Source: Halobacteria archaeon HArc-gm2
GTDB lineage: Archaea > Halobacteriota > Halobacteria > Halobacteriales > Haloarculaceae
Assembly (NCBI GenBank): GCA_025517465.1
Contig: JAOPKE010000001.1
Coordinates: 310,001-374,000, forward strand
Reading direction: 5' to 3'
Length of the DNA stretch: 64,000 nucleotides
Shown here piece by piece: positions 1 through 64,000 of this stretch. The position numbers and the translations under genes are program-made. The notes under the pieces are model-generated. The model was given only the letters and a program-made list of their open reading frames with translations. It searched no databases and had not been told where the DNA came from. Within the stretch, counting starts at the first letter, position 1, and each line of letters begins with the position of its first letter.

Positions 1-597
1 GGACCGACCAAACCGGAGGTTCGGGCCGTCCTCATGAGTAAACTCGCGCTGTCCGACGCCGACCACTTCGTCGAGGTCGGGTCGTGTACCGGCGCCGTCA
101 CCATCGAAGCGGCCCGCCGGGCGGGCCGGGTCACCGCGCTCGAGCGCAAGCCCGACCGCCTCGACGTCACCCGTAAGAACCTCGACGCGAACGACACCGA
201 CGCGCCGGTCGACCTCAGGGCGGCCGAAGCCCCGGAGGGAATACCGGACGACGCGACGGCGCTGTTCCTGGGCGGCAGCCGGAACTACGAGGCCGTCCTC
301 GACCGCGCCGTGGCGGCCGGCATCGACAGAGTCGTGATGAACGTCTCGCGCCTGGAAGTCGCCGGCGCGGCGACGCAGGCCTTCCGCGAGCGCGACGTGC
401 TCGACGAGGTCGTCCAGTTCCAGGTGAGCCACGGATACGAGCTGGCGGGCGCGACGAGCTTCGACTCGGAGAACCCCGTCTACATGCTCGTCGGTAGCGC
501 CGACGTCTCCGACGGCGACGACCGGGTCGCCGCGGACGGGGGCCGCACCCCGGCCACCGACAAACAGACCCGTTCCGGCACGGAGGGGTCCCGATGA
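1..597 (+). CDS. cbiT: Cobalt-precorrin C15-methyltransferase/decarboxylase CbiT (5' partial)
   Basis: CbiT methylates C15 of the corrin precursor and decarboxylates the C12 acetate, using SAM. The frame is open from base 1. The residues before the first ATG at 34 (GPTKPEVRAVL) match the usual CbiT N-terminal motif, so the true start lies outside the window. The SAM loop reads EVGSCTGAVTIEAA, followed by the acidic strand end ALERK. The last 35-40 residues are a polar low-complexity tail. The stop overlaps the cbiL start (ATGA), so the genes are translationally coupled. CbiE, the usual partner, is not visible and may lie upstream. Confidence 0.9.
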   Translation, partial: GPTKPEVRAVLMSKLALSDADHFVEVGSCTGAVTIEAARRAGRVTALERKPDRLDVTRKNLDANDTDAPVDLRAAEAPEGIPDDATALFLGGSRNYEAVLDRAVAAGIDRVVMNVSRLEVAGAATQAFRERDVLDEVVQFQVSHGYELAGATSFDSENPVYMLVGSADVSDGDDRVAADGGRTPATDKQTRSGTEGSR

Positions 598-1403
598 CGC
601 TCTACGGTGTCGGGCTGGGCCCCGGCCAGTCGGATCTGGTGACCGTCCGCGGGAAGCGAGTCCTCGAACGCGCCGACGTGGTGTACTCGCCGGGCCGACT
701 CTCCCGGTCGGTGGCGACGGACCACGTCCCCGAGGACCGCATCGGGGACCTCGACTTCCCGATGACGCGCGACGAGGAGAAACTGCGCAGCGCCTGGACG
801 GAGGCGGCCGCCGCGATCGCGCCGACGGCGCGCGAGGACGACGTCGCGTTCGTGACGCTGGGGGACCCGAACGTCTACTCGACCTTCGGACACCTCCGGC
901 GGACGATGGCGGCGTTCCACGACGACGTCGACCTCGAAGTCGTCCCGGGCGTCAGCGCCGTGACGGCGTTCGCGACGGCGCTCGGCGTCGAGATTCCCGC
1001 GGGGTCAGGCCTCGCCCTCCGGGAGGCTGCCGGCGGCCACTCGCCGACTGGACCGGACCGGATGGTCCTGTTCAAAGTCACGGACGCGCCAACGACCCAC
1101 GAGGGATTGGTCGACGCGGGCTACGACGTGGTGTACGGTCGGCGCCTGTTCATGGAACAGGGCGAGACGCTGGTCACCGACGACCCCGCCGACGTCGACG
1201 AGCGCGATTACTACACGCTGGCCTACGCCGATCGCGACGACCCGACGGCCGACCTGGCTACCGCCGCGTTCGAGACGACCGACTCCCCGACTGTGACGGA
1301 CGGTGGCACGCCGACGGACGGCGGCAGGCCGATGGGCGAGGCCACCCTCGAACAGGCGGAGAGCGAGGCCTGTGGCGACGAACCGCCGGAGGGGAACCGA
1401 TGA
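594..1403 (+). CDS. cbiL: Cobalt-precorrin-2 C20-methyltransferase CbiL
   Basis: CbiL is a SAM-dependent tetrapyrrole methylase that methylates C20 of cobalt-precorrin-2. The N-terminal signature YGVGLGPGQSDLVTVRG (residues 4-20) is the SAM/uroporphyrin methylase P-loop in its CbiL form. A second motif, GDPNVYSTF (about 91-99), and VVPGVSAVTAFA (about 116-127) also fit. The methylase body ends near residue 220. The remaining ~50 residues are a Thr/Gly/Glu-rich tail common in haloarchaeal proteins. It overlaps cbiT and cbiF by 4 bases at each end, which fixes both start and operon membership. Confidence 0.93.
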   Translation: MTLYGVGLGPGQSDLVTVRGKRVLERADVVYSPGRLSRSVATDHVPEDRIGDLDFPMTRDEEKLRSAWTEAAAAIAPTAREDDVAFVTLGDPNVYSTFGHLRRTMAAFHDDVDLEVVPGVSAVTAFATALGVEIPAGSGLALREAAGGHSPTGPDRMVLFKVTDAPTTHEGLVDAGYDVVYGRRLFMEQGETLVTDDPADVDERDYYTLAYADRDDPTADLATAAFETTDSPTVTDGGTPTDGGRPMGEATLEQAESEACGDEPPEGNR

Positions 1404-2272
1404 CGGACCCACAGGACGCGATGGACGCCGAATCCGTCGAACGCGACCCGCGTGTCCACGAGAGAACCGCAGGCGAGGAACAGGAGGGAATCCCCTTCAT
1501 CGGTGCCGGCCCGGGCGACCCCGGGCTGCTGACCGTGAAAGGCCGCGATCTCGTGGAGGCGGCCGACCTCGTGGTCCACGCGGGGTCGCTGGTCAACAGC
1601 GAACTGCTGGAGGAGTTCTGTGCCGACGCCGAGCAGGTGTCGAGCATCGGCAAGGACCTCGAAGAGCTGATCCCGCTGATGCGCGACGCCTACGAGCGAG
1701 GGAGAACCGTCGTCCGCCTCCACAGCGGCGACCCCGCCATCTACGGCGCCGCCCTGGAGCAGATGGACGCGCTGGAGTGCGAGGACGTCCCGACTTACTT
1801 CGTCCCCGGCGTCACGTCGGCGTTCGCCGCCAGCGCGACGCTCCGGACCCAACTCACCCTGAACGAAGTCGCCAACCACGTCGCGTTCACGCGCCCACAG
1901 GGCAAGACCCTCTCCGAGGACGAGGACCACATCTCCGAGTTCGTCGAGATGGGCGACGTGACGACCTGTATCTACCTCGGTACCCACGCCGTCCGCGACA
2001 CGATGGACCGCCTGCTCGACGACGGGCACGACCCCGACAAGCCAGTGGCAGTTGTGTACCACGCCTCCTGGCCCGACGAGGATGTCATCGAGGGCACTGT
2101 GGGGTCCATCGCCGACAAAGTGGAGGCGGCCGGGTACCGGGCGTCGGCGCTGGTGATCATCGGCGAAGCCGTCGAGGGATCGGGCTACGAGCGCTCGTAC
2201 CTCTACGACGGCTGGGCGAATCGAGGGTCTGATGGTGAGGACGCTGCCGAGCAGACGGAGGCCGACGATTGA
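1400..2272 (+). CDS. cbiF: Cobalt-precorrin-4 C11-methyltransferase CbiF
   Basis: CbiF methylates C11 of cobalt-precorrin-4 with SAM. The diagnostic stretch IPFIGAGPGDPGLLTVKG lies at residues 31-48, followed by HAGSLVNSELLEEF, a CbiF/CobM hallmark. HSGDPAIYGA and YFVPGVTSAFAASA supply the rest of the SAM pocket. About 30 charged residues precede the domain. It starts inside the end of cbiL (ATGA overlap). A 198-base gap holding a dispersed repeat separates it from cbiG, the only real break in this otherwise tight operon. Confidence 0.94.
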   Translation: MTDPQDAMDAESVERDPRVHERTAGEEQEGIPFIGAGPGDPGLLTVKGRDLVEAADLVVHAGSLVNSELLEEFCADAEQVSSIGKDLEELIPLMRDAYERGRTVVRLHSGDPAIYGAALEQMDALECEDVPTYFVPGVTSAFAASATLRTQLTLNEVANHVAFTRPQGKTLSEDEDHISEFVEMGDVTTCIYLGTHAVRDTMDRLLDDGHDPDKPVAVVYHASWPDEDVIEGTVGSIADKVEAAGYRASALVIIGEAVEGSGYERSYLYDGWANRGSDGEDAAEQTEADD

Positions 2273-2303
2273 GATGAGCCGGGACCGCAATCCAGAACAG
2301 CCT

Positions 2304-2413
2304 GAAAGCCCCCTCGCGTTCGCCTCGGGGGACTCGCTGCGCGCCTCGCCCTCCGGGCTTCGGTGCTTGCGTCGTCCGCCGTCGCCGAACGCTCGGCCCC
2401 TTTCAGTCCCACC
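2304..2413 (+). repeat. Dispersed ~110-bp repeat (family with GAAAGCC...CCTTTCAGTCC ends), copy 1
   Basis: This fills most of the gap between cbiF and cbiG. It begins GAAAGCCC, ends CCCCTTTCAGTCCCACC, and has GGTGCTTGCGTCGTC in the middle. The same order of blocks recurs at 33790-33894 and, inverted, at 34091-34199. The ends form a short inverted repeat (TGAAAG/CTTTCA). No ORF of its own is credible. I read it as a non-coding mobile-type or structural repeat; the family identity is inference from three copies in this window. Confidence 0.6.
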
Positions 2414-2470
2414 CACACGGCTGGTCGGCCGGCCACCGCGTGCGGCCGTTTTACCGGCCGGTGATTTTCA

Positions 2471-3466
2471 ATGAGTACTGACACCAACGACACAGACACC
2501 ACGGACGCTGACTCGGACGAATCGAGCGGCCACTGTTCCACGCCGGACTCCGACGGGGAGGTGGCCGAGGAGATAGCCATCGTCGCCTTCGAGCGAAAGA
2601 TGGAGACGGCCGAGGAGATAGTCGACGGCGTCGGCGACCGGTACGAGACCATCGACGTCGTCGAGTACCACGGCGACGTCTTCGCCGAGCACTGGGGCGA
2701 GTACGACTGCTTCGTCGGGCTGATGGCCAGCGGTATCGCGATGCGGAAGACCGCGCCATTGCTCGACGACAAGTGGGACGACCCCGCCATCGTCGTCGTC
2801 GACGAGGAGTTGACCTGGGCCATCCCCATCACCGGCGGCCATCACGGCGCGAACCAGGTCGCCGACGACCTGGCGTCGATGGGCGCCGTCCCGGCGATGA
2901 CCACCGCCAGCGAGGCGACGGACAAGCAGGGCGTCGAGAAACAGGCGAAGGCGCTCGACGCCCACGTCGTCAACGGCGACTCGACAGTGGCGACGAATCT
3001 GGCCGTGCTGGACGACGAACTCGGTCCCGTCGAACGCCTCGACGGACCGAAAGCGGTCATGGTCGGCGACGACGTCACCGTCCTCAAGCGCAACGCCGAC
3101 GATGGCGTCGTCCTCGGGTCGGGCAGCGTCTCCGGCGCCACGGTCGAGCAGTTCCACGACGCATGGGAAGCGGCCCTTGCGGAGACCGAGTACGACCGCG
3201 AGGACGTGGAGTTCGTCGCGACGGGCACCCGGAAAGACGACGAGGAGGGCATGCTCGCCGCCGCCGAGGAGTGGGGTCTGGGCGTCGTCGCCTTCGAGAA
3301 GGAGGACCTGGCGGAGTTCGAGGGCCCGACCCCCTCCCGCTCCAAGGAACTCATCGGCTGGCCGGGCATCGCCGAAGCCTCGGCCATCGCCGGCGGGTCG
3401 GAGCACGAACTGATCGGTGAGAAAACGCGCCACGACGACGCCGTGACCGTAGCGGTGGGGCGGTAG
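2471..3466 (+). CDS. cbiG: Cobalt-precorrin-5A hydrolase CbiG
   Basis: CbiG opens the delta-lactone of cobalt-precorrin-5A and releases acetaldehyde, the ring-contraction step of the anaerobic pathway. The N-terminal domain has CFVGLMASGIAMRKTAPLL and the conserved ITGGHHGANQVADDLA motif (about 118-133). The C-terminal domain ends with PTPSRSKELIGWPGIAEASAI, typical of CbiG. A ~35-residue acidic leader precedes the domain. The start at 2471 follows the dispersed repeat. The stop is directly followed by the cbiH start (1-base gap), so translation is probably coupled. Confidence 0.92.
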   Translation: MSTDTNDTDTTDADSDESSGHCSTPDSDGEVAEEIAIVAFERKMETAEEIVDGVGDRYETIDVVEYHGDVFAEHWGEYDCFVGLMASGIAMRKTAPLLDDKWDDPAIVVVDEELTWAIPITGGHHGANQVADDLASMGAVPAMTTASEATDKQGVEKQAKALDAHVVNGDSTVATNLAVLDDELGPVERLDGPKAVMVGDDVTVLKRNADDGVVLGSGSVSGATVEQFHDAWEAALAETEYDREDVEFVATGTRKDDEEGMLAAAEEWGLGVVAFEKEDLAEFEGPTPSRSKELIGWPGIAEASAIAGGSEHELIGEKTRHDDAVTVAVGR

Positions 3467-3467
3467 C

Positions 3468-4409
3468 ATGACGGTGGAAGGTTCCAGCGCGCCCGACGAA
3501 TCGACGGCGGAACCCGGCACCCTCTACGTCGTCGGCATCGGTCCGGGGCTCCCCCACGCGATGACCCAGCGGGCGAAGGACGTGATCCAGTCCGCCGACG
3601 TCGTCGTCGCCTCGAACCTCTACCAGGAGTTCCTCCGGAAGGACGGGACGCTTCCGCCCGAGAGCGCTGCGGTGGAGGCCGCAACTGACGGTGGCAGCGG
3701 TGCCATTGCTGCTCGGAACGACCTGACGGCCGCGGGCGAGGAGGGGTCCGTCCTCGAACGACCCGACGACTCCCGCCAGTTGCTGATCCGCTCGTCGATG
3801 GGGCGCCAGGTCGAACTGGCCCGCGACGCCTTCGAACGGGTCCGAGAGGGCCAGGACGTCGCCCACGTCTCCGGCGGCGACCCGAACGTCTACGGCAAGA
3901 GCGATCTGGTGTTCACGATGGCCGACGCCGACGACGCGACGGACGTCCCCATCGAGATCGTCCCCGGCGTGACGGCGGCGCTGGGCGGCGCGGCGAACCT
4001 CGGTGCGCCGCTGTCCAACGACTTCTGCACGATATCCCTCTCGGACAAGTGGCGCGGCTGGGACGAGATCGAGGAGAAGCTGCGAGCGGCCGCTATCTCG
4101 GGGTTCGTCGTCGCGCTGTACAACTGCTGGCGCAACTACGAGCGAGCGGTCGACGTGATTCGCGAGGAGCGCCACGACGACGTCCCCGTCGCCATCGTCA
4201 ACGACGCCGGTCGCGGCGACGCAGGACGGAACCTCGACGACGAGACGCACACCATCACGACCCTCGGCAAGGCAGGCGACCACGACGACGAGGTCGGCGG
4301 CATGGGCACCTCGCTGGTCGTCGGCAACGCCGAGACGGAGACCTGGGAGAACGACTACGAGCGGTACCTCGTCACCCCGCGCGGCGGGCGTGACGTGGAG
4401 GACTTCTGA
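3468..4409 (+). CDS. cbiH: Precorrin-3B/cobalt-factor III C17-methyltransferase CbiH, copy 1
   Basis: This is a SAM-dependent methylase acting at C17 with ring contraction. The methylase P-loop is TLYVVGIGPGLPHAMTQRA (about 20-38). VSGGDPNVYGKSDLVF and EIVPGVTAALGGAANLGAPLSNDFCTISLSD are characteristic of CbiH. An insertion of ~45 residues (about 60-105, Gly/Ala/Glu-rich) after the first strand pair is absent from copy 2. It lies directly downstream of cbiG and 3 bases upstream of a second cbiH. The two paralogues may have separate roles; the sequence does not say which is the ring-contracting enzyme. Confidence 0.9.
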   Translation: MTVEGSSAPDESTAEPGTLYVVGIGPGLPHAMTQRAKDVIQSADVVVASNLYQEFLRKDGTLPPESAAVEAATDGGSGAIAARNDLTAAGEEGSVLERPDDSRQLLIRSSMGRQVELARDAFERVREGQDVAHVSGGDPNVYGKSDLVFTMADADDATDVPIEIVPGVTAALGGAANLGAPLSNDFCTISLSDKWRGWDEIEEKLRAAAISGFVVALYNCWRNYERAVDVIREERHDDVPVAIVNDAGRGDAGRNLDDETHTITTLGKAGDHDDEVGGMGTSLVVGNAETETWENDYERYLVTPRGGRDVEDF

Positions 4410-4412
4410 ACC

Positions 4413-5411
4413 ATGAGCACCGACAGCGACACCGAGACGGACGCGAGCACAGACACCGGATCGAACTGCGGCGCATCGAGCAGCGAAACGAACGCCGACG
4501 ACTCCGCGTCGAAGTGCGGCGGGGCGACGATAGGCGACGACGGCGGTTCGTCGTCGGGCTGCGGGGCCTCCTCGTCCTCGTCCTCGAATTCCAGCGGCGA
4601 GCAGGAGGTCGAGTCCACCGTCGACGACTTCGACGCCGAGCCGGGCCGGCTCCTCGCCGTGGGCCTCGGACCCGGGCAGCCAGAGGGCATGACCCAGCGC
4701 GCGCGAACGGCGCTGATGGAGGCCGAACACGTCGTCGGCTACACGACGTACATCGACCTGATCCCCGACGAGATAACCGAGGCGGCCGACGAGCTGTACG
4801 ACACGCCGATGTGCGGCGAGGTCTCCCGGACCGAGGAGGCCATCGACCGCGCGCTCGCGGGCAACGACGTCGCCATCGTCGGCAGCGGCGATCCAAACGT
4901 CTACGCGTTGGCCGGGCTCGCCCTGGAGATAATCGAGTCGAAGGGCGGGACGGCGTCGATGGTCGACTTCGAGGTCGTCCCCGGCGTCCCGGCCGCCCAG
5001 TCCTGCGGTGCCCGCCTCGGCGCGCCGCTGGTCAACGACACCGTCTCCGTCTCCCTCTCTGACCACCTGACGCCGATGGCGGAGATCGAGTCCCGTCTGG
5101 AGGCCGTCGCCGGCGAGGGATTCACCATCGCGATCTACAACCCGTGGAGCCGCAAGCGCCGCGGGAACTACCAGACGTGCTGTGACATCCTGCTGGAGCA
5201 CCGCGACCCGGACACGCCCGTCGGTATCGTCCACGGCGCCGGCCGGGAGGACGAGCGGGTCGAGATCGTCAAGCTGGGAGAGCTTCCCGACCTCGGAGAG
5301 ACCGATCTGGTCGACATGACCACCACCATCCTCGTCGGCAACGAGGACACCTACGTCTGGGACGACCGGATGGTGACGCCGCGCGGCTACGAGACGAAGT
5401 ACGACTACTGA
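4413..5411 (+). CDS. cbiH: Precorrin-3B/cobalt-factor III C17-methyltransferase CbiH, copy 2, with Cys/Ser-rich N-terminal extension
   Basis: The methylase domain starts near residue 78 (GRLLAVGLGPGQPEGMTQRA) and continues with GSGDPNVYALAG and VVPGVPAAQSCGARLGAPLVNDTVSVSLSDHLTP, all standard CbiH motifs. The first ~75 residues are unusual: Ser/Asp/Thr low complexity with three spaced CG(A/G) motifs, Cys19, Cys35 and Cys50. Such a tail could hold metal or an Fe-S cluster or simply be disordered. The gene lies 3 bases after copy 1 and 3 bases before the ferredoxin gene, so the ferredoxin may serve this enzyme. Function of the tail is inference. Confidence 0.9.
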   Translation: MSTDSDTETDASTDTGSNCGASSSETNADDSASKCGGATIGDDGGSSSGCGASSSSSSNSSGEQEVESTVDDFDAEPGRLLAVGLGPGQPEGMTQRARTALMEAEHVVGYTTYIDLIPDEITEAADELYDTPMCGEVSRTEEAIDRALAGNDVAIVGSGDPNVYALAGLALEIIESKGGTASMVDFEVVPGVPAAQSCGARLGAPLVNDTVSVSLSDHLTPMAEIESRLEAVAGEGFTIAIYNPWSRKRRGNYQTCCDILLEHRDPDTPVGIVHGAGREDERVEIVKLGELPDLGETDLVDMTTTILVGNEDTYVWDDRMVTPRGYETKYDY

Positions 5412-5414
5412 GCC

Positions 5415-5672
5415 ATGAGCGACACAGATACCTACGACGTGCGGATCGACCGCGAGGCCTGCGACGGCGTCTTCGCTTGCCTCGTCCGCGACTCGCGGTT
5501 CGTCGAGGACGAGGACGGCCTCGCCAGCGTCGACCCGGAAACGGCCGTCTCGGTGGAATGTGACGGCGAGTTCGTCACCGCGCGGTTCGACGACGGGAAC
5601 CTCGACCAGGCGAAGCAGGCGGCCGCGGCGTGTCCGCTGGACGCGATATCGGTCACGGAGGGAGTGCGATGA
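5415..5672 (+). CDS. Small single-cluster ferredoxin in the cobalamin operon
   Basis: An 85-residue acidic protein with Cys16-x5-Cys22 near the N-terminus and Cys73-Pro (AAACPLDAI) near the C-terminus, the pattern of a monocluster bacterial-type ferredoxin. The usual middle ligand between the first two Cys is Val19, so a [3Fe-4S]-like cluster is more likely than [4Fe-4S]; Cys49 is an extra candidate. Placed between cbiH and cbiX, it probably supplies electrons to a corrin-ring or chelation step. The stop overlaps the start of the next gene. Confidence 0.8.
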   Translation: MSDTDTYDVRIDREACDGVFACLVRDSRFVEDEDGLASVDPETAVSVECDGEFVTARFDDGNLDQAKQAAAACPLDAISVTEGVR

Positions 5673-6382
5673 GCATCCAGTCCGGCACCCCGAAGGACCT
5701 GCTCGCCGCCCACCCGGAGACGGCGTACTTCTGGGGCCGCGTCGCCGCGGACGGCGAGTGCGAAGACGGCTGCGTGACCGTCCGAACGAACGACGAGACC
5801 GCAGCCCACCGGCTGGCCGCCATCGCCGGCGCAGACCAGATAGACCGCCGGATCCTCGAACGGGAGTACGCCCACGACACGGCCATCACCCGCAAAGAAG
5901 ACGAGTACGTCGTCCAGGTGCTCGGCGACCTGGCTGACCGGGCCGGCGCCGCGCTCGGCCTTCCCTTGGAGGGACAGCCGGGGGGCTACCGGTTCGACGT
6001 CTTCGCCGACCACGACCGACAGCTCCTCCGGGGGCTGCTGGAGGGCTGTGGCACGGTCTGCTTCAAGTCGGACGACGAGGCCGTCGGCATCTCGGCGAGC
6101 GAAGCGAGCCGAGGCTCGACAGAGCAGGGCTCTGTCGTCGTCTCGTTCGTTCACGATGACGAGCGACTCCTCCGGGCCGTCCAGTCGGTCCTCGACCGCA
6201 TCCCGGTCGACGCGCCCCACGACGACCTCGCCGACGCCTCGTCGGGCTACTGGTTCGGCGTCGACGACGACAGCGTCCCGGCCCTCGGCGAGTGGGTGTA
6301 CGAAGGCACGGACGAGTCCGGGCTGTTCGCCCCGCCTCGCCGGCGAAAGCTCCGGAAGAGCCTGGACCGGATAGAGCGATGA
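5669..6382 (+). CDS. Unassigned cobalamin-operon protein with degenerate LAGLIDADG-like repeats
   Basis: A 237-residue protein, not a known corrin enzyme. The start at 5669 overlaps the ferredoxin stop (ATGA) and is preferred to upstream in-frame codons. Residues 19-29 (AYFWGRVAADG) and 119-128 (LLRGLLEGCG) resemble the two LAGLIDADG helices of homing-endonuclease-fold proteins. Each is followed by strand-like segments and an HRLAAI/LLRAVQSVL helix. The first repeat keeps the acidic residue (Asp28), the second has Cys127 instead, so cleavage activity is doubtful. Its tight place between ferredoxin and cbiX suggests a role in B12 synthesis, perhaps binding nucleic acid or ligand; that is inference. 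It overlaps cbiX by 4 bases. Confidence 0.7.
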   Translation: MSIQSGTPKDLLAAHPETAYFWGRVAADGECEDGCVTVRTNDETAAHRLAAIAGADQIDRRILEREYAHDTAITRKEDEYVVQVLGDLADRAGAALGLPLEGQPGGYRFDVFADHDRQLLRGLLEGCGTVCFKSDDEAVGISASEASRGSTEQGSVVVSFVHDDERLLRAVQSVLDRIPVDAPHDDLADASSGYWFGVDDDSVPALGEWVYEGTDESGLFAPPRRRKLRKSLDRIER

Positions 6383-7602
6383 GCGAAGCGACCGCTGCCC
6401 CCGAGACGCTCGACGACGAGGCGGTACTGCTCGTCGGCCACGGCTCCCGCCGCGAGCAGTCCAACGAACAGGTCAGGGAACTCGCTGCCGCGCTCGAATC
6501 GCGGCTCCGACTTCCGGTCGACGCCGCCTATCTGGAACTGGCCTCGCCGGCAATCGACGAGGCAATCGCCGGCCTCGCACCGACGGCCTCGCGATTGACG
6601 GTCGTCCACCTCTCGCTGTTCGCCGCGAGTCACGTCAAGAACGACGTGCCGCTGGCCGTGACGCAGGCCCGGAGCCGCCATCCGGACCTCACCATCCGGA
6701 ACGGGGCCCACCTGGGTATCCATCCGGCCATCGTCGACCTGCTGGACGACCGTGCCGCCGCAGTGGAGGCGGAAATGGACGTCGACCGCGAAACCGACGA
6801 CGTCGCCGTGGTTTTCTGCGGGCGGGGGTCGAGCGACCCCGACGCCAACGCCGACGTTCACAAACTCGCCCGGTTGCTGTACGAGGGCCGAGCGTTCTCG
6901 CGCGTCGACCCGAGCTTCATCGGCGTGACGGAACCGGACCTCCCGACGACGCTGCACGACGTCGCGAAACACCGGCCCGACGCCGTCGTCGTCCTCCCCT
7001 ATATGCTCGGCGACGGCGTGCTGACCGAGCGCATCCGCGAGCGCACCCGCGAGTTCGACGACGAGTACCCCTACGTCGCGGCCGCACCTGGCGACCCGCT
7101 GGGCACCGACGACCGGTTGCTCGACGTGCTGGGCGACCGCTGGCAGGAGGCCCGGACCGAGAGCGTCGACATGTCGTGTGACACGTGCAAGTACAAGGTC
7201 GAACTCGACGGGTACGAGGAGGACACCGGCGGCGCGCGGGCGATGTTGCGCGCCTTGACTCACCAGGCGAGCCACGCGGACCGCGAGGACGTCGACGACG
7301 ACCCGCACGTCCACGACGCCCCGGAGAAGCACGTCGCCGTCTGCACGAACCAGACCTGTGCGGCCGACGGCGCGCCTGCCGTCCTCGAACGGCTCCGGCA
7401 GGCCGCCCGCGACTCGGAGGCCTGCGACGCCAGAATCACGCGCTCGTCTTGTCTGGGCCGGTGCGGAGACGGCCCGATGGTCGCCGTCTACCCGGACGGC
7501 GTCTGGTACGGCGGCCTCGACTCGGAGGACGCCGACCGCATCGTTTCGTCCCACCTCGACCGGGACCGCATCGTCGGCGACCTCGTCGATCAGACGCTGT
7601 AA
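6379..7602 (+). CDS. cbiX: CbiX-type cobalt chelatase with C-terminal [2Fe-2S] thioredoxin-like domain
   Basis: Inserts Co2+ into sirohydrochlorin (class II chelatase). Two chelatase half-domains are visible: residues 15-130 with VGHGSRREQSN (His21) and SLFAASHVKNDVP (His85), and 140-260 with VFCGRGSSDPDAN and VLPYMLGDGVL. A CDTCKYK segment (267-273) and a His/Asp-rich linker follow. A C-terminal domain (about 318-400) has CTNQTC and CLGRC, the [2Fe-2S] thioredoxin-like ferredoxin pattern. The start at 6379 overlaps the preceding stop. The domain order suggests redox control or electron transfer to the chelatase, which is inference. Confidence 0.9.
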   Translation: MSEATAAPETLDDEAVLLVGHGSRREQSNEQVRELAAALESRLRLPVDAAYLELASPAIDEAIAGLAPTASRLTVVHLSLFAASHVKNDVPLAVTQARSRHPDLTIRNGAHLGIHPAIVDLLDDRAAAVEAEMDVDRETDDVAVVFCGRGSSDPDANADVHKLARLLYEGRAFSRVDPSFIGVTEPDLPTTLHDVAKHRPDAVVVLPYMLGDGVLTERIRERTREFDDEYPYVAAAPGDPLGTDDRLLDVLGDRWQEARTESVDMSCDTCKYKVELDGYEEDTGGARAMLRALTHQASHADREDVDDDPHVHDAPEKHVAVCTNQTCAADGAPAVLERLRQAARDSEACDARITRSSCLGRCGDGPMVAVYPDGVWYGGLDSEDADRIVSSHLDRDRIVGDLVDQTL

Positions 7603-7623
7603 TAAGCCGCATACACACCAACC

Positions 7624-7995
7624 ATGACCTGTCACGAACTCGAAGCGCTTCGACTCGGTTTGATGAACGTTGTCGGTACCGAAGACCAGCGCGTCCGCGA
7701 ACACGCGGAGGCCGAACTGGACGGCGAACTGTCCGGACCTATCGAGGCCCTGGCGAACGCCCAGTCGCTCGCGGAGATAGAACGCCACTTCGACGCCGCA
7801 CTGGTGGACCTGGAGGAACAGGTCGCCGCCACGGACGCGGACAGCCAGGAGTACGACTACCTCCGCGGCCGTCTCGTGGCCGTCAGGGACGCCGAGCGCG
7901 CGGTTCGCCGGCTCCGAACCCAGGGCGAGGACGTCCTGGCGGGCCTCGGCGAAGCTCACCACGTCCTCCACGAGACGTTCCCGGTCGAGGACTGA
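7624..7995 (+). CDS. DUF3209-like protein, last gene of the cobalamin operon
   Basis: A 123-residue, helix-rich acidic protein starting MTCHELEALRLGLMNVVG, which I believe matches the haloarchaeal DUF3209 family; no catalytic motif is evident. The Cys3/His4 pair at the N-terminus is the only obvious metal-binding candidate. It follows cbiX by 21 bases on the same strand and probably ends the operon. Conserved linkage with cbiX would point to a cobalt-handling or chelatase-accessory role, but function is unknown. Confidence 0.75.
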   Translation: MTCHELEALRLGLMNVVGTEDQRVREHAEAELDGELSGPIEALANAQSLAEIERHFDAALVDLEEQVAATDADSQEYDYLRGRLVAVRDAERAVRRLRTQGEDVLAGLGEAHHVLHETFPVED

Positions 7996-8145
7996 ACTCA
8001 CGCCCGAGCGAGGCCCGCATTTCCCGGGACTGTGGGCGCGACGGTGATAACCGACTGCCGGCTAGTCGATGACAGCACCTCGTCGGCGTTCTGCTGGACG
8101 GGTGTGAGAAATTTTTCGTGGGGCACCGCGAACCGGCAAAGTCGT

Positions 8146-8859
8146 TCAATCGTTCAGGACAGCGAAATCGGCCGCTTCGGCGGACTGCACAGTAGAATCG
8201 GCGAGCCACGCGTGGACCCCTGCGAGCGTCGCCCACAGAACGACCTGCCCGAAGACGACCGTCCACCGGAAAGCAACGACGAGGCCGGCGGGGACGCCTC
8301 CGTGGACGGCGTTGGCGGGAGTGAGGACGACCGGGAGGGCGAGCAGGCAGAGTGGGGCCAGCGACGCCGCGGTCCGGACGGCAGGACGGCGGGCCGCGAG
8401 TCTGCGGTAGACGACGCCCGCGAGCACCGACACGCCGGCGCCGGCGACCATCATTCCGCCGTACCAGGCCGTCCGGGCCCCGCTCGCGAGCGACTGCTCG
8501 ACGCCCGGTGGCTGTGGCGGCAGCACGAGCCACGGCGCCCCCGAGACGGTGAGGAACCCGGCGCCAGCGAGGACCAGACGCCTCGTCACCGGGTCGCCGG
8601 GAAGGACGGGTTCCAGGAAGTAGTAGGCGATTCCGAACGCGACGATGCCGAACAGCAGCCCCCAGAGGACGCCGCCCCCGATACTGACGAGGCTGGTCGT
8701 CAGCGACGAGACGGCCGGTTCCCCGGCGTGGCCGTGCCCGGACTCGAACGTCTCCAGTCCGGCGACGAACGGGTTGGCGACCAGCGCGACGAACAGGCCG
8801 TAGGCCAGCCCCCCCACCACGCCCGCGAGCGCGCCGCGTTCGAGGTAGCCGGTCGTCAT
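8146..8859 (-). CDS. cbtA: Cobalt transporter subunit CbtA
   Basis: A membrane protein of 237 residues with about six hydrophobic segments (about 10-32, 60-85, 95-115, 130-150, 168-188, 195-220). The first loop is His-rich (ESGHGHAGEP), consistent with divalent-metal binding. The arrangement matches the CbtA family of predicted cobalt importers usually paired with CbtB. It starts 22 bases after the cbtB stop on the same strand, so the two form a pair. It lies among B12 genes, supporting Co2+ uptake for corrin synthesis. Confidence 0.85.
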   Translation of the reverse strand: MTTGYLERGALAGVVGGLAYGLFVALVANPFVAGLETFESGHGHAGEPAVSSLTTSLVSIGGGVLWGLLFGIVAFGIAYYFLEPVLPGDPVTRRLVLAGAGFLTVSGAPWLVLPPQPPGVEQSLASGARTAWYGGMMVAGAGVSVLAGVVYRRLAARRPAVRTAASLAPLCLLALPVVLTPANAVHGGVPAGLVVAFRWTVVFGQVVLWATLAGVHAWLADSTVQSAEAADFAVLND

Positions 8860-8881
8860 CGGTGGAACCCCTCTGGCGCCA

Positions 8882-9070
8882 TCAGTGACACGTCACGCCG
8901 GCGCCGTGCCGAATGTTGTGGAGTCCGTCGTGGACCAGCGGGTCCTGGACGAACAGGAGCGTGAACCCGAGCGCAGCGATCAGTCCGAGGCCGACGGCCA
9001 TCTGCGCCGGCGTCAGCGTCGTCCTCGCGCGGTCGATCCGTCGGCGAACGGTGTCGGTGTCTCCGGGCAT
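8882..9070 (-). CDS. cbtB: Cobalt transporter subunit CbtB
   Basis: A 62-residue single-span membrane protein. The hydrophobic segment is at about residues 21-43. The C-terminal tail VHDGLHNIRHGAGVTCH carries four His and one Cys and is the hallmark metal-binding end of CbtB proteins. It lies upstream of cbtA in the same transcription unit. An inverted repeat at 9081-9096 sits between the probable TATA box and the start, suggesting metal- or B12-dependent control. Confidence 0.88.
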   Translation of the reverse strand: MPGDTDTVRRRIDRARTTLTPAQMAVGLGLIAALGFTLLFVQDPLVHDGLHNIRHGAGVTCH

Positions 9071-9080
9071 TTAAATCACA

Positions 9081-9096
9081 TTTGTATTAGAACAAA
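9081..9096. promoter_or_regulatory. Operator-like inverted repeat upstream of cbtB
   Basis: TTTGT-ATTAGA-ACAAA, perfect 5-base arms. On the - strand a BRE/TATA-like CGAAAG-TTTTACAA lies at about 9104-9114, so the repeat would sit between the TATA box and the cbtB start. A 12-of-16 match (CTTGTATTAGTGAAAA) occurs at 11366-11381 in the chlID/cobN gap. Shared placement near two cobalt-related promoters suggests a common regulator; no regulator gene is seen in the window. Confidence 0.5.
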
Positions 9097-9159
9097 CTTG
9101 ATTGTAAAACTTTCGCGTCCGCCTCGATCGCTCCTCGACCAGCGGGAACGGCGCACAGG

Positions 9160-11364
9160 TCAGTCGTCACTGCGGGCCGTGGAAGCGACGCTGTCGATAC
9201 CACTCGCACGGAGTTCCGAGAGCGGGACCACCGATCCGTCCGTCGCATCCAGGATCACGTCGACCAGACCGGCGCGCCCGTCCTCGCCCGCGTCGACGAC
9301 GAGTACCTCGTCGCTGACCTGGCGAAGTTCCTCGGCCGCGCTGCGGGTGGTCGCCGTCGGATGTTTCCCCACGTTCGCGCGGCCGTCGGTGACGACCACC
9401 GCGACGCCGACGTCCGGGTCCGCGCGGTCGAGAACCGCCGTGGTCGTTCGCAACCCCGCCGGCAGCGGCGTCCGGTCGGCGGTCGGGAGGTCCTTCAGGT
9501 GCCGGGCAGCGTGAGTCACGCTGTCTGTCGGCGGGAGCAGTACCTCGGCGTCGTCGCCGGCAAAGGCGACGAACGCCACCTCGTCGCGGTGCTGGTAGGT
9601 GTCTTCGAGCAGTTCGAGGACGACGCCTTTGGCGGTCCGCATCGCGGACCGCATCGACGCGCTCGCATCGACCGCGAACACCATCAGCGCCGAGGCGTCG
9701 CTCGCCCGAACGGACGACCGAAGGTCGCGCCGAGTGACGGCATCGCTCCCGCGCCTGGCAGCGGCCCGGACCGACGCCGCGGCGTCGACGTCGTCGCCGT
9801 CCTCGGCCGACGTCGTCCGGATGCGCGCGCCGCTCGCACCCGTGCCGGCCACGCCGCTCGCACGCGACCCGTGCTCCGTCACCGCGTCGGCGTCGACGTC
9901 GACGGAGAGATCGGGACTCGACGCCTCGCCGACGCCGGCCCGGTTCTGCCCGGGAACGAGCGGTGTTCCCGCCACCGGATCGTCGCCCGGCGAGGCGCCG
10001 TCGCCGTCGGCGCTGTCGTCCCGCTCGCCATCACTGGTGGTCGATGGTGAACCCGTATCGTCCGGCCCGCTGTCGGGCACTCCGGGCGGCGCCGGAGCGT
10101 CCCGTCCGGCCCCGTCGTCGCCGTCTCCGTCTGAGTCCTCACCCCGGGACGTTCCGTCGCGTTTCTCACCGGAGTCCTGTTCCTCGGGTCCCGCCTCGCC
10201 AGCTCCCGACTCCGAGTCACTGCTGCGGGTGTCGTCTTCGGAGTCGGTCCCACGCTCGCCACCGGGTTCGTTTCGGGCCTCGGAATCCGAGTCGTCACGG
10301 CCGTCTCCCCCGTCGCCGCGCTCCGATTCGCCATCGGCACTCTCGTCGTCTTCGAAGTGATCGTCGAGGACGTCGTCGAGGTCGACGTCCTCCTCGAACG
10401 GACGTGACTGGAGCCGATGGGGAAGCGCGAACTCCGCGGCGCGTTCGACGTCGGACTCTAGCACGTGGGGGCGTCCGTCGAGCGCCGCGAGCGTCCGCGC
10501 TGTCCGGGCGATGGCGATGTCTCCCCGGTGGCCGTCGACGCTCGCGTCCCGGCATATCCGGGCGGCCTTCTCCGCGAACTCTCGGGGGAGCGCCACTCTC
10601 TCGTCGGCCAGCCGTTCCCGCGCGTCCAGCAGCCGGCGTCGCGGGGCGTCCGATTCGGCACCGTCGTCCTTCGCCGTCCCGTCGATGGCCTGCTCGATGA
10701 TGGCGACGCGGTCGTCCAGGTCGTCACACGAAGTGACGGTCGCCTGGATGGCGAACCGGTCCCGTAGCTGGGGACGCAGGTCGCCCTCCTCGGGGTTCAT
10801 CGTTCCCACGAGGGTGAACTCGGCGGGGTGGGTGACGCTCATCCCGTCGCGTTCGACGCGGTTGACACCGCTTGCGGCCGCGTCCAGTAGCACGTCGACG
10901 AGGTGGTCGTCGAGGAGGTTCACCTCGTCGACGTAGAGGATACCGCGATTGGCCCGGGCGAGCAGTCCCGGGTCGAACTCGGCTGCGCCGTCCATCGCGT
11001 CCGCGACGGAGAGCGTCCCGACTACTCGCTCCCGCGTCGCGCCGAGGGGAAGCGTCACGAGCGGCACCTGGCGCTCCTCGACGGACAGGTCGGACCGCCC
11101 GCGACAGTCCTCGCACTGGTCGTCTGGGTCGTTCGGCGGACAGCCGTACGGGCAGTCGGCGACGGCGGGCTGGTCGGGAAGCAGACCGGCGAGGCCGCGG
11201 ACGGCGGTGGACTTCGCGGTGCCCTTCTCGCCCTCGACGAGGAGCCCGTCCAGCGCGTCGTTGGCCGCCACCGCGAGCAGAGCCTCCTTGAATTCCTCCT
11301 GCCCGACGATGTCGCCGAACGAGGGCGCCCCCGAACCTTTTTGCCCCGCGCGTAATTCAACCAT
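9160..11364 (-). CDS. chlID: Fused chelatase ATPase/VWA subunit (ChlI-ChlD type) for cobaltochelatase
   Basis: A 734-residue AAA+ chelatase motor fused to a von Willebrand A domain, expected to work with CobN to insert cobalt into hydrogenobyrinate a,c-diamide. Walker A is GEKGTAKST (45-53), Walker B ILYVDEVNLL (142-151), and GTMNPEEGDLRPQLRDRFA is the sensor/arginine-finger region. An insert with four Cys (71-87, CPYGC...CEDC) suggests a zinc knob. A long Asp/Glu/Gly/Ser-rich linker (about 330-540) leads to the VWA domain with MIDAS motif DASASM at about 566. It is divergent from cobN with only 35 bases between starts. Confidence 0.92.
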   Translation of the reverse strand: MVELRAGQKGSGAPSFGDIVGQEEFKEALLAVAANDALDGLLVEGEKGTAKSTAVRGLAGLLPDQPAVADCPYGCPPNDPDDQCEDCRGRSDLSVEERQVPLVTLPLGATRERVVGTLSVADAMDGAAEFDPGLLARANRGILYVDEVNLLDDHLVDVLLDAAASGVNRVERDGMSVTHPAEFTLVGTMNPEEGDLRPQLRDRFAIQATVTSCDDLDDRVAIIEQAIDGTAKDDGAESDAPRRRLLDARERLADERVALPREFAEKAARICRDASVDGHRGDIAIARTARTLAALDGRPHVLESDVERAAEFALPHRLQSRPFEEDVDLDDVLDDHFEDDESADGESERGDGGDGRDDSDSEARNEPGGERGTDSEDDTRSSDSESGAGEAGPEEQDSGEKRDGTSRGEDSDGDGDDGAGRDAPAPPGVPDSGPDDTGSPSTTSDGERDDSADGDGASPGDDPVAGTPLVPGQNRAGVGEASSPDLSVDVDADAVTEHGSRASGVAGTGASGARIRTTSAEDGDDVDAAASVRAAARRGSDAVTRRDLRSSVRASDASALMVFAVDASASMRSAMRTAKGVVLELLEDTYQHRDEVAFVAFAGDDAEVLLPPTDSVTHAARHLKDLPTADRTPLPAGLRTTTAVLDRADPDVGVAVVVTDGRANVGKHPTATTRSAAEELRQVSDEVLVVDAGEDGRAGLVDVILDATDGSVVPLSELRASGIDSVASTARSDD

Positions 11365-11399
11365 ACTTGTATTAGTGAAAACAGGGGTTTAACAAGCTT
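11365..11399. promoter_or_regulatory. Compact divergent leaderless promoters of chlID and cobN
   Basis: Only 35 bases separate the two start codons. For cobN (+) a TATA-like TTGTATTAG (11368-11376) lies about 28 bases before ATG 11400. For chlID (-) the GTTAAAC on the other strand (about 11387-11393) lies about 27 bases before ATG 11364. Each core promoter thus sits next to the other gene's start, and both transcripts would be leaderless. The cobN box coincides with the motif shared with cbtB, so one bound protein could affect both genes. Confidence 0.6.
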
Positions 11400-14300
11400 A
11401 TGTCATCCATCGGACTATACACCGCGACGGAGAACGAACTGGGCGCCGTCCAGCGCGCCGCGGGCGAGGTCGAGGCCGACCTGGTCGTCCGCTCGGAGAG
11501 CGACCTCGACGACGAACCCGCCGTCGAGTCGTTCGTCGACGAACTCGAGGACGCGACGGCAGCTATCTTCTGGCTCCACGGGGCCGAGGATAGCATGCCG
11601 GGGTACGAACGCGCCGTCGAACGCCTCCGCGAGGCCGGCGTCCCGCTCGTCGTGAAGGCCACCGGCGACGCCTTCGCCGTCGAGGACACGTCGGTCCCGG
11701 GCGAGGAACGCGAGACGGTCTGCGAGTATCTCGACCGCGGCGGGACGAGCAACGTCGCGAACTGCGTGCGCTACCTCGTCGCCCGCTACGGCGACGCCAA
11801 CCCCGACTTCGACGACCCCGTGACGCTCCCGACCGAGGGCGTCTACCACCCCGACTATCCGGGCGTCGGCTACGAGGAACTGCTGGCCGCGTTCGATACC
11901 GACGCCCCCACCGTCGCCGTCTGGTTCTACGAATCGCACTGGACCCACGAGAACACTCGGTACGTCGACTCGCAGGTTCGGGCCATCGAGGCCCAGGGCG
12001 CCAACGCGCTCCCGATTTTCTGCGAACCCGCGACCGACGCCGAGGGCCAGTGGAACGCCGAGCAAGTGACCAGAGAGTGGCTCATCGACGACCAAGGCAA
12101 TCCCGTCGTCGACGCCGTCTGTTCCTCGTTCATGTTCTCGCTCTCGATGGACGAGCGGGGCCGGAGCGCCAGCGACGAAGGGGACGCCGCAGAGGACGTC
12201 TTCCTCGACGAACTGGGCGTCCCAGTCATCCAGACCGTCACCACGATGCGTTCCCGTTCGCGCTACGAAGGAAGCGACACGGGCGTCATGGGCTTCGAAC
12301 TCGCCCTCTCCGTCGCACTCCCGGAGTTCGACGGCAACGTGATCACGCATCCCATCTCGGGGAAGGAACGGACCGACGACGCGGCCGGCATCGGGAGCGC
12401 CCCGAAACAGCACTTCCCCATCGAGGACCGCGTCGACCACGCGGCCCGCCTCGCGGTCAACTGGGCGCGTCTGCGCCACCTGGAGAACGACGAGAAGCAG
12501 GTGGCCGTGGTCCTCCACAACTACCCGCCGAGCGACGACGGCATCGGTACTGCGTTCGGCCTCGACTCGCCAGCGAGCACCGTCAATCTCCTCGACGAAC
12601 TCGCCGCTCGGGGGTACGACCTCGGAGCGGGCGCCGGAGATCACGCACCGATTCCCGACGACGGCCAGTCCCTCGTCGAGACGCTGACGTCGCAACTCAC
12701 GCTGGACGACCGCTGGGTCGCCCCGGAGGACGTCAGGGACCTGTCGGTGGATACCGTCTCACCCGACGAGTACCAGTCCTGGTTCGCCGACCACGACGAA
12801 CGGTTCCAGGACAACGTCGTCGAGGAGTGGGGCAAAGCCCCCGACCGCCCGTTCGCCATCCCCGGCGTCGAGCTTGGCAACGTCCTGGTGACGGTCCAGC
12901 CGCCCCGCGGCTTCGGCATGGATCCGTCGAAGGTGTACCACGACTCCGACCTGCAGCCGCCTCACGACTACGTCGCGTTCTACGCCTGGCTCCGCAACCA
13001 GTTCGAGACCGACGCCGTCGTCCACCTGGGAACCCACGGCAGCCTGGAGTGGCTCCCCGGCAAGACCGTCGGTCTGGACGGCGAGAGCGCACCGGACCAG
13101 TTGATCGACGATATCCCGAACGTCTACCCCTACATCGTCAACAACCCCGGCGAGGGCACGCAGGCCAAGCGCCGCTCCTCCGCCGCCGTCGTCGACTACC
13201 TCACGCCCGTGATGCGCAACGCGGGCACGTACGACGACCTGGCCGACCTGGAAGAACTCGCCGACCGCTACCGGGAGGCCGGCATGGAGGACGCCCGCGC
13301 CGACGACGGCGAGCACCTCGAACAGTTGATCCGCGAGACCATCGACGACCTGGACCTGGCGGTGGAACTGGGAATCGCGGGCGACATCGACGAGCAGGCA
13401 GACGTCCGCGGCCCGGACGAAGCGGGCTCCACGCTGGCGGAAGGCGACGTCACCGGCGATGACGTCTCTATCGACGATCTGGTCGAGCGCGTCCACGAGT
13501 ACCTCACCGACGTCAAGACCACCCAGATCCGGCTGGGGTTGCACACGATGAGCGAACCCCCGGCCGACGAGCGACTCGTGGAGTACCTCGTCGCGCTCAC
13601 GCGCCTGGAGAACCCCGGCGCGCCGAGCCTCCGGGAAAGCGTCGCCGGCGTCCTCGGCGTCGACTACCAGGCGATGCTCGACGAGCCGGGAACCTACGAC
13701 GAGGACCTGGGGATGACCTACGCCCAGGCCGCCGACGAAGTGTTCGAGACCAGCCTCGATCTGGTCTCGACGCTGGCCGAGCACGACTTCGACGTGCCCG
13801 AGTCGAACGTCGCCGCTGACCCAGCGGACGAGGTGAACATGAATCTCCTCGTCGTCGACGTCGATCCGATCGGCGACGCGCGTGCCCGGTCCGGCGCACA
13901 CGACGACCTGCGAGAGGTCCTGGCCTACATCTGCGAGGAAGCCGCACCGAGAGTCCGGGGTTCCGAGGACGAAGTGCCACGGACGGCCGACGCCCTGAAC
14001 GGCGAGTACGTCCCGCCGGGCGGCAGCGGCGCGCCGACCCGCGGCGGCGTCGACCTGCTGCCGACGGCCCGGAACTTCTACACCCTGGACCCGCGGAAGG
14101 TCCCGGCAAAGTCCGCCTGGGAGGTCGGTAGCGAAGTGGCCGATGGGGTGGCAGAGCGGCACCACGACGAAAACGACGGCGAGTATCCCGAGGAGATCGG
14201 CGTCGTCGCGTGGGGGACACCCACCGTCCGCACGCGCGGGGAGACCATCGCCCAGGTGCTCGCGCTGATGGGCGTCGAACCGGTGTGGACCGACGCCGGC

Positions 14301-15323
14301 CGGGTCGACGACGTCGAACCGATTTCCCTGGACGAACTCGACAGGCCCAGAATCGACGTGACGACGCGCGTCTCCGGGCTGTTCCGCGACGCGTTCCCCG
14401 CCGCGGCGAGCGTCGTCCACGACGCCGTCGACGCCGTCGTCGACCTCGACGAACCCCACGAACTGAACTACGTCAAGAAGCACGTCGAGGCAGAGACGGA
14501 GCGGCTCCTCGCCGAGAGCGACGACCCCGACTTCGTCGAGAGCGACGCCCGGGCCGCCGCGAAGCACCGCGTCTTCACGACCCGACCCGGCGGCTACGGC
14601 GCGGGCACGAACAAGGCGGTCGACGAGGGCAACTGGGACGACCGCTCGGATCTGGCGTCGGTGTACGTCCAGTGGGGCGGCTACGCGATGGGCTCCAGAG
14701 GGAACGTCAGCGAGGCCCACGACGCCTTCGAGCGCCGTCTCTCGTCGGTCGACGCCACCGTCAAGATAGAGGACACGGCCGAACAGGACGAGTTCGATTC
14801 CTCGGACTGGTACGCCTTCCACGGCGGGTTCATCACCGCCGTCACGGAGATGGCGGGGGAGGAACCGGCCTCCTACGTGGGCGACTCCAGCGATCCCGAC
14901 AACGTCGACGTCTACACCAACGAGGAGAAGGTCAGGAAGGCGATGCGCGCCCGCGTACTCAACCCCGACTGGCTCGACTCCATGGAAGAGCATGGCTACA
15001 AGGGGGCCGGCGACCTCTCGACGACCGTCGACGTCGTCCTCGGCTGGGACGCGACGACGGGCGTCGTCAGCGACCGACTCTGGGAGGACGTGGCGGAGCG
15101 TTACGCGCTCGACGACGAGCGGCAGGAGTGGCTCCGCGACGTCAATCCCTGGGCGCTGGACTCCATCACCGAGACGCTGCTGGAGGCCATCGACCGCGGC
15201 CTCTGGGACGCCGACGACGAGATTCGCGACGAGTTACGTGACGTCAATTTGCAGGTGGACGGTGACCTGGAGGCGCGCGCGTCTGGGGCCGGCCCCGAGG
15301 GGGTGGCCAGCGATGACGACTAA
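11400..15323 (+). CDS. cobN: Cobaltochelatase large subunit CobN
   Basis: CobN, at 1307 residues, is the large catalytic subunit of the ATP-dependent late cobalt chelatase and related to magnesium-chelatase ChlH/BchH. Typical blocks are VLHNYPPSDDGIGTAFGLDSP (about 367-387), VTVQPPRGFGMDPSKVYHD (about 500), HLGTHGSLEWLPGKTVGLDG (about 542-561) and the C-terminal FTTRPGGYGAGTNKAV and WQEWLRD-like end. Length and motif order are normal and no frameshift is seen. It pairs with the divergent chlID. The last 11 bases overlap the cbiC start. Confidence 0.95.
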   Translation: MSSIGLYTATENELGAVQRAAGEVEADLVVRSESDLDDEPAVESFVDELEDATAAIFWLHGAEDSMPGYERAVERLREAGVPLVVKATGDAFAVEDTSVPGEERETVCEYLDRGGTSNVANCVRYLVARYGDANPDFDDPVTLPTEGVYHPDYPGVGYEELLAAFDTDAPTVAVWFYESHWTHENTRYVDSQVRAIEAQGANALPIFCEPATDAEGQWNAEQVTREWLIDDQGNPVVDAVCSSFMFSLSMDERGRSASDEGDAAEDVFLDELGVPVIQTVTTMRSRSRYEGSDTGVMGFELALSVALPEFDGNVITHPISGKERTDDAAGIGSAPKQHFPIEDRVDHAARLAVNWARLRHLENDEKQVAVVLHNYPPSDDGIGTAFGLDSPASTVNLLDELAARGYDLGAGAGDHAPIPDDGQSLVETLTSQLTLDDRWVAPEDVRDLSVDTVSPDEYQSWFADHDERFQDNVVEEWGKAPDRPFAIPGVELGNVLVTVQPPRGFGMDPSKVYHDSDLQPPHDYVAFYAWLRNQFETDAVVHLGTHGSLEWLPGKTVGLDGESAPDQLIDDIPNVYPYIVNNPGEGTQAKRRSSAAVVDYLTPVMRNAGTYDDLADLEELADRYREAGMEDARADDGEHLEQLIRETIDDLDLAVELGIAGDIDEQADVRGPDEAGSTLAEGDVTGDDVSIDDLVERVHEYLTDVKTTQIRLGLHTMSEPPADERLVEYLVALTRLENPGAPSLRESVAGVLGVDYQAMLDEPGTYDEDLGMTYAQAADEVFETSLDLVSTLAEHDFDVPESNVAADPADEVNMNLLVVDVDPIGDARARSGAHDDLREVLAYICEEAAPRVRGSEDEVPRTADALNGEYVPPGGSGAPTRGGVDLLPTARNFYTLDPRKVPAKSAWEVGSEVADGVAERHHDENDGEYPEEIGVVAWGTPTVRTRGETIAQVLALMGVEPVWTDAGRVDDVEPISLDELDRPRIDVTTRVSGLFRDAFPAAASVVHDAVDAVVDLDEPHELNYVKKHVEAETERLLAESDDPDFVESDARAAAKHRVFTTRPGGYGAGTNKAVDEGNWDDRSDLASVYVQWGGYAMGSRGNVSEAHDAFERRLSSVDATVKIEDTAEQDEFDSSDWYAFHGGFITAVTEMAGEEPASYVGDSSDPDNVDVYTNEEKVRKAMRARVLNPDWLDSMEEHGYKGAGDLSTTVDVVLGWDATTGVVSDRLWEDVAERYALDDERQEWLRDVNPWALDSITETLLEAIDRGLWDADDEIRDELRDVNLQVDGDLEARASGAGPEGVASDDD

Positions 15324-16029
15324 CCCGGAACGCGACGCCAGCGACACCGACGACGAGTTCGAGGAGTACGCTGACCTCGGGGCGACCACCTCGGACGCGA
15401 TGGAGATAGCGGAGACGAGCATGGATCGGGTCCGCGAACTCGTCCCCGACGAGACGCTGGCCGACCGCATTCGCCAGAAGTCCGTCCACGCCACCGGCGA
15501 CCCCGAGTTCCAGCACCTCGTCCGGTTCTCGGGCGAGGACGAGGACGAACCCGTCAGGTCGGGAGCGCAGGCAGTGCTCGACGAGCGCCCGATCGTCACG
15601 GACATCACGATGGTGAAGTCGGGGATAACCGGCCGCGGCCACGACTGCCCCGTCAGGAAGGCCATCGGCAACGGCGCGGAACTGGCCGCCGAGACCGGGG
15701 TGACCCGGACCGCGGCCTCCGTCCTCGAACTCGACAGCGAGGGCGTCTACGACCGTGCGATAGCGGTCGTCGGAAACGCGCCGACCGCTGCGCTCGCGCT
15801 CGCGGACTGCATCGAACAGGGTACGCGGCCAGCCGTCGTCGTTGCGACGCCCGTGGGGTTCGTCAAGGCCGCGGAGAGCCGGGCACGGCTGCGCGACGTG
15901 GCCGACGAGTACGGCGTTCCGGCGATCACGAACGTCGGTCGACGCGGCGGGAGCGGGCTCGCCGCCGGGCTGACCAACGAACTGGTCCACGTGGCCAGCG
16001 ACGTCCGGGAGGGCGACGTCGAGTTATAG
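15313..16029 (+). CDS. cbiC: Precorrin-8X methylmutase CbiC/CobH
   Basis: Moves the methyl group from C11 to C12 to give (cobalt) hydrogenobyrinate. The catalytic His block is VHATGDPEFQHLVRFS (about 53-68), and TDITMVKSGITG, VGNAPTAALAL and PVGFVKAAESR follow in the usual order. The start at 15313 is chosen because the upstream part of the frame lies inside cobN; 11 bases overlap. About 25 acidic residues precede the domain. It ends with a normal C-terminus at GLTNEL. Co-transcription with cobN links ring completion to late cobalt insertion. Confidence 0.92.
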   Translation: MTTNPERDASDTDDEFEEYADLGATTSDAMEIAETSMDRVRELVPDETLADRIRQKSVHATGDPEFQHLVRFSGEDEDEPVRSGAQAVLDERPIVTDITMVKSGITGRGHDCPVRKAIGNGAELAAETGVTRTAASVLELDSEGVYDRAIAVVGNAPTAALALADCIEQGTRPAVVVATPVGFVKAAESRARLRDVADEYGVPAITNVGRRGGSGLAAGLTNELVHVASDVREGDVEL

Positions 16030-16123
16030 GCCGCGCCGGTCGAGCTCCGAAGTTTTCTCACTGGAACCGCGACGCTGACTGCGAGTACCGACAGTTTCGT
16101 TCGAGAGAAGACGCGCCGTCGGG

Positions 16124-16909
16124 CTACAGCAGTTCGCCTTCGCCGTCGGTGGCGACGGCGCGCGCCTGCGACGTCAGCGTCGCCTCGAAGGAGCGCAGAC
16201 TCCCGTTGTTCGCGCCCGTCAGCACTCGCTGCCTGGCGACTTCCGCCACGATGGCGTCCGTCACCAGCGAGTGGTCGCCGAGGGGGTCCGCGTACTCGAT
16301 ACCGCCGCGCTCGAGTTCGAGTTTCGCTGGAATCTCCTCCTCCGTCGCCGCGCTGGGCTCGACGAACAGCGGTGCGGCGACGGCGCGGTCCGTCGAGACG
16401 CTGTACCGGGCGCACTCGACGGTCGGGTTCTGCATCAGGTAACACGGCACCACCTCACCGAAGTCGGACTGGTGGCGGATCCGAGCGGCGTGGTACTCGA
16501 CGGCCTGGCGGTTGTACGGCGTCCCGCCGGAGCCGAACCCGACGAGGACGATCGTCGCGTTCGCGCCGGCCGCGACGTGATTTGTCGCGCGTTCTAGAAT
16601 CGCCCCCGTGACGGCTGGACTGTGCCCGACCGGCTCGCAGTACGTGACCGAACCCGCCACGGCCGACAGTGCTGACGGGATGGCCTCGGTCGTCTCGCGG
16701 GAGTGGGCCAGACACATCGGGACCGCGAACACGCGGTCCGCGTCGAGACCGACGAGCTGGTCTCGGAGCTCCCGGACCGGTTCGTGTTCGTACCGCACGA
16801 CTCCGATGGCGTCGGCCACGTCGCGACGTCGCAGCCGCTCGCGGTGCGTTTCGACGGCGGACCGACCCTCGCTCTCGCGACAGACGAGAAGGAGCGTGTC
16901 TCGTGGCAT
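16124..16909 (-). CDS. CbiX-like (sirohydrochlorin chelatase fold) protein lacking the GHGS motif
   Basis: A 261-residue protein with two half-domains like CbiX. Position by position, LLLVCRESEG replaces the catalytic LLVGHGS, and VLVGFGSGGTPYN stands where the second half has a GRGS-type loop. FAVPMCLAHSRETTEAIP keeps a His equivalent to CbiX His85. With the first-loop His missing, it may be a non-catalytic partner, a chelatase with altered geometry, or a metal carrier. It lies convergent with cbiC at the end of the cobalamin region. Haloarchaea often carry a second CbiX; the role here is inference. Confidence 0.7.
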   Translation of the reverse strand: MPRDTLLLVCRESEGRSAVETHRERLRRRDVADAIGVVRYEHEPVRELRDQLVGLDADRVFAVPMCLAHSRETTEAIPSALSAVAGSVTYCEPVGHSPAVTGAILERATNHVAAGANATIVLVGFGSGGTPYNRQAVEYHAARIRHQSDFGEVVPCYLMQNPTVECARYSVSTDRAVAAPLFVEPSAATEEEIPAKLELERGGIEYADPLGDHSLVTDAIVAEVARQRVLTGANNGSLRSFEATLTSQARAVATDGEGELL

Positions 16910-16921
16910 GGGTGGATTCGG

Positions 16922-16949
16922 GGGTTAACAATCGAGCTTTAGTTAACCC
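16922..16949. promoter_or_regulatory. Inverted repeat over the CbiX-like gene promoter
   Basis: GGGTTAAC-N12-GTTAACCC, perfect 8-base arms. On the - strand a TATA-like TTAACTAAAG overlaps the far arm about 33-37 bases before ATG 16909, so a bound protein would block the core promoter. Confidence 0.5.
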
Positions 16950-17087
16950 AAATTGGCTTGGTAAGTTCGTTAGCGGGCACTCACATATACGTTGGGGTCC
17001 CGGTTGGCTTCGGAGACGGGAGTCCCGGAGTCACCCACTCGCGGCCGAGGACGACAGTTTAGGGCCTCGCGTGCGTACCGGTCGCGC

Positions 17088-18008
17088 ATGGACGTCGGTA
17101 TCCACCAGTCGGTCCGGCAGATCTTTCCACCGGGCCACCTCCGCGAGCTGATCGCCGACGTCGGTTCGGTCGCCGTCGTCCCGGACGACCGGCCGGTCGG
17201 GGACTGCGACGCGCTGATCACCTTCGTGTACGACTCCGCGTTCCTCGACGCCGACCTCGACTGGATCCACTCCGTCCAGGCGGGCGTCGACCGGTTCCCC
17301 TTCGAGGACCTGTCGGACCGTGGGATCCGGTTGACGAACAGCACTGGCATCCACGGCGACGCCGTCGGCGAGACGGTCGTCGGCTACATGACGAGTCTCG
17401 CCCGCCGCCTCCACGTCTACCGGTCGAATCAGGAGCGACGGGAGTGGCAGACCCCGGTGTGGGACGAGGCGTTCACCCTCGCTGGCGAGTCCGTGACCGT
17501 CGTCGGCCTCGGGACGCTCGGTCAGGGGGTCGCCAGCAGGGCAGACTGCCTGGGGATGCACGTCACGGGCGTCCGGCGCACACCGACGCCCGTCGACCAC
17601 GTCGAACGCGTCTACACGCCGGCAGCCCTGACGGACGCCGTCGCGGACGCGCGATTCGTCGTCCTCACCGTCCCCCTGACCGACGCGACGCGGAAACTGG
17701 TCGGCGAGTCCGAACTCGACGCGATGCGGTCCGACGCCTACCTGATCAACGTCGCCCGCGGCGCCGTCGTCGACCAGGCGGCGCTCCTCGACGCGCTCGA
17801 ATCGGGTGGGATCGCCGGCGCGGCCCTGGACGTCTTCGAAGATGAACCGCTCCCGGCCGACTCATCCCTCTGGGATATGGACGACGTGATCGTTTCACCG
17901 CACGTCGCAGCCGCGACGCGGGACTACGCGGACCGCATCGCAGACCTGATCCGGGAGAACTGTCGCCGCCTGGCGAACGACGAACCGCTGGCGAACGCAA
18001 TCGTGTGA
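17088..18008 (+). CDS. D-2-hydroxyacid dehydrogenase family protein
   Basis: An NAD(P)-dependent D-isomer-specific 2-hydroxyacid dehydrogenase, 306 residues. The Rossmann motif is VVGLGTLGQGVAS (about 138-150). The catalytic set is visible: Arg in NVARGAVVDQ (about 224), Glu in FEDEPL (about 253) and His in SPHVAA (about 272). The ATG at 17088 is preferred to upstream in-frame codons because the catalytic-domain start (MDVGIHQS) fits the family. Substrate cannot be told; glyoxylate or phosphoglycerate-like acids are possible. It is a single gene, unrelated to the B12 cluster. Confidence 0.87.
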   Translation: MDVGIHQSVRQIFPPGHLRELIADVGSVAVVPDDRPVGDCDALITFVYDSAFLDADLDWIHSVQAGVDRFPFEDLSDRGIRLTNSTGIHGDAVGETVVGYMTSLARRLHVYRSNQERREWQTPVWDEAFTLAGESVTVVGLGTLGQGVASRADCLGMHVTGVRRTPTPVDHVERVYTPAALTDAVADARFVVLTVPLTDATRKLVGESELDAMRSDAYLINVARGAVVDQAALLDALESGGIAGAALDVFEDEPLPADSSLWDMDDVIVSPHVAAATRDYADRIADLIRENCRRLANDEPLANAIV

Positions 18009-18087
18009 CGTCTCGAATCGATAAACCGGCCAGTCTGTGGCGTATTTTGCGGTTCGATCCGTCGGGTCGGCGCCTTCCTGATCCGGA

Positions 18088-18279
18088 CTAACTGGCTTCG
18101 GTGTTCCAGTTCTCGCGACAGTCGTCGTCGCAGAAGTGGGCCGTCTCCACCGTTCCGTCTTCGACGCTGGTGGTCACCCGGTGGGTCGATACCATCGCGA
18201 CCGTCGCCCCGCAGGTAGCACACGCCGGTGCGTCGGCATCGTCGACGTCCTCGTTGAGGTCCGAAGTCGGATCTACCAT
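18088..18279 (-). CDS. Small zinc-ribbon protein
   Basis: 63 residues, acidic N-terminus then CATCGATVAMVSTHRV and FCDDDCRENW, giving a CxxC...CxxxC pattern that probably binds one Zn2+. Tiny zinc-finger proteins of this kind are common in haloarchaea and largely unstudied. It lies alone between the dehydrogenase and the nucleotidyltransferase. Function unknown. Confidence 0.7.
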   Translation of the reverse strand: MVDPTSDLNEDVDDADAPACATCGATVAMVSTHRVTTSVEDGTVETAHFCDDDCRENWNTEAS

Positions 18280-18343
18280 TACGTCTTCACACGGCGGGGA
18301 TAGGTCTCAAGTCACCGGTTGGTGCGAAAATGGCCAGCGGCCG

Positions 18344-19534
18344 TCAGCGGTCGCGAGTCACCGATTCGCCGGGTCTGGACACTGCGCCGGTCGACAGCGT
18401 CACGCCGGGGTTGATGCTGGTGTTGATGCCGGTCTTGACGCCGTCGCCCGCGACGACGCCGAACTTTCGGCGACCGGTCGAGACGCGTTCACCCTTGACC
18501 GTGTGGGAGACGGTGGCGTCGTCGTGGCGCAGGTTCGCCACCTGCGTCCCGGCACCGAAGTTGACGCCGATTCCGAGGACGCTGTCTCCGACGTAGGAGA
18601 CGTGCGGGACGGCCGACCCCGCGCGGACGACCGAGTTCTTTATCTCGACGCCGTGGCCGACGTGGGTGTCCTCGCCGAGCAGCGTCGCGCCCCGGACGTA
18701 GGCGTTCGGTCCGATTTCGGCGCCCGCGCGGACGAGCACCGGGCCCTCGATAACGACGCCGTGTTCGACGGTCGCCCCCTCTTCGACGACGACGTCGCCG
18801 CGCAGTTCCGCGTCGCCGAGAACTTCGCCGTCGATCCGGCGGTCGAGCACCTTGATCTTCCACTCGTTGGCCTCCAGCAGTTCCCAGGGGCGGCCACAGC
18901 CGAGCCAGCGGTCGACTTCGACCGTCCCGACCGAGCGCTCGTCGATGACGCGGGCCAGCACGTCCGTTATCTCGTACTCGCCGCGCTCGCTCATCTCGAC
19001 GTCGAGCCAGTCTCTGGCTTCGGCGGGGAAGACGTAGGCGCCGACGTTCACGAGGTCGCTCGGCGGGTCGGCGGGCTTCTCGACGATGCCGGTGACGACG
19101 TCGTCGTCGAGTTCGAACACGCCGTAGCTCGTCGGGTCGTCGACCCGGTAGGTCCCCACCACCGGACCTTCCTCACCCGCCTCGACGAGTTCCACCACGC
19201 TCGCGTCGTCGTAGAGGTCGTCGCCGTTGAGGACGACGAACGAGCCGTCGAGGTGCTCGCGCGCCGACCGGACGGCGTGGGCGGTCCCCAGTTGCTCCTC
19301 CTGGACGGCGTAGTCGACGGGGACGCCCCGGTACTCGTCGCCGAAGTAGTTCCGAACTTCCTCGGCCTCGTAGCCGACGACGAGGACCAGGTCCGTGACG
19401 CCGGCGTCGACGGCAGCGTCGACCGTGTGCGCCACCAGCGGCCGGTCGGCGACGGGCAACATCGGCTTCGGCGTCGACTCCGTCAGCGGCCGCATCCTGG
19501 TTCCCTCACCCGCGGCGAGGATGACAGCTTGCAT
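18344..19534 (-). CDS. Bifunctional sugar-1-phosphate nucleotidylyltransferase/acyltransferase (GlmU-like)
   Basis: The N-terminal nucleotidyltransferase has ILAAGEGTRMRPLTESTPKP (5-24) with the signature Gly-rich loop and Lys. VVLNGDDLYDD supplies the metal-binding Asp, and GIVEKPADPPSD the second site. From about residue 245 a left-handed beta-helix of hexapeptide repeats (GDVVVEEGATVEHGVVIEGP and on) forms an acetyltransferase-like domain. The start at 19534 (MQAVILAAG) matches the family; longer in-frame versions add an unlikely basic leader. Product is probably UDP-GlcNAc or dTDP/UDP-glucose for surface glycosylation; substrate is not decided by the sequence. Confidence 0.87.
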   Translation of the reverse strand: MQAVILAAGEGTRMRPLTESTPKPMLPVADRPLVAHTVDAAVDAGVTDLVLVVGYEAEEVRNYFGDEYRGVPVDYAVQEEQLGTAHAVRSAREHLDGSFVVLNGDDLYDDASVVELVEAGEEGPVVGTYRVDDPTSYGVFELDDDVVTGIVEKPADPPSDLVNVGAYVFPAEARDWLDVEMSERGEYEITDVLARVIDERSVGTVEVDRWLGCGRPWELLEANEWKIKVLDRRIDGEVLGDAELRGDVVVEEGATVEHGVVIEGPVLVRAGAEIGPNAYVRGATLLGEDTHVGHGVEIKNSVVRAGSAVPHVSYVGDSVLGIGVNFGAGTQVANLRHDDATVSHTVKGERVSTGRRKFGVVAGDGVKTGINTSINPGVTLSTGAVSRPGESVTRDR

Positions 19535-19714
19535 GCCCGACAGGTCGCAGGGACCCGGTAAATGCCTACCGCCATTCGCACGGCGACGCGTCACAACCGC
19601 GTCGCGAATCGGTGTTCAGTGATGGCGCGATCGGTGCACCAGTCCCAGCGTTGACACGACCATGATCATGCAGGCCGTCCGATGAAGTTCGTCACACCCC
19701 AACCGGGACCTGCT

Positions 19715-20071
19715 ATGTCCCTGGCAGAGACCGTCTCCAAAATCGACCGACTGAACGACGACCAGCGAGAGTGTATCGAGAACTGCAACGAGGCCACAGA
19801 GGTGTGCGAGTGGTGCGCCGACGAATGTCTCGGCGACGCCGACATGGAGGAGTGCGCCCGCCTCTGCCGCGACGTCGCCGACATCGCGTCGCTGCACGCC
19901 CGGTTCATGGCTCGCGGGTCGGACTACAGCAGCGACCTCGCCGAGACCTGCGCCGATGCCTGTGAGGCCTGCGCCGAAGAGTGCAGCCAGCACGACGCGA
20001 ATCACTGCCAGGTCTGTGCCGACGTCCTCCAGGACTGCGCCGAGAGTTGCCGGAGGATGGCCGGCGCGTAA
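19715..20071 (+). CDS. Four-helix-bundle copper-binding protein (DUF326/Csp-like)
   Basis: A Cys-rich helical protein with regularly spaced Cys pairs: ECIENC, VCEWCADEC, ECARLC, TCADACEACAEEC, HCQVCADVLQDCAESC. This is the pattern of copper storage proteins whose Cys line the core of a four-helix bundle and bind many Cu(I). The start MSLAETV at 19715 is preferred; an in-frame ATG at 19682 would add 11 residues. It lies between opposite-strand genes and is probably transcribed alone. A T-run at 20095-20099 follows. Confidence 0.85.
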   Translation: MSLAETVSKIDRLNDDQRECIENCNEATEVCEWCADECLGDADMEECARLCRDVADIASLHARFMARGSDYSSDLAETCADACEACAEECSQHDANHCQVCADVLQDCAESCRRMAGA

Positions 20072-20094
20072 CGGCCGTCACCGAACTCCCCGCC

Positions 20095-20099
20095 TTTTT
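20095..20099 (+). terminator. T-run terminator after the copper-binding protein gene
   Basis: TTTTT 24 bases after the stop codon in otherwise GC-rich DNA, the usual archaeal termination signal. No strong hairpin precedes it. Confidence 0.45.
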
Positions 20100-20202
20100 C
20101 GCCCGCCGTCGCTCGCCAGGCGTCGAGGGGCTTTCCTGAACTAGAGTGACTACGGAGTCCCGAACGCCGGTTGTTTACAGGCCACCGGCCCTACCGGGAC
20201 CC

Positions 20203-20526
20203 ATGACGACCTTCGACCCAGAGAAGTTCGAGGACAAGTACGTCCACTACATGGACGAACTCCAGACCGCCTACCACGACGCCTACCAGCACTTCCACGG
20301 CCGGTACGACTCGTCGCTCCTGAAGGCCATCGACCGCCAGGTGCTCGACGGGAGCGAACCGTTCTACGAAGGGGACGGCGAGTTCCGCGTCGAACTCCCC
20401 GAGAATCCCCGTGAGCGAGTCGGCGACCTCTCCGTCAGCGACGACCGATTCGACGACGTCCTCCAGGAGTTCACCGCACAGATCGAGGTTGAATTACGAC
20501 GCGTCTTCGGGTTCGAGGAGGAGTGA
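20203..20526 (+). CDS. Conserved haloarchaeal protein (DUF5783-like)
   Basis: 107 residues, acidic, no Cys and no membrane segment. The sequence MTTFDPEKFEDKYVHYMDELQ and the middle EPFYEGDGEFRVELPENP resemble a haloarchaeal family I recall as DUF5783. Start at 20203 chosen over an earlier in-frame codon at 20146, whose leader has no family likeness. Predicted mainly helical. No partner gene is evident; function unknown. Confidence 0.75.
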   Translation: MTTFDPEKFEDKYVHYMDELQTAYHDAYQHFHGRYDSSLLKAIDRQVLDGSEPFYEGDGEFRVELPENPRERVGDLSVSDDRFDDVLQEFTAQIEVELRRVFGFEEE

Positions 20527-20549
20527 CGGCGCGCTAACTCGGAGACGTT

Positions 20550-21205
20550 TGCTCGGTCGGGGATTTGAACCGAGGCGAGACGGTCCGGGCGTGCGGCCTC
20601 GCTGCGCTCGGCCGGTCCGGGCTGCGACTCGCGTGTTCAAATCCCACTCCCTGCGCTGTTTCTTCGTCACTACGTTCCTCAGAAACATGCTCGGTCGGGG
20701 ATTTGAACACGTGAAGACGTTCCGGGTCGCTCGCTACCGCTCGCTTCCCGGGCTGCGACTTCCCTGCTCAAATCCCCGGTGAGCATTCGCTCCTCACGTT
20801 CGTTCGTCGTAGAATGCTCGGTCGGGGATTTGAACCACGCCCTGACGGTCCTGCTCATTCGCTTCGCTCACTGCGCGGGCTGCGACTGGTCTACTTCAAA
20901 TCCCACTCCCTGCGCTGTTTCTTCGTCACTACGTTCCTCAGAAACATGCTCGGTCGGGGATTTGAACACGTGAAGACGTTCCGGGTCGCTCGCTACCGCT
21001 CGCTTCCCGGGCTGCGACTTCCCTGCTCAAATCCCCGGTGAGCATTCGCTCCTCACGTTCGTTCGTCGTAGAATGCTCGGTCGGGGATTTGAACCACGCC
21101 CTGACGGTCCTGCTCATTCGCTTCGCTCACTGCGCGGGCTGCGACTGGTCTACTTCAAATCCCACTCCCTGCGCTGTTTCTTCGTCACTACGTTCCTCAG
21201 AAACA
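20550..21205. repeat. Tandem repeat array carrying tRNA-Glu 3'-end fragments
   Basis: Two adjacent 259-base copies (20688-20946 and 20947-21205) read as identical, preceded by a partial unit from 20550. Each copy contains two fragments TGCTCGGTCGGGGATTTGAA, the 3' end (T arm and acceptor strand) of the tRNA-Glu gene at 21206-21280. Fragment starts are 20550, 20688, 20815, 20947 and 21074. Inverted T-arm-like sequences (TTCAAATCCC) sit between them, so each sub-unit can fold back. No credible ORF. The array lies on the 3' side of the tRNA, where integrative elements insert. Confidence 0.8.
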
Positions 21206-21280
21206 TGCTCGGTCGGGGATTTGAACCCCGGTCATCGGCTCGAAAGGCCGAAATGATTGGCCGGACTACACCAACCGAGC
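21206..21280 (-). tRNA. tRNA-Glu (anticodon UUC)
   Basis: A 75-nt cloverleaf on the - strand. Acceptor GCTCGGT pairs ACCGAGC, the anticodon stem TCGGC/GCCGA holds loop CTTTCGA (anticodon TTC), the T arm is CGGGG-TTCAAAT-CCCCG, and the discriminator is A. No intron and no encoded CCA. A TATA box (TTTTTTATAC on the - strand, about 21307-21317) lies about 30 bases upstream of the mature 5' end. The 3' flank is the tandem repeat array. Confidence 0.95.
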
Positions 21281-21306
21281 GCTGCAATAGAATGGTTCGG
21301 CTGGGG

Positions 21307-21317
21307 GTATAAAAAAT
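21307..21317 (-). promoter_or_regulatory. TATA box of tRNA-Glu
   Basis: On the - strand, GAAAGACGATTTTTTATACC combines a BRE-like purine stretch and a TATA box about 30 bases before the tRNA 5' end. Confidence 0.6.
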
Positions 21318-21413
21318 CGTCTTTCTTCGTCGGGTATGCAAGGGCGTGACTCGGACCCCCGTCAGTGTTCGCAGCCAGAGCACACGGACTATCTCCGAGC
21401 CCGGCCAGAATCG

Positions 21414-22520
21414 CTACCGGTCCCGGAGCGCGGCGATCCGTTCGTCGGGCTCGGGATGGGAACTCGGGAGGGTCCGTTCGCAGAACTGGTCCCAGCGGGC
21501 GGTGATGCGCTCGAACCGGTCCGCGTCGCCGTCGTCGGGGCTCGTGGATTCACCGACGGCGTAGGGCAGGATGCACAGTTCCCTGACGCCGGGTGTCGCC
21601 GCTCGCAGGTCGGCCTCCGGCCGACGGTCTCCGGTCAGCGTCTCGAGGGCGCTCGCCAGCGCCGCGGGCGACCCGCAGATGGCGACGCCGCCAGCGTCGG
21701 CCCCGTACTCCCTGACGCGGGAGAGGAGGCGATAACAGGCCGAGCTGGCGAAGTAGATGACGCCCGCCACCGGTACGAGGACGACCACGAACAGCAGGTT
21801 CCGTAACGTGTTGTAGCCGTGCAGGACGTCTCGCCATCGCCACTCGGCGTCCTCGCCCCGGAGTCTGGCACTCAACCACCCGTCGCCGAGTTCGTTCCCG
21901 AACGACCGGACGACCCGGCGCGTCGCCGTCGGGAGGAACGCCGCGGCCGTCATCACGAACGCGTCGCCGTTGTCGAGGTGAGCGAGTTCGTGGGCCAGTA
22001 TGGCGTCGAGTTCGTCGCCGTCGAGGACGTCGCCGTCGAGTGCGTCGAGGAGACCCGTCGTCACGAACAGCGTCCGCTCGCCCGGGCGACTGACGACGAA
22101 GCTGTTCGGCGTCTCGTCGGGGACGACCGAGACGCTCGGGGGCGACATGCGCGCCGTATGGGCTAACTTCGTGACGCGTCCTTCGAGAGCGGCGACCCGC
22201 GCTTCGTCCACGGATGCGTCGTCGGCCGAGGGGTCGACCGTCTCGACGTGCCGCAGGGTCTTCCGGTAGCCGAACACGGACTGAGCGATCAGAACGGCGG
22301 GCGTCCCGAGGAGGACGAACAGGTCCAGCGGGACAACGTCCATCGCGAGTATCGCCGCGGCCAACTCGGGATTGAACTGCGTCGCCATCACGATAGCCAC
22401 GAAGAGGTGTCCGAGCACGTACGCGGCGACGACTGCGACGACGTCGAAGACGACGAGGACGGCGAGGAGGGCGACGAGGCGGAGGTGACGTCGGAGGGAG
22501 GAGCGATGAGCCAGGGCCAT
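21414..22520 (-). CDS. M48 family membrane metalloprotease (HtpX-like)
   Basis: 368 residues. Two N-terminal membrane spans (about 14-46 and 55-82) precede the protease domain. The zinc motif HELAH is at 177-181 and the third ligand Glu is in VREYGAD (about 266). Another hydrophobic stretch (about 226-250) lies between. The architecture is that of HtpX/Ste24-type proteases that degrade misfolded membrane proteins with the active site facing the cytoplasm. It is a single gene between tRNA-Glu and gatA. Substrate unknown. Confidence 0.88.
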   Translation of the reverse strand: MALAHRSSLRRHLRLVALLAVLVVFDVVAVVAAYVLGHLFVAIVMATQFNPELAAAILAMDVVPLDLFVLLGTPAVLIAQSVFGYRKTLRHVETVDPSADDASVDEARVAALEGRVTKLAHTARMSPPSVSVVPDETPNSFVVSRPGERTLFVTTGLLDALDGDVLDGDELDAILAHELAHLDNGDAFVMTAAAFLPTATRRVVRSFGNELGDGWLSARLRGEDAEWRWRDVLHGYNTLRNLLFVVVLVPVAGVIYFASSACYRLLSRVREYGADAGGVAICGSPAALASALETLTGDRRPEADLRAATPGVRELCILPYAVGESTSPDDGDADRFERITARWDQFCERTLPSSHPEPDERIAALRDR

Positions 22521-22602
22521 CGTTCGACGCCACTCCCCGGTGAACGAAAAAACTGTCGAACGAAACGAACGTCACGGCGAATCGTCTGCAACCCGCGACG
22601 GA

Positions 22603-23937
22603 CTACGCGAGCGCGCTGCCGGCGCGGATAATCGTCTTCTCGCCGAAGGCGGGACCGACGAACTGCATCCCGACCGGGAGGCCGTCGCTGGTCTCTTCGA
22701 TGGGGACCGAGATGGCAGGCAGGTCGGCGAGGTTCACCGGTGTCGTGTTCGCGTCGGCGAGGTACAGCGCCATCGGGTCCTCGAGGTTCTCGCCCTGCTC
22801 CATCGGCGGGACGGGCATCGTCGGCGCGGCCAGCACGTCGGCGTCAGAGAGCGACTCGTCGAAGTCCTGCTTGACCCAGGCCCGGGCGTCCTGGGCCTGC
22901 TTGTAGTACTTGTCGTGGTAGCCGGCGGAGAGGGCGTACGTCCCGAGGACGACGCGGCGCTTGACCTCTTCACCGAAGCCTTCCTCGCGCGTCTCGGCGA
23001 AGGCCTCGTTCCAGTTGCCGTCGGAGTCACTGGAGTAGCCGTACCGAACGCCGTCGAAGCGGGCGAGGTTCGAGGACGCCTCGGACATCGCGATGACGTA
23101 GTAGGCCTCGACGGCGTGTTCGACGGAGGGGAGGTCGACGTCGTGGTAGGACGCGCCCTGCGATTCGAGATCGTCGATGGCCGACCAGAACGAGTCGGTG
23201 ACCTCCTCGTCGGCGGGTTCGACGAGTTCGGTCGGGACGCCGATGGAGAGGCCGTCGACGTCGCCGTCCGCGGCGGCGGCGAAGTCGTAGTCGGCGCCGT
23301 GTTCGGTCGCGTCCTCCGTCGTCGCGTCGTTCGGGTCGGGACCGGCGACCACTTCGAGGAGTTCCGCGGCCTCCTCGACGGTGGGCGCGATGGGACCGAT
23401 CTGTTCGAGGCTGTTGGCGTAGGCGACCAGACCGTAGCGCGAGACCAGGCCGTACGTCGGCTTGATGCCGACGACGCCGCAGAACGCGGCCGGGTTCCGG
23501 ACCGACCCGCCGGTATCGGTGCCCAGCGCGAGGTCGGCGTCACCGGCGGCGACGACTGCGGCCGACCCACCCGAGGACCCCCCGGGAACGTGTCCTGGCG
23601 CCGCGGGGTTGTCGGTTGGGCCGAACGCCGAGGTCTCGGTCGTGCTGCCCATTCCGAACTCGTCCATGTTGGTCTTCCCTGTGATGGTCGCGCCGGCGTC
23701 TTTCAGCCGCTCGACGACGGTGGCGTCGTACGGGGGGACGTAGTCCGCGAGCATCGCGGAGCCACAGGTCGTCCGGACGCCTTCTGTCGAGATATTGTCC
23801 TTGACGGCGACCGTCTTGCCGGCGAGCGGCCCGTCCTCGGCGCCGGCTATCTCCGTCGTGGTGACGTAGCCGTTGTAGTCGGTGGCGTCGGCCGTTTCGT
23901 CGCCCACGTCGACGACGTCGGCGGGGTCCGTCGCCAT
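22603..23937 (-). CDS. gatA: Glutamyl-tRNA(Gln) amidotransferase subunit A
   Basis: The amidase subunit of the GatCAB transamidosome, releasing ammonia from glutamine to convert mischarged Glu-tRNA(Gln). The amidase-signature triad is visible: Lys46 (VAVKDNIST), cis-Ser in GGSSGGSAAV (121-122) and Ser145 (DTGGSVRNPA). The start at 23937 (MATDPADV) is chosen because earlier in-frame codons lie inside gatC. It starts 2 bases after the gatC stop, so the pair is coupled. gatB is not in the window. Haloarchaea lack a bacterial-type GlnRS in most cases, which fits this pathway. Confidence 0.94.
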   Translation of the reverse strand: MATDPADVVDVGDETADATDYNGYVTTTEIAGAEDGPLAGKTVAVKDNISTEGVRTTCGSAMLADYVPPYDATVVERLKDAGATITGKTNMDEFGMGSTTETSAFGPTDNPAAPGHVPGGSSGGSAAVVAAGDADLALGTDTGGSVRNPAAFCGVVGIKPTYGLVSRYGLVAYANSLEQIGPIAPTVEEAAELLEVVAGPDPNDATTEDATEHGADYDFAAAADGDVDGLSIGVPTELVEPADEEVTDSFWSAIDDLESQGASYHDVDLPSVEHAVEAYYVIAMSEASSNLARFDGVRYGYSSDSDGNWNEAFAETREEGFGEEVKRRVVLGTYALSAGYHDKYYKQAQDARAWVKQDFDESLSDADVLAAPTMPVPPMEQGENLEDPMALYLADANTTPVNLADLPAISVPIEETSDGLPVGMQFVGPAFGEKTIIRAGSALA

Positions 23938-23939
23938 GG

Positions 23940-24218
23940 TCAGGACACCTTCGGGCCCTTGAAGTGGCCTTCCTCGGATTCGGGCGCGTTCCGTAGCGCC
24001 TCCGCCTGGCTGAGAGAGTCGTGCACTTCGTCCGGTCGCATCACGTTCGCCAGTTCCTCGTCCCGGTCGACTTCGGGAACCGCGTCGAGGCGGTCGAAGG
24101 ACTCGAGGATGTCGGCGAACTGGTCGGTGAACCGGTCGACCTCCTCGTCGTCGAGGTCGACCCGGGCCAGGTCCGCGACGTGGCGGACGTCCTCCGGGTC
24201 GACGGCGTCGTCGCTCAT
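23940..24218 (-). CDS. gatC: Glutamyl-tRNA(Gln) amidotransferase subunit C
   Basis: 92 residues. GatC wraps around GatA and stabilises the GatCAB complex. The sequence VRHVADLARVDLDDEEVDRF (about 11-30) is the conserved GatC helix-turn-helix start, followed by DQFADILESFDRLDAVPEV and the C-terminal LRNAPESEEGHFKGPKVS. It is the first gene of the gatC-gatA unit. An inverted repeat at 24226-24255 overlaps its probable promoter. Confidence 0.93.
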   Translation of the reverse strand: MSDDAVDPEDVRHVADLARVDLDDEEVDRFTDQFADILESFDRLDAVPEVDRDEELANVMRPDEVHDSLSQAEALRNAPESEEGHFKGPKVS

Positions 24219-24225
24219 ATCGCTT

Positions 24226-24255
24226 CGAAACGCTGGGCCAGCGGTAAGCGTTTCG
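24226..24255. promoter_or_regulatory. Inverted repeat at the gatC promoter
   Basis: CGAAACGCT-N12-AGCGTTTCG, perfect 9-base arms. It ends 8 bases before the gatC ATG on the - strand and overlaps the BRE/TATA-like CGAAACGCTTAC, about 28 bases upstream of the start. It could be an operator, or a hairpin if transcribed from further upstream. Confidence 0.5.
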
Positions 24256-24370
24256 ATACCGCCAGTGTGGGAACCGGCCGGTGACGGGTCGGTACGTACC
24301 CTGCCGGGAAACGATATGAACGAATCTCCAAATTTGAGTTTCCATATCGAAAACAGGCCTTCACAGATAG

Positions 24371-24384
24371 GGAAAGACTTTAAG
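24371..24384 (+). promoter_or_regulatory. Core promoter (BRE/TATA) of the TFB gene
   Basis: GGAAAGACTTTAAG combines a purine-rich BRE and a TTTAAG TATA box in an AT-rich stretch. Transcription would start near 24408, giving a leader of about 45 bases before ATG 24453. Confidence 0.5.
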
Positions 24385-24452
24385 TTCTGACACTCACAAT
24401 ATATCTACCGTACAGTGAGTTTTGCGGGTGTCGACCCGTCAGTCAGTAACCA

Positions 24453-25433
24453 ATGACAGACACTACCATCCGGCGTTATACGAGCGAGGAGGAGGGCGAC
24501 GAGGAGAGCCGAGCGGACGAGACGCAGGGAGAGCAGATGGTCTGTCCGGAATGTAGCGGGAATCTCGTTTCGGACGGGGAGCGTGGCGAGACGGTGTGTG
24601 AAGATTGCGGTCTCGTGGTCGACGAAGACGAGATCGACCCCGGGCCGGAGTGGCGCGCCTTCGACGCCGCCGAGAAGGATCAGAAGTCTCGCGTCGGTGC
24701 CCCCACGACGAACATGATGCACGACAAGGGCCTGTCGACGAACATCGGCTGGCAGGACAAGGACGCCTACGGCAACTCCCTGTCCTCGCGACAGCGCGAG
24801 AAGATGCAACGCCTCCGGACCTGGAACGAGCGGTTCCGTACACGCGATTCCAAAGAGCGGAACCTCAAGCAGGCGCTGGGCGAGATCGACCGCATGGCGA
24901 GTGCCCTCGGTCTGCCCGAGAACGTCCGCGAGACGGCGTCGGTCATCTACCGCCGCGCACTCGACGACGACCTGCTCCCGGGCCGCTCCATCGAGGGCGT
25001 GGCGACGTCCTCGCTCTACGCCGCCGCGCGACAGGCCGGTACCCCTCGCTCCCTCGACGAGTTGACGGCTGTCTCCCGCGTCGAGAAAGACGAGATTGCC
25101 CGGACGTACCGGTACGTCATCCGCGAACTCGGGCTGGAGATCCAGCCCGCGGACCCGGAGAGCTACGTCCCCCGATTCGCCAGCGACCTGGACCTCTCCG
25201 AGGAGGTGGAACGCCGCGCCCGACAGCTCCTCCAGAACGCCAAGGCGGAGGGCGTCCACTCCGGCAAGTCCCCCGTCGGCCTCGCAGCCGCCGCGGTGTA
25301 CGCAGCCTCGCTGCTCACCAACGAGAAGGTGACCCAGAGCCAGGTCAGCGACGTCGCCAACATCTCGGAAGTGACCATCCGCAACCGGTACCACGAACTG
25401 CTCGAGACGGAAGAGGACATCCAGGCGGTCTGA
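24453..25433 (+). CDS. tfb: Transcription initiation factor IIB (TFB)
   Basis: 326 residues. TFB recruits RNA polymerase to TBP-bound promoters. The N-terminal zinc ribbon is MVCPECSGNL...TVCEDCGLVV (about 29-56). The B-reader/linker region has GPEWRAF and the conserved stretch around SRVGAP. Two cyclin repeats follow (about 125-215 and 222-315), and the second ends with VSDVANISEVTIRNRYHEL, the helix-turn-helix that reads the BRE. Haloarchaea carry several TFB paralogues; which one this is cannot be told. A T-run follows the stop. Confidence 0.95.
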   Translation: MTDTTIRRYTSEEEGDEESRADETQGEQMVCPECSGNLVSDGERGETVCEDCGLVVDEDEIDPGPEWRAFDAAEKDQKSRVGAPTTNMMHDKGLSTNIGWQDKDAYGNSLSSRQREKMQRLRTWNERFRTRDSKERNLKQALGEIDRMASALGLPENVRETASVIYRRALDDDLLPGRSIEGVATSSLYAAARQAGTPRSLDELTAVSRVEKDEIARTYRYVIRELGLEIQPADPESYVPRFASDLDLSEEVERRARQLLQNAKAEGVHSGKSPVGLAAAAVYAASLLTNEKVTQSQVSDVANISEVTIRNRYHELLETEEDIQAV

Positions 25434-25439
25434 GGGCAC

Positions 25440-25444
25440 TTTTT
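25440..25444 (+). terminator. T-run terminator after tfb
   Basis: TTTTT 7 bases after the tfb stop, in GC-rich surroundings. Confidence 0.5.
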
Positions 25445-25490
25445 CGGCGAGACCGAAACGCCAATCTCCCCTGTCGCCGACAGCGATGGC

Positions 25491-25973
25491 ATGGAGACGA
25501 CCCGACATTTTACCGCGACGATCTACGTCGTCCATCCGAGCGACAGCGGTGACGTAGTCGCCCTGCACGAACACGACAAGCACGGGCTCTGGCTCGCCCC
25601 GGGCGGCCACGTCGAACGCGACGAACTCCCCCACGAGGCCGGGCTCCGCGAGGTCCGGGAAGAACTGGGCTTCGACGTGGAACTCGTCGCCGACCGGGAT
25701 GCCCTCGAAAGCGAGACGACCCGGTCGCTCCCTCAGCCGGCCCACGTGCAACTGGCCGACATCAACGTCACCGACGAGGGCGTCGGCCACCAGCACGTCG
25801 ACCTGATCTACTACGCCGAGGCCCCGCACCGCGACATCGACCCCGAACCCGGCGAACAGCCGGCCGACCACTGGGACTGGATTACCAAACCGGAGCTGGC
25901 GGACCGCGAGGAGATTCCGCCCGACGTGACCGAGATCGGTCAGCGAGCCATCCGGACTGTTGCCGAGTCGTAG
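25491..25973 (+). CDS. Nudix hydrolase
   Basis: 160 residues. A complete Nudix box is present at residues 39-61: Gly, five residues, Glu, seven residues, REVREELGF, which binds Mg2+ and cleaves nucleoside diphosphate-X bonds. The N-terminal strand ATIYVVHPSDSGDVVALHEH and WLAPGGHVE fit the fold. The substrate-specifying loops give no clear hint; nucleotide sanitation or a sugar-nucleotide substrate is possible. It stands alone, shortly after tfb. Confidence 0.9.
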   Translation: METTRHFTATIYVVHPSDSGDVVALHEHDKHGLWLAPGGHVERDELPHEAGLREVREELGFDVELVADRDALESETTRSLPQPAHVQLADINVTDEGVGHQHVDLIYYAEAPHRDIDPEPGEQPADHWDWITKPELADREEIPPDVTEIGQRAIRTVAES

Positions 25974-26010
25974 CACCAGGACGAAGACCACCCGTGCCCA
26001 ATGGGAACCC

Positions 26011-26211
26011 ATGTCCCGACGGTGCCCCGATTGCGACGTCGTGATGGGCGAGGTCGACTTCCAGATGAGCAACGCCTACCACCCCAACGTGAAACTTCCC
26101 GAGCGAAGCGAGGGTATCCTCGGGTCGCTGGGCGTGAAAGAGCGCCGCGACGTCTCGGCGTTCATGTGTCCGGAATGCGGGTTGGTCCGGTTCTACGCGG
26201 ACGTGGAATAG
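26011..26211 (+). CDS. Small zinc-ribbon protein, tandem copy 1
   Basis: 66 residues. CPDCDVVMGEVDF at the start and CPECGLVRFYADVE at the end give two CxxC knuckles about 45 residues apart, presumably one structural zinc. The middle (KLPERSEGILGSLGVKERRDV) carries the same GILGSLG-type block as copy 2 at 26334. The start at 26011 (MSRRCPDC) is preferred to upstream in-frame codons. Function unknown; DNA-, RNA- or protein-binding adaptors of this size are frequent in haloarchaea. Confidence 0.75.
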   Translation: MSRRCPDCDVVMGEVDFQMSNAYHPNVKLPERSEGILGSLGVKERRDVSAFMCPECGLVRFYADVE

Positions 26212-26333
26212 TTGAGTGGAGCGAACGCCGTGGCAACAGCCGCGCTTCGTTGGGAAGCGGGCTTCACGTCTGTGAACGGATGCAAATACTCGAATTCTGG
26301 GATTTATTGGCAAGTGGGTGAGGATGTCAGTTC

Positions 26334-26543
26334 ATGGCCAGGAACTGCCCTGACTGTGAGGTCACCCTCCAGACGGTTAGCTTCGGGATGAAGGTCGGCG
26401 TCAACGACGCCTGGAGTCCGTACGTCAAGACCGAGAGAACCAGCGGTGGACTGCTCGGAACGCTCGGGATTTCCGAGAAAAACGACGTCGATGCACATCT
26501 CTGTCCCGACTGCGGGAGAGTGTTGCTCTACGCCGACGTCTGA
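26334..26543 (+). CDS. Small zinc-ribbon protein, tandem copy 2
   Basis: 69 residues, paralogous to the gene at 26011: CPDCEVTLQTVSFGMKV, then GGLLGTLGISEKNDVDAHLCPDCGRVLLYADV. Same Cys spacing and order of blocks, about 40 percent identity judged by eye. The 122 bases between the copies hold no further gene. A tandem duplication is the simplest explanation. Function unknown. Confidence 0.75.
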   Translation: MARNCPDCEVTLQTVSFGMKVGVNDAWSPYVKTERTSGGLLGTLGISEKNDVDAHLCPDCGRVLLYADV

Positions 26544-26704
26544 TGGAACGTGCACGATGTCAAACCCAGTCGACCAGCGACACCCAGACCTCAACTTCAA
26601 GTAAGAAGACAGGACCAGAGAGCCCGTGCGCTGAGAGCCACTCCGTGACGGCCTCGCGACGCCGGCGGCACACCGTCACGGGCAGTGACCGTGCCGTCCG
26701 TTCG

Positions 26705-27796
26705 CTACAGGAGCGACGCCACGTACTTGCCGACGTGGTCGTCCATCCGGCGCTTGAACCCGGCCTGGCGGGCCAGTCGGTCCAGTTCTCGGGAGACCAG
26801 GCTCCCGTACTGGACCGCCTTCTTGTCGCGCTCGGCGATTTCGTCCGGGAGCGACTCGCGAGCTGCCCGCCGGAGCGCGACCTTCCGGGTACCGTCGCCA
26901 GAGACGAGCAGGTGTCCGGGGAGTTCGAGCGCCGACTCGACCACTGAGTCGTGGAGCAACGGCGCCACCGGTTCGACGCCAGCGGCCCGCAACGCGAGGA
27001 CGTCGCGTTCGAGCTGTTCGGGGAGCCCCAGCACGACTTCGCGTCGCGCGCCGCGCACGGTGTCGGCGTCGACGCGGGGGTCGTCGGGCGCCTTGGCGAC
27101 CTTCGCGTAGCCGCCGAAGAGTTCGTCGGCGCCCTGGCCGACGGCGAGGCGGTCGAACCCGTCGCCGGCGGCCCGGTCCGCCGCCAGGAACAGACCCAGC
27201 GCTATCTGGACGTCCATCGCGTTCGTTCGACCGGTGGCGCGGGCGATTCGCGGGACCGCGTCCACGAGGTCGTCGTGGGTGAGTTCGACGACCGTCAGTT
27301 CCGCGTCCAGCAGTTCGGCTGCGGATCGAGCCGCCTCGACGTCGTGGCTGTCCGGGAAGCCGGCGACGTACAGTGGTGCGTCCAGTCTGGCGGCCAGAAT
27401 CGCCGAGTCGAGGCCACCGGAGAACGCGATCGCGAGGCCGTCCGTCGAGACGGCGTCGACGCTCTCCGAGACGGCGTCGCGGACCGCCGCAACGGCTGCT
27501 GCGTCGTCCGAACACGGCGATGGGTCGGGGAGCGAGAGCACCTGCTCGCTCCCGGACGCGTCGACGCGATGCCCAGCGGGAACGCTCACCGGGTCGGTCA
27601 ACTCGGTCGGGTCGAAACTCCAGTCGCCCGGAGCGGCCGGGTCTCCCGCCTCGCGCTCGTAGTACGCCATATGGCGGCCGAGGACGTCGCGGACGAGCGC
27701 GCCGTCCAGTTCGCCCGCGAAGCCGCCCGTGCCCGATAGCGGGTCTCTGTCGGAGAGTGCGCGACGCACGTCTGCTGGGTCGGCGCCGTCGATCAT
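26705..27796 (-). CDS. Asparagine-synthase-like ATP pyrophosphatase without a functional glutaminase domain
   Basis: 363 residues. The PP-loop ATP-binding motif is AFSGGLDSAILAARL (about 124-138), followed by GQGADELFGGY, the aspartate/adenylate site of AsnB-type enzymes. The N-terminal ~110 residues are too short for a class II glutaminase and lack its Cys1, although GFAGELDGALV and VPAGHRVDASG look like remnants of its last strands. It could use free ammonia or act on another carboxylate. The start at 27796 overlaps the upstream PHP gene by 4 bases, so the two are coupled. Confidence 0.8.
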   Translation of the reverse strand: MIDGADPADVRRALSDRDPLSGTGGFAGELDGALVRDVLGRHMAYYEREAGDPAAPGDWSFDPTELTDPVSVPAGHRVDASGSEQVLSLPDPSPCSDDAAAVAAVRDAVSESVDAVSTDGLAIAFSGGLDSAILAARLDAPLYVAGFPDSHDVEAARSAAELLDAELTVVELTHDDLVDAVPRIARATGRTNAMDVQIALGLFLAADRAAGDGFDRLAVGQGADELFGGYAKVAKAPDDPRVDADTVRGARREVVLGLPEQLERDVLALRAAGVEPVAPLLHDSVVESALELPGHLLVSGDGTRKVALRRAARESLPDEIAERDKKAVQYGSLVSRELDRLARQAGFKRRMDDHVGKYVASLL

Positions 27797-28479
27797 GCGA
27801 GGAACTGTGTGAGCCAGTTTCTGGCGCGCCGTTTCGCCCCGCCGGCCGCCTGCCGGAAGCTGATGCGCCACGGCGTCCGCTTTCCCTCCACTGTCGTCCG
27901 TCCGTCGGCGACCGCGTCGAGAATCGCGTCCGCCGACGACGCTTCGGCGTCGACCAGGGTGACGGCCTGACCGACCATCTCGCTGATGTGGGCGTCGCTG
28001 CCGGCGGTCATCGGGAGGCTACGTCGGCGGGCGTACCGGGCGGCCTGGCGGTTCGCTCGGCCGGTCAGTAACCTGGAGTTGTACACCTCGATGGCGTCCG
28101 CGTCGGCGAGGTCTTCCTTCGAGATGTTCGCGAGGACGCCGCTGCGGGACTCCTGGAAGGGGTGAGGAACGACGGCGATCCCGCCCTGGTCGCGGATGGC
28201 GGCGAGCGTCTCGTGAAACGGGAGGCCGGCAGGGATGGCCTCCTCGACGCCGAGCGCGAGCACGTGGCCGGCGCGACTGGTCACCTCCATCCCCGGAATG
28301 CCGACCAGCCCGTACTCCGGCGCCAGTTCGGCGGCTTCGAGGCTTGCGTCGATCTCGTCGTGGTCGGTGATCGCCAGCGCGTCGAGCCCGACGGCCGCCG
28401 CCTGTTCGAGCAGGAGTTCGACCGGGTCGCGACCGTCGTACGACAGCGCGGAGTGGGCGTGAAGCTCGACCGATAGCAC
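27793..28479 (-). CDS. PHP-domain metal-dependent phosphoesterase
   Basis: 228 residues. PHP motifs appear in order: HAHSALSYDG (7-16), LAITDHDEID (about 35-44), GMEVTSRAGHVLALG, VVPHPFQ and GSDAHISEMVG near residue 160. These supply the His/Asp ligands of a trinuclear metal site that hydrolyses phosphoesters. A basic C-terminal tail (KRTPWRISFRQAAGGAKRRARNW) might touch membrane or nucleic acid. It is translationally coupled to the asparagine-synthase-like gene; substrate unknown. Confidence 0.85.
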   Translation of the reverse strand: MLSVELHAHSALSYDGRDPVELLLEQAAAVGLDALAITDHDEIDASLEAAELAPEYGLVGIPGMEVTSRAGHVLALGVEEAIPAGLPFHETLAAIRDQGGIAVVPHPFQESRSGVLANISKEDLADADAIEVYNSRLLTGRANRQAARYARRRSLPMTAGSDAHISEMVGQAVTLVDAEASSADAILDAVADGRTTVEGKRTPWRISFRQAAGGAKRRARNWLTQFLA

Positions 28480-28681
28480 GCCCGTGGGTTAGCGACGTGG
28501 TATGAAAAGCGCCCCGGTCCGCGATACGCCCGTCAGATCCCGCCAAGCCGGCCGCTATCGGGCGAAACAGGGGTTACCGGGCCGGTGATCAGGCACTCGC
28601 AACTAGATCGCCAGTAGCAACGTCGAAACCAACGGAAGAGAGGTCGTTACCGCGTCGTGAGCGGGTAGAACGCCCGGCCCG

Positions 28682-28864
28682 TCACGCGCCGTCCGCGGAG
28701 AGACCCACCACCGTGTCCGAGCGGATCCACGCCTCGGGCTGGGACTCGTCGCGGATGACGAAGGCGCCGTCCTCGGTCTCGTAGGCGACGTAGCTGTCGC
28801 CGCTCTCCGACTGACGGACTGGGGCCCCGGGTCCGCTGGGGGCGTCGTCGATAGAGGTCATCAC
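28682..28864 (-). CDS. Small conserved haloarchaeal protein
   Basis: 60 residues, strongly acidic: a variable Pro/Ser-rich N-terminus then DSYVAYETEDGAFVIRDESQPEAWIRSDTVVGL, which looks like a small beta-rich domain. Proteins of this pattern recur in haloarchaeal genomes, but I know no function. Start could be either of two adjacent Met codons. Confidence 0.6.
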   Translation of the reverse strand: MMTSIDDAPSGPGAPVRQSESGDSYVAYETEDGAFVIRDESQPEAWIRSDTVVGLSADGA

Positions 28865-28975
28865 CTGCGGCTAGGAGATGGAAGTACTTGAGTTATGTAG
28901 TCGTTTCTCACACACTGCGACGGGATCGGGTCGCCGTCGTCCGGCCGTCGTCGCGGGCGGTTCGGAGACGAGAGA

Positions 28976-29779
28976 TCAGTGCAGGAACCGCTCCAGCGAT
29001 TCGGTGTCCGGATCGTATCGCGTCCAGCCGCGGGCGTCGAGTAGCTCCGTGATCGCGGAGAGGTGGTCGAACCCAACGACGGCGACGACGCTGCCCTGCT
29101 GGCGGACGTCGGCCAGGTTCGCGACCATGGTCTCCTCGCGGGCCGCGTCGACGACGTCGTTGGCGAGCGGCTGTTCGAACGCCCGAAGTACCGAGAGACT
29201 CCGGGTGAGCTGTCTGTGTTCGTCCTCGGCCTGCATCGACGGCGTCGCGTCCCGGCCGACGTCGTGTTCGTACGCGCGCTCGTGGACGGGGGCGGCCGTC
29301 CCGAACCGGCCAAGCGCGGCCGAGAGGCGACAGGAGAGCGCGTGACCGGCGACGTCGGAGACGGAGCCGAGAACCCGTTCGAGGGTGTCGAACGACGCCG
29401 ATTCTCGACGGAGTTCAGATACGAGTGATCGGGCGAACCGCGGGCCGAGCGTGTCGATGCCAGTTCGTTCCGCGCCAGCGTTCGCCGCGGCGGCGAGGGC
29501 GGCGCTCATCTCGCCACCGGCGGAAGGGTCGCCGTTCGCATCGCGACCGACGCGTTCGAACAGCGGGAGGGCAAGGCGGGGAAGTTCGACGCCGACGACG
29601 TCCGGCCGGAGCGACTCGACGAGTGCGCTGGCCCGGAACGTGCTCGCCGGATGGTCGTGGACGCATCCCACGACGAGCACAGGGCCGCCGTCGGGGCCGT
29701 CGTAGAAACGCAACTGTTCGGAGTCGATGCGGGGATCTGCGAGGAGGGCAGCCGGATCGTGGCGGGGGACGTCCGACAT
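28976..29779 (-). CDS. TraB/Tiki-superfamily-like protein
   Basis: 267 residues, soluble. The N-terminal VLVVGCVHDHPAST...LVESLRPDVVGVELPRLALPLFE fits the TraB pattern of strand, GxxH and ExP/R motifs. The C-terminal REETMVANLADVRQQGSVVAVVGFDHLSAITELL fits its second conserved block. Homologues are thought to be metal-dependent peptidases or pheromone-shutdown factors; activity here is not shown. A TATA-like TTAAAC on the - strand at about 29809-29816 lies about 33 bases upstream of the start. Confidence 0.7.
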   Translation of the reverse strand: MSDVPRHDPAALLADPRIDSEQLRFYDGPDGGPVLVVGCVHDHPASTFRASALVESLRPDVVGVELPRLALPLFERVGRDANGDPSAGGEMSAALAAAANAGAERTGIDTLGPRFARSLVSELRRESASFDTLERVLGSVSDVAGHALSCRLSAALGRFGTAAPVHERAYEHDVGRDATPSMQAEDEHRQLTRSLSVLRAFEQPLANDVVDAAREETMVANLADVRQQGSVVAVVGFDHLSAITELLDARGWTRYDPDTESLERFLH

Positions 29780-30019
29780 CGTAGCGTTGCCATCGGTTTG
29801 CCGTACTGCGGTTTAACTGTTTCTTACCTTGCGATAACATTATCTTACGCCGTCAGGTTCGGGCGGAACGGCGGGGTGGCCGGACAGGGATTCCGAATCC
29901 CAGGGCGGAGCCAGCGAGGACACGTGGCACGCTCGTCAGAACGACGTTCCGTCACTGAGGGCAGCGGGTACAACCCCGCATGGAAAGCGATTTAGCCGGC
30001 CGGTGGCGACGGGCAGGTA

Positions 30020-32242
30020 ATGAGCCTGTCCGACGCAGACCACGACCTCGTGGTAGCCGAACTCGGTCGGGAGCCGACGCCCGCCGAGGCGGCTCTCTTC
30101 GAGAACCTCTGGAGCGAGCACTGTGCCTACCGGTCCTCGCGACCGCTTTACACCGGCGCGTTCGATCCCTCTGGCGACCAGGTAATCGTTGGATTCGGTG
30201 ACGACGCCGCGGTAGTCGCGCTCCCTGACGGGCACGGGGGGAACTCTGACACCTACATCACGCTGGGGATCGAGAGCCACAATCACCCCTCCTACGTCGA
30301 CCCGTTCGACGGCGCGGCGACGGGCGTCGGCGGCATCGTCCGCGACACGCTATCGATGGGCGCTTACCCCATCGCGCTCGCTGACTCGCTGTACTTCGGC
30401 GACTTCGAGCGCGAGCACTCACGGTACCTCATGGAGGGCGTCGTCGAGGGGATCAGCCACTACGGAAACTGCATCGGCGTCCCGACGGTCACCGGTAGCA
30501 CCGCATTCCACGACGATTACGAGGGGAACCCGCTCGTCAACGTGGCCTGCATCGGCCTCATCGACGACCCCGAGCGCATGGTCACGGCCGAGGCCCAGGA
30601 GCCCGGCAACAAACTCGTCCTCGTCGGCAACTCGACGGGGCGTGACGGCCTCGGCGGGGCGTCCTTCGCCAGCGAGGACCTGGCGGAAGACGCCGAGACG
30701 GAGGATCGCCCGGCGGTACAGGTAGGAGACCCCTACACCGAGAAGCTCCTCATCGAGGCCAACGAACAACTCGTCGACGAGGACCTGATCGAGTCGGCAC
30801 GCGACCTGGGCGCCGCGGGCCTCGGCGGCGCGAGCTCCGAGATGGTCGCGAAGGCCCGCCTCGGCGCCGACATCGAACTCTCGAACGTCCACGAGCGTGA
30901 GCCGAACATGAACGCCATGGAGTACCTGCTGGCCGAGAGCCAGGAGCGGATGTGCTACGAGGTCGAACCGGAGAACGTCGACCGCGTGCGCGAAATCGCC
31001 GACCGCTTCGACCTGGGCTGTTCGGTCATCGGCGAAGTCACCGACGGCAACTACCGCTGCACGTTCGAGGGAGAGACGGTCGTCGACGTCGACGCACACT
31101 TCCTCGGTGAAGGCGCCCCGATGAACGACCTCCCGATGGTCGAACCGGCGGAACAGGAACGCGACCTGCCGGAGGACGTCGACTTCACGGAAGCGTTCGA
31201 GGCTGTCGTCGGTAGTCCCAACACCGCCTCCAAACGCTGGGTGTACCGACAGTACGACCACGAAGTCCAGGTCCGGACGTCGATGCTGCCGGGCGACGAC
31301 GCGGCGGTCCTGGCGGTCAGGGAAGCGGGCTCGGAGCGTAGCGACGAGGGACAGTCGAGCGGTGGTAACCGCGAGACAGGCGTAGGACTGGCATTCTCCT
31401 CCGGCGCCGACCCCAACTGGACCGACGCCGCGCCCTACGAGGGTGCTCGCGCCGTCGCGCTGGAGAATGCCACCAACGTCGCCGCGAAGGGCGCCGAGCC
31501 GTTGGCCGCCGTCGACTGCCTCAACGGCGGCAACCCCGAGAAACCCGAGGTGTACGGCGCGTTCAGCGACATCGTCGACGGCCTGGCGGACATGTGCTCG
31601 ACGCTCGACGTCCCCGTCGTCGGCGGCAACGTCTCGCTGTACAACGACTCCGTCGCCGGCCCCATCCCGCCGACGCCGACGCTCGCGCTCGCCGGGACGA
31701 AGCAGGGGTACGACGCGCCCCCGATGGGCCTCTCCGGCGAGGGAACGCTCCTGCTGGTCGCCGCTCGCGCGCTGGAGGGCGACGCCGAACCCCGCCTCGG
31801 CGGGTCCGAGTACCTCGCCCAGTTCGACGGCACTGACCGCTTCCCGGAACTGCCCGCGGACCCCGCTGGCCTCGTCGCCACTATCGCCGACGTCGCGAAC
31901 GAGGAGAGCACGCTCGCGACCCACGACCTGAGCCACGGCGGCCTCGCCGTCGGACTGGCGGAGATGGTCACCGAGGACGCCGGCGCGGACGTCACCATCG
32001 ACGCGCCGAACAAAGGGAGCGCCGCCGAATTGCTGTTCGGCGAACAGGCGGGTCGCGTCGTCGTCGAGACGACCGATTCGCAGGCTGTCCGGCAGGCCTT
32101 CGACGGCGTCGCGCCGGTGTACGAACTGGGCGAGGCCGACGACTCCGGTACGCTCGACGTGACCGTCAACGGCGAATCGCTGGCGTACGACGCGGCTGCA
32201 ATCGCCGAACTTCGGGACGTCTTCGAGCGCGAACTGGCGTAG
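30020..32242 (+). CDS. purL: Phosphoribosylformylglycinamidine synthase subunit PurL
   Basis: 740 residues. PurL makes FGAM from FGAR, ATP and ammonia in purine synthesis, together with PurQ and PurS. The N-terminal [35 protein letters not shown] and [12 protein letters not shown] are diagnostic of the small PurL. Both AIRS-like halves are present, the second ending near [15 protein letters not shown]. About residues 430-460 an irregular Ser/Glu/Gly-rich loop is inserted between the halves. A TATA-like GATTTAG at about 29989 suggests a leaderless transcript. purQ and purS are not adjacent. Confidence 0.95.
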
Positions 32243-32444
32243 TTCGGTTTCACGTCCGTCCGAGCTAACGCTCGTCCTTACATTCTCTCACCTCACGCTC
32301 GGAGTCGAAGTCACGTAGCAGATGCTCTCGTCCAGTTCCGTTCGGCGACACTCGTCGAGTTCGGTCACGTCCGAGTAGCGCGAGCGCGGTCGCTCGGGTC
32401 GAAAAAACAGACCGTGAAGGGGACTTCGGGCTACAGGTGACTCC

Positions 32445-33440
32445 TTACAGGAGACCGAACAGCCCGGCGTCGGCGTTCCCGGAGACGCTGACGTTGCCGC
32501 TGGCGTTCACCGTCCCGTTCGTCGTGTTGGCGTCGACCGTGCTGTCCGATTCGACCGAGGCGTCCGCGTCGGCGTCGACGTCCGCATCGGCATCGACGTC
32601 CGCATCGGCATCGGTGTCACCGTTCGCGCTCGCGTCCACACCGGCGTCAGCCGAAGCGTTGCCGGCGTCCACACCAGCGTCAGCCGAGGCGTTGCCGGCG
32701 TCTACACCGGTGTCAGCCGAAGCGTTCGCGCGGGCGTCAGCGGACGCGTTCGCGCCGGGTCGGTCGTCGTTCGCCGCGGGGTTGTTCTCCTGTGCGAACG
32801 CCGAGACGTCCTGGCCGATGGACGCGCTGGCGTCGACGATCGAGCCGACGAAGGCGGAGATCTGGGCGCCGAAGCCGCCCTGGCTCTCTGCCGCGGACCG
32901 GTCGTCGGACTCGCCGCTGGACTGGCGGTCGTCGCCGTCGTCGCTCTCGGTGCTGGACTCGTTCGATTCGGTCGATTCGGTCGGTTCGTCCGACTCGTTG
33001 ATCTCGGTCTCGTCGCCCGCGTCGCTCGTGACCTCACCCGCCGACGTGGCCGAGAGAGTGACGGTCGTCTCGCCCTCGACAGCGGGCTCGGGGTGCAGGA
33101 GGACCGTGCCGTTCGCGCGGACGTCGTCGGACTCGACGGCCAGCTCGACGGTCGTCTCCGCGTCGGGGTGGGCCAGTACGACCTGCCCGTTCGCGTCCGT
33201 CGTGTGCGTGCCGTCGCCGCTGTAGGACGCGTCACCGACCGAGTCGACGTGGACGTCCACGTCCGCCGCGGCGGAGCCGTTCTCTTCGACGGTGACGATG
33301 GTTGCGTCCTCGGTCACCTCGACGGTCGCCGTGAACGTCTGGCTGGCTGTACCACTCGTCTGGGCGGCCGCGGGCGCCGTGCCCGCGAGGAGCACCGCCG
33401 CCGCGACCGCGATCGTCAGCAGGGATCGGTTGGCGAACAT
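32445..33440 (-). CDS. Secreted Asp/Ala-rich repeat protein
   Basis: 331 residues. A signal peptide (NRSLLTIAVAAAVLLAGTAPAAA, ending near 26) precedes a beta-rich domain with ATVEVTEDATIVTVEENGSAAADVDVHV, resembling a carboxypeptidase-regulatory or Ig-like fold. A Ser/Glu/Asp linker then leads to three 11-residue repeats of the form NASADAGVDAG and a DADADV run. Many Asn-x-Ser/Thr sequons suggest N-glycosylation. No membrane anchor or sorting motif is seen at the C-terminus (GLFGLL). It is probably a cell-surface or extracellular protein; function unknown. A TATA-like TTTATC at 33471-33476 (- strand) precedes it. Confidence 0.75.
   Translation of the reverse strand: MFANRSLLTIAVAAAVLLAGTAPAAAQTSGTASQTFTATVEVTEDATIVTVEENGSAAADVDVHVDSVGDASYSGDGTHTTDANGQVVLAHPDAETTVELAVESDDVRANGTVLLHPEPAVEGETTVTLSATSAGEVTSDAGDETEINESDEPTESTESNESSTESDDGDDRQSSGESDDRSAAESQGGFGAQISAFVGSIVDASASIGQDVSAFAQENNPAANDDRPGANASADARANASADTGVDAGNASADAGVDAGNASADAGVDASANGDTDADADVDADADVDADADASVESDSTVDANTTNGTVNASGNVSVSGNADAGLFGLL
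32631..32729. repeat. Three 33-bp coding repeats
   Basis: Imperfect tandem copies of a 33-base unit within the secreted protein gene, encoding the 11-residue NASAD(A/T)GVDAG repeats. Shorter 18-base units encoding DADADV lie beside them at about 32565-32625. Copy number may vary between strains. Confidence 0.65.
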
Positions 33441-33789
33441 TGCACTCGACTCGTGAGCGAGGATGGGAGATAAACCCGGTCGGACGTTCGGTTCCGTTCG
33501 CGTCCGTCGATACGAGTGGAGAACGTTTTGTACGGTTTATCGGTGTTTGTGGTCGTTTGTTTATCAGACTTTCTGCGAATAACTAAGAGTGCGCCGTGTG
33601 CATTGATTCCATACCGCTCGATCCAGGAAGAGGGGCTAGTGGTCGATCGGCTCGAATTCACCCTCAACGAGTGCTTTAGGTGTCTCTTAGTGCGTTCCGC
33701 CGTTCCCAGACTGAGTGATACGTACACATGTGTACTGAGCGGGTGGTTCGGAGTTGGGCTAGTGGAACGAATACCAACAGTAACAACCA
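33441..33789. other. Gene-free AT-richer stretch
   Basis: No convincing gene. Base composition is clearly less GC-rich than the neighbours. It contains the promoter of the secreted protein gene (- strand) at its left end and a perfect 14-base palindrome GTACACATGTGTAC at 33722-33735. Open frames here have no family likeness and run into repeats. Confidence 0.5.
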
Positions 33790-33894
33790 GAAAGCCCTCG
33801 GCGGGGTCGAGTCCCGGGGCTCGTTGCGCGCGCTCGTCCCTCGCGTGCTTACGTCGCCCGGGTTCCCCGACCCCGCCTCGCCCTTTCATTCCGC
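33790..33894 (+). repeat. Dispersed repeat, copy 2
   Basis: Starts GAAAGCCCTCGGCG, has GTGCTTACGTCGCC in the middle, ends CGCCCTTTCATTCCGCC. Same family as 2304-2413. It faces copy 3 (34091-34199) across about 196 bases, so the pair forms a large imperfect inverted repeat. Confidence 0.55.
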
Positions 33895-34090
33895 CAGGAT
33901 CTGCACAGCACCGCAGCCCTGCCCTTCCCCTGGTCGGCCGACGAGACGGCCTCCCGGCCGATCGCCGCGCGGTTGCGGGGCGGTCAGGAAGCGTGATTCG
34001 CGGCGGACGCACCGAATCCGGGGAGGATTGGCGGACCCAATCGTGAGCGCGTGCCGAACGGAGTGAGGCAGCGCGAGCGATGCGGAACCT

Positions 34091-34199
34091 GGAGGACTGA
34101 AAGGGCGAGGCGTGGTCGACGAAGCACGACACGTCAAGCACCGGAGCGTAGCGAGGAGCGCAGACTGTGGCGCGCGAGTCGAGCGCGCCGAGGGCTTTC
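34091..34199 (-). repeat. Dispersed repeat, copy 3 (inverted)
   Basis: On the - strand it starts GAAAGCCCTCGGCG, contains GGTGCTTGACGTGTCG and ends CGCCCTTTCAGTCCTCC. Similarity with copy 2 continues a little past this end into a CCAGG(A/T)TC(T/C)GCA stretch. Non-coding. Confidence 0.55.
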
Positions 34200-34278
34200 G
34201 AGTTCTTTGACCTCGTGGTCACAGCAGCTCTGGCAATTCGTTCAGTCTTTCACCTGTACCGATCACGAATCGGCGTAT

Positions 34279-34692
34279 TCAGAAGATCCGGAGCGCACGG
34301 GCGTACCAGACAGCGCTCGCCGGCACTCCCAGACTCGTCAGGACGAGCACTGCGCGGTGGTACTCGAGTATCGGGGACGTCGAGAACTCCAGGAGCGGGT
34401 TCCCGGGGAGGGTGACGGCCCACAGCAGCGAGATGACGAACATGAACAGGCCGAGGACCAGCGCCGCGCCGGCGACCAGGTCGGGCGGCGACCGGCCCTG
34501 TCTGCCGGCGGCAAAGACCATCAGAGCGACCAGGGCGAACAGCCCGACGACGAGCGGGTTGACGGTGCCGGCGGCGTAGTACGTCGCGACCGCGCTCCCG
34601 GCCTCGACCAGCGCGTACGGAATTGTGAGCACGAAGAGGACGAGCGCCGAGGCGACGATACCGACGGACGGGGCGAGTCGCGTGGCCTCCAT
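34279..34692 (-). CDS. Conserved haloarchaeal membrane protein with about four spans
   Basis: 137 residues. Hydrophobic segments at about 8-28, 45-62, 73-93 and 110-130, short loops, and the polar loop GRQGRSPPD between spans 2 and 3. ATG at 34692 preferred to a GTG nine bases earlier. Similar small four-span proteins occur across haloarchaea; no function known. It lies alone between a repeat-rich region and the beta-oxidation gene. Confidence 0.7.
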   Translation of the reverse strand: MEATRLAPSVGIVASALVLFVLTIPYALVEAGSAVATYYAAGTVNPLVVGLFALVALMVFAAGRQGRSPPDLVAGAALVLGLFMFVISLLWAVTLPGNPLLEFSTSPILEYHRAVLVLTSLGVPASAVWYARALRIF

Positions 34693-34816
34693 ACCGCCCA
34701 CTGCGACAGCGCGGGTCTTAACGACGGCGTTCTCGGGTCGCTACGGCCGCCGTCTGTTCACTTCCGTCAGAGCACAGCTCTGACGACGTTCGGCTCGCGT
34801 TCTCCGAACGCTCGTC

Positions 34817-36787
34817 TCACTTCCCTTCGAACTCGGGTTCGCGGTCCTCCTGGAACGCGGCCATCCCCTCCCACATGTCGTCGGTGGTGAACAGATGACC
34901 GAAGGCGAAGTTCTCGACTTCGAGCCCGGCGTCGGTGTCGTCCCGGCCGGCGTGCATCGCCATCTTGGTGAACTTCTGGGCGACCGGCGGGCCGGCGGCG
35001 AGGTCGCTGGTCAGCTCCGTGACGCGGGCTTCGAACTCGTCGTTCGCGACGACCTCGTTGACGAAGTCGTAGTCGTACATCGTTTCGGGGTCGTAGTCCC
35101 GGCGTGCTGTGAAGATGATTTCCTTGGCCCGTCCTTCACCGACGACGGCTCGGAGTCGCTGGGTGCCGCCCCAGCCGGGCAGGAGGCCGAGGTTGTGCTC
35201 GGGCTGGCCGAACTGAGCGCGCTCGCTCGCGATCCGTATGTCGGCGGCGGTCGCGAGTTCCATGCCGCCGCCGAGGCAGTAGCCGTCGATCGCCGCGACG
35301 ACGGGCTTCGGGCACTCCTCGAACCGACCGAACGTCTGCTGGCCCTTCCGGGACAGTTCCTGGGCCTCGATGCCGCTCCCGGCCGCCGCGGTCGAGGCGT
35401 CGAACCCGGCCGAGAAGGCCCGGTCGCCGGCGCCGGTCAGGAGGACCGCGCGGACGTCCTCGTCCGCTTCGAACTCGTCCATCGCGGCGTCGATTTCGTC
35501 GAGCATCTCCATCGTGATGGTGTTCATCCGGTGGGGACGGTCGATCTCTACCCGTCCCACGCGTTCTTCGACGGAGACGGTGATGGTCTCGAACTCGCGG
35601 TCTCGGCCTGCGGACTCCTCGGTCCCGTGGAAGCCGCCCGATTCGGCGACCTCGCGCAGGTAGTCGGCGGCCTCGTAGCGCGGGTGACCGTGTCGCTCGT
35701 GCCATTCGTCGAGCGTCTCGACGAGGTCGGCCAGGCCGTGCTCGTCGGCCATCTTCGCGGGTCCTTGCGGCCAGCCGAGGCCGAGCATGACCGCCTCGTC
35801 GATCTCTGCCGGATCGGCGACGTCCTCGTCGACGAGTTTCGCGACTTCGTTGGCGGCCATCCCGACGAGCAAGGCCTCGAGGTCTTCGCGTCCCTCGCCA
35901 CGCGGGATCTGGACGCCCTCGCCGTCCTCGTAGTCGTAGAATCCGCTCCCGCTCTTCTTGCCGAACTTTTCGGCTTCGATCTTTTCCTCCAGCAGGGGGC
36001 AGGGCTCGTAAGCCCGCCCGAGTACACTATTAACGTAGTCAAGAACGTCGTAGGAGACGTCGAGACCGACCATATCGGCGAGTTCGAACAGGCCCATGGG
36101 TAGCCCCATGTCGTATTTCGTCGTCGAATCGACCTCCGCTATCGTCGCCTCGTCCTCGGAGACGAGCCACGCGGCCTCGTTCATCTGGGGGACGGCGATG
36201 CGGTTGACGATGAAGCCGGGCGAGTCCTTCCTGACGCGGACCGGTGTCTTGCCGAACGCCTCGGCGAGTTCCTCGACGGCGTCGAGCGTCTCGTCGCTGG
36301 AGTGTGCTCCGGAGATGACCTCGACCAGTTGCATTCGCACGGGCGGGTTAAAGAAGTGCATCCCGCAGAACTGTTCGGGGCGCTCCGTGACCTCCGAAAG
36401 TTCGGTGATAGAGAGACTGGAGGTGTTGGTCGCGAAGATGGCCTCGTCCGGGGCGTGCTCCTCGACGTCGGTGTAGACGTCCTTCTTGATCGCCATCTTC
36501 TCGGGGACGGCCTCGATGACGACGTCGGCGTCGCCGACCGCCTCACCCAGGTCGACCAGTGGCGTCACCCGGTCGAGGGCTTCGTCGGCCTCCTCCTCGC
36601 TGATCTGGTCCTTCTCGGCGAGTTTGTCGAGGGACCACTCGATGCTGTCGTAGCCGTCCTGGACGAACTCGTCCTCGATGTCGCGCATCCGGACGTCGTA
36701 GCCGGCCAGCGCCGCCACCTCGGTGATGCCGTGTCCCATGTTCCCGGCGCCGAGTACCGCGACGGTGTCGATGTCCTCGAAATCCAT
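34817..36787 (-). CDS. 3-hydroxyacyl-CoA dehydrogenase/enoyl-CoA hydratase fusion
   Basis: 656 residues carrying two steps of fatty-acid beta-oxidation. The N-terminal dehydrogenase has AVLGAGNMGHGITEVAALAGY (about 9-29) for NAD, NTSSLSITEL and FFNPP with catalytic His in the preceding MHF, and a C-terminal dimerisation domain to about 380. From about 400 a crotonase domain follows, with RVEIDRPHRMNTIT and the oxyanion-hole GYCLGGGMELATAADIRIAS. The order is the reverse of bacterial FadB, as usual in archaea. Start MDFEDIDTV at 36787. Divergent from an acyl-CoA dehydrogenase. Confidence 0.92.
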   Translation of the reverse strand: MDFEDIDTVAVLGAGNMGHGITEVAALAGYDVRMRDIEDEFVQDGYDSIEWSLDKLAEKDQISEEEADEALDRVTPLVDLGEAVGDADVVIEAVPEKMAIKKDVYTDVEEHAPDEAIFATNTSSLSITELSEVTERPEQFCGMHFFNPPVRMQLVEVISGAHSSDETLDAVEELAEAFGKTPVRVRKDSPGFIVNRIAVPQMNEAAWLVSEDEATIAEVDSTTKYDMGLPMGLFELADMVGLDVSYDVLDYVNSVLGRAYEPCPLLEEKIEAEKFGKKSGSGFYDYEDGEGVQIPRGEGREDLEALLVGMAANEVAKLVDEDVADPAEIDEAVMLGLGWPQGPAKMADEHGLADLVETLDEWHERHGHPRYEAADYLREVAESGGFHGTEESAGRDREFETITVSVEERVGRVEIDRPHRMNTITMEMLDEIDAAMDEFEADEDVRAVLLTGAGDRAFSAGFDASTAAAGSGIEAQELSRKGQQTFGRFEECPKPVVAAIDGYCLGGGMELATAADIRIASERAQFGQPEHNLGLLPGWGGTQRLRAVVGEGRAKEIIFTARRDYDPETMYDYDFVNEVVANDEFEARVTELTSDLAAGPPVAQKFTKMAMHAGRDDTDAGLEVENFAFGHLFTTDDMWEGMAAFQEDREPEFEGK

Positions 36788-36901
36788 GTCACTGATTTCC
36801 ACTCCCGGGAGCCGTTTCAACGTTTCTCTCGGGAAACAACAACGATCGAGTTTATTCAAGATTAAAAACCATTATGCCTGGGCATCGATAACAAAGAACA
36901 C
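36788..36901. promoter_or_regulatory. Divergent promoter region of the beta-oxidation genes
   Basis: 114 bases between two divergent starts. An AT-rich block with ATTAAAAAC (about 36862-36870) lies about 35 bases before the acyl-CoA dehydrogenase start and can serve as its TATA box. GAGTTTATTC on the other side may serve the fusion gene. Co-regulation is plausible. Confidence 0.45.
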
Positions 36902-38059
36902 ATGGAGTTCGATCTCTCGGACGAACAACGACAGGTGCGCGAGGAGGTCCGCCGGTTCGCGGAGAACGAGATCGCCCCCGTCGCACGGGAGCACGACCGC
37001 GGGGAAAAGTATCCCCGCGGTATCGTCGAACAGGCCGCTGAACTCGGACTGACCGGCGCGAACATCCCGGTCGAGTACGGCGGCGTCGGCTACGACACGC
37101 TCACGAACGCGCTCATCGCCGAGGAACTGTTCGCCGTCGATCCGGGGATCGGCCTGTGCGTCCAGTCCGCGGCGTTCGGCTCGGACGCGATCATCGGCTT
37201 CGGGACCGACGAACAGAAGGAACGGTTCCTCGAACCGGTCGCGACCGGCGAGGCCGTGATGGGCGCCGCAATCTCCGAACCGCACGCCGGATCGGACGTC
37301 TCATCGGTGTCGACCTCGGCCGAAAAGGAGGGCGACGAGTGGGTGATCGACGGATCCAAGATGTGGATCACGAACGGCTCCGTCGGCGACTTCTTCGTCG
37401 TCCTCTGCCAGACCGACCCCGACGCCGAGGGCCGGTACAACGGCTTCTCACAGATCGTCGTCGAGTCGGACCGGGACGGCTTCGAGGCCGAGAAGATAAC
37501 GGGCAAGATGGGGATCCGGGCCTCCGACACGGCCGAACTCGTCTTCGACGGCGTCCGCGTGCCCGAGGAGAACCTGATCGGCACGCCGGGGGCCGGCTTC
37601 CTCCAGTTGATGCAGTTCTTCGACGAGACCCGGACCGGCGTCGCGGCCCAGGCCGTCGGCATCGCGAAGGGCGCCGCCGAGCGCGCGCTCGACTACGCCC
37701 AGGAGCGCGAGCAGTTCGACCGACCCATCAGCGAGTTCCAGGCCATCCAGCACAAACTCGCGGAGATGCACACTCGCACGGAGGCAGCCAGGCTGCTCAC
37801 CTACAGGTCCGCCTGGAGCGTCGATTATTCGGACGACGACCTGACGATGCTCGCCTCGATGGCCAAGGAGTTCGCCTCGCAGGTCGCCGTCGACGTCGCC
37901 GACGAGGCCCTCCAGATCCACGGCGGTGCGGGCTACGTCGACGACTTCGACGTCGAACGGCTCTACCGCGACGCCAAGATCACACAGATCTACGAGGGGA
38001 CGACCGAGATACAGAAGAACATCGTCGCCCGCGAGTTGCTCGGGAAGGGGATGGTCTGA
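36902..38059 (+). CDS. Acyl-CoA dehydrogenase
   Basis: 385 residues, FAD-dependent, first step of beta-oxidation. Signature blocks: [27 protein letters not shown], and the C-terminal [44 protein letters not shown]. The glutamate in IYEGTTE near residue 368 is the usual catalytic base of short-chain members. Full length and no odd features. Divergent from the hydroxyacyl-CoA dehydrogenase/hydratase, so the two probably act together on short or branched acyl-CoAs. Confidence 0.94.
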
Positions 38060-38129
38060 GCGGCCGTCCTGTCACATCCTGTCCCGTTTCGTCCCGTCGC
38101 GTCGCCGACGGGTCGCTCTCCGCTACCGG

Positions 38130-38723
38130 CTAGTCCGACTCGTAGGCCGCCCAGATGTACCGCGCCGCGACCGACCGGTAGGGGCGCCACGCCTCGGCGA
38201 TTTCGCGCATCTCCTCACGCGTTAGTTCCTCCTCGCCGTCGCCGTACAGCTGTTCGATCCCGCGCCGTATCGCCAGGTCGCCGAGCGGCAGGACGTCCTC
38301 GTGTTCGAGGACGAACATCATGTACATCCGGGCGGTCCACTCGCCGACGCCCTTGATCTCGGTCAGCTCGTCGATCACCTCGTCGGGCGTGTGGTCTGCC
38401 AGTCCCGCTCGCGTGAGGTCGTTCTCCCGGAACGCTTCGGCGGCGTTGCGCATGTACTCTATCTTCATCCCGGAGAGGCCGGCCTCGCCGAGGGCGTCCT
38501 CGTCGGCGTCGAGGACGGCTTCGGGCGTCACGTCCTCGTCGAGCAGGTCGAACACGCGTTCCTTGACGGCCGCCGCTGACGCCGTCGAGAGCTGCTGGTT
38601 GATGATGGAGACGCAGAGCCGCTCGAACTCGGTCCAGTTCGCCTCGGCGTAGGGGTCGTGCTCCTCGAGCAGTTCGGCCATCACGGGGTCCTCCCGTAGC
38701 ACGGGTTTCGCGTCGTCGATCAT
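38130..38723 (-). CDS. HhH-GPD DNA glycosylase (3-methyladenine glycosylase II type)
   Basis: 197 residues, base-excision repair. The helix-hairpin-helix is LTEIKGVGEWTARMYMMF (about 120-137), followed by the catalytic Asp149 in LPLGDLAIRRGIEQLY. IINQQLSTASAAAV (40-53) is the AlkA-like substrate-pocket helix. There are no C-terminal Fe-S Cys, which excludes endonuclease III and MutY. Start MIDDAKPVLR at 38723; earlier in-frame codons give an Arg-rich leader unlike the family. Removes alkylated purines, by family. Confidence 0.9.
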   Translation of the reverse strand: MIDDAKPVLREDPVMAELLEEHDPYAEANWTEFERLCVSIINQQLSTASAAAVKERVFDLLDEDVTPEAVLDADEDALGEAGLSGMKIEYMRNAAEAFRENDLTRAGLADHTPDEVIDELTEIKGVGEWTARMYMMFVLEHEDVLPLGDLAIRRGIEQLYGDGEEELTREEMREIAEAWRPYRSVAARYIWAAYESD

Positions 38724-38794
38724 TGGAGTAGTGGGAACAGGGCGCCGAGGCAGGAAACTCTCTCGGTCCGACCGACGCGGGTCACATCGGCTGC

Positions 38795-38800
38795 ATTTAT
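38795..38800 (+). promoter_or_regulatory. TATA box of the cysE transcript
   Basis: TTTATG in an otherwise GC-rich stretch, about 28 bases upstream of the ATG at 38826. By haloarchaeal spacing transcription would start at or next to that ATG, giving a leader of about 158 bases before cysE. Confidence 0.5.
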
Positions 38801-38825
38801 GGTTGTCCGGCCGTGAGTTTCGAGC

Positions 38826-38906
38826 ATGACACACGGGCGCGCGCCCCCGTCCGAATGCATCGCCGCGCAGCCAGCCGACGCTCCGTCGGCGACCTGTTGT
38901 CGGTAA
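38826..38906 (+). CDS. Possible leaderless Cys-containing leader peptide upstream of cysE
   Basis: A 26-codon ORF beginning at the predicted transcription start. Cys codons are at positions 11, 24 and 25; the tandem TGT TGT pair is followed by Arg and the stop TAA. A perfect 7-bp stem with a CTC loop (38874-38890) lies inside the ORF just before the Cys pair. It ends 77 bases before cysE. By analogy with cysteine-responsive leader peptides it could sense Cys-tRNA, but a chance ORF cannot be excluded. Confidence 0.4.
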   Translation: MTHGRAPPSECIAAQPADAPSATCCR

Positions 38907-38983
38907 GCGTCTGCTTCTCTCCGTCCGTATCGCGCTCCGTTACCACTCGCTCACGACTGTCGCTCCACTCCACACACCAACCG

Positions 38984-39547
38984 ATGCTCGACCGACTCAA
39001 AGCGGACGTTCGCACCGCCAAGGCAAACGACCCGGCCGCGACGGGGACCCTCGCCGTCCTGCTGACCTACCCCGGCCTCCACGCCGTCTGGCTCCACCGG
39101 CTCGCACACGCCGCGTGGGGGCGCGGTTTCACGCTCACTGCCCGACTGATCGCCCACTTCGCACGGTTCGCCACCGGCGTCGAGATTCACCCCGGCGCGA
39201 CGCTGGGTGACCGGGTGTTCATCGACCATGGGATGGGCACCGTCATCGGCGAGACGAGCGTCGTCGGCGACGACGTCCAGCTGTACCACGGCGTCACGCT
39301 CGGCGGCAAGTCCTCGAAACCCGAGAAGCGACACCCGACGGTCTGTGACGGCGTCACGCTGGGCGCGGACTCGACGCTCATCGGCGATATCACCGTCGGC
39401 ACGGAAGCGACCGTCGGTGCGGGAGCGGTCGTCGTCGACGACGTCGCACCCGGGACGACCGTCGTCGGCGTCCCGGCGGAACCGGTCGACGAACCGGACG
39501 AACGACTGGACGGCGAGGTTTCCTGTGACGACGTCATCGCGGCCTGA
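38984..39547 (+). CDS. cysE: Serine O-acetyltransferase CysE
   Basis: 187 residues. Makes O-acetylserine from serine and acetyl-CoA for cysteine synthesis. The N-terminal helical part (LHRLAHAAWGRGFTLTARLIAHFAR) and the left-handed beta-helix (GVEIHPGATLGDRVFIDHGMGTVIGETSVVGD, then LYHGVTLGG) are typical; the catalytic Asp-His pair is in FIDHGMG. The start MLDRLKADV at 38984 fits the short archaeal form. No clear Shine-Dalgarno sequence. The leader contains a small Cys-coding ORF at 38826. Confidence 0.92.
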   Translation: MLDRLKADVRTAKANDPAATGTLAVLLTYPGLHAVWLHRLAHAAWGRGFTLTARLIAHFARFATGVEIHPGATLGDRVFIDHGMGTVIGETSVVGDDVQLYHGVTLGGKSSKPEKRHPTVCDGVTLGADSTLIGDITVGTEATVGAGAVVVDDVAPGTTVVGVPAEPVDEPDERLDGEVSCDDVIAA

Positions 39548-39591
39548 ACGACAGGCGGCCGCCTCTGACCTGACTGCCAGCTGGAGGGGCC

Positions 39592-40947
39592 CTACTCCAG
39601 CGCTTCTTCTTCCTCTTCGGACTCGGGGACGCTCTCCTCGTCCGCGCGGCGAGTCACGTCGACCTGGTAATGCTTGAGGATGTCCCGGCCGAGCAGGAGC
39701 GGGTAGTCCATGTGGTCGCGGTCCTCGATGCTGGCGGTGACGGTGTGCTGGGTGCCGCCGACGCCGACGACGATGTCGACGACGGGACGCGACCGACCGC
39801 TCTTTGAACTCCCTGACTTCACGCGGACGATGTCCTTGATCGGACCCGTCCCGATGCCGGCAGCCAGTTCCGTGTCGATGCTGGTCCGCGTCGCGCCGGT
39901 GTCGGACTTGGCGAGCACCGTCTCTGAGCCACGGGTCCCCGAGACGATGACCTCCTCGATGTAGCCGACGGAGACGTTCTCCGACTTCTGGACCTTGTCC
40001 TTCGCGGGCATGCTCGACGGCCGCGAGTCGTCGAGGTGCTGGGAGATGCGCCGGACGTCCTCGTCGTCGACCTCGCCGCCGGCGCGCTCGATGGCGAGCC
40101 TGGCGATGTAGGGCGCGGGGCTGATGCCAGTCGCCTCGAAGAATCCCTTGAATCCCGCGGTCGGGTTCACTTCCAGGACGTAGTAGCCGTCCTCGCCCTC
40201 GACGACGTCGACGCCGGCGTAGTCGAGGCCGACGACCTCGGCCGACCGCCTGGCGATCTCGGCCACCTCGCTCGGAAGCTGTTCGCTCATGTCCTCGACG
40301 GCGCCGCCGAGGGCGACGTTCGTCCGCCAGTCGCCTTCCGGCGCGTAGCGGTTCATCGCGCCGATGACCTGGCCGTCGACGACGTAGACGCGCAGGTCGT
40401 GGTGCTGGGTCTCGTCGCGGTCGATGAACTTCTGCAGGAAGGCGTGTCGTTGCCCGACCTGCGGGTTCAGCGGTTCGTCGAGGTCGACCATCCACGTCCC
40501 GCCGCCGTGGGTTCCGATGGCGGTCTTGTAGACGGCGCTCTCGCCGAAGCGCTCGCGCCCGGCGTTGAGCCGGTCGCCCGAGAGCGCGAGCAGCGCGTCC
40601 GGCACCTGGACGTCCGCCTCGATGAGGGCGGCCGCCGTCGCGAACTTGTGCAGCGCCGTGGCGACGGCTCGGGGGGGATTCAGCATGGGCTGTAGTCGTT
40701 CCAGCGTCAGGGCCAGGCCCAGCCCCTCGATTGGCTGTTCGTCGTTCGACAGTAGCATTCGGTTGGCGATGACGTCCACGTCCGGTTCCAGCGCGGCGCT
40801 CCCGTCGGTGACGTCGACGGCGGTGTTCTCGGTGCGGAGCCACTCCGTGTCGTAGCCCAGGTCCTCGGCCGCGTTGAGGATGGCCTTCGTCTCCTTGCTG
40901 TTGTGGAGGCTCAAAACACCGACAGTGATGTCGTCAGAAGCGCTCAT
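39592..40947 (-). CDS. RimK-like ATP-grasp ligase fused to a retropepsin-like (RimB-type) domain
   Basis: 451 residues. Residues 1-290 are a RimK/LysX ATP-grasp ligase: KTAIGTHGGGTWMV loop, WRTNVALGG, and LEVNPTAGFKGF (258-269) with the metal-binding Glu and Asn. Residues 325-430 form a retropepsin-like domain with the DTGA motif (349-352) and LLLGRDIL (417-424), as in ATP-dependent zinc protease/RimB proteins. RimK adds Glu (or another amino acid) to a protein C-terminus or small molecule, and RimB-type proteins trim it. A Glu-rich tail ends the protein. Start MSASDD at 40947. Divergent, 92 bases from an M14-type deacylase. Confidence 0.87.
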   Translation of the reverse strand: MSASDDITVGVLSLHNSKETKAILNAAEDLGYDTEWLRTENTAVDVTDGSAALEPDVDVIANRMLLSNDEQPIEGLGLALTLERLQPMLNPPRAVATALHKFATAAALIEADVQVPDALLALSGDRLNAGRERFGESAVYKTAIGTHGGGTWMVDLDEPLNPQVGQRHAFLQKFIDRDETQHHDLRVYVVDGQVIGAMNRYAPEGDWRTNVALGGAVEDMSEQLPSEVAEIARRSAEVVGLDYAGVDVVEGEDGYYVLEVNPTAGFKGFFEATGISPAPYIARLAIERAGGEVDDEDVRRISQHLDDSRPSSMPAKDKVQKSENVSVGYIEEVIVSGTRGSETVLAKSDTGATRTSIDTELAAGIGTGPIKDIVRVKSGSSKSGRSRPVVDIVVGVGGTQHTVTASIEDRDHMDYPLLLGRDILKHYQVDVTRRADEESVPESEEEEEALE

Positions 40948-41039
40948 ACCGTGAATACCAGCGGGCACCTGAAATTGGTGACGGTCGAACCGCGCCGTCG
41001 TGTCCCACAGGTTAATGTCCTCCACGTCCTGGTTGCGCT

Positions 41040-42059
41040 ATGAGCGAGGCCGACCCGTTCACCTACGACGGTGGCCGGGTGGACCCGGGCGAGACGCAGA
41101 ACGTCCGGTACACGATAAGCGAGACGTACATGGGGGACCCGGTGCGGATGCCGGTCACCATCGTCAACGGCGAGCAGCCGGGCCCGACGATGTTCCTCTC
41201 GGCGGCCGCCCACGGCGACGAGCTCAACGGCGTCGAGGTCGTCCGCGAGGTGGCCCACGAGTGGGACCACTCGGGACTCAACGGCACGCTCGTCTGCCTG
41301 CCCGTGCTGAACGTCCCCGGGTTCATCGCCCAGCAACGCTACCTGCCCATCTACGACCGCGACCTGAACCGGTCGTTCCCGGGCCACGAGACGTCGACGA
41401 GCGCCAGGCGGATGGCCTACCGCATCTTCCACAACTTCGTCGAGCCCTGTGACATCGGCCTGGACTTCCACACCTCCACGCGCGGCCGAACGAACATGAT
41501 CCACGTCCGCGCGGACATGGACGACACGGACGTCTCGCGCCTGGCCAACTCGTTCGCCTCGAACGTCATCATCTCCTCCTCGGGACCGTCGGGAACCCTG
41601 CGCCGCGAAGCCTCGGACCAGAACGTTCCGACCATCACCGTCGAGATGGGGGAGGCTCACCGGTTCCAGCGCGATCTTATCGACCGCGCGCTCGACGGCG
41701 TCCGATCGGTCATGGCCGAGTACGGACTCGACCCGACCGAGTCGGTCCACTGGCCCGGCTGGCGGACGGTCGTCGACGGCCAGGACGAGAAGACGTGGAT
41801 CCGCGCCGACGTCGGTGGGCTCGTCGAGATGCACCACGCGCGCGGCGCGTTCGTCCCGGAAGGTGACGCCATCTGTACGATCACGAACCCCTTCAAGACG
41901 GAGACGACGACCGTCGAGGCGCCGTTCCCGGGCCTCCTGGTCGGGAGTCTCGAGAACCCCCTCGTCTACCCCGGGAACCCGATCTGTCACCTCGTGGAAC
42001 TCGACGATCGGACGCAGCGGGCGCTCGCGCGCAACGGCGGCGTGAGCGACGGGGACTGA
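41040..42059 (+). CDS. Succinylglutamate desuccinylase/aspartoacylase-family zinc hydrolase
   Basis: 339 residues, M14-like. Zinc ligands are His58 and Glu61 in AAHGDELNG and a His in GLDFHTSTRGR (about 139-149). EMGEAHRF supplies the catalytic Glu. NRSFPG(H) is the substrate-binding motif of the AstE/AspA family, which removes acyl groups from amino acids or cleaves an isopeptide. The C-terminal lipoyl-like barrel (ADVGGLVEMHHARG...) is typical. Its divergent position opposite the RimK/retropepsin fusion suggests the two act on related amino-acid conjugates. An 80-base inverted-repeat element begins right after the TGA. Confidence 0.86.
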   Translation: MSEADPFTYDGGRVDPGETQNVRYTISETYMGDPVRMPVTIVNGEQPGPTMFLSAAAHGDELNGVEVVREVAHEWDHSGLNGTLVCLPVLNVPGFIAQQRYLPIYDRDLNRSFPGHETSTSARRMAYRIFHNFVEPCDIGLDFHTSTRGRTNMIHVRADMDDTDVSRLANSFASNVIISSSGPSGTLRREASDQNVPTITVEMGEAHRFQRDLIDRALDGVRSVMAEYGLDPTESVHWPGWRTVVDGQDEKTWIRADVGGLVEMHHARGAFVPEGDAICTITNPFKTETTTVEAPFPGLLVGSLENPLVYPGNPICHLVELDDRTQRALARNGGVSDGD

Positions 42060-42139
42060 TAGTGGTGGTCGTACGCCCTCATCGGCGTTCGACGTGCCCG
42101 ATCACGTCGATCGCCGGTGAAAAGTTACAACCGGCACGA
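42060..42139 (+). repeat. 80-bp MITE-like element, copy B
   Basis: Begins TAGTGGTGGTCGTACG directly after the TGA stop and ends AAAAGTTACAACCGGCACGA. It aligns without gaps to the inverse of 47363-47442 (about 65 of 80 bases identical). Its left terminal repeat has decayed. Confidence 0.65.
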
Positions 42140-42233
42140 CGAGGCACGAGGGGCCGACACGATCGCCAGAAATATCGTTCGAGAGACACTAGTTCGTCTC
42201 CCTCGTCCGATAACTCACGCCCCTTTAAGGAAA

Positions 42234-42240
42234 CTTCTAT
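42234..42240 (+). promoter_or_regulatory. TATA box of the sdhCDBA operon
   Basis: TTTAAGG, about 30 bases before the sdhC ATG at 42267, predicting a transcript with little or no leader. Confidence 0.6.
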
Positions 42241-42266
42241 TTATCACCGCTCCAACCCCCAACTGT

Positions 42267-42665
42267 ATGAGCCACTCGTACGACCGCGGCTTTATCGAGG
42301 ACTTCGGGCGGTGGCGTGAGTTCTCGGCCGGGATGTGGGCGTGGATCTTCCACAAGTTCACCGGCTGGGTACTCATCGGCTACCTCTTTACGCACATCGC
42401 GGTCCTGAGTACCGCGACCGCCAGCGACCCGGCGGTGTACACCGACACGTTGCAGGGACTGGAGGCGCTCGTGATCGTCCGGTTCTTGGAAGTGGGCCTG
42501 CTCGCCGTCGCGGTGTTCCACATCCTCAACGGCGTGCGCCTCCTGTTCGTCGACCTCGGCGTCGGCCTGGAGGCCCAGGACCGCAGCTTCTACGCGTCGC
42601 TGGTCCTGACCGGCGCCATCACCGTCGCGAGCGTGCCCACGTTCGTCGGGGGGGTGCTCGCGTAG
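42267..42665 (+). CDS. sdhC: Succinate dehydrogenase cytochrome b subunit SdhC
   Basis: 132 residues, first of the sdhCDBA operon. Membrane anchor of complex II with three spans (about 20-48, 66-88, 104-128). The stretch [26 protein letters not shown] carries the conserved Ser/Arg-His quinone and haem region, with His in HKFTG and THIAV. ATG at 42267, about 30 bases after the TATA box, matches the SdhC N-terminus better than longer in-frame versions. The stop abuts the sdhD start with no gap. Confidence 0.92.
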
Positions 42666-43031
42666 ATGGCAGAACACTACTCCTCGTTCCAGCGCGGCGG
42701 CACGCGCTGGCTGCTCCAGCGAGTCACCGCCGTCTTCCTCATCGGCGTCCTCGCGTTCCACTTCTTCCTGTTGCACTTCGTGAACCACGCCTCCGAGATC
42801 ACGTTCGCGGGCACCGCAGTGCGCATGAGCCAGGTCGGCTACTTCGCGACGATGTGGCTGTTCCTGGTCACCGCGACGTTCCACGGCGTCAACGGCGTCT
42901 ACAACGCACTGATCAACCAGGGGCTGGAGGGGACCCGGAAGAACGCAGTCAAGTGGCTGCTCGTCCTAGCGAGCCTGCTACTGGTCGCCCAGGGGACCCG
43001 CGTCGCTATCGCCATGACGAATCTCGTCTAA
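42666..43031 (+). CDS. sdhD: Succinate dehydrogenase membrane subunit SdhD
   Basis: 121 residues, second membrane anchor. Three spans (about 17-40, 58-80, 95-117). Conserved RVTAVFLIGVLAFHFFLLHFVNH holds His residues that can ligate haem, and FHGVNGVYNALINQ is the haloarchaeal SdhD block. It begins right after the sdhC stop and ends 3 bases before sdhB. Confidence 0.9.
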   Translation: MAEHYSSFQRGGTRWLLQRVTAVFLIGVLAFHFFLLHFVNHASEITFAGTAVRMSQVGYFATMWLFLVTATFHGVNGVYNALINQGLEGTRKNAVKWLLVLASLLLVAQGTRVAIAMTNLV

Positions 43032-43034
43032 ACA

Positions 43035-43937
43035 ATGAGCACGCAAACAGAACCCGAATCCGAGACAGAGATCGAAGAGTCAGAGGCCGCCGCGACGGAG
43101 ACGGAGTCGGCCGTCGAGTCGCCCGGCGACCGCCGCCGCCGCGAGAAAGGCGAGCGAGCCGTCGAGGAGGAAGCCAAGCGGAAGGAGGCCGAAGAGACGC
43201 TCGACGAGGAGGACACCGTCCAGATCAAGGTGTTCCGCTACGACCCCGAGGTCGAGGGCAAACAGGAGCCCCGCTTCGACGACTTCCACGTCCCCTTCTT
43301 CAAGGGGATGACCGTCCTCGACGCGCTCATCTACGCGCGTGACACCTACGACTCCTCGCTCACGTTCCGCCACTCCTGTCGGCAGGCCGTCTGTGGCTCC
43401 GACGCCCTGTTCATCAACGGCAGCCAGCGGCTCGCCTGCCAGACCCAGATCGCCGACCTCGATTCGGAAACCGTCCGCGTCGAACCGCTCCCTCACCAGG
43501 ACGTCGTCAAGGACCTGGTCGTCGACATGGAGCACTTCTACGACCAGATGGACTCGGTCGAGCCGTACTTCGACGCCGACGAGCTCCCCGACGGTGACGA
43601 GACCCAGCGCCAGACGCCCGAGAACCGGGAGAAGGTCAAGATGTCGACCCGGTGTATCTGGTGTGGCGCCTGCATGTCCTCCTGTAACATCGCCGCGGAC
43701 GACAACCAGTACCTCGGCCCGGCCGCGATCAACATGGCCTACCGCTTCGCCATGGACGAGCGCGAGGGCGAGATCCGCAAGGAGGACCGAATCAAGATCA
43801 TCGAGCAGGAACACGGCGTCTGGCGCTGCCAGACCCAGTTCTCCTGTACCGAGGTCTGCCCGAAAGACATCCCGCTCACCGAGCACATTCAGGAGCTCAA
43901 GCGGGAGGCCGTCAAGTCCAACCTGAAGTTCTGGTAA
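43035..43937 (+). CDS. sdhB: Succinate dehydrogenase iron-sulfur subunit SdhB
   Basis: 300 residues with all three clusters: [2Fe-2S] in CRQAVCGSDALFINGSQRLAC (about 115-135), [4Fe-4S] in CIWCGACMSSCNIA (about 208-221) and [3Fe-4S] in CQTQFSCTEVCPKDIP (about 269-284). A 65-residue Glu/Lys-rich, coiled-coil-like N-terminal extension precedes the ferredoxin domain, longer than in bacteria. It passes electrons from SdhA to quinone. Start 3 bases after sdhD. Confidence 0.96.
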   Translation: MSTQTEPESETEIEESEAAATETESAVESPGDRRRREKGERAVEEEAKRKEAEETLDEEDTVQIKVFRYDPEVEGKQEPRFDDFHVPFFKGMTVLDALIYARDTYDSSLTFRHSCRQAVCGSDALFINGSQRLACQTQIADLDSETVRVEPLPHQDVVKDLVVDMEHFYDQMDSVEPYFDADELPDGDETQRQTPENREKVKMSTRCIWCGACMSSCNIAADDNQYLGPAAINMAYRFAMDEREGEIRKEDRIKIIEQEHGVWRCQTQFSCTEVCPKDIPLTEHIQELKREAVKSNLKFW

Positions 43938-43940
43938 CCA

Positions 43941-45767
43941 ATGTACGAACACGACGTCATCGTGGTCGGCGCGGGCGGCGCCGGCCTCCGTGCGGCGATC
44001 GCAGCTCACGAGGAAGGCGCCGACGTCGCCCTCGTGACGAAGCTCCACCCGGTCCGCAGCCACACGGGCGCGGCCGAGGGTGGTATCAACGCGGCCCTCC
44101 ACGAGGAGGACTCCTGGGAACTCCACGCCTACGACACCATGAAGGGGTCGGACTACCTCGCCGACGCCCCCGCGGTCGACACCTTCGCCCAGGACGCCCC
44201 CGAAGAGGTCATCAACCTCGAACACTGGGGGATGCCCTTCTCCCGCGAGGAGGACGGCACCGTCTCCCAGCGCCCGTTCGGCGGTCTCTCCTTCGCGCGG
44301 ACGACCTACGCCGGCGCCGAGACCGGCCACCACATGCTGCACACGATGTACCAGCAGGTCGTCAAGCGCGGCATCGAGGTGTACGACGAGTGGTACGTCA
44401 CCAACCTCGCCGTCACCGACCACGACGACCCCGAGGACCGCCAGTGCCACGGCGTCGTCGCCTACGAGATCGCCACCGGCGAGATCGAGGGCTTCCGTGC
44501 CAACGACGGCGTCATCCTCGCCACCGGCGGTCCCGGCCAGGCCTTCGACCACACGACCAACGCCATCGCCAACACCGGCGACGGCGCCGCGATGGCCTAC
44601 CGCGCGGGCGTCCCGATGGAGGACATGGAGATGATCCAGTTCCACCCGACGACGCTGCCGAGCACGGGCGTCCTCATCTCCGAGGGGGTCCGCGGCGAGG
44701 GCGGTATCCTCTACAACGACGAGGGCGAGCGCCTGATGTTCGAGTACGGCTACGCCAACAACGCCGGCGAACTCGCCTCGCGCGACGTCGTCGCCCGTGC
44801 AGAGCTGACGGAGGTGAACAACGGGCGCGGCATCGAGGACGAGTACGTCGACCTCGACATGCGCCACCTCGGCGAGGAGCGCATCGTCGACCGCCTGGAG
44901 AACATCCTCCACCTCGCGGAGGACTTCGAGGGCGTCGACGGCCTCGAGGAGCCGATGCCGGTCAAGCCCGGCCAGCACTACGCCATGGGCGGCGTCGAGT
45001 GCGACGAGAACGGCGAGACCTGTATCGACGGCCTCTACGCCGCCGGCGAAACCGCCTGCGTCTCGCTCCACGGCGCGAACCGCCTGGGCGGGAACGCCCT
45101 GCCGGAACTGCTCGTCTTCGGCGCGCGCGCCGGCCACCACGCCGCCGGCAAGGACATGAAGGACGCGGAGATTCAGACCGGGTACTCCGCCAAGAGCGAG
45201 GACGGCGACGTCGAACCGCCGGTCGAACCCGGCGCAGTCGGTGCGAGCGGCGAGGACGCCGCCGCCGACGGGGCCGTGGTTGACGCCGACGAGGTTCTCG
45301 AACACACCATCGAACGCGAGCGCGAGCGCGTCGAGGCCCTGATGGAGGGCGACGGGCTCAACCACGCCGAGGTCCGCTCCGAGGTCCAGAAGTCGATGAC
45401 GGCCACCGTGAACGTCTTCCGCGAGGAAGAGGGGATCAAGGAAGCTCTGCGCGACATTCGCCGCGCGCGCGAACGGTACGAGGACGTCTCCGTCTCCGAC
45501 CCCTCGCGCACGTACAACACCGACCTGATCCACACCATCGAGACGCGTAACGTTCTCGACGTCGCCGAGGCCATCGCCCTGGGCGCGCTCGCCCGACGCG
45601 AGTTCCGCGGCGCCCACTGGCGCGCGGAGTACCAGGAGCGCCGCGACGAGGACTGGATCAAGCACACGATGCTCGCCTGGAACGACGGGACCCCCGAACT
45701 GTACTACAAGCCCGTCCTCCTGGAGAGCCAGTGGAAGGAGTACGAGCCGAAGGAACGCTCCTACTGA
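43941..45767 (+). CDS. sdhA: Succinate dehydrogenase flavoprotein subunit SdhA
   Basis: 608 residues, oxidises succinate. FAD-binding DVIVVGAGGAGLRAAIAAHE (5-24); the covalent-flavin His lies in VRSHTGAAEGGINAALHE; the active-site HPTTLPSTGVLISEGVRGEGGIL and HGANRLGGNALPELLVFG blocks are intact. A Gly/Ala/Glu-rich insert near 415-445 is typical of haloarchaea. Last gene of the operon, followed by a T-rich stretch at about 45782. Confidence 0.96.
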   Translation: MYEHDVIVVGAGGAGLRAAIAAHEEGADVALVTKLHPVRSHTGAAEGGINAALHEEDSWELHAYDTMKGSDYLADAPAVDTFAQDAPEEVINLEHWGMPFSREEDGTVSQRPFGGLSFARTTYAGAETGHHMLHTMYQQVVKRGIEVYDEWYVTNLAVTDHDDPEDRQCHGVVAYEIATGEIEGFRANDGVILATGGPGQAFDHTTNAIANTGDGAAMAYRAGVPMEDMEMIQFHPTTLPSTGVLISEGVRGEGGILYNDEGERLMFEYGYANNAGELASRDVVARAELTEVNNGRGIEDEYVDLDMRHLGEERIVDRLENILHLAEDFEGVDGLEEPMPVKPGQHYAMGGVECDENGETCIDGLYAAGETACVSLHGANRLGGNALPELLVFGARAGHHAAGKDMKDAEIQTGYSAKSEDGDVEPPVEPGAVGASGEDAAADGAVVDADEVLEHTIERERERVEALMEGDGLNHAEVRSEVQKSMTATVNVFREEEGIKEALRDIRRARERYEDVSVSDPSRTYNTDLIHTIETRNVLDVAEAIALGALARREFRGAHWRAEYQERRDEDWIKHTMLAWNDGTPELYYKPVLLESQWKEYEPKERSY

Positions 45768-46147
45768 GCCGTCGTCCTCGACTTTTCTCACCGCTCGCTG
45801 TCGCTTCCCGGAGAGCACTCGCTGGCTCGTCCGTGCTCGCACACTTCCGTTCGCCGACCACCGCTGGCGCTATCGAGTTACGAAAGTAGGAAAGGTGGGT
45901 GGGTGGGTGGGTGGGTGGGGTGGCACCGGGATGGTGCCTATCGAAAAATGATGGCTGCACGATTAAAATCGTTGTGGCCGATTATCGGATATGGTTGAAT
46001 AGATGGAGCGACGGTCCGTTCGAGAACGTAGTCAAGGGCTAGTAGGGGCCAGATATGTGGGCTCCCTCTCTAATTATCATTGGCGATTCTCTGGGGCAGC
46101 GTGCATTCGCACGATCCGCCACGCTGGCGGCCCGGTTCGTGACGCCG
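45768..46147. other. Gene-free region with a GGGT simple repeat
   Basis: No supported gene. At 45894-45922 there is a run of seven GGGT-type units (GGTGGGTGGG...GGGG), able to form a G-quadruplex on the + strand. An AT-rich patch follows (CGATTAAAATCG and neighbours, about 45960-45971). From about 46120 the tRNA-Leu-linked repeats begin. Confidence 0.5.
45894..45922 (+). repeat. GTGG simple sequence repeat, G-quadruplex candidate
   Basis: Perfect tandem TGGG/GTGG units giving at least six G3 tracts separated by single T, ending GGGGTGG. It lies 127 bases after sdhA. Confidence 0.7.
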
Positions 46148-46604
46148 TTCGCAATCGCTGGCGCGATTGCTCACCGGACGAAGACGGTCGGCCTCACTGT
46201 GCTCGGCCGCTGCGACTTCCAGGGTTCGCAATCGCTGGCGCGATTGCTCACCGGCGGCCCCCTCCGGGACAGCACCCTCGAACGAGGGTCTCGCCAGTAC
46301 GTCGTTTGCTTCGGTAGGAATTGTGCGTGGGTGCTGATCCCGGGTAGGGACAACACCTGCATCGTTCTCGGCGGGTGTGCCGCCGTGCGATGCGTGGGAC
46401 CGGATTTGAACTTCCGTCACTTCGCTCCGCTCGTGACGACGTTCGCAATCGCTGGTGCGATTGCTCACCGGCGGACCCCACGGGACAGCGCCCTCGATCC
46501 GCAGTCTCGCCAGTGCGTAGTTTGCTTCGGTAGGAATTGTGCGTGGGTGCTGATCCCTGGTAGGGAGAGCACCTGCATCATTCGGCGGGTGTGCCGCCGT
46601 GCGA
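46148..46604. repeat. Tandem repeat array derived from tRNA-Leu fragments
   Basis: Two related units (about 46225-46411 and 46442-46626, offset 214-217 bases). Each has a hairpin GCAATCGCTGG(C/T)GCGATTGC (46228, 46445; a third at 46151), then a piece resembling the tRNA-Leu variable arm and anticodon stem, then TTTGCTTCGGTAGGAATTGT, then the tRNA 3' end TGCGTGGGACCGGATTTGAA. The last such 3' end belongs to the intact tRNA at 46605-46689; the other (46391) is a fragment. No credible ORF. Confidence 0.7.
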
Positions 46605-46689
<85 letters not shown>

Positions 46690-46825
46690 TCGCTGTCTCT
46701 TGCTCTGCGTATGCTGGTATCCGACGGTTGGATAAAAGCGCTTTCGTTTGCGTGTCCGGACGGCACTCGTTCGCACCCGCTCGTGAAGCGCGTGTTTCAA
46801 ATAGACACGGGACCCAAAGCGGCCC

Positions 46826-47362
46826 ATGGCCAAGTACTCCACCGGTAGTGGCGGTGGGAGCGAGAGCGACAGTTGCGAGCTCTGCGGCGCGGACGGCGTC
46901 GATCTCCAGACGGGGACCGTCGCCGGCGCGACCCTGCAGCTCTGTTCGGACTGCGTCACGCACGGCGACGACGCCCAGTCGCGCCGTTCGGGCGGCGGAA
47001 GCGGCGGACAGTCCGGTGGCGGACAGCCCGGTAGCGGGAGCGAGTCAGACCGCCGCCGGCGCGCCGCACGCAACGCCGCGCGGATGCGCGACGCCCAGCA
47101 GGCCGACAGCTCCCACTGGGAGGACGGCGCCGACTACGACGACGACCAGCTCCCGTACCTCGTCAGGGACTACGGCGAGCGCGTGACCGAGGCGCGCCAG
47201 GACGCGGGCCTCCAGACCCAGGAGCTGGCAGCGGAGATCGACGTCGACGAGTCCGACCTGCTCGCCGTCGAACAGGGTCGCGCGACCAAGGCCGGCGTCG
47301 GCGGGTCGGTCATCGGCGCGCTCGAGAAGCGCCTCGACGTCCAGCTCGCCGAAGATACCTGA
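46826..47362 (+). CDS. Multiprotein bridging factor 1-type HTH regulator
   Basis: 178 residues. N-terminal zinc ribbon CELCGADGVDL...LQLCSDC (about 17-43), a Ser/Gly/Arg-rich linker (about 50-85), and a Cro/C1-type helix-turn-helix at about 113-165 (VTEARQDAGLQTQELAAEIDVDESDLLAVEQGR). This is the archaeal MBF1 layout, a coactivator linked to translation and stress. ATG at 46826 with a shared AT-rich promoter region opposite tRNA-Leu. The TGA stop is immediately followed by the 80-base inverted-repeat element. Confidence 0.9.
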   Translation: MAKYSTGSGGGSESDSCELCGADGVDLQTGTVAGATLQLCSDCVTHGDDAQSRRSGGGSGGQSGGGQPGSGSESDRRRRAARNAARMRDAQQADSSHWEDGADYDDDQLPYLVRDYGERVTEARQDAGLQTQELAAEIDVDESDLLAVEQGRATKAGVGGSVIGALEKRLDVQLAEDT

Positions 47363-47442
47363 TAGTGTCGGTTGTAACTTTTCACCGGCATTCGACGTGA
47401 CCGGCCCCGTCGAACGGCGGTACGGGCTTACAACCGACACTA
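47363..47442 (-). repeat. 80-bp MITE-like element, copy A, with perfect 15-bp terminal inverted repeats
   Basis: Left end TAGTGTCGGTTGTAA, right end TTACAACCGACACTA. It starts right after the TGA of the MBF1 gene. Its inverse aligns gap-free with 42060-42139. No ORF; no obvious target-site duplication. Confidence 0.75.
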
Positions 47443-47488
47443 TGCTACCGGGGCACACACCTTTTGCGGAGGCCGTCGTAGACCGGCT

Positions 47489-48619
47489 ATGGATCTGTCG
47501 CCCGAACAGGCGGCGATACGCGAGACCGTCCGCGACGTCGCCGTCGAGGAGATTCGCCCGACGGCTGCCGAGTGCGACCGCGAGGAGCGATTCCCCGAGG
47601 ACGTCTGGGACGCGCTCGCGGACCTCGACCTGACCGGCCTGACGGTGCCCGAGGCCTACGGCGGGTTCGACGCCGACCGGCGGACGTACGCGCTCGTCAA
47701 CGAGGAAGTCGCCTACGGCTCGCTAGCCGTCGCGACGGCGCTGTCTGTCCACAGCCTGGCCACCTCCTGCATCGCCGAATTCGGCGACGAGAACCTGCGC
47801 GAGGAGTGGCTCCCGGAGATGGTCGACGGCCGCCCGGTCGGTGCGTTCGCGCTCTCCGAACCCGGTGCGGGGTCGAACCCGCGGGAGATGAGCACCGTCG
47901 CGCGACGCGACGGGGACGAGTACGTCCTCGACGGCGAGAAGCAGTGGATCACCAACGGGGAGCGTTCGGGCGTGCTGGTCGTCTTCGCCAGGACGGACTC
48001 CGACGACCCCGATTCGATAACGCAGTTTCTCGTCCCGAAGGAGACCGACGGACTCTCGGTGGGCGAGCCGGAGGACAAACTCGGCCTGCGCGCGAGTGAC
48101 ACGACGAGCCTGACCTTCGACGGCGTCCGGATTCCCGAACGCTACCGGCTGACCGACGAGGGCGAGGGGCTGGCCGCGGCGCTCTCCATCCTCACGGGCG
48201 GCCGCGTCGGCATCGCTGCGCAGTCCGTCGGGCTCTCGCAGGCGGCCCTGGACGAGGCTGCGGAGTACGCACAGGAGCGCGAGCAGTTCGACGGACCGAT
48301 CGCCGATATCCAGTCTATTCGGCACAAACTCGCCGATATGTGGACGACGATTCGTGCCGCGAGGCTGCTCACCTGGGACGCCGCACGGGCGATGGACGCC
48401 GGAGAGAACGCCCGTGCCGTCGCGAGTATGGCGAAGGTCTTCGCGACGGAGGGCGCGATGGACGTCACCAACGAGGCCGTCCAGATCCACGGGGGGTACG
48501 GCTACGTCTCCGAGTTCCCCGTCGAGCGGTTCTACCGCGACGCGAAGGTGACGACCATCTACGAGGGAACCACGCAGATCCAGAAGAACGTGATCGCCAG
48601 GGAGGTACTGGGCGGCTGA
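47489..48619 (+). CDS. Acyl-CoA dehydrogenase
   Basis: 376 residues, second acyl-CoA dehydrogenase of the window. FALSEPGAGSNPREM, WITNGERSGVLVVFA and the C-terminal VQIHGGYGYVSEFPVERFYRDAKVTTIYEGTTQIQKNVIAREVLG are all present, with the catalytic Glu in YEGTTQ. ATG at 47489, about 46 bases after the inverted-repeat element. It differs clearly from the copy at 36902, so is not a recent duplicate. Substrate chain length not decidable. Confidence 0.93.
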   Translation: MDLSPEQAAIRETVRDVAVEEIRPTAAECDREERFPEDVWDALADLDLTGLTVPEAYGGFDADRRTYALVNEEVAYGSLAVATALSVHSLATSCIAEFGDENLREEWLPEMVDGRPVGAFALSEPGAGSNPREMSTVARRDGDEYVLDGEKQWITNGERSGVLVVFARTDSDDPDSITQFLVPKETDGLSVGEPEDKLGLRASDTTSLTFDGVRIPERYRLTDEGEGLAAALSILTGGRVGIAAQSVGLSQAALDEAAEYAQEREQFDGPIADIQSIRHKLADMWTTIRAARLLTWDAARAMDAGENARAVASMAKVFATEGAMDVTNEAVQIHGGYGYVSEFPVERFYRDAKVTTIYEGTTQIQKNVIAREVLGG

Positions 48620-48705
48620 GCGGTCGACGCGGCTCCGCGGGTCGTGCGAGGGGAGACGCTGCGCTGACCGACGCTCATTTGACGTATCGTCGCATAGATG
48701 CTCGC

Positions 48706-49239
48706 GTGACAGCAGCCGACTACGACGCCGTCGTCTACGACCTGGACGGGACGCTCGTGCGCCTCGACGTCGACTGGGACGCGGTGGCCCGGGACGTCGA
48801 CGCGGCGCTGGCCGACCACGATATCGACACCGACGGGCACGACCTCTGGGACGTGCTCGAACGCTCCGTCGAGACCGGTCACCGTGACATCGTCGAGGAG
48901 GCCATCGCGGCCCACGAACGCGACGGCGCGGAGACGGCGTCGATACTGGCGCTCGCCGAGGACCTGCCCCACGAGGTGCCCGTCGGCGTCGTCTCACTCA
49001 ACTGCGAGGACGCCTGCCGGCGCGCGCTCGACGTCCACGACCTGGCCGACCACGTCGACGTGGTGGTCGGTCGCGACACCGTCGGGACGTTCAAGCCCGA
49101 CCCCGAACCGCTGCTGGCCGCGATCGAGGAACTCAGCGCCGACCCCTCGCGAGCGCTGTTCGTCGGCGACTCGGAGAGCGACAGGACGACGGCGGAGCGG
49201 GCCGGGACGGACTTCCAGTGGGTCCGGGACCGGGTGTAA
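48706..49239 (+). CDS. HAD-superfamily hydrolase
   Basis: 177 residues. HAD motif I YDLDGTL (about 9-15), motif II VVSLN, motif III Lys in GTFKPDPEPL, and motif IV GDSESDRTTAERAG. The layout fits phosphoglycolate-phosphatase-like enzymes with a short helical cap. No ATG fits; GTG at 48706 (VTAADYDAVVYDLDGT) is the best start. It probably hydrolyses a small phosphate ester; substrate unknown. Confidence 0.85.
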   Translation: MTAADYDAVVYDLDGTLVRLDVDWDAVARDVDAALADHDIDTDGHDLWDVLERSVETGHRDIVEEAIAAHERDGAETASILALAEDLPHEVPVGVVSLNCEDACRRALDVHDLADHVDVVVGRDTVGTFKPDPEPLLAAIEELSADPSRALFVGDSESDRTTAERAGTDFQWVRDRV

Positions 49240-49276
49240 CGGTCCGACTCCGAGAACGGCGTGGCGGACAGCCGGG

Positions 49277-49510
49277 TCAGTCGTGGTACTTCTTCGCGTA
49301 GCCGAAGGCGCTTATCGCTGTCAGGAACCAGACGACGCCACCGACGCGGATGGCGAACTCGGCGCGGGCCCCCCAGGTCGGCAACTCCGTTCCGAGCGAG
49401 AGCACGGCGACCAGCGGCGCACCGACCAGTATCGTCACGACGAACGTGACCTGCATCACCCACCCGAAGTCGACGCCCTCGGGGTCGGTCCGCTCTACCT
49501 GCTCGGGCAT
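49277..49510 (-). CDS. Small two-span membrane protein (DUF5822-like)
   Basis: 77 residues. Two hydrophobic segments (about 18-42 and 52-70) with the conserved-looking GWVMQVTFVVTILVGAPLVAVLSLG and PTWGARAEFAIRVGGVVWFLTA. I recall a haloarchaeal family like this (DUF5822); no function is known. Convergent with the HAD gene. Confidence 0.7.
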   Translation of the reverse strand: MPEQVERTDPEGVDFGWVMQVTFVVTILVGAPLVAVLSLGTELPTWGARAEFAIRVGGVVWFLTAISAFGYAKKYHD

Positions 49511-49620
49511 ACCGCCACTCTCGCCGTTCGCGCGGTAATCAGTTACGGATGGCGGCGGAGCGGCCCGTCCGCCACGCTTCCATGACAGTGTTTAACCAGT
49601 CGCCCGCCCGAGACGGGGGT

Positions 49621-50427
49621 ATGCGGGCCAAAGACATCCGGGCAAAGGCCGGCGAGGAGCCGGTGACGATGCTCACAGCCTACGACGCGCCCACCGCGAG
49701 AATCGTGGACGAGGCCGGGACGGACGTCGTCCTGGTCGGCGACTCGATGGGGAACCTCCGCCTGGGCCACGACTCGACGCTGCCGGTCACCGTCGACGAG
49801 ATGGCCAGCGCGACCGCTGCGGTCGCCCGAGTCGTGGAGGACGCCTTCGTCCTGGCGGACATGCCCTTCCTCTCGTTCGGCGCGGACGAGGCCACCGCCA
49901 TCGAGAACTGCGGCCGGATGGTCAAGGAGGCCGGTGCGGACGGCGTGAAGCTGGAGTGTGGCCCTCACACGGTCGATCTGACGCGGAAGCTGACGCAACT
50001 CGGAATTCCCGTCCAGGCCCACCTCGGCCTGACGCCCCAGCACGAGAACGAGACCGGTCTCTTCCGGCAGGGGACGGACGAGGAGACCGCCCAGGAGATC
50101 GTCGACCTCGCGCGCGAGCACGAGGACGCGGGCGCGTTCTCGCTCGTCCTCGAACACGTCCCGGCCAACCTCGGCGCCGCCGTGACGGAAGCCATCGACA
50201 TCCCGACCATCGGTATCGGCGCGGGACCGGACTGCGACGGACAGGTGCTGACCGTGGACGAGGTGATCGGACTCACAGAAGGCGCCGCGCCGTTCTCGAA
50301 ACAGTTCGGCGACGTCCGCGGCGAGATGGAACGCGCCGTCGACGGTTACCTCGACGCCGTCGAAAGCGGGGAGTTTCCCGCCGAGGAGCACAGCTACGTC
50401 GAAGACGAACTAGACGATATCTACTGA
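49621..50427 (+). CDS. panB: 3-methyl-2-oxobutanoate hydroxymethyltransferase PanB
   Basis: 268 residues. Makes ketopantoate for pantothenate/CoA using methylene-THF. The metal-binding VLVGDSMGNLRLGHDST, VKLECG and IPVQAHLGLTPQ blocks, and PTIGIGAGPDCDGQVL, are diagnostic. ATG at 49621 (MRAKDIRAKAGEEPVTMLTAYD) fits the family start. Stands alone; a 106-base inverted-repeat element follows its TGA directly. Confidence 0.95.
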   Translation: MRAKDIRAKAGEEPVTMLTAYDAPTARIVDEAGTDVVLVGDSMGNLRLGHDSTLPVTVDEMASATAAVARVVEDAFVLADMPFLSFGADEATAIENCGRMVKEAGADGVKLECGPHTVDLTRKLTQLGIPVQAHLGLTPQHENETGLFRQGTDEETAQEIVDLAREHEDAGAFSLVLEHVPANLGAAVTEAIDIPTIGIGAGPDCDGQVLTVDEVIGLTEGAAPFSKQFGDVRGEMERAVDGYLDAVESGEFPAEEHSYVEDELDDIY

Positions 50428-50533
50428 TAGGGACCGTTGTAATTCGGTTACGGTCAGTGTACTGTTGTCGGGGCCTGTCCGTCTGAGACGTTTCTCTTTC
50501 GTGGGTATGCTGGCGATAGTTACAACGGTCCCT
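50428..50533. repeat. 106-bp inverted-repeat element C
   Basis: TAGGGACCGTTGTAA at the left directly follows the panB TGA; TTACAACGGTCCCT at the right (14-base match) encodes the last codons and stop of the convergent hydrolase gene. Ends resemble elements A and B, but the interior differs. Confidence 0.65.
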
Positions 50534-51311
50534 CTGATTCGAGAAACGCGGCGACCCTCTCGGTGAACGTCTCGGGCTGCTCTACCATCGCCAGGTGAGC
50601 CGCGTCTGGGACGGTCTCGAACTGCCCGTTCCACACGTTATCGGCCAGATATTCGTGGTACTCCGGCGGGGTTAGCTGGTCGTACTCACCGCAGACGGCG
50701 AGCGTCGGGACGCCGATTTCGTCCAGTCTGTCGCGGACGTCGAACGCGTGGCACGTCAGGAAGTCGCGACGAGTAATCCGCTGACCGACGTCGCGCATTT
50801 CGGCCTTCGACCGCTCCACGGTCTCCGCGTCCGCGTCGTGAAACAATCTGTCGTCCCGGTGGAGGAAGTCGACGGCTCCCTCGAAGTCCGTTGCGAGCAA
50901 CTCCCGGAGATGCTCGTGGACGGCGAGCCTGGCGCCCGTTCCAGCGAGAACGAGCGCCGACGGGGAAACCGCGTCGTCGAGGACGGCCTGGAGGACGACT
51001 GCGCCGCCCAGCGAGTTCCCGACGAGGACGTCGGCGTCGGTCTCTCTGGCGACCGCCGTGACGTCCGCCACGTACGCTGTGAGCGTCTCCTTGCCGGGGT
51101 CGGTGTCGACGTCCACACTTGCGCCGTGGCCGCTCAGGTCGACTGCAACGGCCGGGTGGCGAGGTCCGCCGGGGCCGTACTGGTGTGCCCACGCGCGATG
51201 CGTCGCGCCGCTCCCGTGGACGTAGAGGATCGAAGCGTCACCGGCGGATTCGCCGGCGCCGCTCGTCCGGCGAAATGCCGTGGTCCGACCGTCGTGGGCG
51301 ACGGTGTCCAT
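50520..51311 (-). CDS. Alpha/beta hydrolase
   Basis: 263 residues. Oxyanion HGSGATHRAW (about 32-41), nucleophile elbow GNSLGGA (Ser near 99), acid Asp in CGEYDQLTPP (near 213) and His in DAAHLAMVEQP (near 240). The compact form with a small helical cap fits esterases and related lyases. ATG 51311. The last codons (Gly-Pro-Leu-stop) lie within the right inverted repeat of element C, so the present C-terminus may result from that element. Confidence 0.85.
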   Translation of the reverse strand: MDTVAHDGRTTAFRRTSGAGESAGDASILYVHGSGATHRAWAHQYGPGGPRHPAVAVDLSGHGASVDVDTDPGKETLTAYVADVTAVARETDADVLVGNSLGGAVVLQAVLDDAVSPSALVLAGTGARLAVHEHLRELLATDFEGAVDFLHRDDRLFHDADAETVERSKAEMRDVGQRITRRDFLTCHAFDVRDRLDEIGVPTLAVCGEYDQLTPPEYHEYLADNVWNGQFETVPDAAHLAMVEQPETFTERVAAFLESEGPL

Positions 51312-51427
51312 ACCTGTCGTTCGAAAGCAGTACTGATAAGCGCCGGGCGGCCGAACGGTTCGGTGTGAACCGCTTTCAGTCACTTCTTCTCTGATGCCGC
51401 CAACGGGGGACCTATCTGGGCGATAAG

Positions 51428-51435
51428 TTTATATA
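51428..51435 (+). promoter_or_regulatory. TATA box of the Hsp20-like/cdc48 operon
   Basis: TTTATATA, about 29 bases before ATG 51461, a strong match for a leaderless haloarchaeal promoter. Confidence 0.7.
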
Positions 51436-51460
51436 CTTTCGACGTTTACTATTGGTTAGT

Positions 51461-51712
51461 ATGAATGGAAACCAGCAGCTCGACGACGACGCGCCGGTGC
51501 GCCGATTCGAGTACGACGACGGCACGAGAGTACTCGCGGCAGACCTGGGCGTCGCCGGCGACGCGTCCGTCGACGTCGTCGACGAGACGGCCATCGTCGT
51601 CTCCGGATCCGACCAGTACGACCTGGCGCTCCCTGCAGGCGACGCGCAAGCGTTTATCAAAAACGGGGTCCTCACTGTCGAAGTGACGAGCGACTCCGAG
51701 GAGGCCCACTAA
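51461..51712 (+). CDS. Small Hsp20-like protein (DUF7127-like) upstream of CDC48
   Basis: 83 residues. An acidic lead then a short beta-sandwich-like region: [43 protein letters not shown], and [12 protein letters not shown], the last matching the strand motif (NGVLTVxV) of alpha-crystallin/Hsp20 domains. It is shorter than a full Hsp20. The stop overlaps the cdc48 ATG by one base (TAATG), so the two are translationally coupled; a substrate-adaptor role for the unfoldase is an inference. Confidence 0.78.
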
Positions 51713-53988
51713 TGAAACTCACTGTCAAACCACTCAAGCAGAAGGACGCCGGTCGTGGGCTCGCCGCCATCGACCGGAGCGCGATGACCGAGATGGATCT
51801 GGAGAACGGTGACTACATCGTCATCGAGGGCGGCGAGAACCGCGTCGTCGCCCGCGTCTGGCCCGGCTACCCCGAGGATGAGGGCCGGGGCGTCGTCCGC
51901 ATCGACGGTCAGCTCCGCCAGGAAGCCAACGTCGGCATCGACGACCGCGTCAACGTCGAGAAGGCGGACGTCCAGGTCGCCAAGGCCGTCACGGTCGCCC
52001 TGCCCCAGAACCTCCGCGTCCGGGGTAACGTCGGCCCGATGATCCGCAACAACCTCAGCGGCCAGGCCGTCACCCAGGGACAGACCGTCCCCGTGAGCTT
52101 CGGCCTCGGCCCGCTGTCGAGCATGAGCGGTCAGAAGATCCCCCTCAAGATCGCCGAGACCGAACCCGAAGGGACGGTCATCGTGACGGACCAGACCGAC
52201 ATCGAGGTCTCCGAGCAGCCCGCCGAGCAGATCAGCGGCGGCGCCGGCCGCGGCGGCGACGGTGGCCGCGAGACGCCAGACGTCGCCTACGAGGACATCG
52301 GTGGCCTCGACGACGAACTCGAACAGGTCCGCGAGATGATCGAGCTCCCGATGCGCCACCCCGAGCTGTTCCAGCAGCTCGGCATCGAGCCGCCGAAGGG
52401 CGTGCTCCTTCACGGCCCGCCGGGGACCGGCAAGACGCTGATGGCCAAGGCCGTCGCCAACGAGATCGACGCGTACTTCACGACCATCAGCGGCCCGGAG
52501 ATAATGTCGAAGTACTACGGGGAGTCCGAGGAACAGCTCCGCGAGGTCTTCGAGGAGGCCGAGGAGAACGCCCCCGCCATCGTCTTCATCGACGAGATCG
52601 ACTCCATCGCGCCCAAGCGCGGCGAGACCCAGGGCGACGTGGAACGACGCGTCGTCGCACAGCTGCTCTCGCTGATGGACGGTCTCGAAGAGCGCGGCCA
52701 GGTCATCGTCATCGGCGCGACCAACCGCGTCGACGCCATCGATCCGGCGCTGCGCCGCGGTGGCCGCTTCGACCGCGAGATCGAGATCGGCGTCCCGGAC
52801 AAGGAGGGCCGCAAGGAAGTCCTGCAGGTCCACACCCGTGGGATGCCCCTGGCCGAGGGGATCGACCTCGACGCGTACGCCGAGAGTACCCACGGCTTCG
52901 TCGGCGCCGACCTCGAACAGCTGACGAAAGAGAGCGCGATGAACGCGCTCCGCCGCATCAGGCCCGAACTCGACCTCGAATCGGACGAGATCGACGCCGA
53001 GGTCCTGGAACGGCTGGAGGTCAGCGAGGACGACTTCAAGGACGCGATGAAGGGCATCTCGCCCTCGGCGCTTCGCGAGGTGTTCGTCGAGGTCCCGGAC
53101 GTCTCCTGGGAGGACGTCGGTGGCCTGGACGACACCAAGGAACGGCTCCGCGAGACCATCCAGTGGCCCCTCGAGTACCCCGACGTGTTCGAGGCGATGG
53201 ACCTCAACGCCGCCAAGGGCGTCCTCCTGTACGGCCCGCCGGGGACCGGGAAGACGCTCCTGGCGAAGGCCGTCGCCAACGAGGCCCAGTCGAACTTCAT
53301 CTCCGTGAAGGGGCCCGAACTGCTGAACAAGTTCGTCGGCGAGTCCGAGAAGGGCGTCCGCGAGGTCTTCGAGAAGGCACGCGAGAACGCTCCGACCGTG
53401 ATCTTCTTCGACGAGATCGACTCCATCGCCGCCGAACGTGGCTCCGGTGGCGGCGACTCACAGGTCGGCGAACGCGTCGTTTCCCAGCTCCTGACGGAGC
53501 TCGACGGCCTCGAGGAGATGCAGGACGTCGTCGTGGTCGCGACGACCAACCGACCCGACCTCATCGACTCGGCGCTCATCCGCCCCGGTCGTCTGGACCG
53601 CCACGTCCACGTGCCGGTGCCGGACGAGGCGGCCCGCAGGGCAATCTTCCAGGTCCACACCCGGAACAAGCCCCTGGCCGACGGCGTCGACCTCGACCAG
53701 CTCGCCCGTCGCACCGAGGGCTACGTCGGCGCGGACATCGAGGCCGTCACCCGCGAGGCCTCCATGGCCGCGACCCGCGAGTTCGTCAACAGCGTCGACC
53801 CCGAGGAGATCGGCGACTCGGTCTCGAACGTCCGCATCACGATGGACCACTTCGAGCACGCCCTCGACGAGGTCGGCCCCAGCGTCGACGAGGAGGTCCG
53901 CGAGCGCTACGAGGAGATCGAGAAGCGCTTCGACCACAACGAGGCCGGCATCGGGGACGAGGAGACGGTCGGCCGGACGTTCCAGTAG
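51712..53988 (+). CDS. cdc48: CDC48/VAT-type AAA+ ATPase
   Basis: 758 residues. N-domain (1-190) for substrate and cofactor binding; D1 with Walker A GPPGTGKT at about 234 and Walker [12 protein letters not shown]2 with a second GPPGTGKT at about 507 and [10 protein letters not shown]. Both arginine-finger regions (SRH-like [16 protein letters not shown]) are intact. A hexameric unfoldase that extracts proteins and feeds the proteasome. The C-terminal tail ends [13 protein letters not shown]. It is coupled to the small Hsp20-like gene. A T-run follows the stop. Confidence 0.96.
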
Positions 53989-53992
53989 TACC

Positions 53993-53997
53993 TTTTT
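53993..53997 (+). terminator. T-run terminator after cdc48
   Basis: TTTTT 4 bases after the cdc48 stop. Two hairpin-capable stretches follow (GGGGGTGTCC...GGGCACCCCC at about 54003-54048 and CTTCTCGC...GCGAGAAG at about 54074-54099). Confidence 0.5.
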
Positions 53998-54162
53998 ACT
54001 TCGGGGGGTGTCCTCGCGACGCTCCGCGCCGCTGCGGGCACCCCCGCTCGCAAAAATCTACGCTAAAAACTTCCTTCTCGCTCACTGCGTTCGCGAGAAG
54101 TGAAACGGCTCGCTTCGCTCGCCGTATGTTGTTCTCACAAGGCCGCAACTGCTGCTCCGCCG

Positions 54163-54876
54163 CTATCGCTTTTCCAGTGCCGCCCGGTAACTGACCGGAT
54201 CGAACGGCCGCCGCACCTCATTCACTTTCCAGCCCGTCGCGTCCGCGGCTTCGCGCAATTTGTCGGGACTGAATAGTCTGAAGTAGAGCGCCTCGTCGAC
54301 CTCGTCCTCGTACTCGAACCACGTGACGCGGTGTGCCAGGCCCGGTGTCGGATCGTCCCGGAATCCGAGCAGGTCCTCGATGTCGTCGGCGCTGGGGTCG
54401 TAGCTGTGGAGGACGGCGGTCGCGTCGGGCGTCGTCACGTGGGAGAGGTCGGCGAGGAACCGCCGCAGGCCTTGCATCGAACCTGCGAGGCACATCTGGG
54501 TCCCGATGGCCAGCGCGGACTGGAACCGTCCTGCCTCGAACTGCTCGCGGAGTTCGAACATGCTTCCACGTCGTGCGTCCTCGACGCCGCGGTCTTCCAT
54601 CGCCTCGACGAGGTGGTCGCTGACCTCGATAGCCACTGTCTCGAAGCGGTCCTGGAAGTAGAGCGCGTCCCGGCCGGCGCCGGCACCCAGGTCCAGCAGC
54701 GGGCCGTCGAGCCACGAGTCGAGCCAGGCGCCGTAGTCGCTCTCGACGTCGAACTCGCCGTAGTAGAACGCCTCGATGGGGTGTTCGAGGATTTGCTCAC
54801 CGTCGCGCTGCAGCAGCGGCTCGTCCTGCTCGTCCCGGTGCCAGTCTCGAATCGCGCGGCCGAAGGCGTCCGGCAT
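54163..54876 (-). CDS. SAM-dependent class I methyltransferase
   Basis: 237 residues. SAM motif I LLDLGAGAGRDALYF (60-74), acidic strand end VAIEVSD, and ALAIGTQMCLAGS at motif IV. A leading ~55 residues (HRDEQDEPLLQRDGEQILEHPIEAFYYG) resemble small-molecule methyltransferases. Start MPDAFGRAIR at 54876. Substrate unknown. Confidence 0.85.
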   Translation of the reverse strand: MPDAFGRAIRDWHRDEQDEPLLQRDGEQILEHPIEAFYYGEFDVESDYGAWLDSWLDGPLLDLGAGAGRDALYFQDRFETVAIEVSDHLVEAMEDRGVEDARRGSMFELREQFEAGRFQSALAIGTQMCLAGSMQGLRRFLADLSHVTTPDATAVLHSYDPSADDIEDLLGFRDDPTPGLAHRVTWFEYEDEVDEALYFRLFSPDKLREAADATGWKVNEVRRPFDPVSYRAALEKR

Positions 54877-55017
54877 GGCTAGACGGTCGGGCGGGTGGTT
54901 GGTGTGAGTTATTGTGACGAGGTATCGATACCCAAATCCGCGAGCCGATGGCGAGTCCTTCAATTGTTCTAGGCGTATTCAGCCGTTCCCTATCGGCTTA
55001 TCGCCGTTTAGGGAAGA

Positions 55018-55028
55018 ACATATATACT
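55018..55028 (+). promoter_or_regulatory. TATA box of the small zinc-ribbon gene
   Basis: ACATATATACT about 29 bases before ATG 55052, predicting a leaderless mRNA. Confidence 0.55.
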
Positions 55029-55051
55029 GGCGTATCGTGCTAACAAGTATC

Positions 55052-55246
55052 ATGCCAGAATGCGACGACTGCGGTGCCACCGTATCGGAGGTATGGCGCC
55101 ACAGCGAACGATCCGAGTCGATGACGCACCGAACGATCAGCTGGACCTGTCGTGACTGTAACCCCGACGTCGACAGACCGATAGCACCGCTCACCGGCGC
55201 TACCGTCGGTTCACGCGGTAGCAACGGCCGCCAGCCGTCGGACTGA
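55052..55246 (+). CDS. Small zinc-ribbon protein
   Basis: 64 residues. CDDCGATVSEVWRHSERSESMTH and CRDCNPD give two CxxC knuckles 25 residues apart for one zinc. The C-terminal third is a Ser/Gly/Arg-rich tail. The strong TATA box supports expression. Function unknown. Confidence 0.7.
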   Translation: MPECDDCGATVSEVWRHSERSESMTHRTISWTCRDCNPDVDRPIAPLTGATVGSRGSNGRQPSD

Positions 55247-55270
55247 GAGTTCGAGAGAACCGTGGACCGT

Positions 55271-55726
55271 TCAGTCCAGGTCCGCGAGCAGTTCCTCGGC
55301 GTGGCCCTCCGGGTCGACGTCCTCGTAGACGTGCGTTATCGTCCCGTCCGTCCCGACGACGTACGTGTTCCGGAAGACGCCGTCGAAGGTGTCGCCGAAC
55401 ATGTTCTTCTCGCCGTAGCTGTCGTAGGCGCTGGCCACCTCGCCGTCTTCGTCGGAGAGCAGCGGGAAGGACAGGTCGTACTCCTCGGCGAACGCCGCCA
55501 GATCGGCGACCGGGTCGTCGCTGATGCCCAGGACTGCGACGTCTCGCGCCTGGAACTCTGCCAGGGTGTCGCGGAAGCCGGCGGCTTCGGTCGTACAGCC
55601 GGGCGTGTCAGCGCGCGGGTAGAAGTAGAGGACGACGCGCTGGTCGGCGTAATCCGAGAGGGCGACGGGCTCACCCTCCTGGTCGTTCAGTTCGAACTCG
55701 GGAGCGGCATCGCCAGTGTCGAGCAT
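55271..55726 (-). CDS. bcp: Peroxiredoxin (Bcp/PrxQ family)
   Basis: 151 residues. Reduces peroxides. Peroxidatic Cys44 lies in YPRADTPGCTTEAAGFRD. The resolving Cys five residues later in many PrxQ proteins is Ala49 here, so it is probably a 1-Cys enzyme. VLGISDDP and FPLLSDEDGEVASAY complete the fold. Single gene. Confidence 0.93.
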   Translation of the reverse strand: MLDTGDAAPEFELNDQEGEPVALSDYADQRVVLYFYPRADTPGCTTEAAGFRDTLAEFQARDVAVLGISDDPVADLAAFAEEYDLSFPLLSDEDGEVASAYDSYGEKNMFGDTFDGVFRNTYVVGTDGTITHVYEDVDPEGHAEELLADLD

Positions 55727-55808
55727 GGTGTCCGTCGGGACGCGCGCGACAAAACGCTGGTCATCCCGAGAAGGAAACCGGCTTGTCTCCCGACGGCCAG
55801 GGGCAACT

Positions 55809-56369
55809 ATGGAGATGCAGGTCCGCGACCGAATCCCGTCGCTGACTGCCCTACTTACGATCGTGTCGCTCGCTCTCGTCGTCGGTGCCGTCCGGGGCTA
55901 CGTCCCGGCCGCGGTCCTTCCCCGCGCACCCGACGTCGTCCTCGACGCGATTCCGACGGTCAACGCTGTCGTCAGCGCACTCGCGATCGTCGTCGTCCTG
56001 TCGGGGCTTCGCGCGGTCCGACGGGGAAACGTCGACCGCCACCGGCGCCTGATGCTCACCGGATTCGGCCTCTTCCTGGCGTTCCTGGTACTCTACCTCT
56101 ATCGCGTCTCGTTGCTCGGTCCGACACACTTCGCGGGGCCGGCATGGGTCGAGACCTACCTCTACCTCCCGATCCTCGTCGTCCACATGGGCCTCGCGAT
56201 CGTCTGCCTGCCCCTGCTGTACTACGTCCTGTTGCTCGCCTACAGTTATCCCGTCGCCGAACTCCCTGCGACGAACCACCCCCGCGTCGGGCGCGTCGCG
56301 GCTGTCCTCTGGCTCGTCTCCTTCGCGCTGGGCATCGTCGTCTACCTGCTGCTGTACGTGGTCTACTGA
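55809..56369 (+). CDS. DUF420 family membrane protein
   Basis: 186 residues with about five membrane spans. IPTVNAVVSALAIVVVLSG, NVDRHRRLMLTGFGLFLAFLVLYLYR and LVVHMGLAIVCLPLLYYVLLL carry the conserved Asn and His of DUF420, a family linked to haem-copper oxidase assembly in some bacteria. ATG at 55809. The neighbour at 56409 is another small membrane protein; no oxidase genes are in the window. Confidence 0.85.
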   Translation: MEMQVRDRIPSLTALLTIVSLALVVGAVRGYVPAAVLPRAPDVVLDAIPTVNAVVSALAIVVVLSGLRAVRRGNVDRHRRLMLTGFGLFLAFLVLYLYRVSLLGPTHFAGPAWVETYLYLPILVVHMGLAIVCLPLLYYVLLLAYSYPVAELPATNHPRVGRVAAVLWLVSFALGIVVYLLLYVVY

Positions 56370-56408
56370 GTCAAAACGCTCATTGCGGTCGATACTGACT
56401 CCGTTCGC

Positions 56409-56741
56409 ATGGCTGGTACCGTCGTCCTCGTGACCGTCGCCGTGAGCCTCGTCTTCTTCGGTGGTCTCACCGCTGTCCTCGTCGCGGTGTTCCGCTCGCT
56501 CGAACGGGACCGGTATCCCACGACCGGTCGACGGAAACTCGTGCGAAGTTCGTTCGGATTCGGCGCCGTGGCGTCCCTCTCCGCGCTCGTCGCGCTGGCG
56601 ACGACGTTCACGCTCGATATCAGGACTGTCTTCGGATTCGACGCGGTGCTGGCCGGCGTCGGTGCAGTAATCGTCGCCGCCGTCCCGCTCACGTTCGGCC
56701 TCGTGCTCGCTCTCGACGCGGAGAAATTCGACTGGTACTAG
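56409..56741 (+). CDS. Small three-span membrane protein
   Basis: 110 residues, spans at about 4-27, 48-68 and 77-101. A basic loop (RSLERDRYPTTGRRKLVRSS) between spans 1 and 2 suggests a cytoplasmic side. No family recognised. The last 4 bases overlap the convergent XapX gene. Confidence 0.65.
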   Translation: MAGTVVLVTVAVSLVFFGGLTAVLVAVFRSLERDRYPTTGRRKLVRSSFGFGAVASLSALVALATTFTLDIRTVFGFDAVLAGVGAVIVAAVPLTFGLVLALDAEKFDWY

Positions 56742-56935
56742 ACGAGGTCGTTCAGCATTCCCAGCAGGTCGACGCCGACGTCGGCCCACTCCACGAGTTT
56801 GTACCCCAGGTAGATGCCGACGATCCCGAGGATACCAGCGAGGTTCGGCGGCGCCGGGATCGGGATCTGGAGCGTTCGGAACAGTGCGCCGGCGACCAGA
56901 CCGGTCAGGAGCGCCAGCACGAGTTCGAGGTTCAT
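56738..56935 (-). CDS. XapX domain protein
   Basis: 65 residues, two membrane spans. LVLALLTGLVAGALFRTLQIPIPAPPNLAGILGIVGIYLGYKLVEW is the XapX pattern (IPAPPxLAGxxGIxGxxxGY). ATG at 56935 gives the standard short N-terminus. Family function is unknown. Confidence 0.85.
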   Translation of the reverse strand: MNLELVLALLTGLVAGALFRTLQIPIPAPPNLAGILGIVGIYLGYKLVEWADVGVDLLGMLNDLV

Positions 56936-57020
56936 GTGATCGAAGGGACGGGGACGGACCACTCAAAATTTCGCACTGTCTGGCGCGTCCCACCTGTCGA
57001 ACGTGTTGGACCGGGACTCA

Positions 57021-58463
57021 CTAGTCGTCGGCGCTGACTTCACCGCCGCCGATGACTGGCCGCTGGACGTCCCGATCCGTCTCCTCGCCCTCGATCTCGT
57101 ACGGATACTCGCCCGTGACGCAACCGAGACAGAGGTCCGACTCGCTCGTCTCCAGGGCGCCGGCGACGGCGTCGATGGAGAGGTACGACAGCGAATCGGC
57201 ACCGATCTCCTCGCATATCTCGTCGACCTCTTTCTCGGCACCGATCAGTTCCTCGCGGGTCGCCATGTCGATGCCCATGTAACAGGGCGCCAGGATCTTC
57301 GGCGCGCCGATGCGGACGTGGACGGCTTCGGCCCCGGCGTCCCTGAGCAGTTCGACGAGCTGGTTCGAGGTGGTGCCGCGGACGATGGAGTCGTCGATGA
57401 TGGTGACCGTGCGCCCCTCGATGGTGGACTTGATCGGGTTGAGTTTCAGCCGGACGGCCCGCTCGCGCTCGTCCTGGGTCGGCATGATGAACGTCCGGCC
57501 GACGTACCGGTTCTTCATCAGCCCCTCGGCGAACTCGATGTCTCTGCCGGCGTCCTGGGCCGCCTCGGCGTAGCCGGACGCGAACGCGCGTCCGGAGTCG
57601 GGCACGGGCAGGACGACGTCGGAGTCGATGCCCGATTCCTCCCAGAGCGACCGGCCCAGCTCCCGCCGGACGTCGTACACCAGCTTCTCGTCGATGGTGG
57701 AGTCCGGCCGCGCGAAGTAGACGTGTTCGAAGAAGCAGTGGGCCGTGTTCTCCTGCTCGATGAGCTGGTAGGTGTCGTACCCCGACCCGTCGTCGTGGAG
57801 GACGACGAGTTCGCCCGGTCGGACGTCCCGGACGAGTTCACCGTCGAGGGTGTCGATAGCGGCGGACTCGGAGGCGAGCACGTAGCCGTCCTCCAGTTCG
57901 CCGATACAGAGTGGGCGATTGCCCTCGGGGTCGCGCACGCCCATTACCGTCTCGTCGTGCATGATGGTCAGCGAGTACGAGCCGTGTATCCGGGACATCG
58001 TCCGCTTGACCGCGCGGACGAGGTCGGCCTCGAGGAGGTTGCGCGCCAGGTCGTGGGCGATGACCTCCGTGTCGCCGTCGCTGGTGAAGGCGTGGCCCAG
58101 CTCCGCGAGTTCCTCGCGAATCTCGCCGGCGTTGACGAGGTTCCCGTTGTGCGAGAGCCCGAGCGACCCGGACTTGAACGAGACGGAGAAGGGCTGGGCA
58201 CACGAGGAGTCGACGCTCCCGGCGGTGGGATAGCGGACGTGACCGATGCCGTTTGCGCCGTTCAGCGACTCCAGGTCGTCGGGGTCGAACGCGTCGCCGA
58301 CGAGCCCCATCTCCACGTGGTCGTGTTGCTGGAACCCGTCGTGTGTGATGATGCCCGCCGACTCCTGGCCGCGGTGCTGGAGGGCGTACAGAGAGTAGTA
58401 GAGAGGTCGGGCGGCGTCTCGGTCGTCAAGTGCGATGCCGACGACGCCGCACTTTTCGTGCAT
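57021..58463 (-). CDS. purF: Amidophosphoribosyltransferase PurF
   Basis: 480 residues. First step of purine synthesis, PRPP plus Gln to phosphoribosylamine. The Ntn glutaminase Cys is Cys5 in HEKCGVVGI, so a short propeptide is cleaved; GIGHVRYPTAG and LSHNGNLVN follow. The PRPP motif is VTIIDDSIVRGTTS (about 351-364), and C-terminal LCLGCVTGEYPYEI is present. Fe-S ligand-type Cys are partly present. It starts 9 bases after rpl37e, forming an lsm-rpl37e-purF unit. Confidence 0.95.
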   Translation of the reverse strand: MHEKCGVVGIALDDRDAARPLYYSLYALQHRGQESAGIITHDGFQQHDHVEMGLVGDAFDPDDLESLNGANGIGHVRYPTAGSVDSSCAQPFSVSFKSGSLGLSHNGNLVNAGEIREELAELGHAFTSDGDTEVIAHDLARNLLEADLVRAVKRTMSRIHGSYSLTIMHDETVMGVRDPEGNRPLCIGELEDGYVLASESAAIDTLDGELVRDVRPGELVVLHDDGSGYDTYQLIEQENTAHCFFEHVYFARPDSTIDEKLVYDVRRELGRSLWEESGIDSDVVLPVPDSGRAFASGYAEAAQDAGRDIEFAEGLMKNRYVGRTFIMPTQDERERAVRLKLNPIKSTIEGRTVTIIDDSIVRGTTSNQLVELLRDAGAEAVHVRIGAPKILAPCYMGIDMATREELIGAEKEVDEICEEIGADSLSYLSIDAVAGALETSESDLCLGCVTGEYPYEIEGEETDRDVQRPVIGGGEVSADD

Positions 58464-58472
58464 AGTGTGGAG

Positions 58473-58646
58473 CTATTCGCCGGACTTGCTCTGCCAGGCG
58501 TAGTCTCGGCGCTTCGCGGACTTCCCGAAGCCGCAGGACGCGCAGACGCCCTTCTTCGAGTGGTAGGATTTCTCGCCACAGCGGCGACACTTGACGTGCG
58601 TGGTCGTGTTCTTCTTGCCCTGACTCGGAGTTCCTGCGCCAGTCAT
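58473..58646 (-). CDS. rpl37e: 50S ribosomal protein L37e
   Basis: 57 residues, too short to be listed by most ORF filters. Zinc ribbon CRRCG (20-24) and CASCG (35-39), start [13 protein letters not shown] and C-terminal [13 protein letters not shown] are typical of archaeal L37e. Basic despite the acidic proteome. The start overlaps the lsm stop (ATGA) and the stop is 9 bases before purF. Confidence 0.95.
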
Positions 58647-58825
58647 GTGTTGATTGAAACGACGTTGTCGCCGCGTATAATCGTTGTGTCTTCGCCCTCG
58701 ATGACCAGGTTCATGTGCTGGTCGTACCCCGAGAGCTCGCCTTCGAATACCTCGCCGTCCTTGAGTGACACTGTGACGGTCTCGCCCAGCGACGCCTCCA
58801 GCACGTCGAGCGGTCTTCCACTCAT
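58643..58825 (-). CDS. lsm: Lsm (Sm-like) RNA-binding protein
   Basis: 60 residues, an Sm fold in its shortest form. Sm1 is [25 protein letters not shown] with the conserved Asp and Asn, and Sm2 is [10 protein letters not shown]. Forms a heptameric ring that binds U-rich RNA. Coupled to rpl37e by a 4-base overlap. It is the only Lsm in the window. Confidence 0.94.
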
Positions 58826-58872
58826 ACCACTAACGGGCTGGCGACTCGTGCATAAACGTACCGCTTGAACTC

Positions 58873-59934
58873 CTATATCGAGACGCTGAACGGAGCGAAC
58901 TCCTCGGCTCGCACCGCGAAGCCGGCAAGCAGATCCGCGACCGCGTCGAGATCGTCGGGATCGATCACTTCGACGGGGGTGTGCATGTACCGGTTCGGCA
59001 GGCCGAGGTTGAGCGAGGGGATGCCGCCGCGGGAGGTGTAGAAGGCGTCCGCATCGGTCCCGGTCCGGCTGCCCGTCGCCTGCAACTGGACGTCGAGGTC
59101 GTCCCCGTCGGCCGCTTCGCGGAACCCCTCGACCAGGACCGGGTGGTTCGCGCTGCCGCGGGCGACGACCGGGCCGCCGCCGAGTTCGACGCCGGAGGAG
59201 TGCTTGCCGGGCGAGTCGGGCGTGTCCGTGGCGTGGGTGACGTCGACCGCGACGGCGGCGTCGGGGTCGAGGTCGAAGCCGACCATCTTGGCGCCCTGGA
59301 CGCCGACCTCCTCCTGGACCGTGGAGACGGCGTACACGGTCGCGTTCGTCCCGCGCTCACTCGCGCGACGCAGCCCTTCCGCGGCGGCCCAGGTACCGAT
59401 GCGGTTGTCCATCCCGCGAGCCGCGAGGCGGCCGTTGGCGAGTTCGGTGACCGACTGGTCGAGGGTGATCGGGTCGCCGCGGTCGACGAGTTCCTCGGCC
59501 TCGTCGCCGTCCGTCGCGCCGACGTCGACGTGCTGTTCGCTGATCTCCGGCACGGAGTCCTCGTCTGGGTCACGGAGGTGGATGGCGGTCTGGCCGATGA
59601 CGCCGGAGACTGGACCGTCGTCGGCGTGGACGGTGACGTGCTGGCCGCGCGAGACCGTCTTGTCCGACCCGCCGATGCGGGCGATGCGGACGAAGCCGTC
59701 GTCGGTGATATCGCGGACGATGAAGCCGATCTCGTCGCCGTGGCCGGCGAAGGCGACCTCGCTGTCGCCGTCGCCCTCCAGGACGGCCACCGCGTTGCCG
59801 TAGTCGTCCGTCCGGACCTCGTCGGCGTACTCGCTCACGTAGTCGATCCAGACCCGCTGGCCGGCGGTCTCGTACCCCGAGGGGTTGGCCGTCGCCAGCA
59901 GGTCGTCCAGGAACTCGCGTCGTCGCTCGTCCAT
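58873..59934 (-). CDS. M42 family aminopeptidase (tetrahedral, TET-like)
   Basis: 353 residues. Metal-binding His and Asp in FAGHGDEIGF (about 62-71) and the central Asp in GMDNRIGTW; catalytic Glu-Glu in STVQEEVGVQGA (about 208-219); further ligands in DVTHATDTP and HTPVEV. M42 peptidases form dodecamers that trim peptides from the proteasome. Stands alone. Confidence 0.92.
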   Translation of the reverse strand: MDERRREFLDDLLATANPSGYETAGQRVWIDYVSEYADEVRTDDYGNAVAVLEGDGDSEVAFAGHGDEIGFIVRDITDDGFVRIARIGGSDKTVSRGQHVTVHADDGPVSGVIGQTAIHLRDPDEDSVPEISEQHVDVGATDGDEAEELVDRGDPITLDQSVTELANGRLAARGMDNRIGTWAAAEGLRRASERGTNATVYAVSTVQEEVGVQGAKMVGFDLDPDAAVAVDVTHATDTPDSPGKHSSGVELGGGPVVARGSANHPVLVEGFREAADGDDLDVQLQATGSRTGTDADAFYTSRGGIPSLNLGLPNRYMHTPVEVIDPDDLDAVADLLAGFAVRAEEFAPFSVSI

Positions 59935-60005
59935 GACCGGTCGTTATCGCACTCGAACCAAGAACCCCGCGCTTCCGGTCGCAACGCCGACGCGTGGGCC
60001 CGCGG

Positions 60006-61106
60006 CTACCAGGAGGTTATCTCGACGTCCCGGAGCGGTCGTTCGAGCGGGACGGCGACCTGGCCGCCGGTGTAGTGGGAGAGGTAGAAGCCGACGATGA
60101 TCTCCAGTGAACGAGTCGCCTCCTGCCCCGTCGACCGATTGGTGGCTGTTCCGTCGATCAGTTCCTCGACGTGGCGGGCGGCGTTGGCAAACGCCCGCTG
60201 GTAGTCGTCCTCCCACGTCCACGAGCCCTCGATGCCCGGGAGCGTTTCCTCGACGTGGTCGCCGTCGTCGAGACGCCAGTAGCGCCACTCGCCGTCGTCG
60301 TTGTTCACGTACAGTTTCCCCTCGCTGCCCACGAAGTTGAGTAGCATCGACGAGTCGGCTCGCGGGACGGTGCAGTCGACGGTGACGAAGGTTCCGTCGT
60401 CCATGACGACGAACCCGCCGCCGCCGGCGTCGTCGACGTCCCGGTCGGCACCGAGCGAGTCGATCGCCTCGTTCTCCCCGGTGATGTACCCCGACACCTG
60501 GTCGGCGCGGGCGTCGAGCAGGTAGACCAGCGTGTCGAGCAGGTGCGTCGAGTTTCGCAGGAGTTCCATGCGGAACTGGGTCGTGACCGAGTGGACGTCC
60601 CCGAGAATCCCCTCCTCGTGGACGAGTTCGTGGAGTCGCCGGAGTTTCTCGGTGAACCGGAACGAGTGGTTGACGAGCAACTCCGTGTCGGTCTCCTCGC
60701 AGACGGCGACCATCTCCTCGGCGTCGGCGACAGCGGCGGCGATGGGTTTCTCGCACCAGACGACGGCCGGGTCGGCGGCCGAGCGGGCCGCGTCGACGAC
60801 GTGGTCGTGGTGGAGGAAGGAGGGGGTACAGACGGAGACGACGTCGAGGTCCTCGGACGCGAGCATCGCCTCGTGGCCGACGTACTGTCGGACTTCGGGA
60901 ATTCCCCAGACGTCACCGAACCGTCGCAGTTTCCCCTCGTCCACGTCCGCGACGGCGACGAGTTCTATCCCGTCTGTCGCGTGGTAGCCGCCCGCGTGGC
61001 TCGCCTCGACCTTCTGCTGGCCGAGTTCGTCCTCCTCGTGCATCCCCAGGATGCCCATCCCGGCGATGCCGCCGGTGCCGACGATGCCTGCGCGATACGA
61101 TGCCAT
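60006..61106 (-). CDS. Gfo/Idh/MocA family oxidoreductase
   Basis: 366 residues. NAD(P)-binding AGIVGTGGIAGMGILGMHEED (7-27), ending the Rossmann part with WCEKPIAAAVADAEEM (about 136-151) where Lys is catalytic. The C-terminal domain has the HLLDTLVYLLDA helix with conserved His/Asp and the GSEGKLYV strand. Probably a sugar or sugar-acid dehydrogenase; the next gene is a sugar-acid dehydratase-like enzyme, suggesting one catabolic route. Confidence 0.88.
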   Translation of the reverse strand: MASYRAGIVGTGGIAGMGILGMHEEDELGQQKVEASHAGGYHATDGIELVAVADVDEGKLRRFGDVWGIPEVRQYVGHEAMLASEDLDVVSVCTPSFLHHDHVVDAARSAADPAVVWCEKPIAAAVADAEEMVAVCEETDTELLVNHSFRFTEKLRRLHELVHEEGILGDVHSVTTQFRMELLRNSTHLLDTLVYLLDARADQVSGYITGENEAIDSLGADRDVDDAGGGGFVVMDDGTFVTVDCTVPRADSSMLLNFVGSEGKLYVNNDDGEWRYWRLDDGDHVEETLPGIEGSWTWEDDYQRAFANAARHVEELIDGTATNRSTGQEATRSLEIIVGFYLSHYTGGQVAVPLERPLRDVEITSW

Positions 61107-61165
61107 ATCGCTCGCTACGGTACAGGCCCCCTTGGTAGTTCGTCTCTCCGCGGGACCGAGGCGGT

Positions 61166-62341
61166 TTACTCGTAGACGTGGACGCTGCCCGTCGCGTTGT
61201 CCTCGATGTAGTCCCAGTCGTACTCGACGCCGAGGCCGGGGCCGTCCGGGACCGGAACGGTGCCGTTCTCGTCGATAGTGTCGATCATGTCGGAGTAGTC
61301 GCCCTCGTAGACCGGCGGCTGGGTGTTGGGCGCCTCGGGGTGGACCAGCGCGAGCTCGTAGTAGTTGGCGTTGCGCGCCGCGGCGATGCAGTGCCGTTGT
61401 GCGGGCCCGGGCGCGTGGAACTCGACGTCGATGCCGAACCCCTCGGCGACCTTCGCGCGCTTCATCGCACCGGTGATGCCGCCGTCGTACTCGGGGTCCG
61501 CACGCACGAAGTCGGTGGCCTCGTTGGCGACGAAGTCGGTCGCCGGTTCAAGTCCCCTGACGTGCTCGGTCTGGAGGATGGGCGTGTCGAGCATCTGCCG
61601 GAGTTTGCGGTGGGCGTGCTGGGAGATGCCGCCGTCGCGGTAGGGGTCCTCGTACCAGAAGAAGCCCTCTTCGTCGAGGGCGCGGCCGAGTTTCAGCGCG
61701 TCGGCGAACGTCTCCAGTTCGCATGCGGGGTCGTGCATCAGGTCCATCTCGTCGCCGACGCGCTCGCCGACGGCGTGGACCGCCGCGATCTCCCGGTCGA
61801 GGTTGCGGAGTTCGTCGCCGCCACCCCAGCCGTGGATCTTGAAGCCGCCGTAGCCCATCTCCAGGCACTCCTCGGCGAAGTCGGCGAACGCCTCGGGGGA
61901 GTCGAGGCCGCCGGCGTCGTCGCCGTGGTAGGTCGACGCGTACGCGGGCAGGCGCTCGCGGTAGGTCCCGAGCAGTTCGTGGATCGGCGCGTCGTAGCGC
62001 TTGCCCGCGTAGTCCCACAGCGCGATGTCGATGGGGCCGATACCCATCCGGTCGTACTTGCGCAGGGCGCGCTTGATCTCCGACCAGTGTTTCTCCCGCT
62101 GGAGGGGGTCCTTCCCGACGAGGTAGTCGGCGAAGGTGTTGATCTGGGCGGCGCCGGGGGAGTTGCCGCCGACGTACTCGCCGGTGATCCCCTCGTCGGT
62201 GTGGACCGTGACGCCGAACAGTTTGCGTTCGGTGACCGCGCCGGGTTCGTAGACGAGGTTGAACCCGTTCTCGTCGGTGCCCACGTCCGGAATCTCGTAG
62301 GCGAACTCGACGCTCTCTATCTTCGTGATTTCGGGCGACAT
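61166..62341 (-). CDS. Mandelate racemase/enolase-superfamily protein (sugar-acid dehydratase-like)
   Basis: 391 residues. The enolase N-terminal cap covers 1-130. In the barrel: Lys168-x-His170 (FKIHGWGGG), metal ligands Asp204 (MHDPACE), Glu231 (WYEDPYRD) and Glu259 (QTEHVRG), and a base His309 (VEFHAPGPA). This is the mandelate-racemase subgroup layout of sugar-acid dehydratases. Start MSPEITKIES at 62341. Paired with a Gfo/Idh oxidoreductase on the same strand 60 bases downstream, so an operon for a sugar acid is likely; substrate unknown. Confidence 0.88.
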   Translation of the reverse strand: MSPEITKIESVEFAYEIPDVGTDENGFNLVYEPGAVTERKLFGVTVHTDEGITGEYVGGNSPGAAQINTFADYLVGKDPLQREKHWSEIKRALRKYDRMGIGPIDIALWDYAGKRYDAPIHELLGTYRERLPAYASTYHGDDAGGLDSPEAFADFAEECLEMGYGGFKIHGWGGGDELRNLDREIAAVHAVGERVGDEMDLMHDPACELETFADALKLGRALDEEGFFWYEDPYRDGGISQHAHRKLRQMLDTPILQTEHVRGLEPATDFVANEATDFVRADPEYDGGITGAMKRAKVAEGFGIDVEFHAPGPAQRHCIAAARNANYYELALVHPEAPNTQPPVYEGDYSDMIDTIDENGTVPVPDGPGLGVEYDWDYIEDNATGSVHVYE

Positions 62342-62437
62342 ACTAGCCGAGACCGGTGGCGAGGTGATAAAAACAGGGGCGCCGGCCGTTCGGCCGCTCC
62401 GGACCGCCTGCGACCCGTGCACAGGTCGTCGCTCGCG

Positions 62438-63739
62438 TCAGTGCGCCGACTCGGTCACCTCGTGACCCTTCCGCCGGCGGTCGAGCGCGTCCATCACGTA
62501 GTTCGCGCTGATGCCGTGAACGACGACGGAGACCAGGACGACGAACCCGAGGATGGCCCAGAGTTCGTCGGCGGCAAGCAGGAGTTCGATCTCCTGGAAC
62601 GACGCCTCGTTGAGCGCGTAGGCGAGGTAGTAGAACGAGCCGATCCCCCGGATGCCGAACGCCGAGATGACGAGCCGTTCGGCCATCGAAACGGAGCTGC
62701 CGAGGAGGGAGATCATCCCCGCGACGGGCCGGACGACGAAGACGACCACGAGGCCGACCAGCGCACCGGTCCAGGTCAGTGGACCGAGCAACCCACCGGC
62801 GATGGCGCCGCCGAACAGTACGAGCACGGCCGCCATCAGCAACCGCTCCGTCGTCACGGCGAAGTCGTGGAGGTCGAAGTAGTAGTCGTGGTCCCACTCG
62901 TAGTTCCGGAGGACCAGCGCGGCGACGAACACGGCGATGAACCCGTATCCCCCCATCAGCTCGGCGGCCGCGTACGAGATCAGCGTCGCGGCCAGCGCCT
63001 CGGCGCCCGCCATGACGCGCGCCAGGTCGGTCGTCGCCGGCGAGCCGAAGATGAACCAGGCGAAGACCCGACCGGAGACGTAGCCGATCACCGTGCCGGC
63101 CGCGATCTTGTAGAGCAGTTCGTACAGTGCCCAGTCGGCGAGCCAGGCGAGCGACGACGTGCCGCTGGCGGCGGCCACCGCGATGGCGAGGTACGTGAAC
63201 GGGAACGCCAGCCCGTCGTTGAGGCCCGCTTCCGAGGTCAGCGCGAACCGGATCGTCCCCTCCTGTCTGGTGGCGTCGACGTCCTCGTCGACTTCTTCGG
63301 TCGGCGGCGTCGCCTGGACGTCCGAGGCGAGCACCGGGTCCGTCGGTGCGACGACGGCGCCGAGCAGGATGGCGGTGGCGGTGAGCGTGCGGAGCACGGT
63401 CACCCCGAGCACGGCGGTGACGAAGATGGTGATGGGCATCGCGATCAGGAGCAATCGCCAGGTCGTCGACCAGCCCCGCGGATCGAACGGGCGGTCGATC
63501 TTCAGCCCAGCCCCCATCAGCGCGATGATGACGACCAGTTCCGTCAGGTGTTCGGCGACGAGGACCTGTTCGATCGGGTCCGGGGGCGTCGTCTCCAGGG
63601 GGAGGGCGAACAGGGCGAAGCCGGCGATGACGTACACCAGCGGGAACGACATCGGTTTGTCCGACAGGACGCGAGGCAGCGCGACGGCGCCCATGATCGC
63701 GAGACCGACGAAGAGGAGGGTCACCTCGTAGGAGGCCAT
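62438..63739 (-). CDS. Na+/H+ antiporter, CPA1 (NhaP-like)
   Basis: 433 residues with about 12 membrane spans. GAVVAPTDPVLAS is the CPA1 TDP motif, EAGLNDGLAFPFTY the ND motif, and AFGIRGIGSFYYLAYAL the conserved Arg-Gly segment. Exchanges Na+ for H+ across the membrane, which halophiles need. ATG at 63739 (MASYEVTLLF) gives the first span at once; another in-frame ATG at 63778 would add 13 residues. Confidence 0.9.
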   Translation of the reverse strand: MASYEVTLLFVGLAIMGAVALPRVLSDKPMSFPLVYVIAGFALFALPLETTPPDPIEQVLVAEHLTELVVIIALMGAGLKIDRPFDPRGWSTTWRLLLIAMPITIFVTAVLGVTVLRTLTATAILLGAVVAPTDPVLASDVQATPPTEEVDEDVDATRQEGTIRFALTSEAGLNDGLAFPFTYLAIAVAAASGTSSLAWLADWALYELLYKIAAGTVIGYVSGRVFAWFIFGSPATTDLARVMAGAEALAATLISYAAAELMGGYGFIAVFVAALVLRNYEWDHDYYFDLHDFAVTTERLLMAAVLVLFGGAIAGGLLGPLTWTGALVGLVVVFVVRPVAGMISLLGSSVSMAERLVISAFGIRGIGSFYYLAYALNEASFQEIELLLAADELWAILGFVVLVSVVVHGISANYVMDALDRRRKGHEVTESAH

Positions 63740-63888
63740 TGACACGGAATAGTAGTCAACCAACACGTAAATCTTCATTGACCTGTCAAACTTCGGATCC
63801 AGGGGGACGGGCCTTCGTCGCGGAGGCGACGCGCGTGGAACCGTCGCCCGGTACGAACGAATAAGTGACAGACGGCACAAGGGTACGT

Positions 63889-64000
63889 ATGGTTCGATTC
63901 ACCCTGTTCGAGGTCAACCTGGACGGTGCGGAGTTCAACGCCGCGGCCCCATTCAGCGGGGCCGACGCCGAGAGCGCCACGGAGGGCGTCGGTGAGACGA
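63889..64000 (+). CDS. Unidentified protein, 3' end outside the window
   Basis: Only 37 codons visible: MVRFTLFEVNLDGAEFNA, then an Ala/Gly/Glu-rich stretch with no membrane segment so far. The frame is open to the last base. An AT-rich GAATAAGTG at about 63859 can serve as TATA box about 27 bases before the ATG. The family cannot be named from this part. Confidence 0.6.
   Translation, partial: MVRFTLFEVNLDGAEFNAAAPFSGADAESATEGVGET

Follow-up and report, generated by a model that had tools for sequence, protein, structure and literature searches.

The question raised by this locus is why a protein with LAGLIDADG-type motifs should be encoded within a cobalamin (B12) operon, between a ferredoxin-like gene (fdx) and the gene for the cobaltochelatase CbiX, and what it does there. 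The DNA analysed (the window) is a 64,000-nucleotide stretch from Halobacteria archaeon HArc-gm2 (assembly GCA_025517465.1, contig JAOPKE010000001.1, forward-strand positions 310,001 to 374,000); the product of the open reading frame concerned is here termed LAG (Table 1). A sequence-only reading of the same stretch had described two LAGLIDADG-like repeats and start/stop overlaps with both neighbours, and had proposed a domesticated, probably non-cleaving protein with a B12 role such as regulation or substrate binding. Both motifs are found at the residues that it gave, and the overlaps are real, fdx and cbiX each sharing 4 bp (ATGA) with LAG.

Table 1. Features of the LAG locus; positions are those of the window unless stated otherwise.
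Feature	Position	Strand	Remarks
Candidate operator before cbiT	G000:C1:309923-309939		Just upstream of the window
cbi operon, part in window	34..5411	+	cbiT (start precedes the window), cbiL, cbiF, cbiG (2471-3466), cbiH2 (cbiH-type, 3468-4409), cbiH1 (cbiH-type, 4413-5411)
fdx	5415..5672	+	Ferredoxin-like, Fer4_15; ATGA overlap with LAG
LAG	5669..6382	+	Two-repeat non-catalytic LAGLIDADG protein, 237 aa; from ORF, predicted fold and alignment
First LAGLIDADG helix motif	5723..5755	+	AYFWGRVAADG, residues 19-29; D28, at the catalytic position, varies in the family
Second LAGLIDADG helix motif	6023..6052	+	LLRGLLEGCG, residues 119-128; Cys127 codon 6047-6049
Cys131 codon	6059..6061	+	Invariant like Cys127 (99/99); lies on the strand that follows motif 2
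In-frame insertion in LAG	6089..6139	+	51 bp, residues 141-157, predicted disordered
cbiX	6379..7602	+	Cobaltochelatase; MxCxxC and C-terminal thioredoxin-like [2Fe-2S] domain; ATGA overlap with LAG
DUF3209 gene (PF11483)	7624..7995	+	Part of the same conserved module
Weaker copy of the element, before cbtB	9088-9105	-	
Weaker copy of the element, between chlID and cobN	11357-11374	+	

The window protein taken alone gave nothing usable in Pfam, NCBIfam and PDB sequence searches, the PDB matches being at chance level, and in the Pfam scan it does not itself match LAGLIDADG_3 (PF14528); evidence for the fold required that the family be assembled first, and 25 relatives were aligned. Fourteen of these 25 homologues match LAGLIDADG_3, weakly, with one above the curated cut-off (24.8 versus 22.5 bits). 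The AlphaFold2 model of the window protein (pLDDT 79.8, pTM 0.80) has the succession alpha-beta-beta-alpha-beta-beta-alpha twice, followed by a C-terminal helix. When this model was compared with the PDB using Foldseek, the best 50 matches were all LAGLIDADG proteins, headed by I-Tsp061I (2dch, E 9.9e-9) and including inteins, the bI3 maturase, I-DmoI and WhiA (E 4e-5). A divergent homologue of 198 residues, about 31-39% identical to the others, was modelled with a pLDDT of 85.5 and again retrieved LAGLIDADG matches only. Structure prediction and fold comparison thus agree for two divergent members, and the LAGLIDADG assignment stands. The comparison with WhiA, also part of the earlier proposal, is borne out in that WhiA is among the fold neighbours; it is, however, one of many and not the closest.

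Outside the family, the nearest relative seen in sequence is an intein from a haloarchaeon (G044), inserted in its gene for RNA polymerase A''; the second motif of this intein aligns residue by residue with that of LAG (LLRGYLSGDGSV in the intein, LLRGLLEGCGTV in LAG). The GDG of the intein lies opposite the GCG of LAG, so that Cys127 occupies the place of the intein's catalytic Asp. The intein is located at L119:1986-4595; a further frame of 1871 residues in the same genome (contig G044:C97, L132:8354-13969) opens with an intein-like YLAEG motif.

Among 99 distinct LAG sequences Cys127, Cys131, Glu125, Gly122, Arg121 and His69 are invariant. By contrast, position 28, that of the first catalytic acid, is variable, being Asp in 62, Ser in 18, Gly in 8, Asn in 8 and Ala in 3, i.e. 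non-acidic in 37 of the 99. The earlier description, one acid kept and the other replaced by Cys127, is accurate for the window copy, but for the family only the replacement is general. With an invariant Cys127 and a variable position 28, the LAG family, taken together, cannot consist of standard endonucleases with two catalytic acids. In the LAGLIDADG fold the helix end and the first strand face a shared metal site and, by analogy, Cys127 and Cys131 probably point into one cavity.

The fold and the intein-type sequence similarity might suggest an active or decaying homing endonuclease that sits in the operon by chance, a reading that we regard as having a negligible likelihood. Active enzymes of this type have an acid ending each LAGLIDADG motif; in the LAG family these acids are lost and one position is Cys in 99 of 99 sequences. 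They reside in introns, inteins or mobile genes of sporadic spread; LAG is a conserved operon gene in strict synteny, with no intron or intein context and with no viral or phage relatives found. Four of five close pairs have dN/dS ratios of about 0.09-0.16, and the remaining, very close pair has 0.43, values that indicate purifying selection. Catalytic residues, synteny and selection thus all led us to reject an active homing endonuclease. The Foldseek E value of the top match, the exclusively LAGLIDADG character of the best 50 PDB matches, the LAGLIDADG_3 matches and the dN/dS values together place LAG beyond chance resemblance; it is neither an artefact nor, in function, a homing endonuclease.

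The insertion at residues 141-157 of the window copy is missing from all 98 other distinct homologues, including the nearest relative (92% identical), and coincides with the low-confidence part of the AlphaFold2 model. This lineage-specific insertion contains GCGAGCGAAGCGAGC, a second copy of which lies in the window at 54108-54122 (0.03 expected), and has the look of a palindromic repeat that entered the gene in frame.

The distribution of LAG follows that of corrin synthesis. Comparison of the two genome lists for 392 genomes of the order gave cbiG in 200 and LAG in 193, with both present in 192, cbiG alone in 8 and LAG alone in 1, the last being an 88%-complete metagenome-assembled genome in which LAG lies at a contig edge. 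Among 295 genomes from across the phylum LAG matches were confined to members of the same order, all 80 named contigs with LAG are haloarchaeal, and all eight plasmids with cbiG also carry it, the RefSeq name of the plasmid copies being 'cobalamin biosynthesis protein'. LAG thus occurs in haloarchaea only and goes with the de novo synthesis of B12. The cobalamin link originally drawn from a single locus therefore extends to the family: its homologues lie in cbi operons in 80 of the 80 named contigs, rather than mostly outside cobalamin loci.

The immediate neighbourhood is equally constant, with fdx directly upstream and cbiX downstream of LAG in all 80 contigs, and with the 4-bp overlap recurring at 57 of 79 fdx/LAG and 56 of 78 LAG/cbiX junctions. 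The gene for DUF3209, a family mentioned in no paper found by our literature search, is beside cbiX in 77 of the 80 LAG operons, and most also have cbiT-L-F-G and two cbiH-type genes (the labels cbiH1 and cbiH2 used in Table 1 would be swapped by the locus order in PMC8305020). With its catalytic acids lost family-wide, under purifying selection and with a fixed place, LAG is best seen as a LAGLIDADG protein that has been domesticated and probably cleaves no DNA, as the sequence-only reading supposed; it would be a monomer of two repeats, with a settled place in the early-cobalt B12 operon of haloarchaea.

What LAG contributes to that operon is less certain. The cob/cbi genes of H. salinarum are activated by TrmB and are proposed to have a second activator besides (PMC3794607), and it could be imagined that LAG, with its LAGLIDADG ancestry, its basic C-terminal helix and the precedent of WhiA (PMC3781837), is a domesticated DNA-binding regulator of the operon, of WhiA-like origin, and possibly this second activator. 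The regulatory role is, however, disfavoured, and we consider it unlikely. Pfam scans detected no helix-turn-helix (HTH) or other domain in LAG, the 237 residues of which are taken up by the two repeats and one helix; nor is there a basic DNA-binding saddle, the net charge being zero or below for most of the saddle strands, such that only the C-terminal helix is basic. Furthermore, a nearly invariant element, TTT-N4-TA-N3-CAANCANAATTGTTTTA, with the core inverted repeat ACAA-N6-TTGT, occurs upstream of cbiT in 60 of 62 operons and is a candidate operator of haloarchaeal B12 genes. The element is kept in two genomes that lack LAG (G043 and G045) and in G044, where LAG is elsewhere, and is thus independent of LAG. 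A separate HTH gene, present in 57 of 59 genomes with or without cbiG, is divergently oriented beside the cbi operon in many of them, the window included. This gene was considered as a dedicated B12 regulator in its own right and dropped, since it occurs regardless of cbiG. An Rfam search of window positions 1-16000 found no riboswitch.

A second possibility is that LAG supplies one of the steps apparently missing from the haloarchaeal pathway, i.e. the C1-methylation of CbiD or the reduction of CbiJ. Profiles for CbiD (PF01888) and CbiJ (PF02571) are absent from all 59 genomes tested, and in PMC8305020 the four genes of the cobalamin cluster with no assigned function are proposed, in general terms, as candidates for such gaps. 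LAG itself matches neither profile. In G043 and G045 the cbi operon, chlID and cobN are kept, yet LAG, fdx, DUF3209, CbiD and CbiJ are all absent, hence LAG is not a general replacement for CbiD or CbiJ. LAG also diverges faster than the pathway enzymes (median identity to the window copy 57%, compared with 73-79%), and we know of no SAM or NAD(P)H site in the LAGLIDADG fold. A gap-filling enzyme therefore appears improbable, more so than a regulator.

The exceptional operons are informative. In G043 and G045 a His-rich tail replaces the C-terminal [2Fe-2S] domain of CbiX. In a further genome, G335, the cbi operon is ordinary, LAG is missing, and an additional CbiX, ending in a His-rich tail (L134:7703-8644), is encoded between fdx and cbiX, thus occupying the exact LAG slot. 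His-tailed CbiX was present in all three LAG-less operons examined, as against 1 of 79 LAG-bearing operons, a correlation that is suggestive and not proof, the LAG-less cases representing about two independent lineages. The one LAG-bearing case, L054, has LAG together with His-tailed CbiX and is without the CbiX tail domain and DUF3209; in G032, LAG is present and fdx missing. A strict module of fdx, LAG, the CbiX [2Fe-2S] tail and DUF3209, prompted by G043 and G045, was rejected because L054 and G032 break it. From these exceptions it follows that each part of the module is separable and that LAG follows corrin synthesis itself. In G044 LAG has moved out of the operon and is flanked by two cation-efflux (CDF) genes, with which it forms, together with a rhodanese gene, a closely packed run on one strand (L121:4445-7454), an arrangement seen in this one genome; despite the relocation, fdx is still with cbiH and cbiX with DUF3209. 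The replacements of LAG and its single relocation both point to metal handling.

A different type of irregularity is seen in G151, which has a divergent operon (L120:3113-8652) with no recognisable fdx and with a LAG that carries a repetitive internal insertion. The cbiG of this operon is poorly conserved (only 41% identical), and a second, better cbiG is present elsewhere in the genome, so the divergent operon is possibly a decaying copy.

It may be that LAG handles no metal itself and instead takes part in substrate handover, either with a tetrapyrrole intermediate as its ligand or as a scaffold for fdx, the CbiH-type enzymes and CbiX. Such a role would fit its translational coupling to both neighbours, its conserved loops (AHD-x4-R and SSGGYWF) and its having no other assigned activity. 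However, LAG persists when unlinked from cbiX and fdx, in G044, and where fdx is missing, in G032, and the two invariant cysteines are not explained by this role alone. We judge it a minority possibility, ahead of regulation.

The reading that we place first, tentatively and at somewhat short of an even chance, is that LAG is an accessory at the cobalt-insertion step, working with CbiX; a metal-free tetrapyrrole-binding or scaffolding role comes next, followed by regulation and then by a gap-filling enzyme. In the cobalt-accessory proposal the place between the LAGLIDADG helices where Mg2+ was once bound would have been rebuilt around Cys127 and Cys131, which may bind a thiophilic or borderline metal, e.g. 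Co(II); a Cys-rich site of this kind would prefer Co(II)/Zn(II)-type metals to Mg(II), and LAG would help the right metal to reach sirohydrochlorin on CbiX. Alternatively, the cysteines may be a pair of thiols sensitive to redox state, with the ferredoxin as their partner. The cobalt reading is favoured by the fdx-LAG-cbiX order in 80 of 80 contigs, the 4-bp overlaps, the slot replacement in G335, the His-tail counts, the CDF surroundings in G044 and the invariant CxxxC. It is weakened in that the His-tail correlation reduces to about two independent lineages, that LAG and a His tail occur together in L054, and that the CDF surroundings occur in a single genome. It is also weakened by the account of the early cobalt-insertion route given in PMC10206600, according to which that route, in other organisms, needs no Co(II) metallochaperone. 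The most specific version, in which a homing-endonuclease scaffold was recruited to metabolism, its Mg2+ site becoming a cobalt-binding or redox Cys pair that aids CbiX and is interchangeable with the His-rich tail of CbiX, is more doubtful than the accessory role as such.

In comparison with the LAGLIDADG homing and intein DOD endonucleases, including I-Tsp061I, I-DmoI, PI-SceI and the LAGLIDADG_3 family, LAG shares the two-repeat fold and both interface-helix motifs. It differs from them in the loss of the catalytic acids, in the invariant Cys127 and Cys131, in lacking mobility and a basic saddle, and in being the product of a biosynthetic-operon gene. WhiA (DUF199) is similar in that it, too, is a protein of the host whose LAGLIDADG domain has degenerated and lost catalytic residues (PMC3781837); such a domain is N-terminal in WhiA and is likewise found in LAG. 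By contrast with WhiA, LAG has no C-terminal HTH, occurs in haloarchaea rather than Gram-positive bacteria, and is bound to one pathway. The LAG lineage is thus comparable to WhiA in origin and different in biological role. The likeness to CobW, a Co(II) metallochaperone acting in late insertion, lies in the proposed role only, i.e. the supply of Co(II) to corrin synthesis; CobW is a G3E GTPase, whereas LAG has a different fold and no GTPase motif.

To our knowledge, the domesticated LAGLIDADG proteins described so far, WhiA, HO and the maturases, act on nucleic acids. If the cobalt reading is true, a selfish-gene fold has been reused for metal or cofactor chemistry, an unexpected job for LAGLIDADG. 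The reading yields a testable cobalt prediction, and Haloferax volcanii is a genetically tractable host. There, HVO_B0055 has the same slot as LAG, between HVO_B0056 and cbiX1 (HVO_B0054), and from this position we infer that the two are orthologues. In the main text of PMC8305020 HVO_B0055 is listed as 'function unassigned' within the haloarchaeal cobalamin cluster, with no mention there of LAGLIDADG, of a Cys site or of a role with cobalt. Our literature search found no paper tying LAGLIDADG to haloarchaeal cobalamin genes, or reporting the LAG fold or Cys site; the gene was thus already known by its position, and what is new here, as far as that search showed, is its LAGLIDADG fold and invariant Cys site. 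The present results bear on what the four cluster genes with no assigned function do, in that one of them now seems less likely to fill the CbiD/CbiJ gap than to act at cobalt insertion.

Among the plasmid-borne copies, one Haloarcula rara plasmid (CP119786; L036 and L037) carries the cbiH-fdx-LAG-cbiX region twice.

Follow-up and report, generated by a model that had tools for sequence, protein, structure and literature searches.

Tandem hairpin units that copy the neighbouring tRNA 3' end in haloarchaea: a possible family of tRNA-anchored mobile cassettes

The window analysed here is a 64,000-nucleotide stretch of the genome of Halobacteria archaeon HArc-gm2 (contig JAOPKE010000001.1, positions 310,001 to 374,000). 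It contains an intact tRNA-Glu(TTC) gene on the minus strand at 21206-21280, which was identified by ARAGORN and matches Rfam family RF00005 with 58.6 bits. The 3' 20 bases of this tRNA, written on the plus strand as TGCTCGGTCGGGGATTTGAA, occur six times in the window and on that strand only: once in the tRNA itself (21206-21225) and in five further exact copies that start at 20550, 20688, 20815, 20947 and 21074. The number expected by chance is 0 (100 shuffles), and coincidence was rejected as their source. As the tRNA lies on the minus strand, every one of the five extra copies follows its 3' end. The array consists of five minus-strand units in the order a-b-a-b-c. Unit 1 (type a, 132 nt, 21074-21205) is built of hairpin A, hairpin B and an exact copy (21074-21093) of segment E, which the boundary profile described below delimits as the last 21-22 nt of the tRNA, from G53 to the discriminator base. 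Unit 2 (type b, 127 nt, 20947-21073) ends in an exact E copy at 20947-20966. Unit 3 (132 nt, 20815-20946) is identical to unit 1 and unit 4 (127 nt, 20688-20814) to unit 2. Unit 5 (type c, 138 nt, 20550-20687; exact E copy 20550-20569) has hairpin A in common with type a and a different hairpin B. In a core-model search of 98 chosen sources, a selection rather than all loci, units 1 to 5 were matched at 21082-21164, 20955-21037, 20823-20905, 20696-20778 and 20558-20647, respectively.

The preliminary description of this locus had reported five extra copies of the tRNA-Glu end, all on its 3' side, two identical 259-bp units with a partial third, and inverted T-arm sequences, and these observations all hold. 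The segments 20636-20894 and 20895-21153 are 100% identical, the partial third copy covers 73 nt (21154-21226; TRF gives a period of 259 and 2.4 copies), and an inverted T-arm is found in every unit of the array. The true repeat unit is 127-138 nt long, and the 259-bp repeat is a duplicated dimer (132 + 127); because units 1 and 3, and units 2 and 4, are identical, the array appears as two identical 259-bp repeats.

A typical unit, whether single or in tandem, comprises hairpin A, a long hairpin B and a copy of the neighbouring tRNA from G53/T54, the start of the T-loop, to the discriminator base. The edges of the copied block are sharp. Over 107 copies, identity with the tRNA is 0.96-1.00 from position -21 to -1; at the 5' edge it falls from 1.00 at -21 to 0.78 at -22 and 0.34 at -23, and at the 3' edge from 0.96 at the last tRNA base to 0.65 at the first base beyond. 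For this profile, and for the own-E, core-similarity, arm, acceptor, mismatch-order and loop counts given below, a dense tRNA cluster on contig C2 of the window's own genome (G000; 11 of 51 tRNAs) and its counterpart in a congener (G006; 12 of 53) were excluded. In typical units, hairpin A lies immediately behind the tRNA end and has a T-rich start. In unit 1 (21175-21205, minus strand) it is predicted to form a 7-bp stem with a tandem GA/GA internal loop and a GTA triloop; under DNA parameters, the stem is predicted without its inner pairs.

The left arm of hairpin B mirrors the T-loop and the inner T-stem, and its right arm is the T-loop of the E copy. Its core reads AG-T-CG-CAG...A(A/C)-CG-T-CT, with a T.T mismatch and a variable tip. 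At a scoring position picked without reference to the own tRNA, the left arms of 91 units match their own T-stem at 3.54 of 5 positions and those of other tRNAs at 2.48 (maximum of 1000 shuffles, 2.78). For 45 of these units, no T-stem in the genome scores higher than the own one, and complementarity fades outward (0.99, 0.89, 0.76, 0.59, 0.31). For the acceptor strand, mirroring of the own tRNA (3.67 of 7, against 3.49 for others; shuffles up to 3.74) does not exceed chance, and neither does its pairing with the inverted arm; a reading of the unit as an acceptor/T minihelix was therefore rejected. In an alignment of 123 distinct rows, which was fitted to the core model and so leans in the model's favour, standard pairs make up 98.9% of 958 cells, and 155 cells have changed on both sides; the non-Watson-Crick cells are G-T (9), A-C (6) and others (5). 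None of 500 shuffles reached these pairing and covariation values, sliding the partner by 1-3 columns lowers pairing to 28-51%, and a smaller MAFFT alignment has the same two-sided changes. Single-strand folding of hairpin B is under selection.

The window holds a second array, behind the tRNA-Leu gene at 46605-46689. Here, a 214-nt unit on the minus strand (46391-46604) ends in an exact E copy (46391-46410), and the copied tRNA text begins further 5', on the anticodon/variable-arm side. The array (45900-46604, minus strand) is differently built, with a GAGCAATCG...CGATTGCGAAC hairpin in place of the T-loop; a core hairpin B lies further downstream (46162-46235, minus strand; core model, E 1.1e-10). 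At the tRNA-Leu locus of Haloglomus (L122), more of the tRNA is likewise copied.

Searching by blastn with the 259-bp unit gave 23 places in G000, of which 22 are at tRNA genes by coordinate comparison; one of these genes (L007) is tRNA-Trp-like and intron-bearing, was recognised by eye and had been missed by the tRNA searches. The sole exception (C1:177396) is between two genes. The preliminary description had proposed looking for the unit beside other tRNA genes and would have taken its absence there as contrary evidence; it clearly recurs near many of them. At the tRNA loci inspected in G000, units end in the 3' end of their own tRNA and most carry its inverted T-arm. We counted own-E copies as 20 nt with at most three mismatches within 600 nt of the tRNA. 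They are present downstream of 83 of 167 tRNA genes in four haloarchaeal genomes from three families: 20/40 in G000, 21/41 in G006, and 24/44 and 18/42 in G097 and G139, which belong to other families. The same distance upstream holds none in any of the five genomes counted. The fifth, G132, has no core matches, and no own-E copy lies behind the 25 tRNA genes counted of its 40, the other 15 not having been fetched. Ends of other tRNAs were found near tRNA genes in 5 of 5,894 tests in the four array genomes (1/1380 in G000, 0/1440 in G006, 4/1636 in G097 and 0/1438 in G139) and in 0/448 in G132. The own tRNA is a closer fit than every other tRNA in the genome for 50 of 57 E-like copies. Cores with as much as 0.97 identity stand behind tRNAs whose ends differ at 6-8 of 20 bases, and there the arms differ.

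The core model matches 189 of 194 Halobacteria genomes and 62 of 65 genera. In a sample of 30 fetched core loci, which is biased because the model includes the T-arm arms, 29 are preceded at 31-221 nt by a same-strand tRNA. A DNA-pattern scan of 84,980 species gave at least 80 loci (80 listed of 116 stretches); among those listed, 43 are haloarchaeal by name (our count), with a same-strand tRNA within 300 nt upstream at 22, and the remaining 37 look like chance matches. The same core also occurs away from tRNAs, chiefly in Halorubrum repeats. At seven Halorubrum loci (L108, L099, L098, L114, L147, L155 and L091), the core hairpin is part of, or adjacent to, a longer conserved repeat (GAGGCTGGGGAGG...GGGACTCAAAGGGGCAG...) with the look of a structured RNA; L108 and L114 had no match in Rfam. 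Other core hairpins (L053 at G000:C1:177396-177440, L120 and L154) are situated inside genes or at gene junctions and have short arms around GTGAG/CTCAC or ACTCAT. Viruses, in which the preliminary description had suggested searching for the 259-base unit, were not borne out as carriers: a phage collection gave no match, and 27 IMG/VR loci from two pattern scans included no hairpin of this kind and no tRNA. The 26 matches to the first pattern had neither a tRNA nor mirror arms of at least 8 nt, and the one locus from the second was a chance match inside an open reading frame, without a tRNA; viral spread found no support in these searches. Among plasmid records, 12 of 14 match across the tRNA portion only. 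The dense tRNA cluster of G000 (L043, C2:74000-82000) has eleven tRNA genes in 3.4 kb, is cassette-free, has a counterpart in G006 and looks virus- or plasmid-derived.

Two interpretations had been offered beforehand, stacked attachment-site remnants and a self-amplifying tRNA-derived repeat. In the former, the copies would be short scars left by ordinary integrative viruses or plasmids. Such an origin would agree with the usual targeting of tRNA 3' ends by archaeal integrases (PMC8371274) and with a copied block that begins at the T-loop and runs to the tRNA 3' end. Nevertheless, we regard it as highly improbable. The spacers are a conserved, covarying hairpin family rather than random scars, and they recur in nearly all the genomes searched with the core model. 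Beyond the arrays, 7.5-15 kb behind 22 tRNAs held no further E copies except one at 1.2 kb and a weak one at 5 kb, and no integrase or kb-sized element was found between copies at these tRNAs (one unit is about 790 nt long). G000 has just eight PF00589 matches; only one of them adjoins an arrayed tRNA, tRNA-Ser(TGA), and the orthologous site in G006 lacks it. The phage collection had no match. What survives of the attachment-site idea is the mechanism, because the sharp T-loop start of the copy is the type of boundary left by tRNA-targeting recombinases. The self-amplifying repeat came close: the unit amplifies in tandem, recurs behind many tRNA genes and is tailored to each.

Searches for a moving enzyme covered several candidates. 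Judged by eye, the open reading frames surrounding tRNA-Glu include no recognisable integrase. A conserved divergent integrase at the anchor tRNA, as in integrons, was rejected with the tRNA-Ser(TGA) candidate, given its absence from G006. All 13 genomes tested, five of them without core matches, have PF00589 recombinases, whose presence or absence is therefore uninformative. Y1 transposase gave 0 matches in G093 and G139, which have 22 core matches each, and at 13 Y1_Tnp/TnpB (IS605-type) loci of G000 the core is absent, with one match at E 0.55; an IS605/PATE origin was rejected on both counts. An ordinary Rfam RNA was also rejected as the identity of the units, since no curated family was matched: the tRNA alone scores above the gathering threshold in the window stretch, the other matches being sub-threshold, and five other loci yielded nothing but a tRNA.

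The folded form could be RNA or DNA. As RNA, the units would be transcribed as a tRNA trailer and fold into processing, termination or tRNA-mimic structures, and tRNase Z could cut at each E copy. Archaeal terminators are T-rich, as are the starts of the units, and the copies end exactly at the mature tRNA 3' end. Hairpin B covaries strongly, and, judged by z-score under RNA parameters, all three distinct units give a better fold for the sense than for the antisense strand (two of three under DNA parameters). For unit 2, the fold z-score is -5.6 with RNA and -3.45 with DNA parameters; folding energies leave the two forms unseparated. The loops do not fit an RNA role as well. In hairpin A and in the tips of hairpin B, tandem GA/GA internal loops are closed off by GNA triloops or GNNA tetraloops. 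In four genomes, 113 of 152 triloops are GNA, and the GNNA tetraloops comprise 27 GNYA and 2 GNRA, whereas RNA tetraloops favour GNRA; G097, alone of the four, has no GNNA tetraloop of the GA/GA-capping kind. Hirao and colleagues (PMC4686876) state that mini-hairpin DNA is extraordinarily stable when a GNA or GNNA loop is combined with two or more G-C pairs, and that the GCGAAGC mini-hairpin melts at 78 C. The loops of the units obey the GNA/GNYA rule of hyperstable DNA minihairpins, unlike RNA GNRA loops, and we therefore lean towards single-stranded DNA as the folded form. A function as RNA is unlikely also because G-U cells are about as rare as A-C cells, the acceptor strand lacks the pairing of a minihelix, about half of the tRNA genes carry no units, and Rfam returned, sub-threshold matches aside, no family other than tRNA.

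Comparison of congeners demonstrates that related species differ in which units an array contains, how many there are and how they are ordered. At the tRNA-Glu locus, where G000 and G006 are 92% identical over 1.2 kb, G000 carries five units and G006 two, arranged in a different order and with hairpins A and B combined differently. A tRNA-Ser(GGA) site (C18:77190) carries no unit in G000 and one in G006, and the flank resumes at position 8 and position 177, respectively. Two exact 120-bp units separate the tRNA from the old downstream sequence at C1:662310 in G006, and at C3:151927 the unit order is swapped between the two species. Among 34 arrays, mismatches are fewer in the first copy than in the last one in 14, equal in number in 16 and more numerous in 4; in an earlier, smaller set of 11, these figures were 4, 7 and 0.

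Such changes could arise without any mobility of the units if local unequal recombination, together with template switching at tRNA ends, builds the arrays and matches the arms. The exact tandem duplications of 259 bp in the window and 120 bp in G006, the swapped order between congeners, and an arm complementarity that peaks by the loop and fades outward, as palindrome correction would give, are all in keeping with this process. We nevertheless hold it to be distinctly unlikely as the whole explanation. One conserved core stands behind many different tRNAs and in non-tRNA places, and the tRNA-Ser site that is empty in one species is filled in its congener; hence, something carries the core to new places.

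The best explanation, which we consider just probable, is a class-wide family of tiny, mostly non-coding mobile haloarchaeal cassettes that insert at the T-loop of tRNA genes. A unit would insert at the T-loop and leave the tRNA intact, and the displaced 3' part of the tRNA would stay behind as the E copy. By analogy with integron attC sites, what the enzyme recognises may be the sense strand in a folded, single-stranded DNA form; our leading guess for the mover is a tyrosine-recombinase-like activity that belongs to the host or is shared. New units would enter beside the tRNA, with older ones pushed outward to decay, and homologous recombination between repeats would then duplicate, delete and swap units. 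Several points weigh against mobile cassettes. Reshuffling and exact duplication require homologous recombination alone, the filled/empty difference is between congeners, with no insertion seen within a species, and simple integrase exchange cannot account for one core gaining the arms and E of another tRNA. The PF00589 search, positive in every genome, names no enzyme, and the evidence for a proximal-first order is one clear orthologue pair plus a modest trend. More tentatively, and with less probability, the units might constitute a gene-free counterpart of integrons in nearly all haloarchaea, with tRNA genes as docking platforms for ~130-nt folded single-stranded DNA cassettes whose arms are re-matched to the landing tRNA, a host recombinase as the mover, and old arrays as records of past insertions.

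On our best reading, the units would function most nearly as integron cassettes do, with folded sites of the attC type and tRNA genes as anchors. As in integrons, tandem units stand at an anchor site in reshuffled order, a folded long imperfect hairpin with mirror arms ends each unit (hairpin B covaries), and a core site is common to unit and anchor. In contrast to integrons, the anchor is a tRNA gene, with units behind about half of these genes; nearly all units are gene-less, the arms change with the tRNA, and no neighbouring integrase was recognised. Since no integrase was recognised beside the anchor and nearly all units lack genes, we do not file the units as integrons; we regard them instead as a family of tRNA-anchored hairpin cassettes that has so far gone undescribed. 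Searches of the open-access literature, with subscription journals and preprints outside its coverage, showed no description of such tRNA-trailing cassettes. The tRNA-targeted integrative elements of archaea are kb-sized and carry an integrase, whereas the present units are ~130 nt, non-coding and in tandem. Both have the 3' part of a tRNA gene as target, kept intact by a duplicate (PMC8371274), and the block copied here runs from a tRNA loop to the tRNA 3' end. Three further comparisons draw on PMC3119063. IS200/IS605 elements and the PATEs of Haloquadratum resemble the units as short haloarchaeal palindromic mobile repeats without a transposase and as single-stranded DNA hairpins, but the core is absent at the 13 Y1_Tnp/TnpB loci and two array-rich genomes have no Y1 match. 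PATEs are described there as leaving their target unduplicated, in contrast to the copied tRNA end of the present units. The small mobile repeats (SMRs) of Haloquadratum are likewise short and mobile, with an enigmatic mover, but they target other mobile elements, unlike the cassettes at tRNA genes.

A repeat that trails roughly half of the tRNA genes in genomes of several families within a single archaeal class, is tailored to each tRNA and turns over from one congener to another would mean that a large source of genome change at essential genes has been overlooked. The cassettes would offer a natural system for folded single-stranded DNA recombination in archaea, would explain spurious open reading frames and tRNA fragments beside tRNA genes and, speculatively, might give decoy sites for viruses that integrate into tRNA genes.

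In G000, 39 units measure 104-214 nt each, and one longer unit of about 790 nt contains a 152-codon open frame (L440, at the C3:106179 locus, about 455-1243 nt behind the tRNA). This frame has a lipobox-like start and lies between a hairpin-A-like sequence and a hairpin B with an imperfect E copy; the unit is possibly a gene cassette. Downstream of G000:C11:500282 and G006:C2:22902, some E copies are broken after the T-stem by an oppositely oriented hairpin, which is perhaps a second palindromic element that targets the cassettes.
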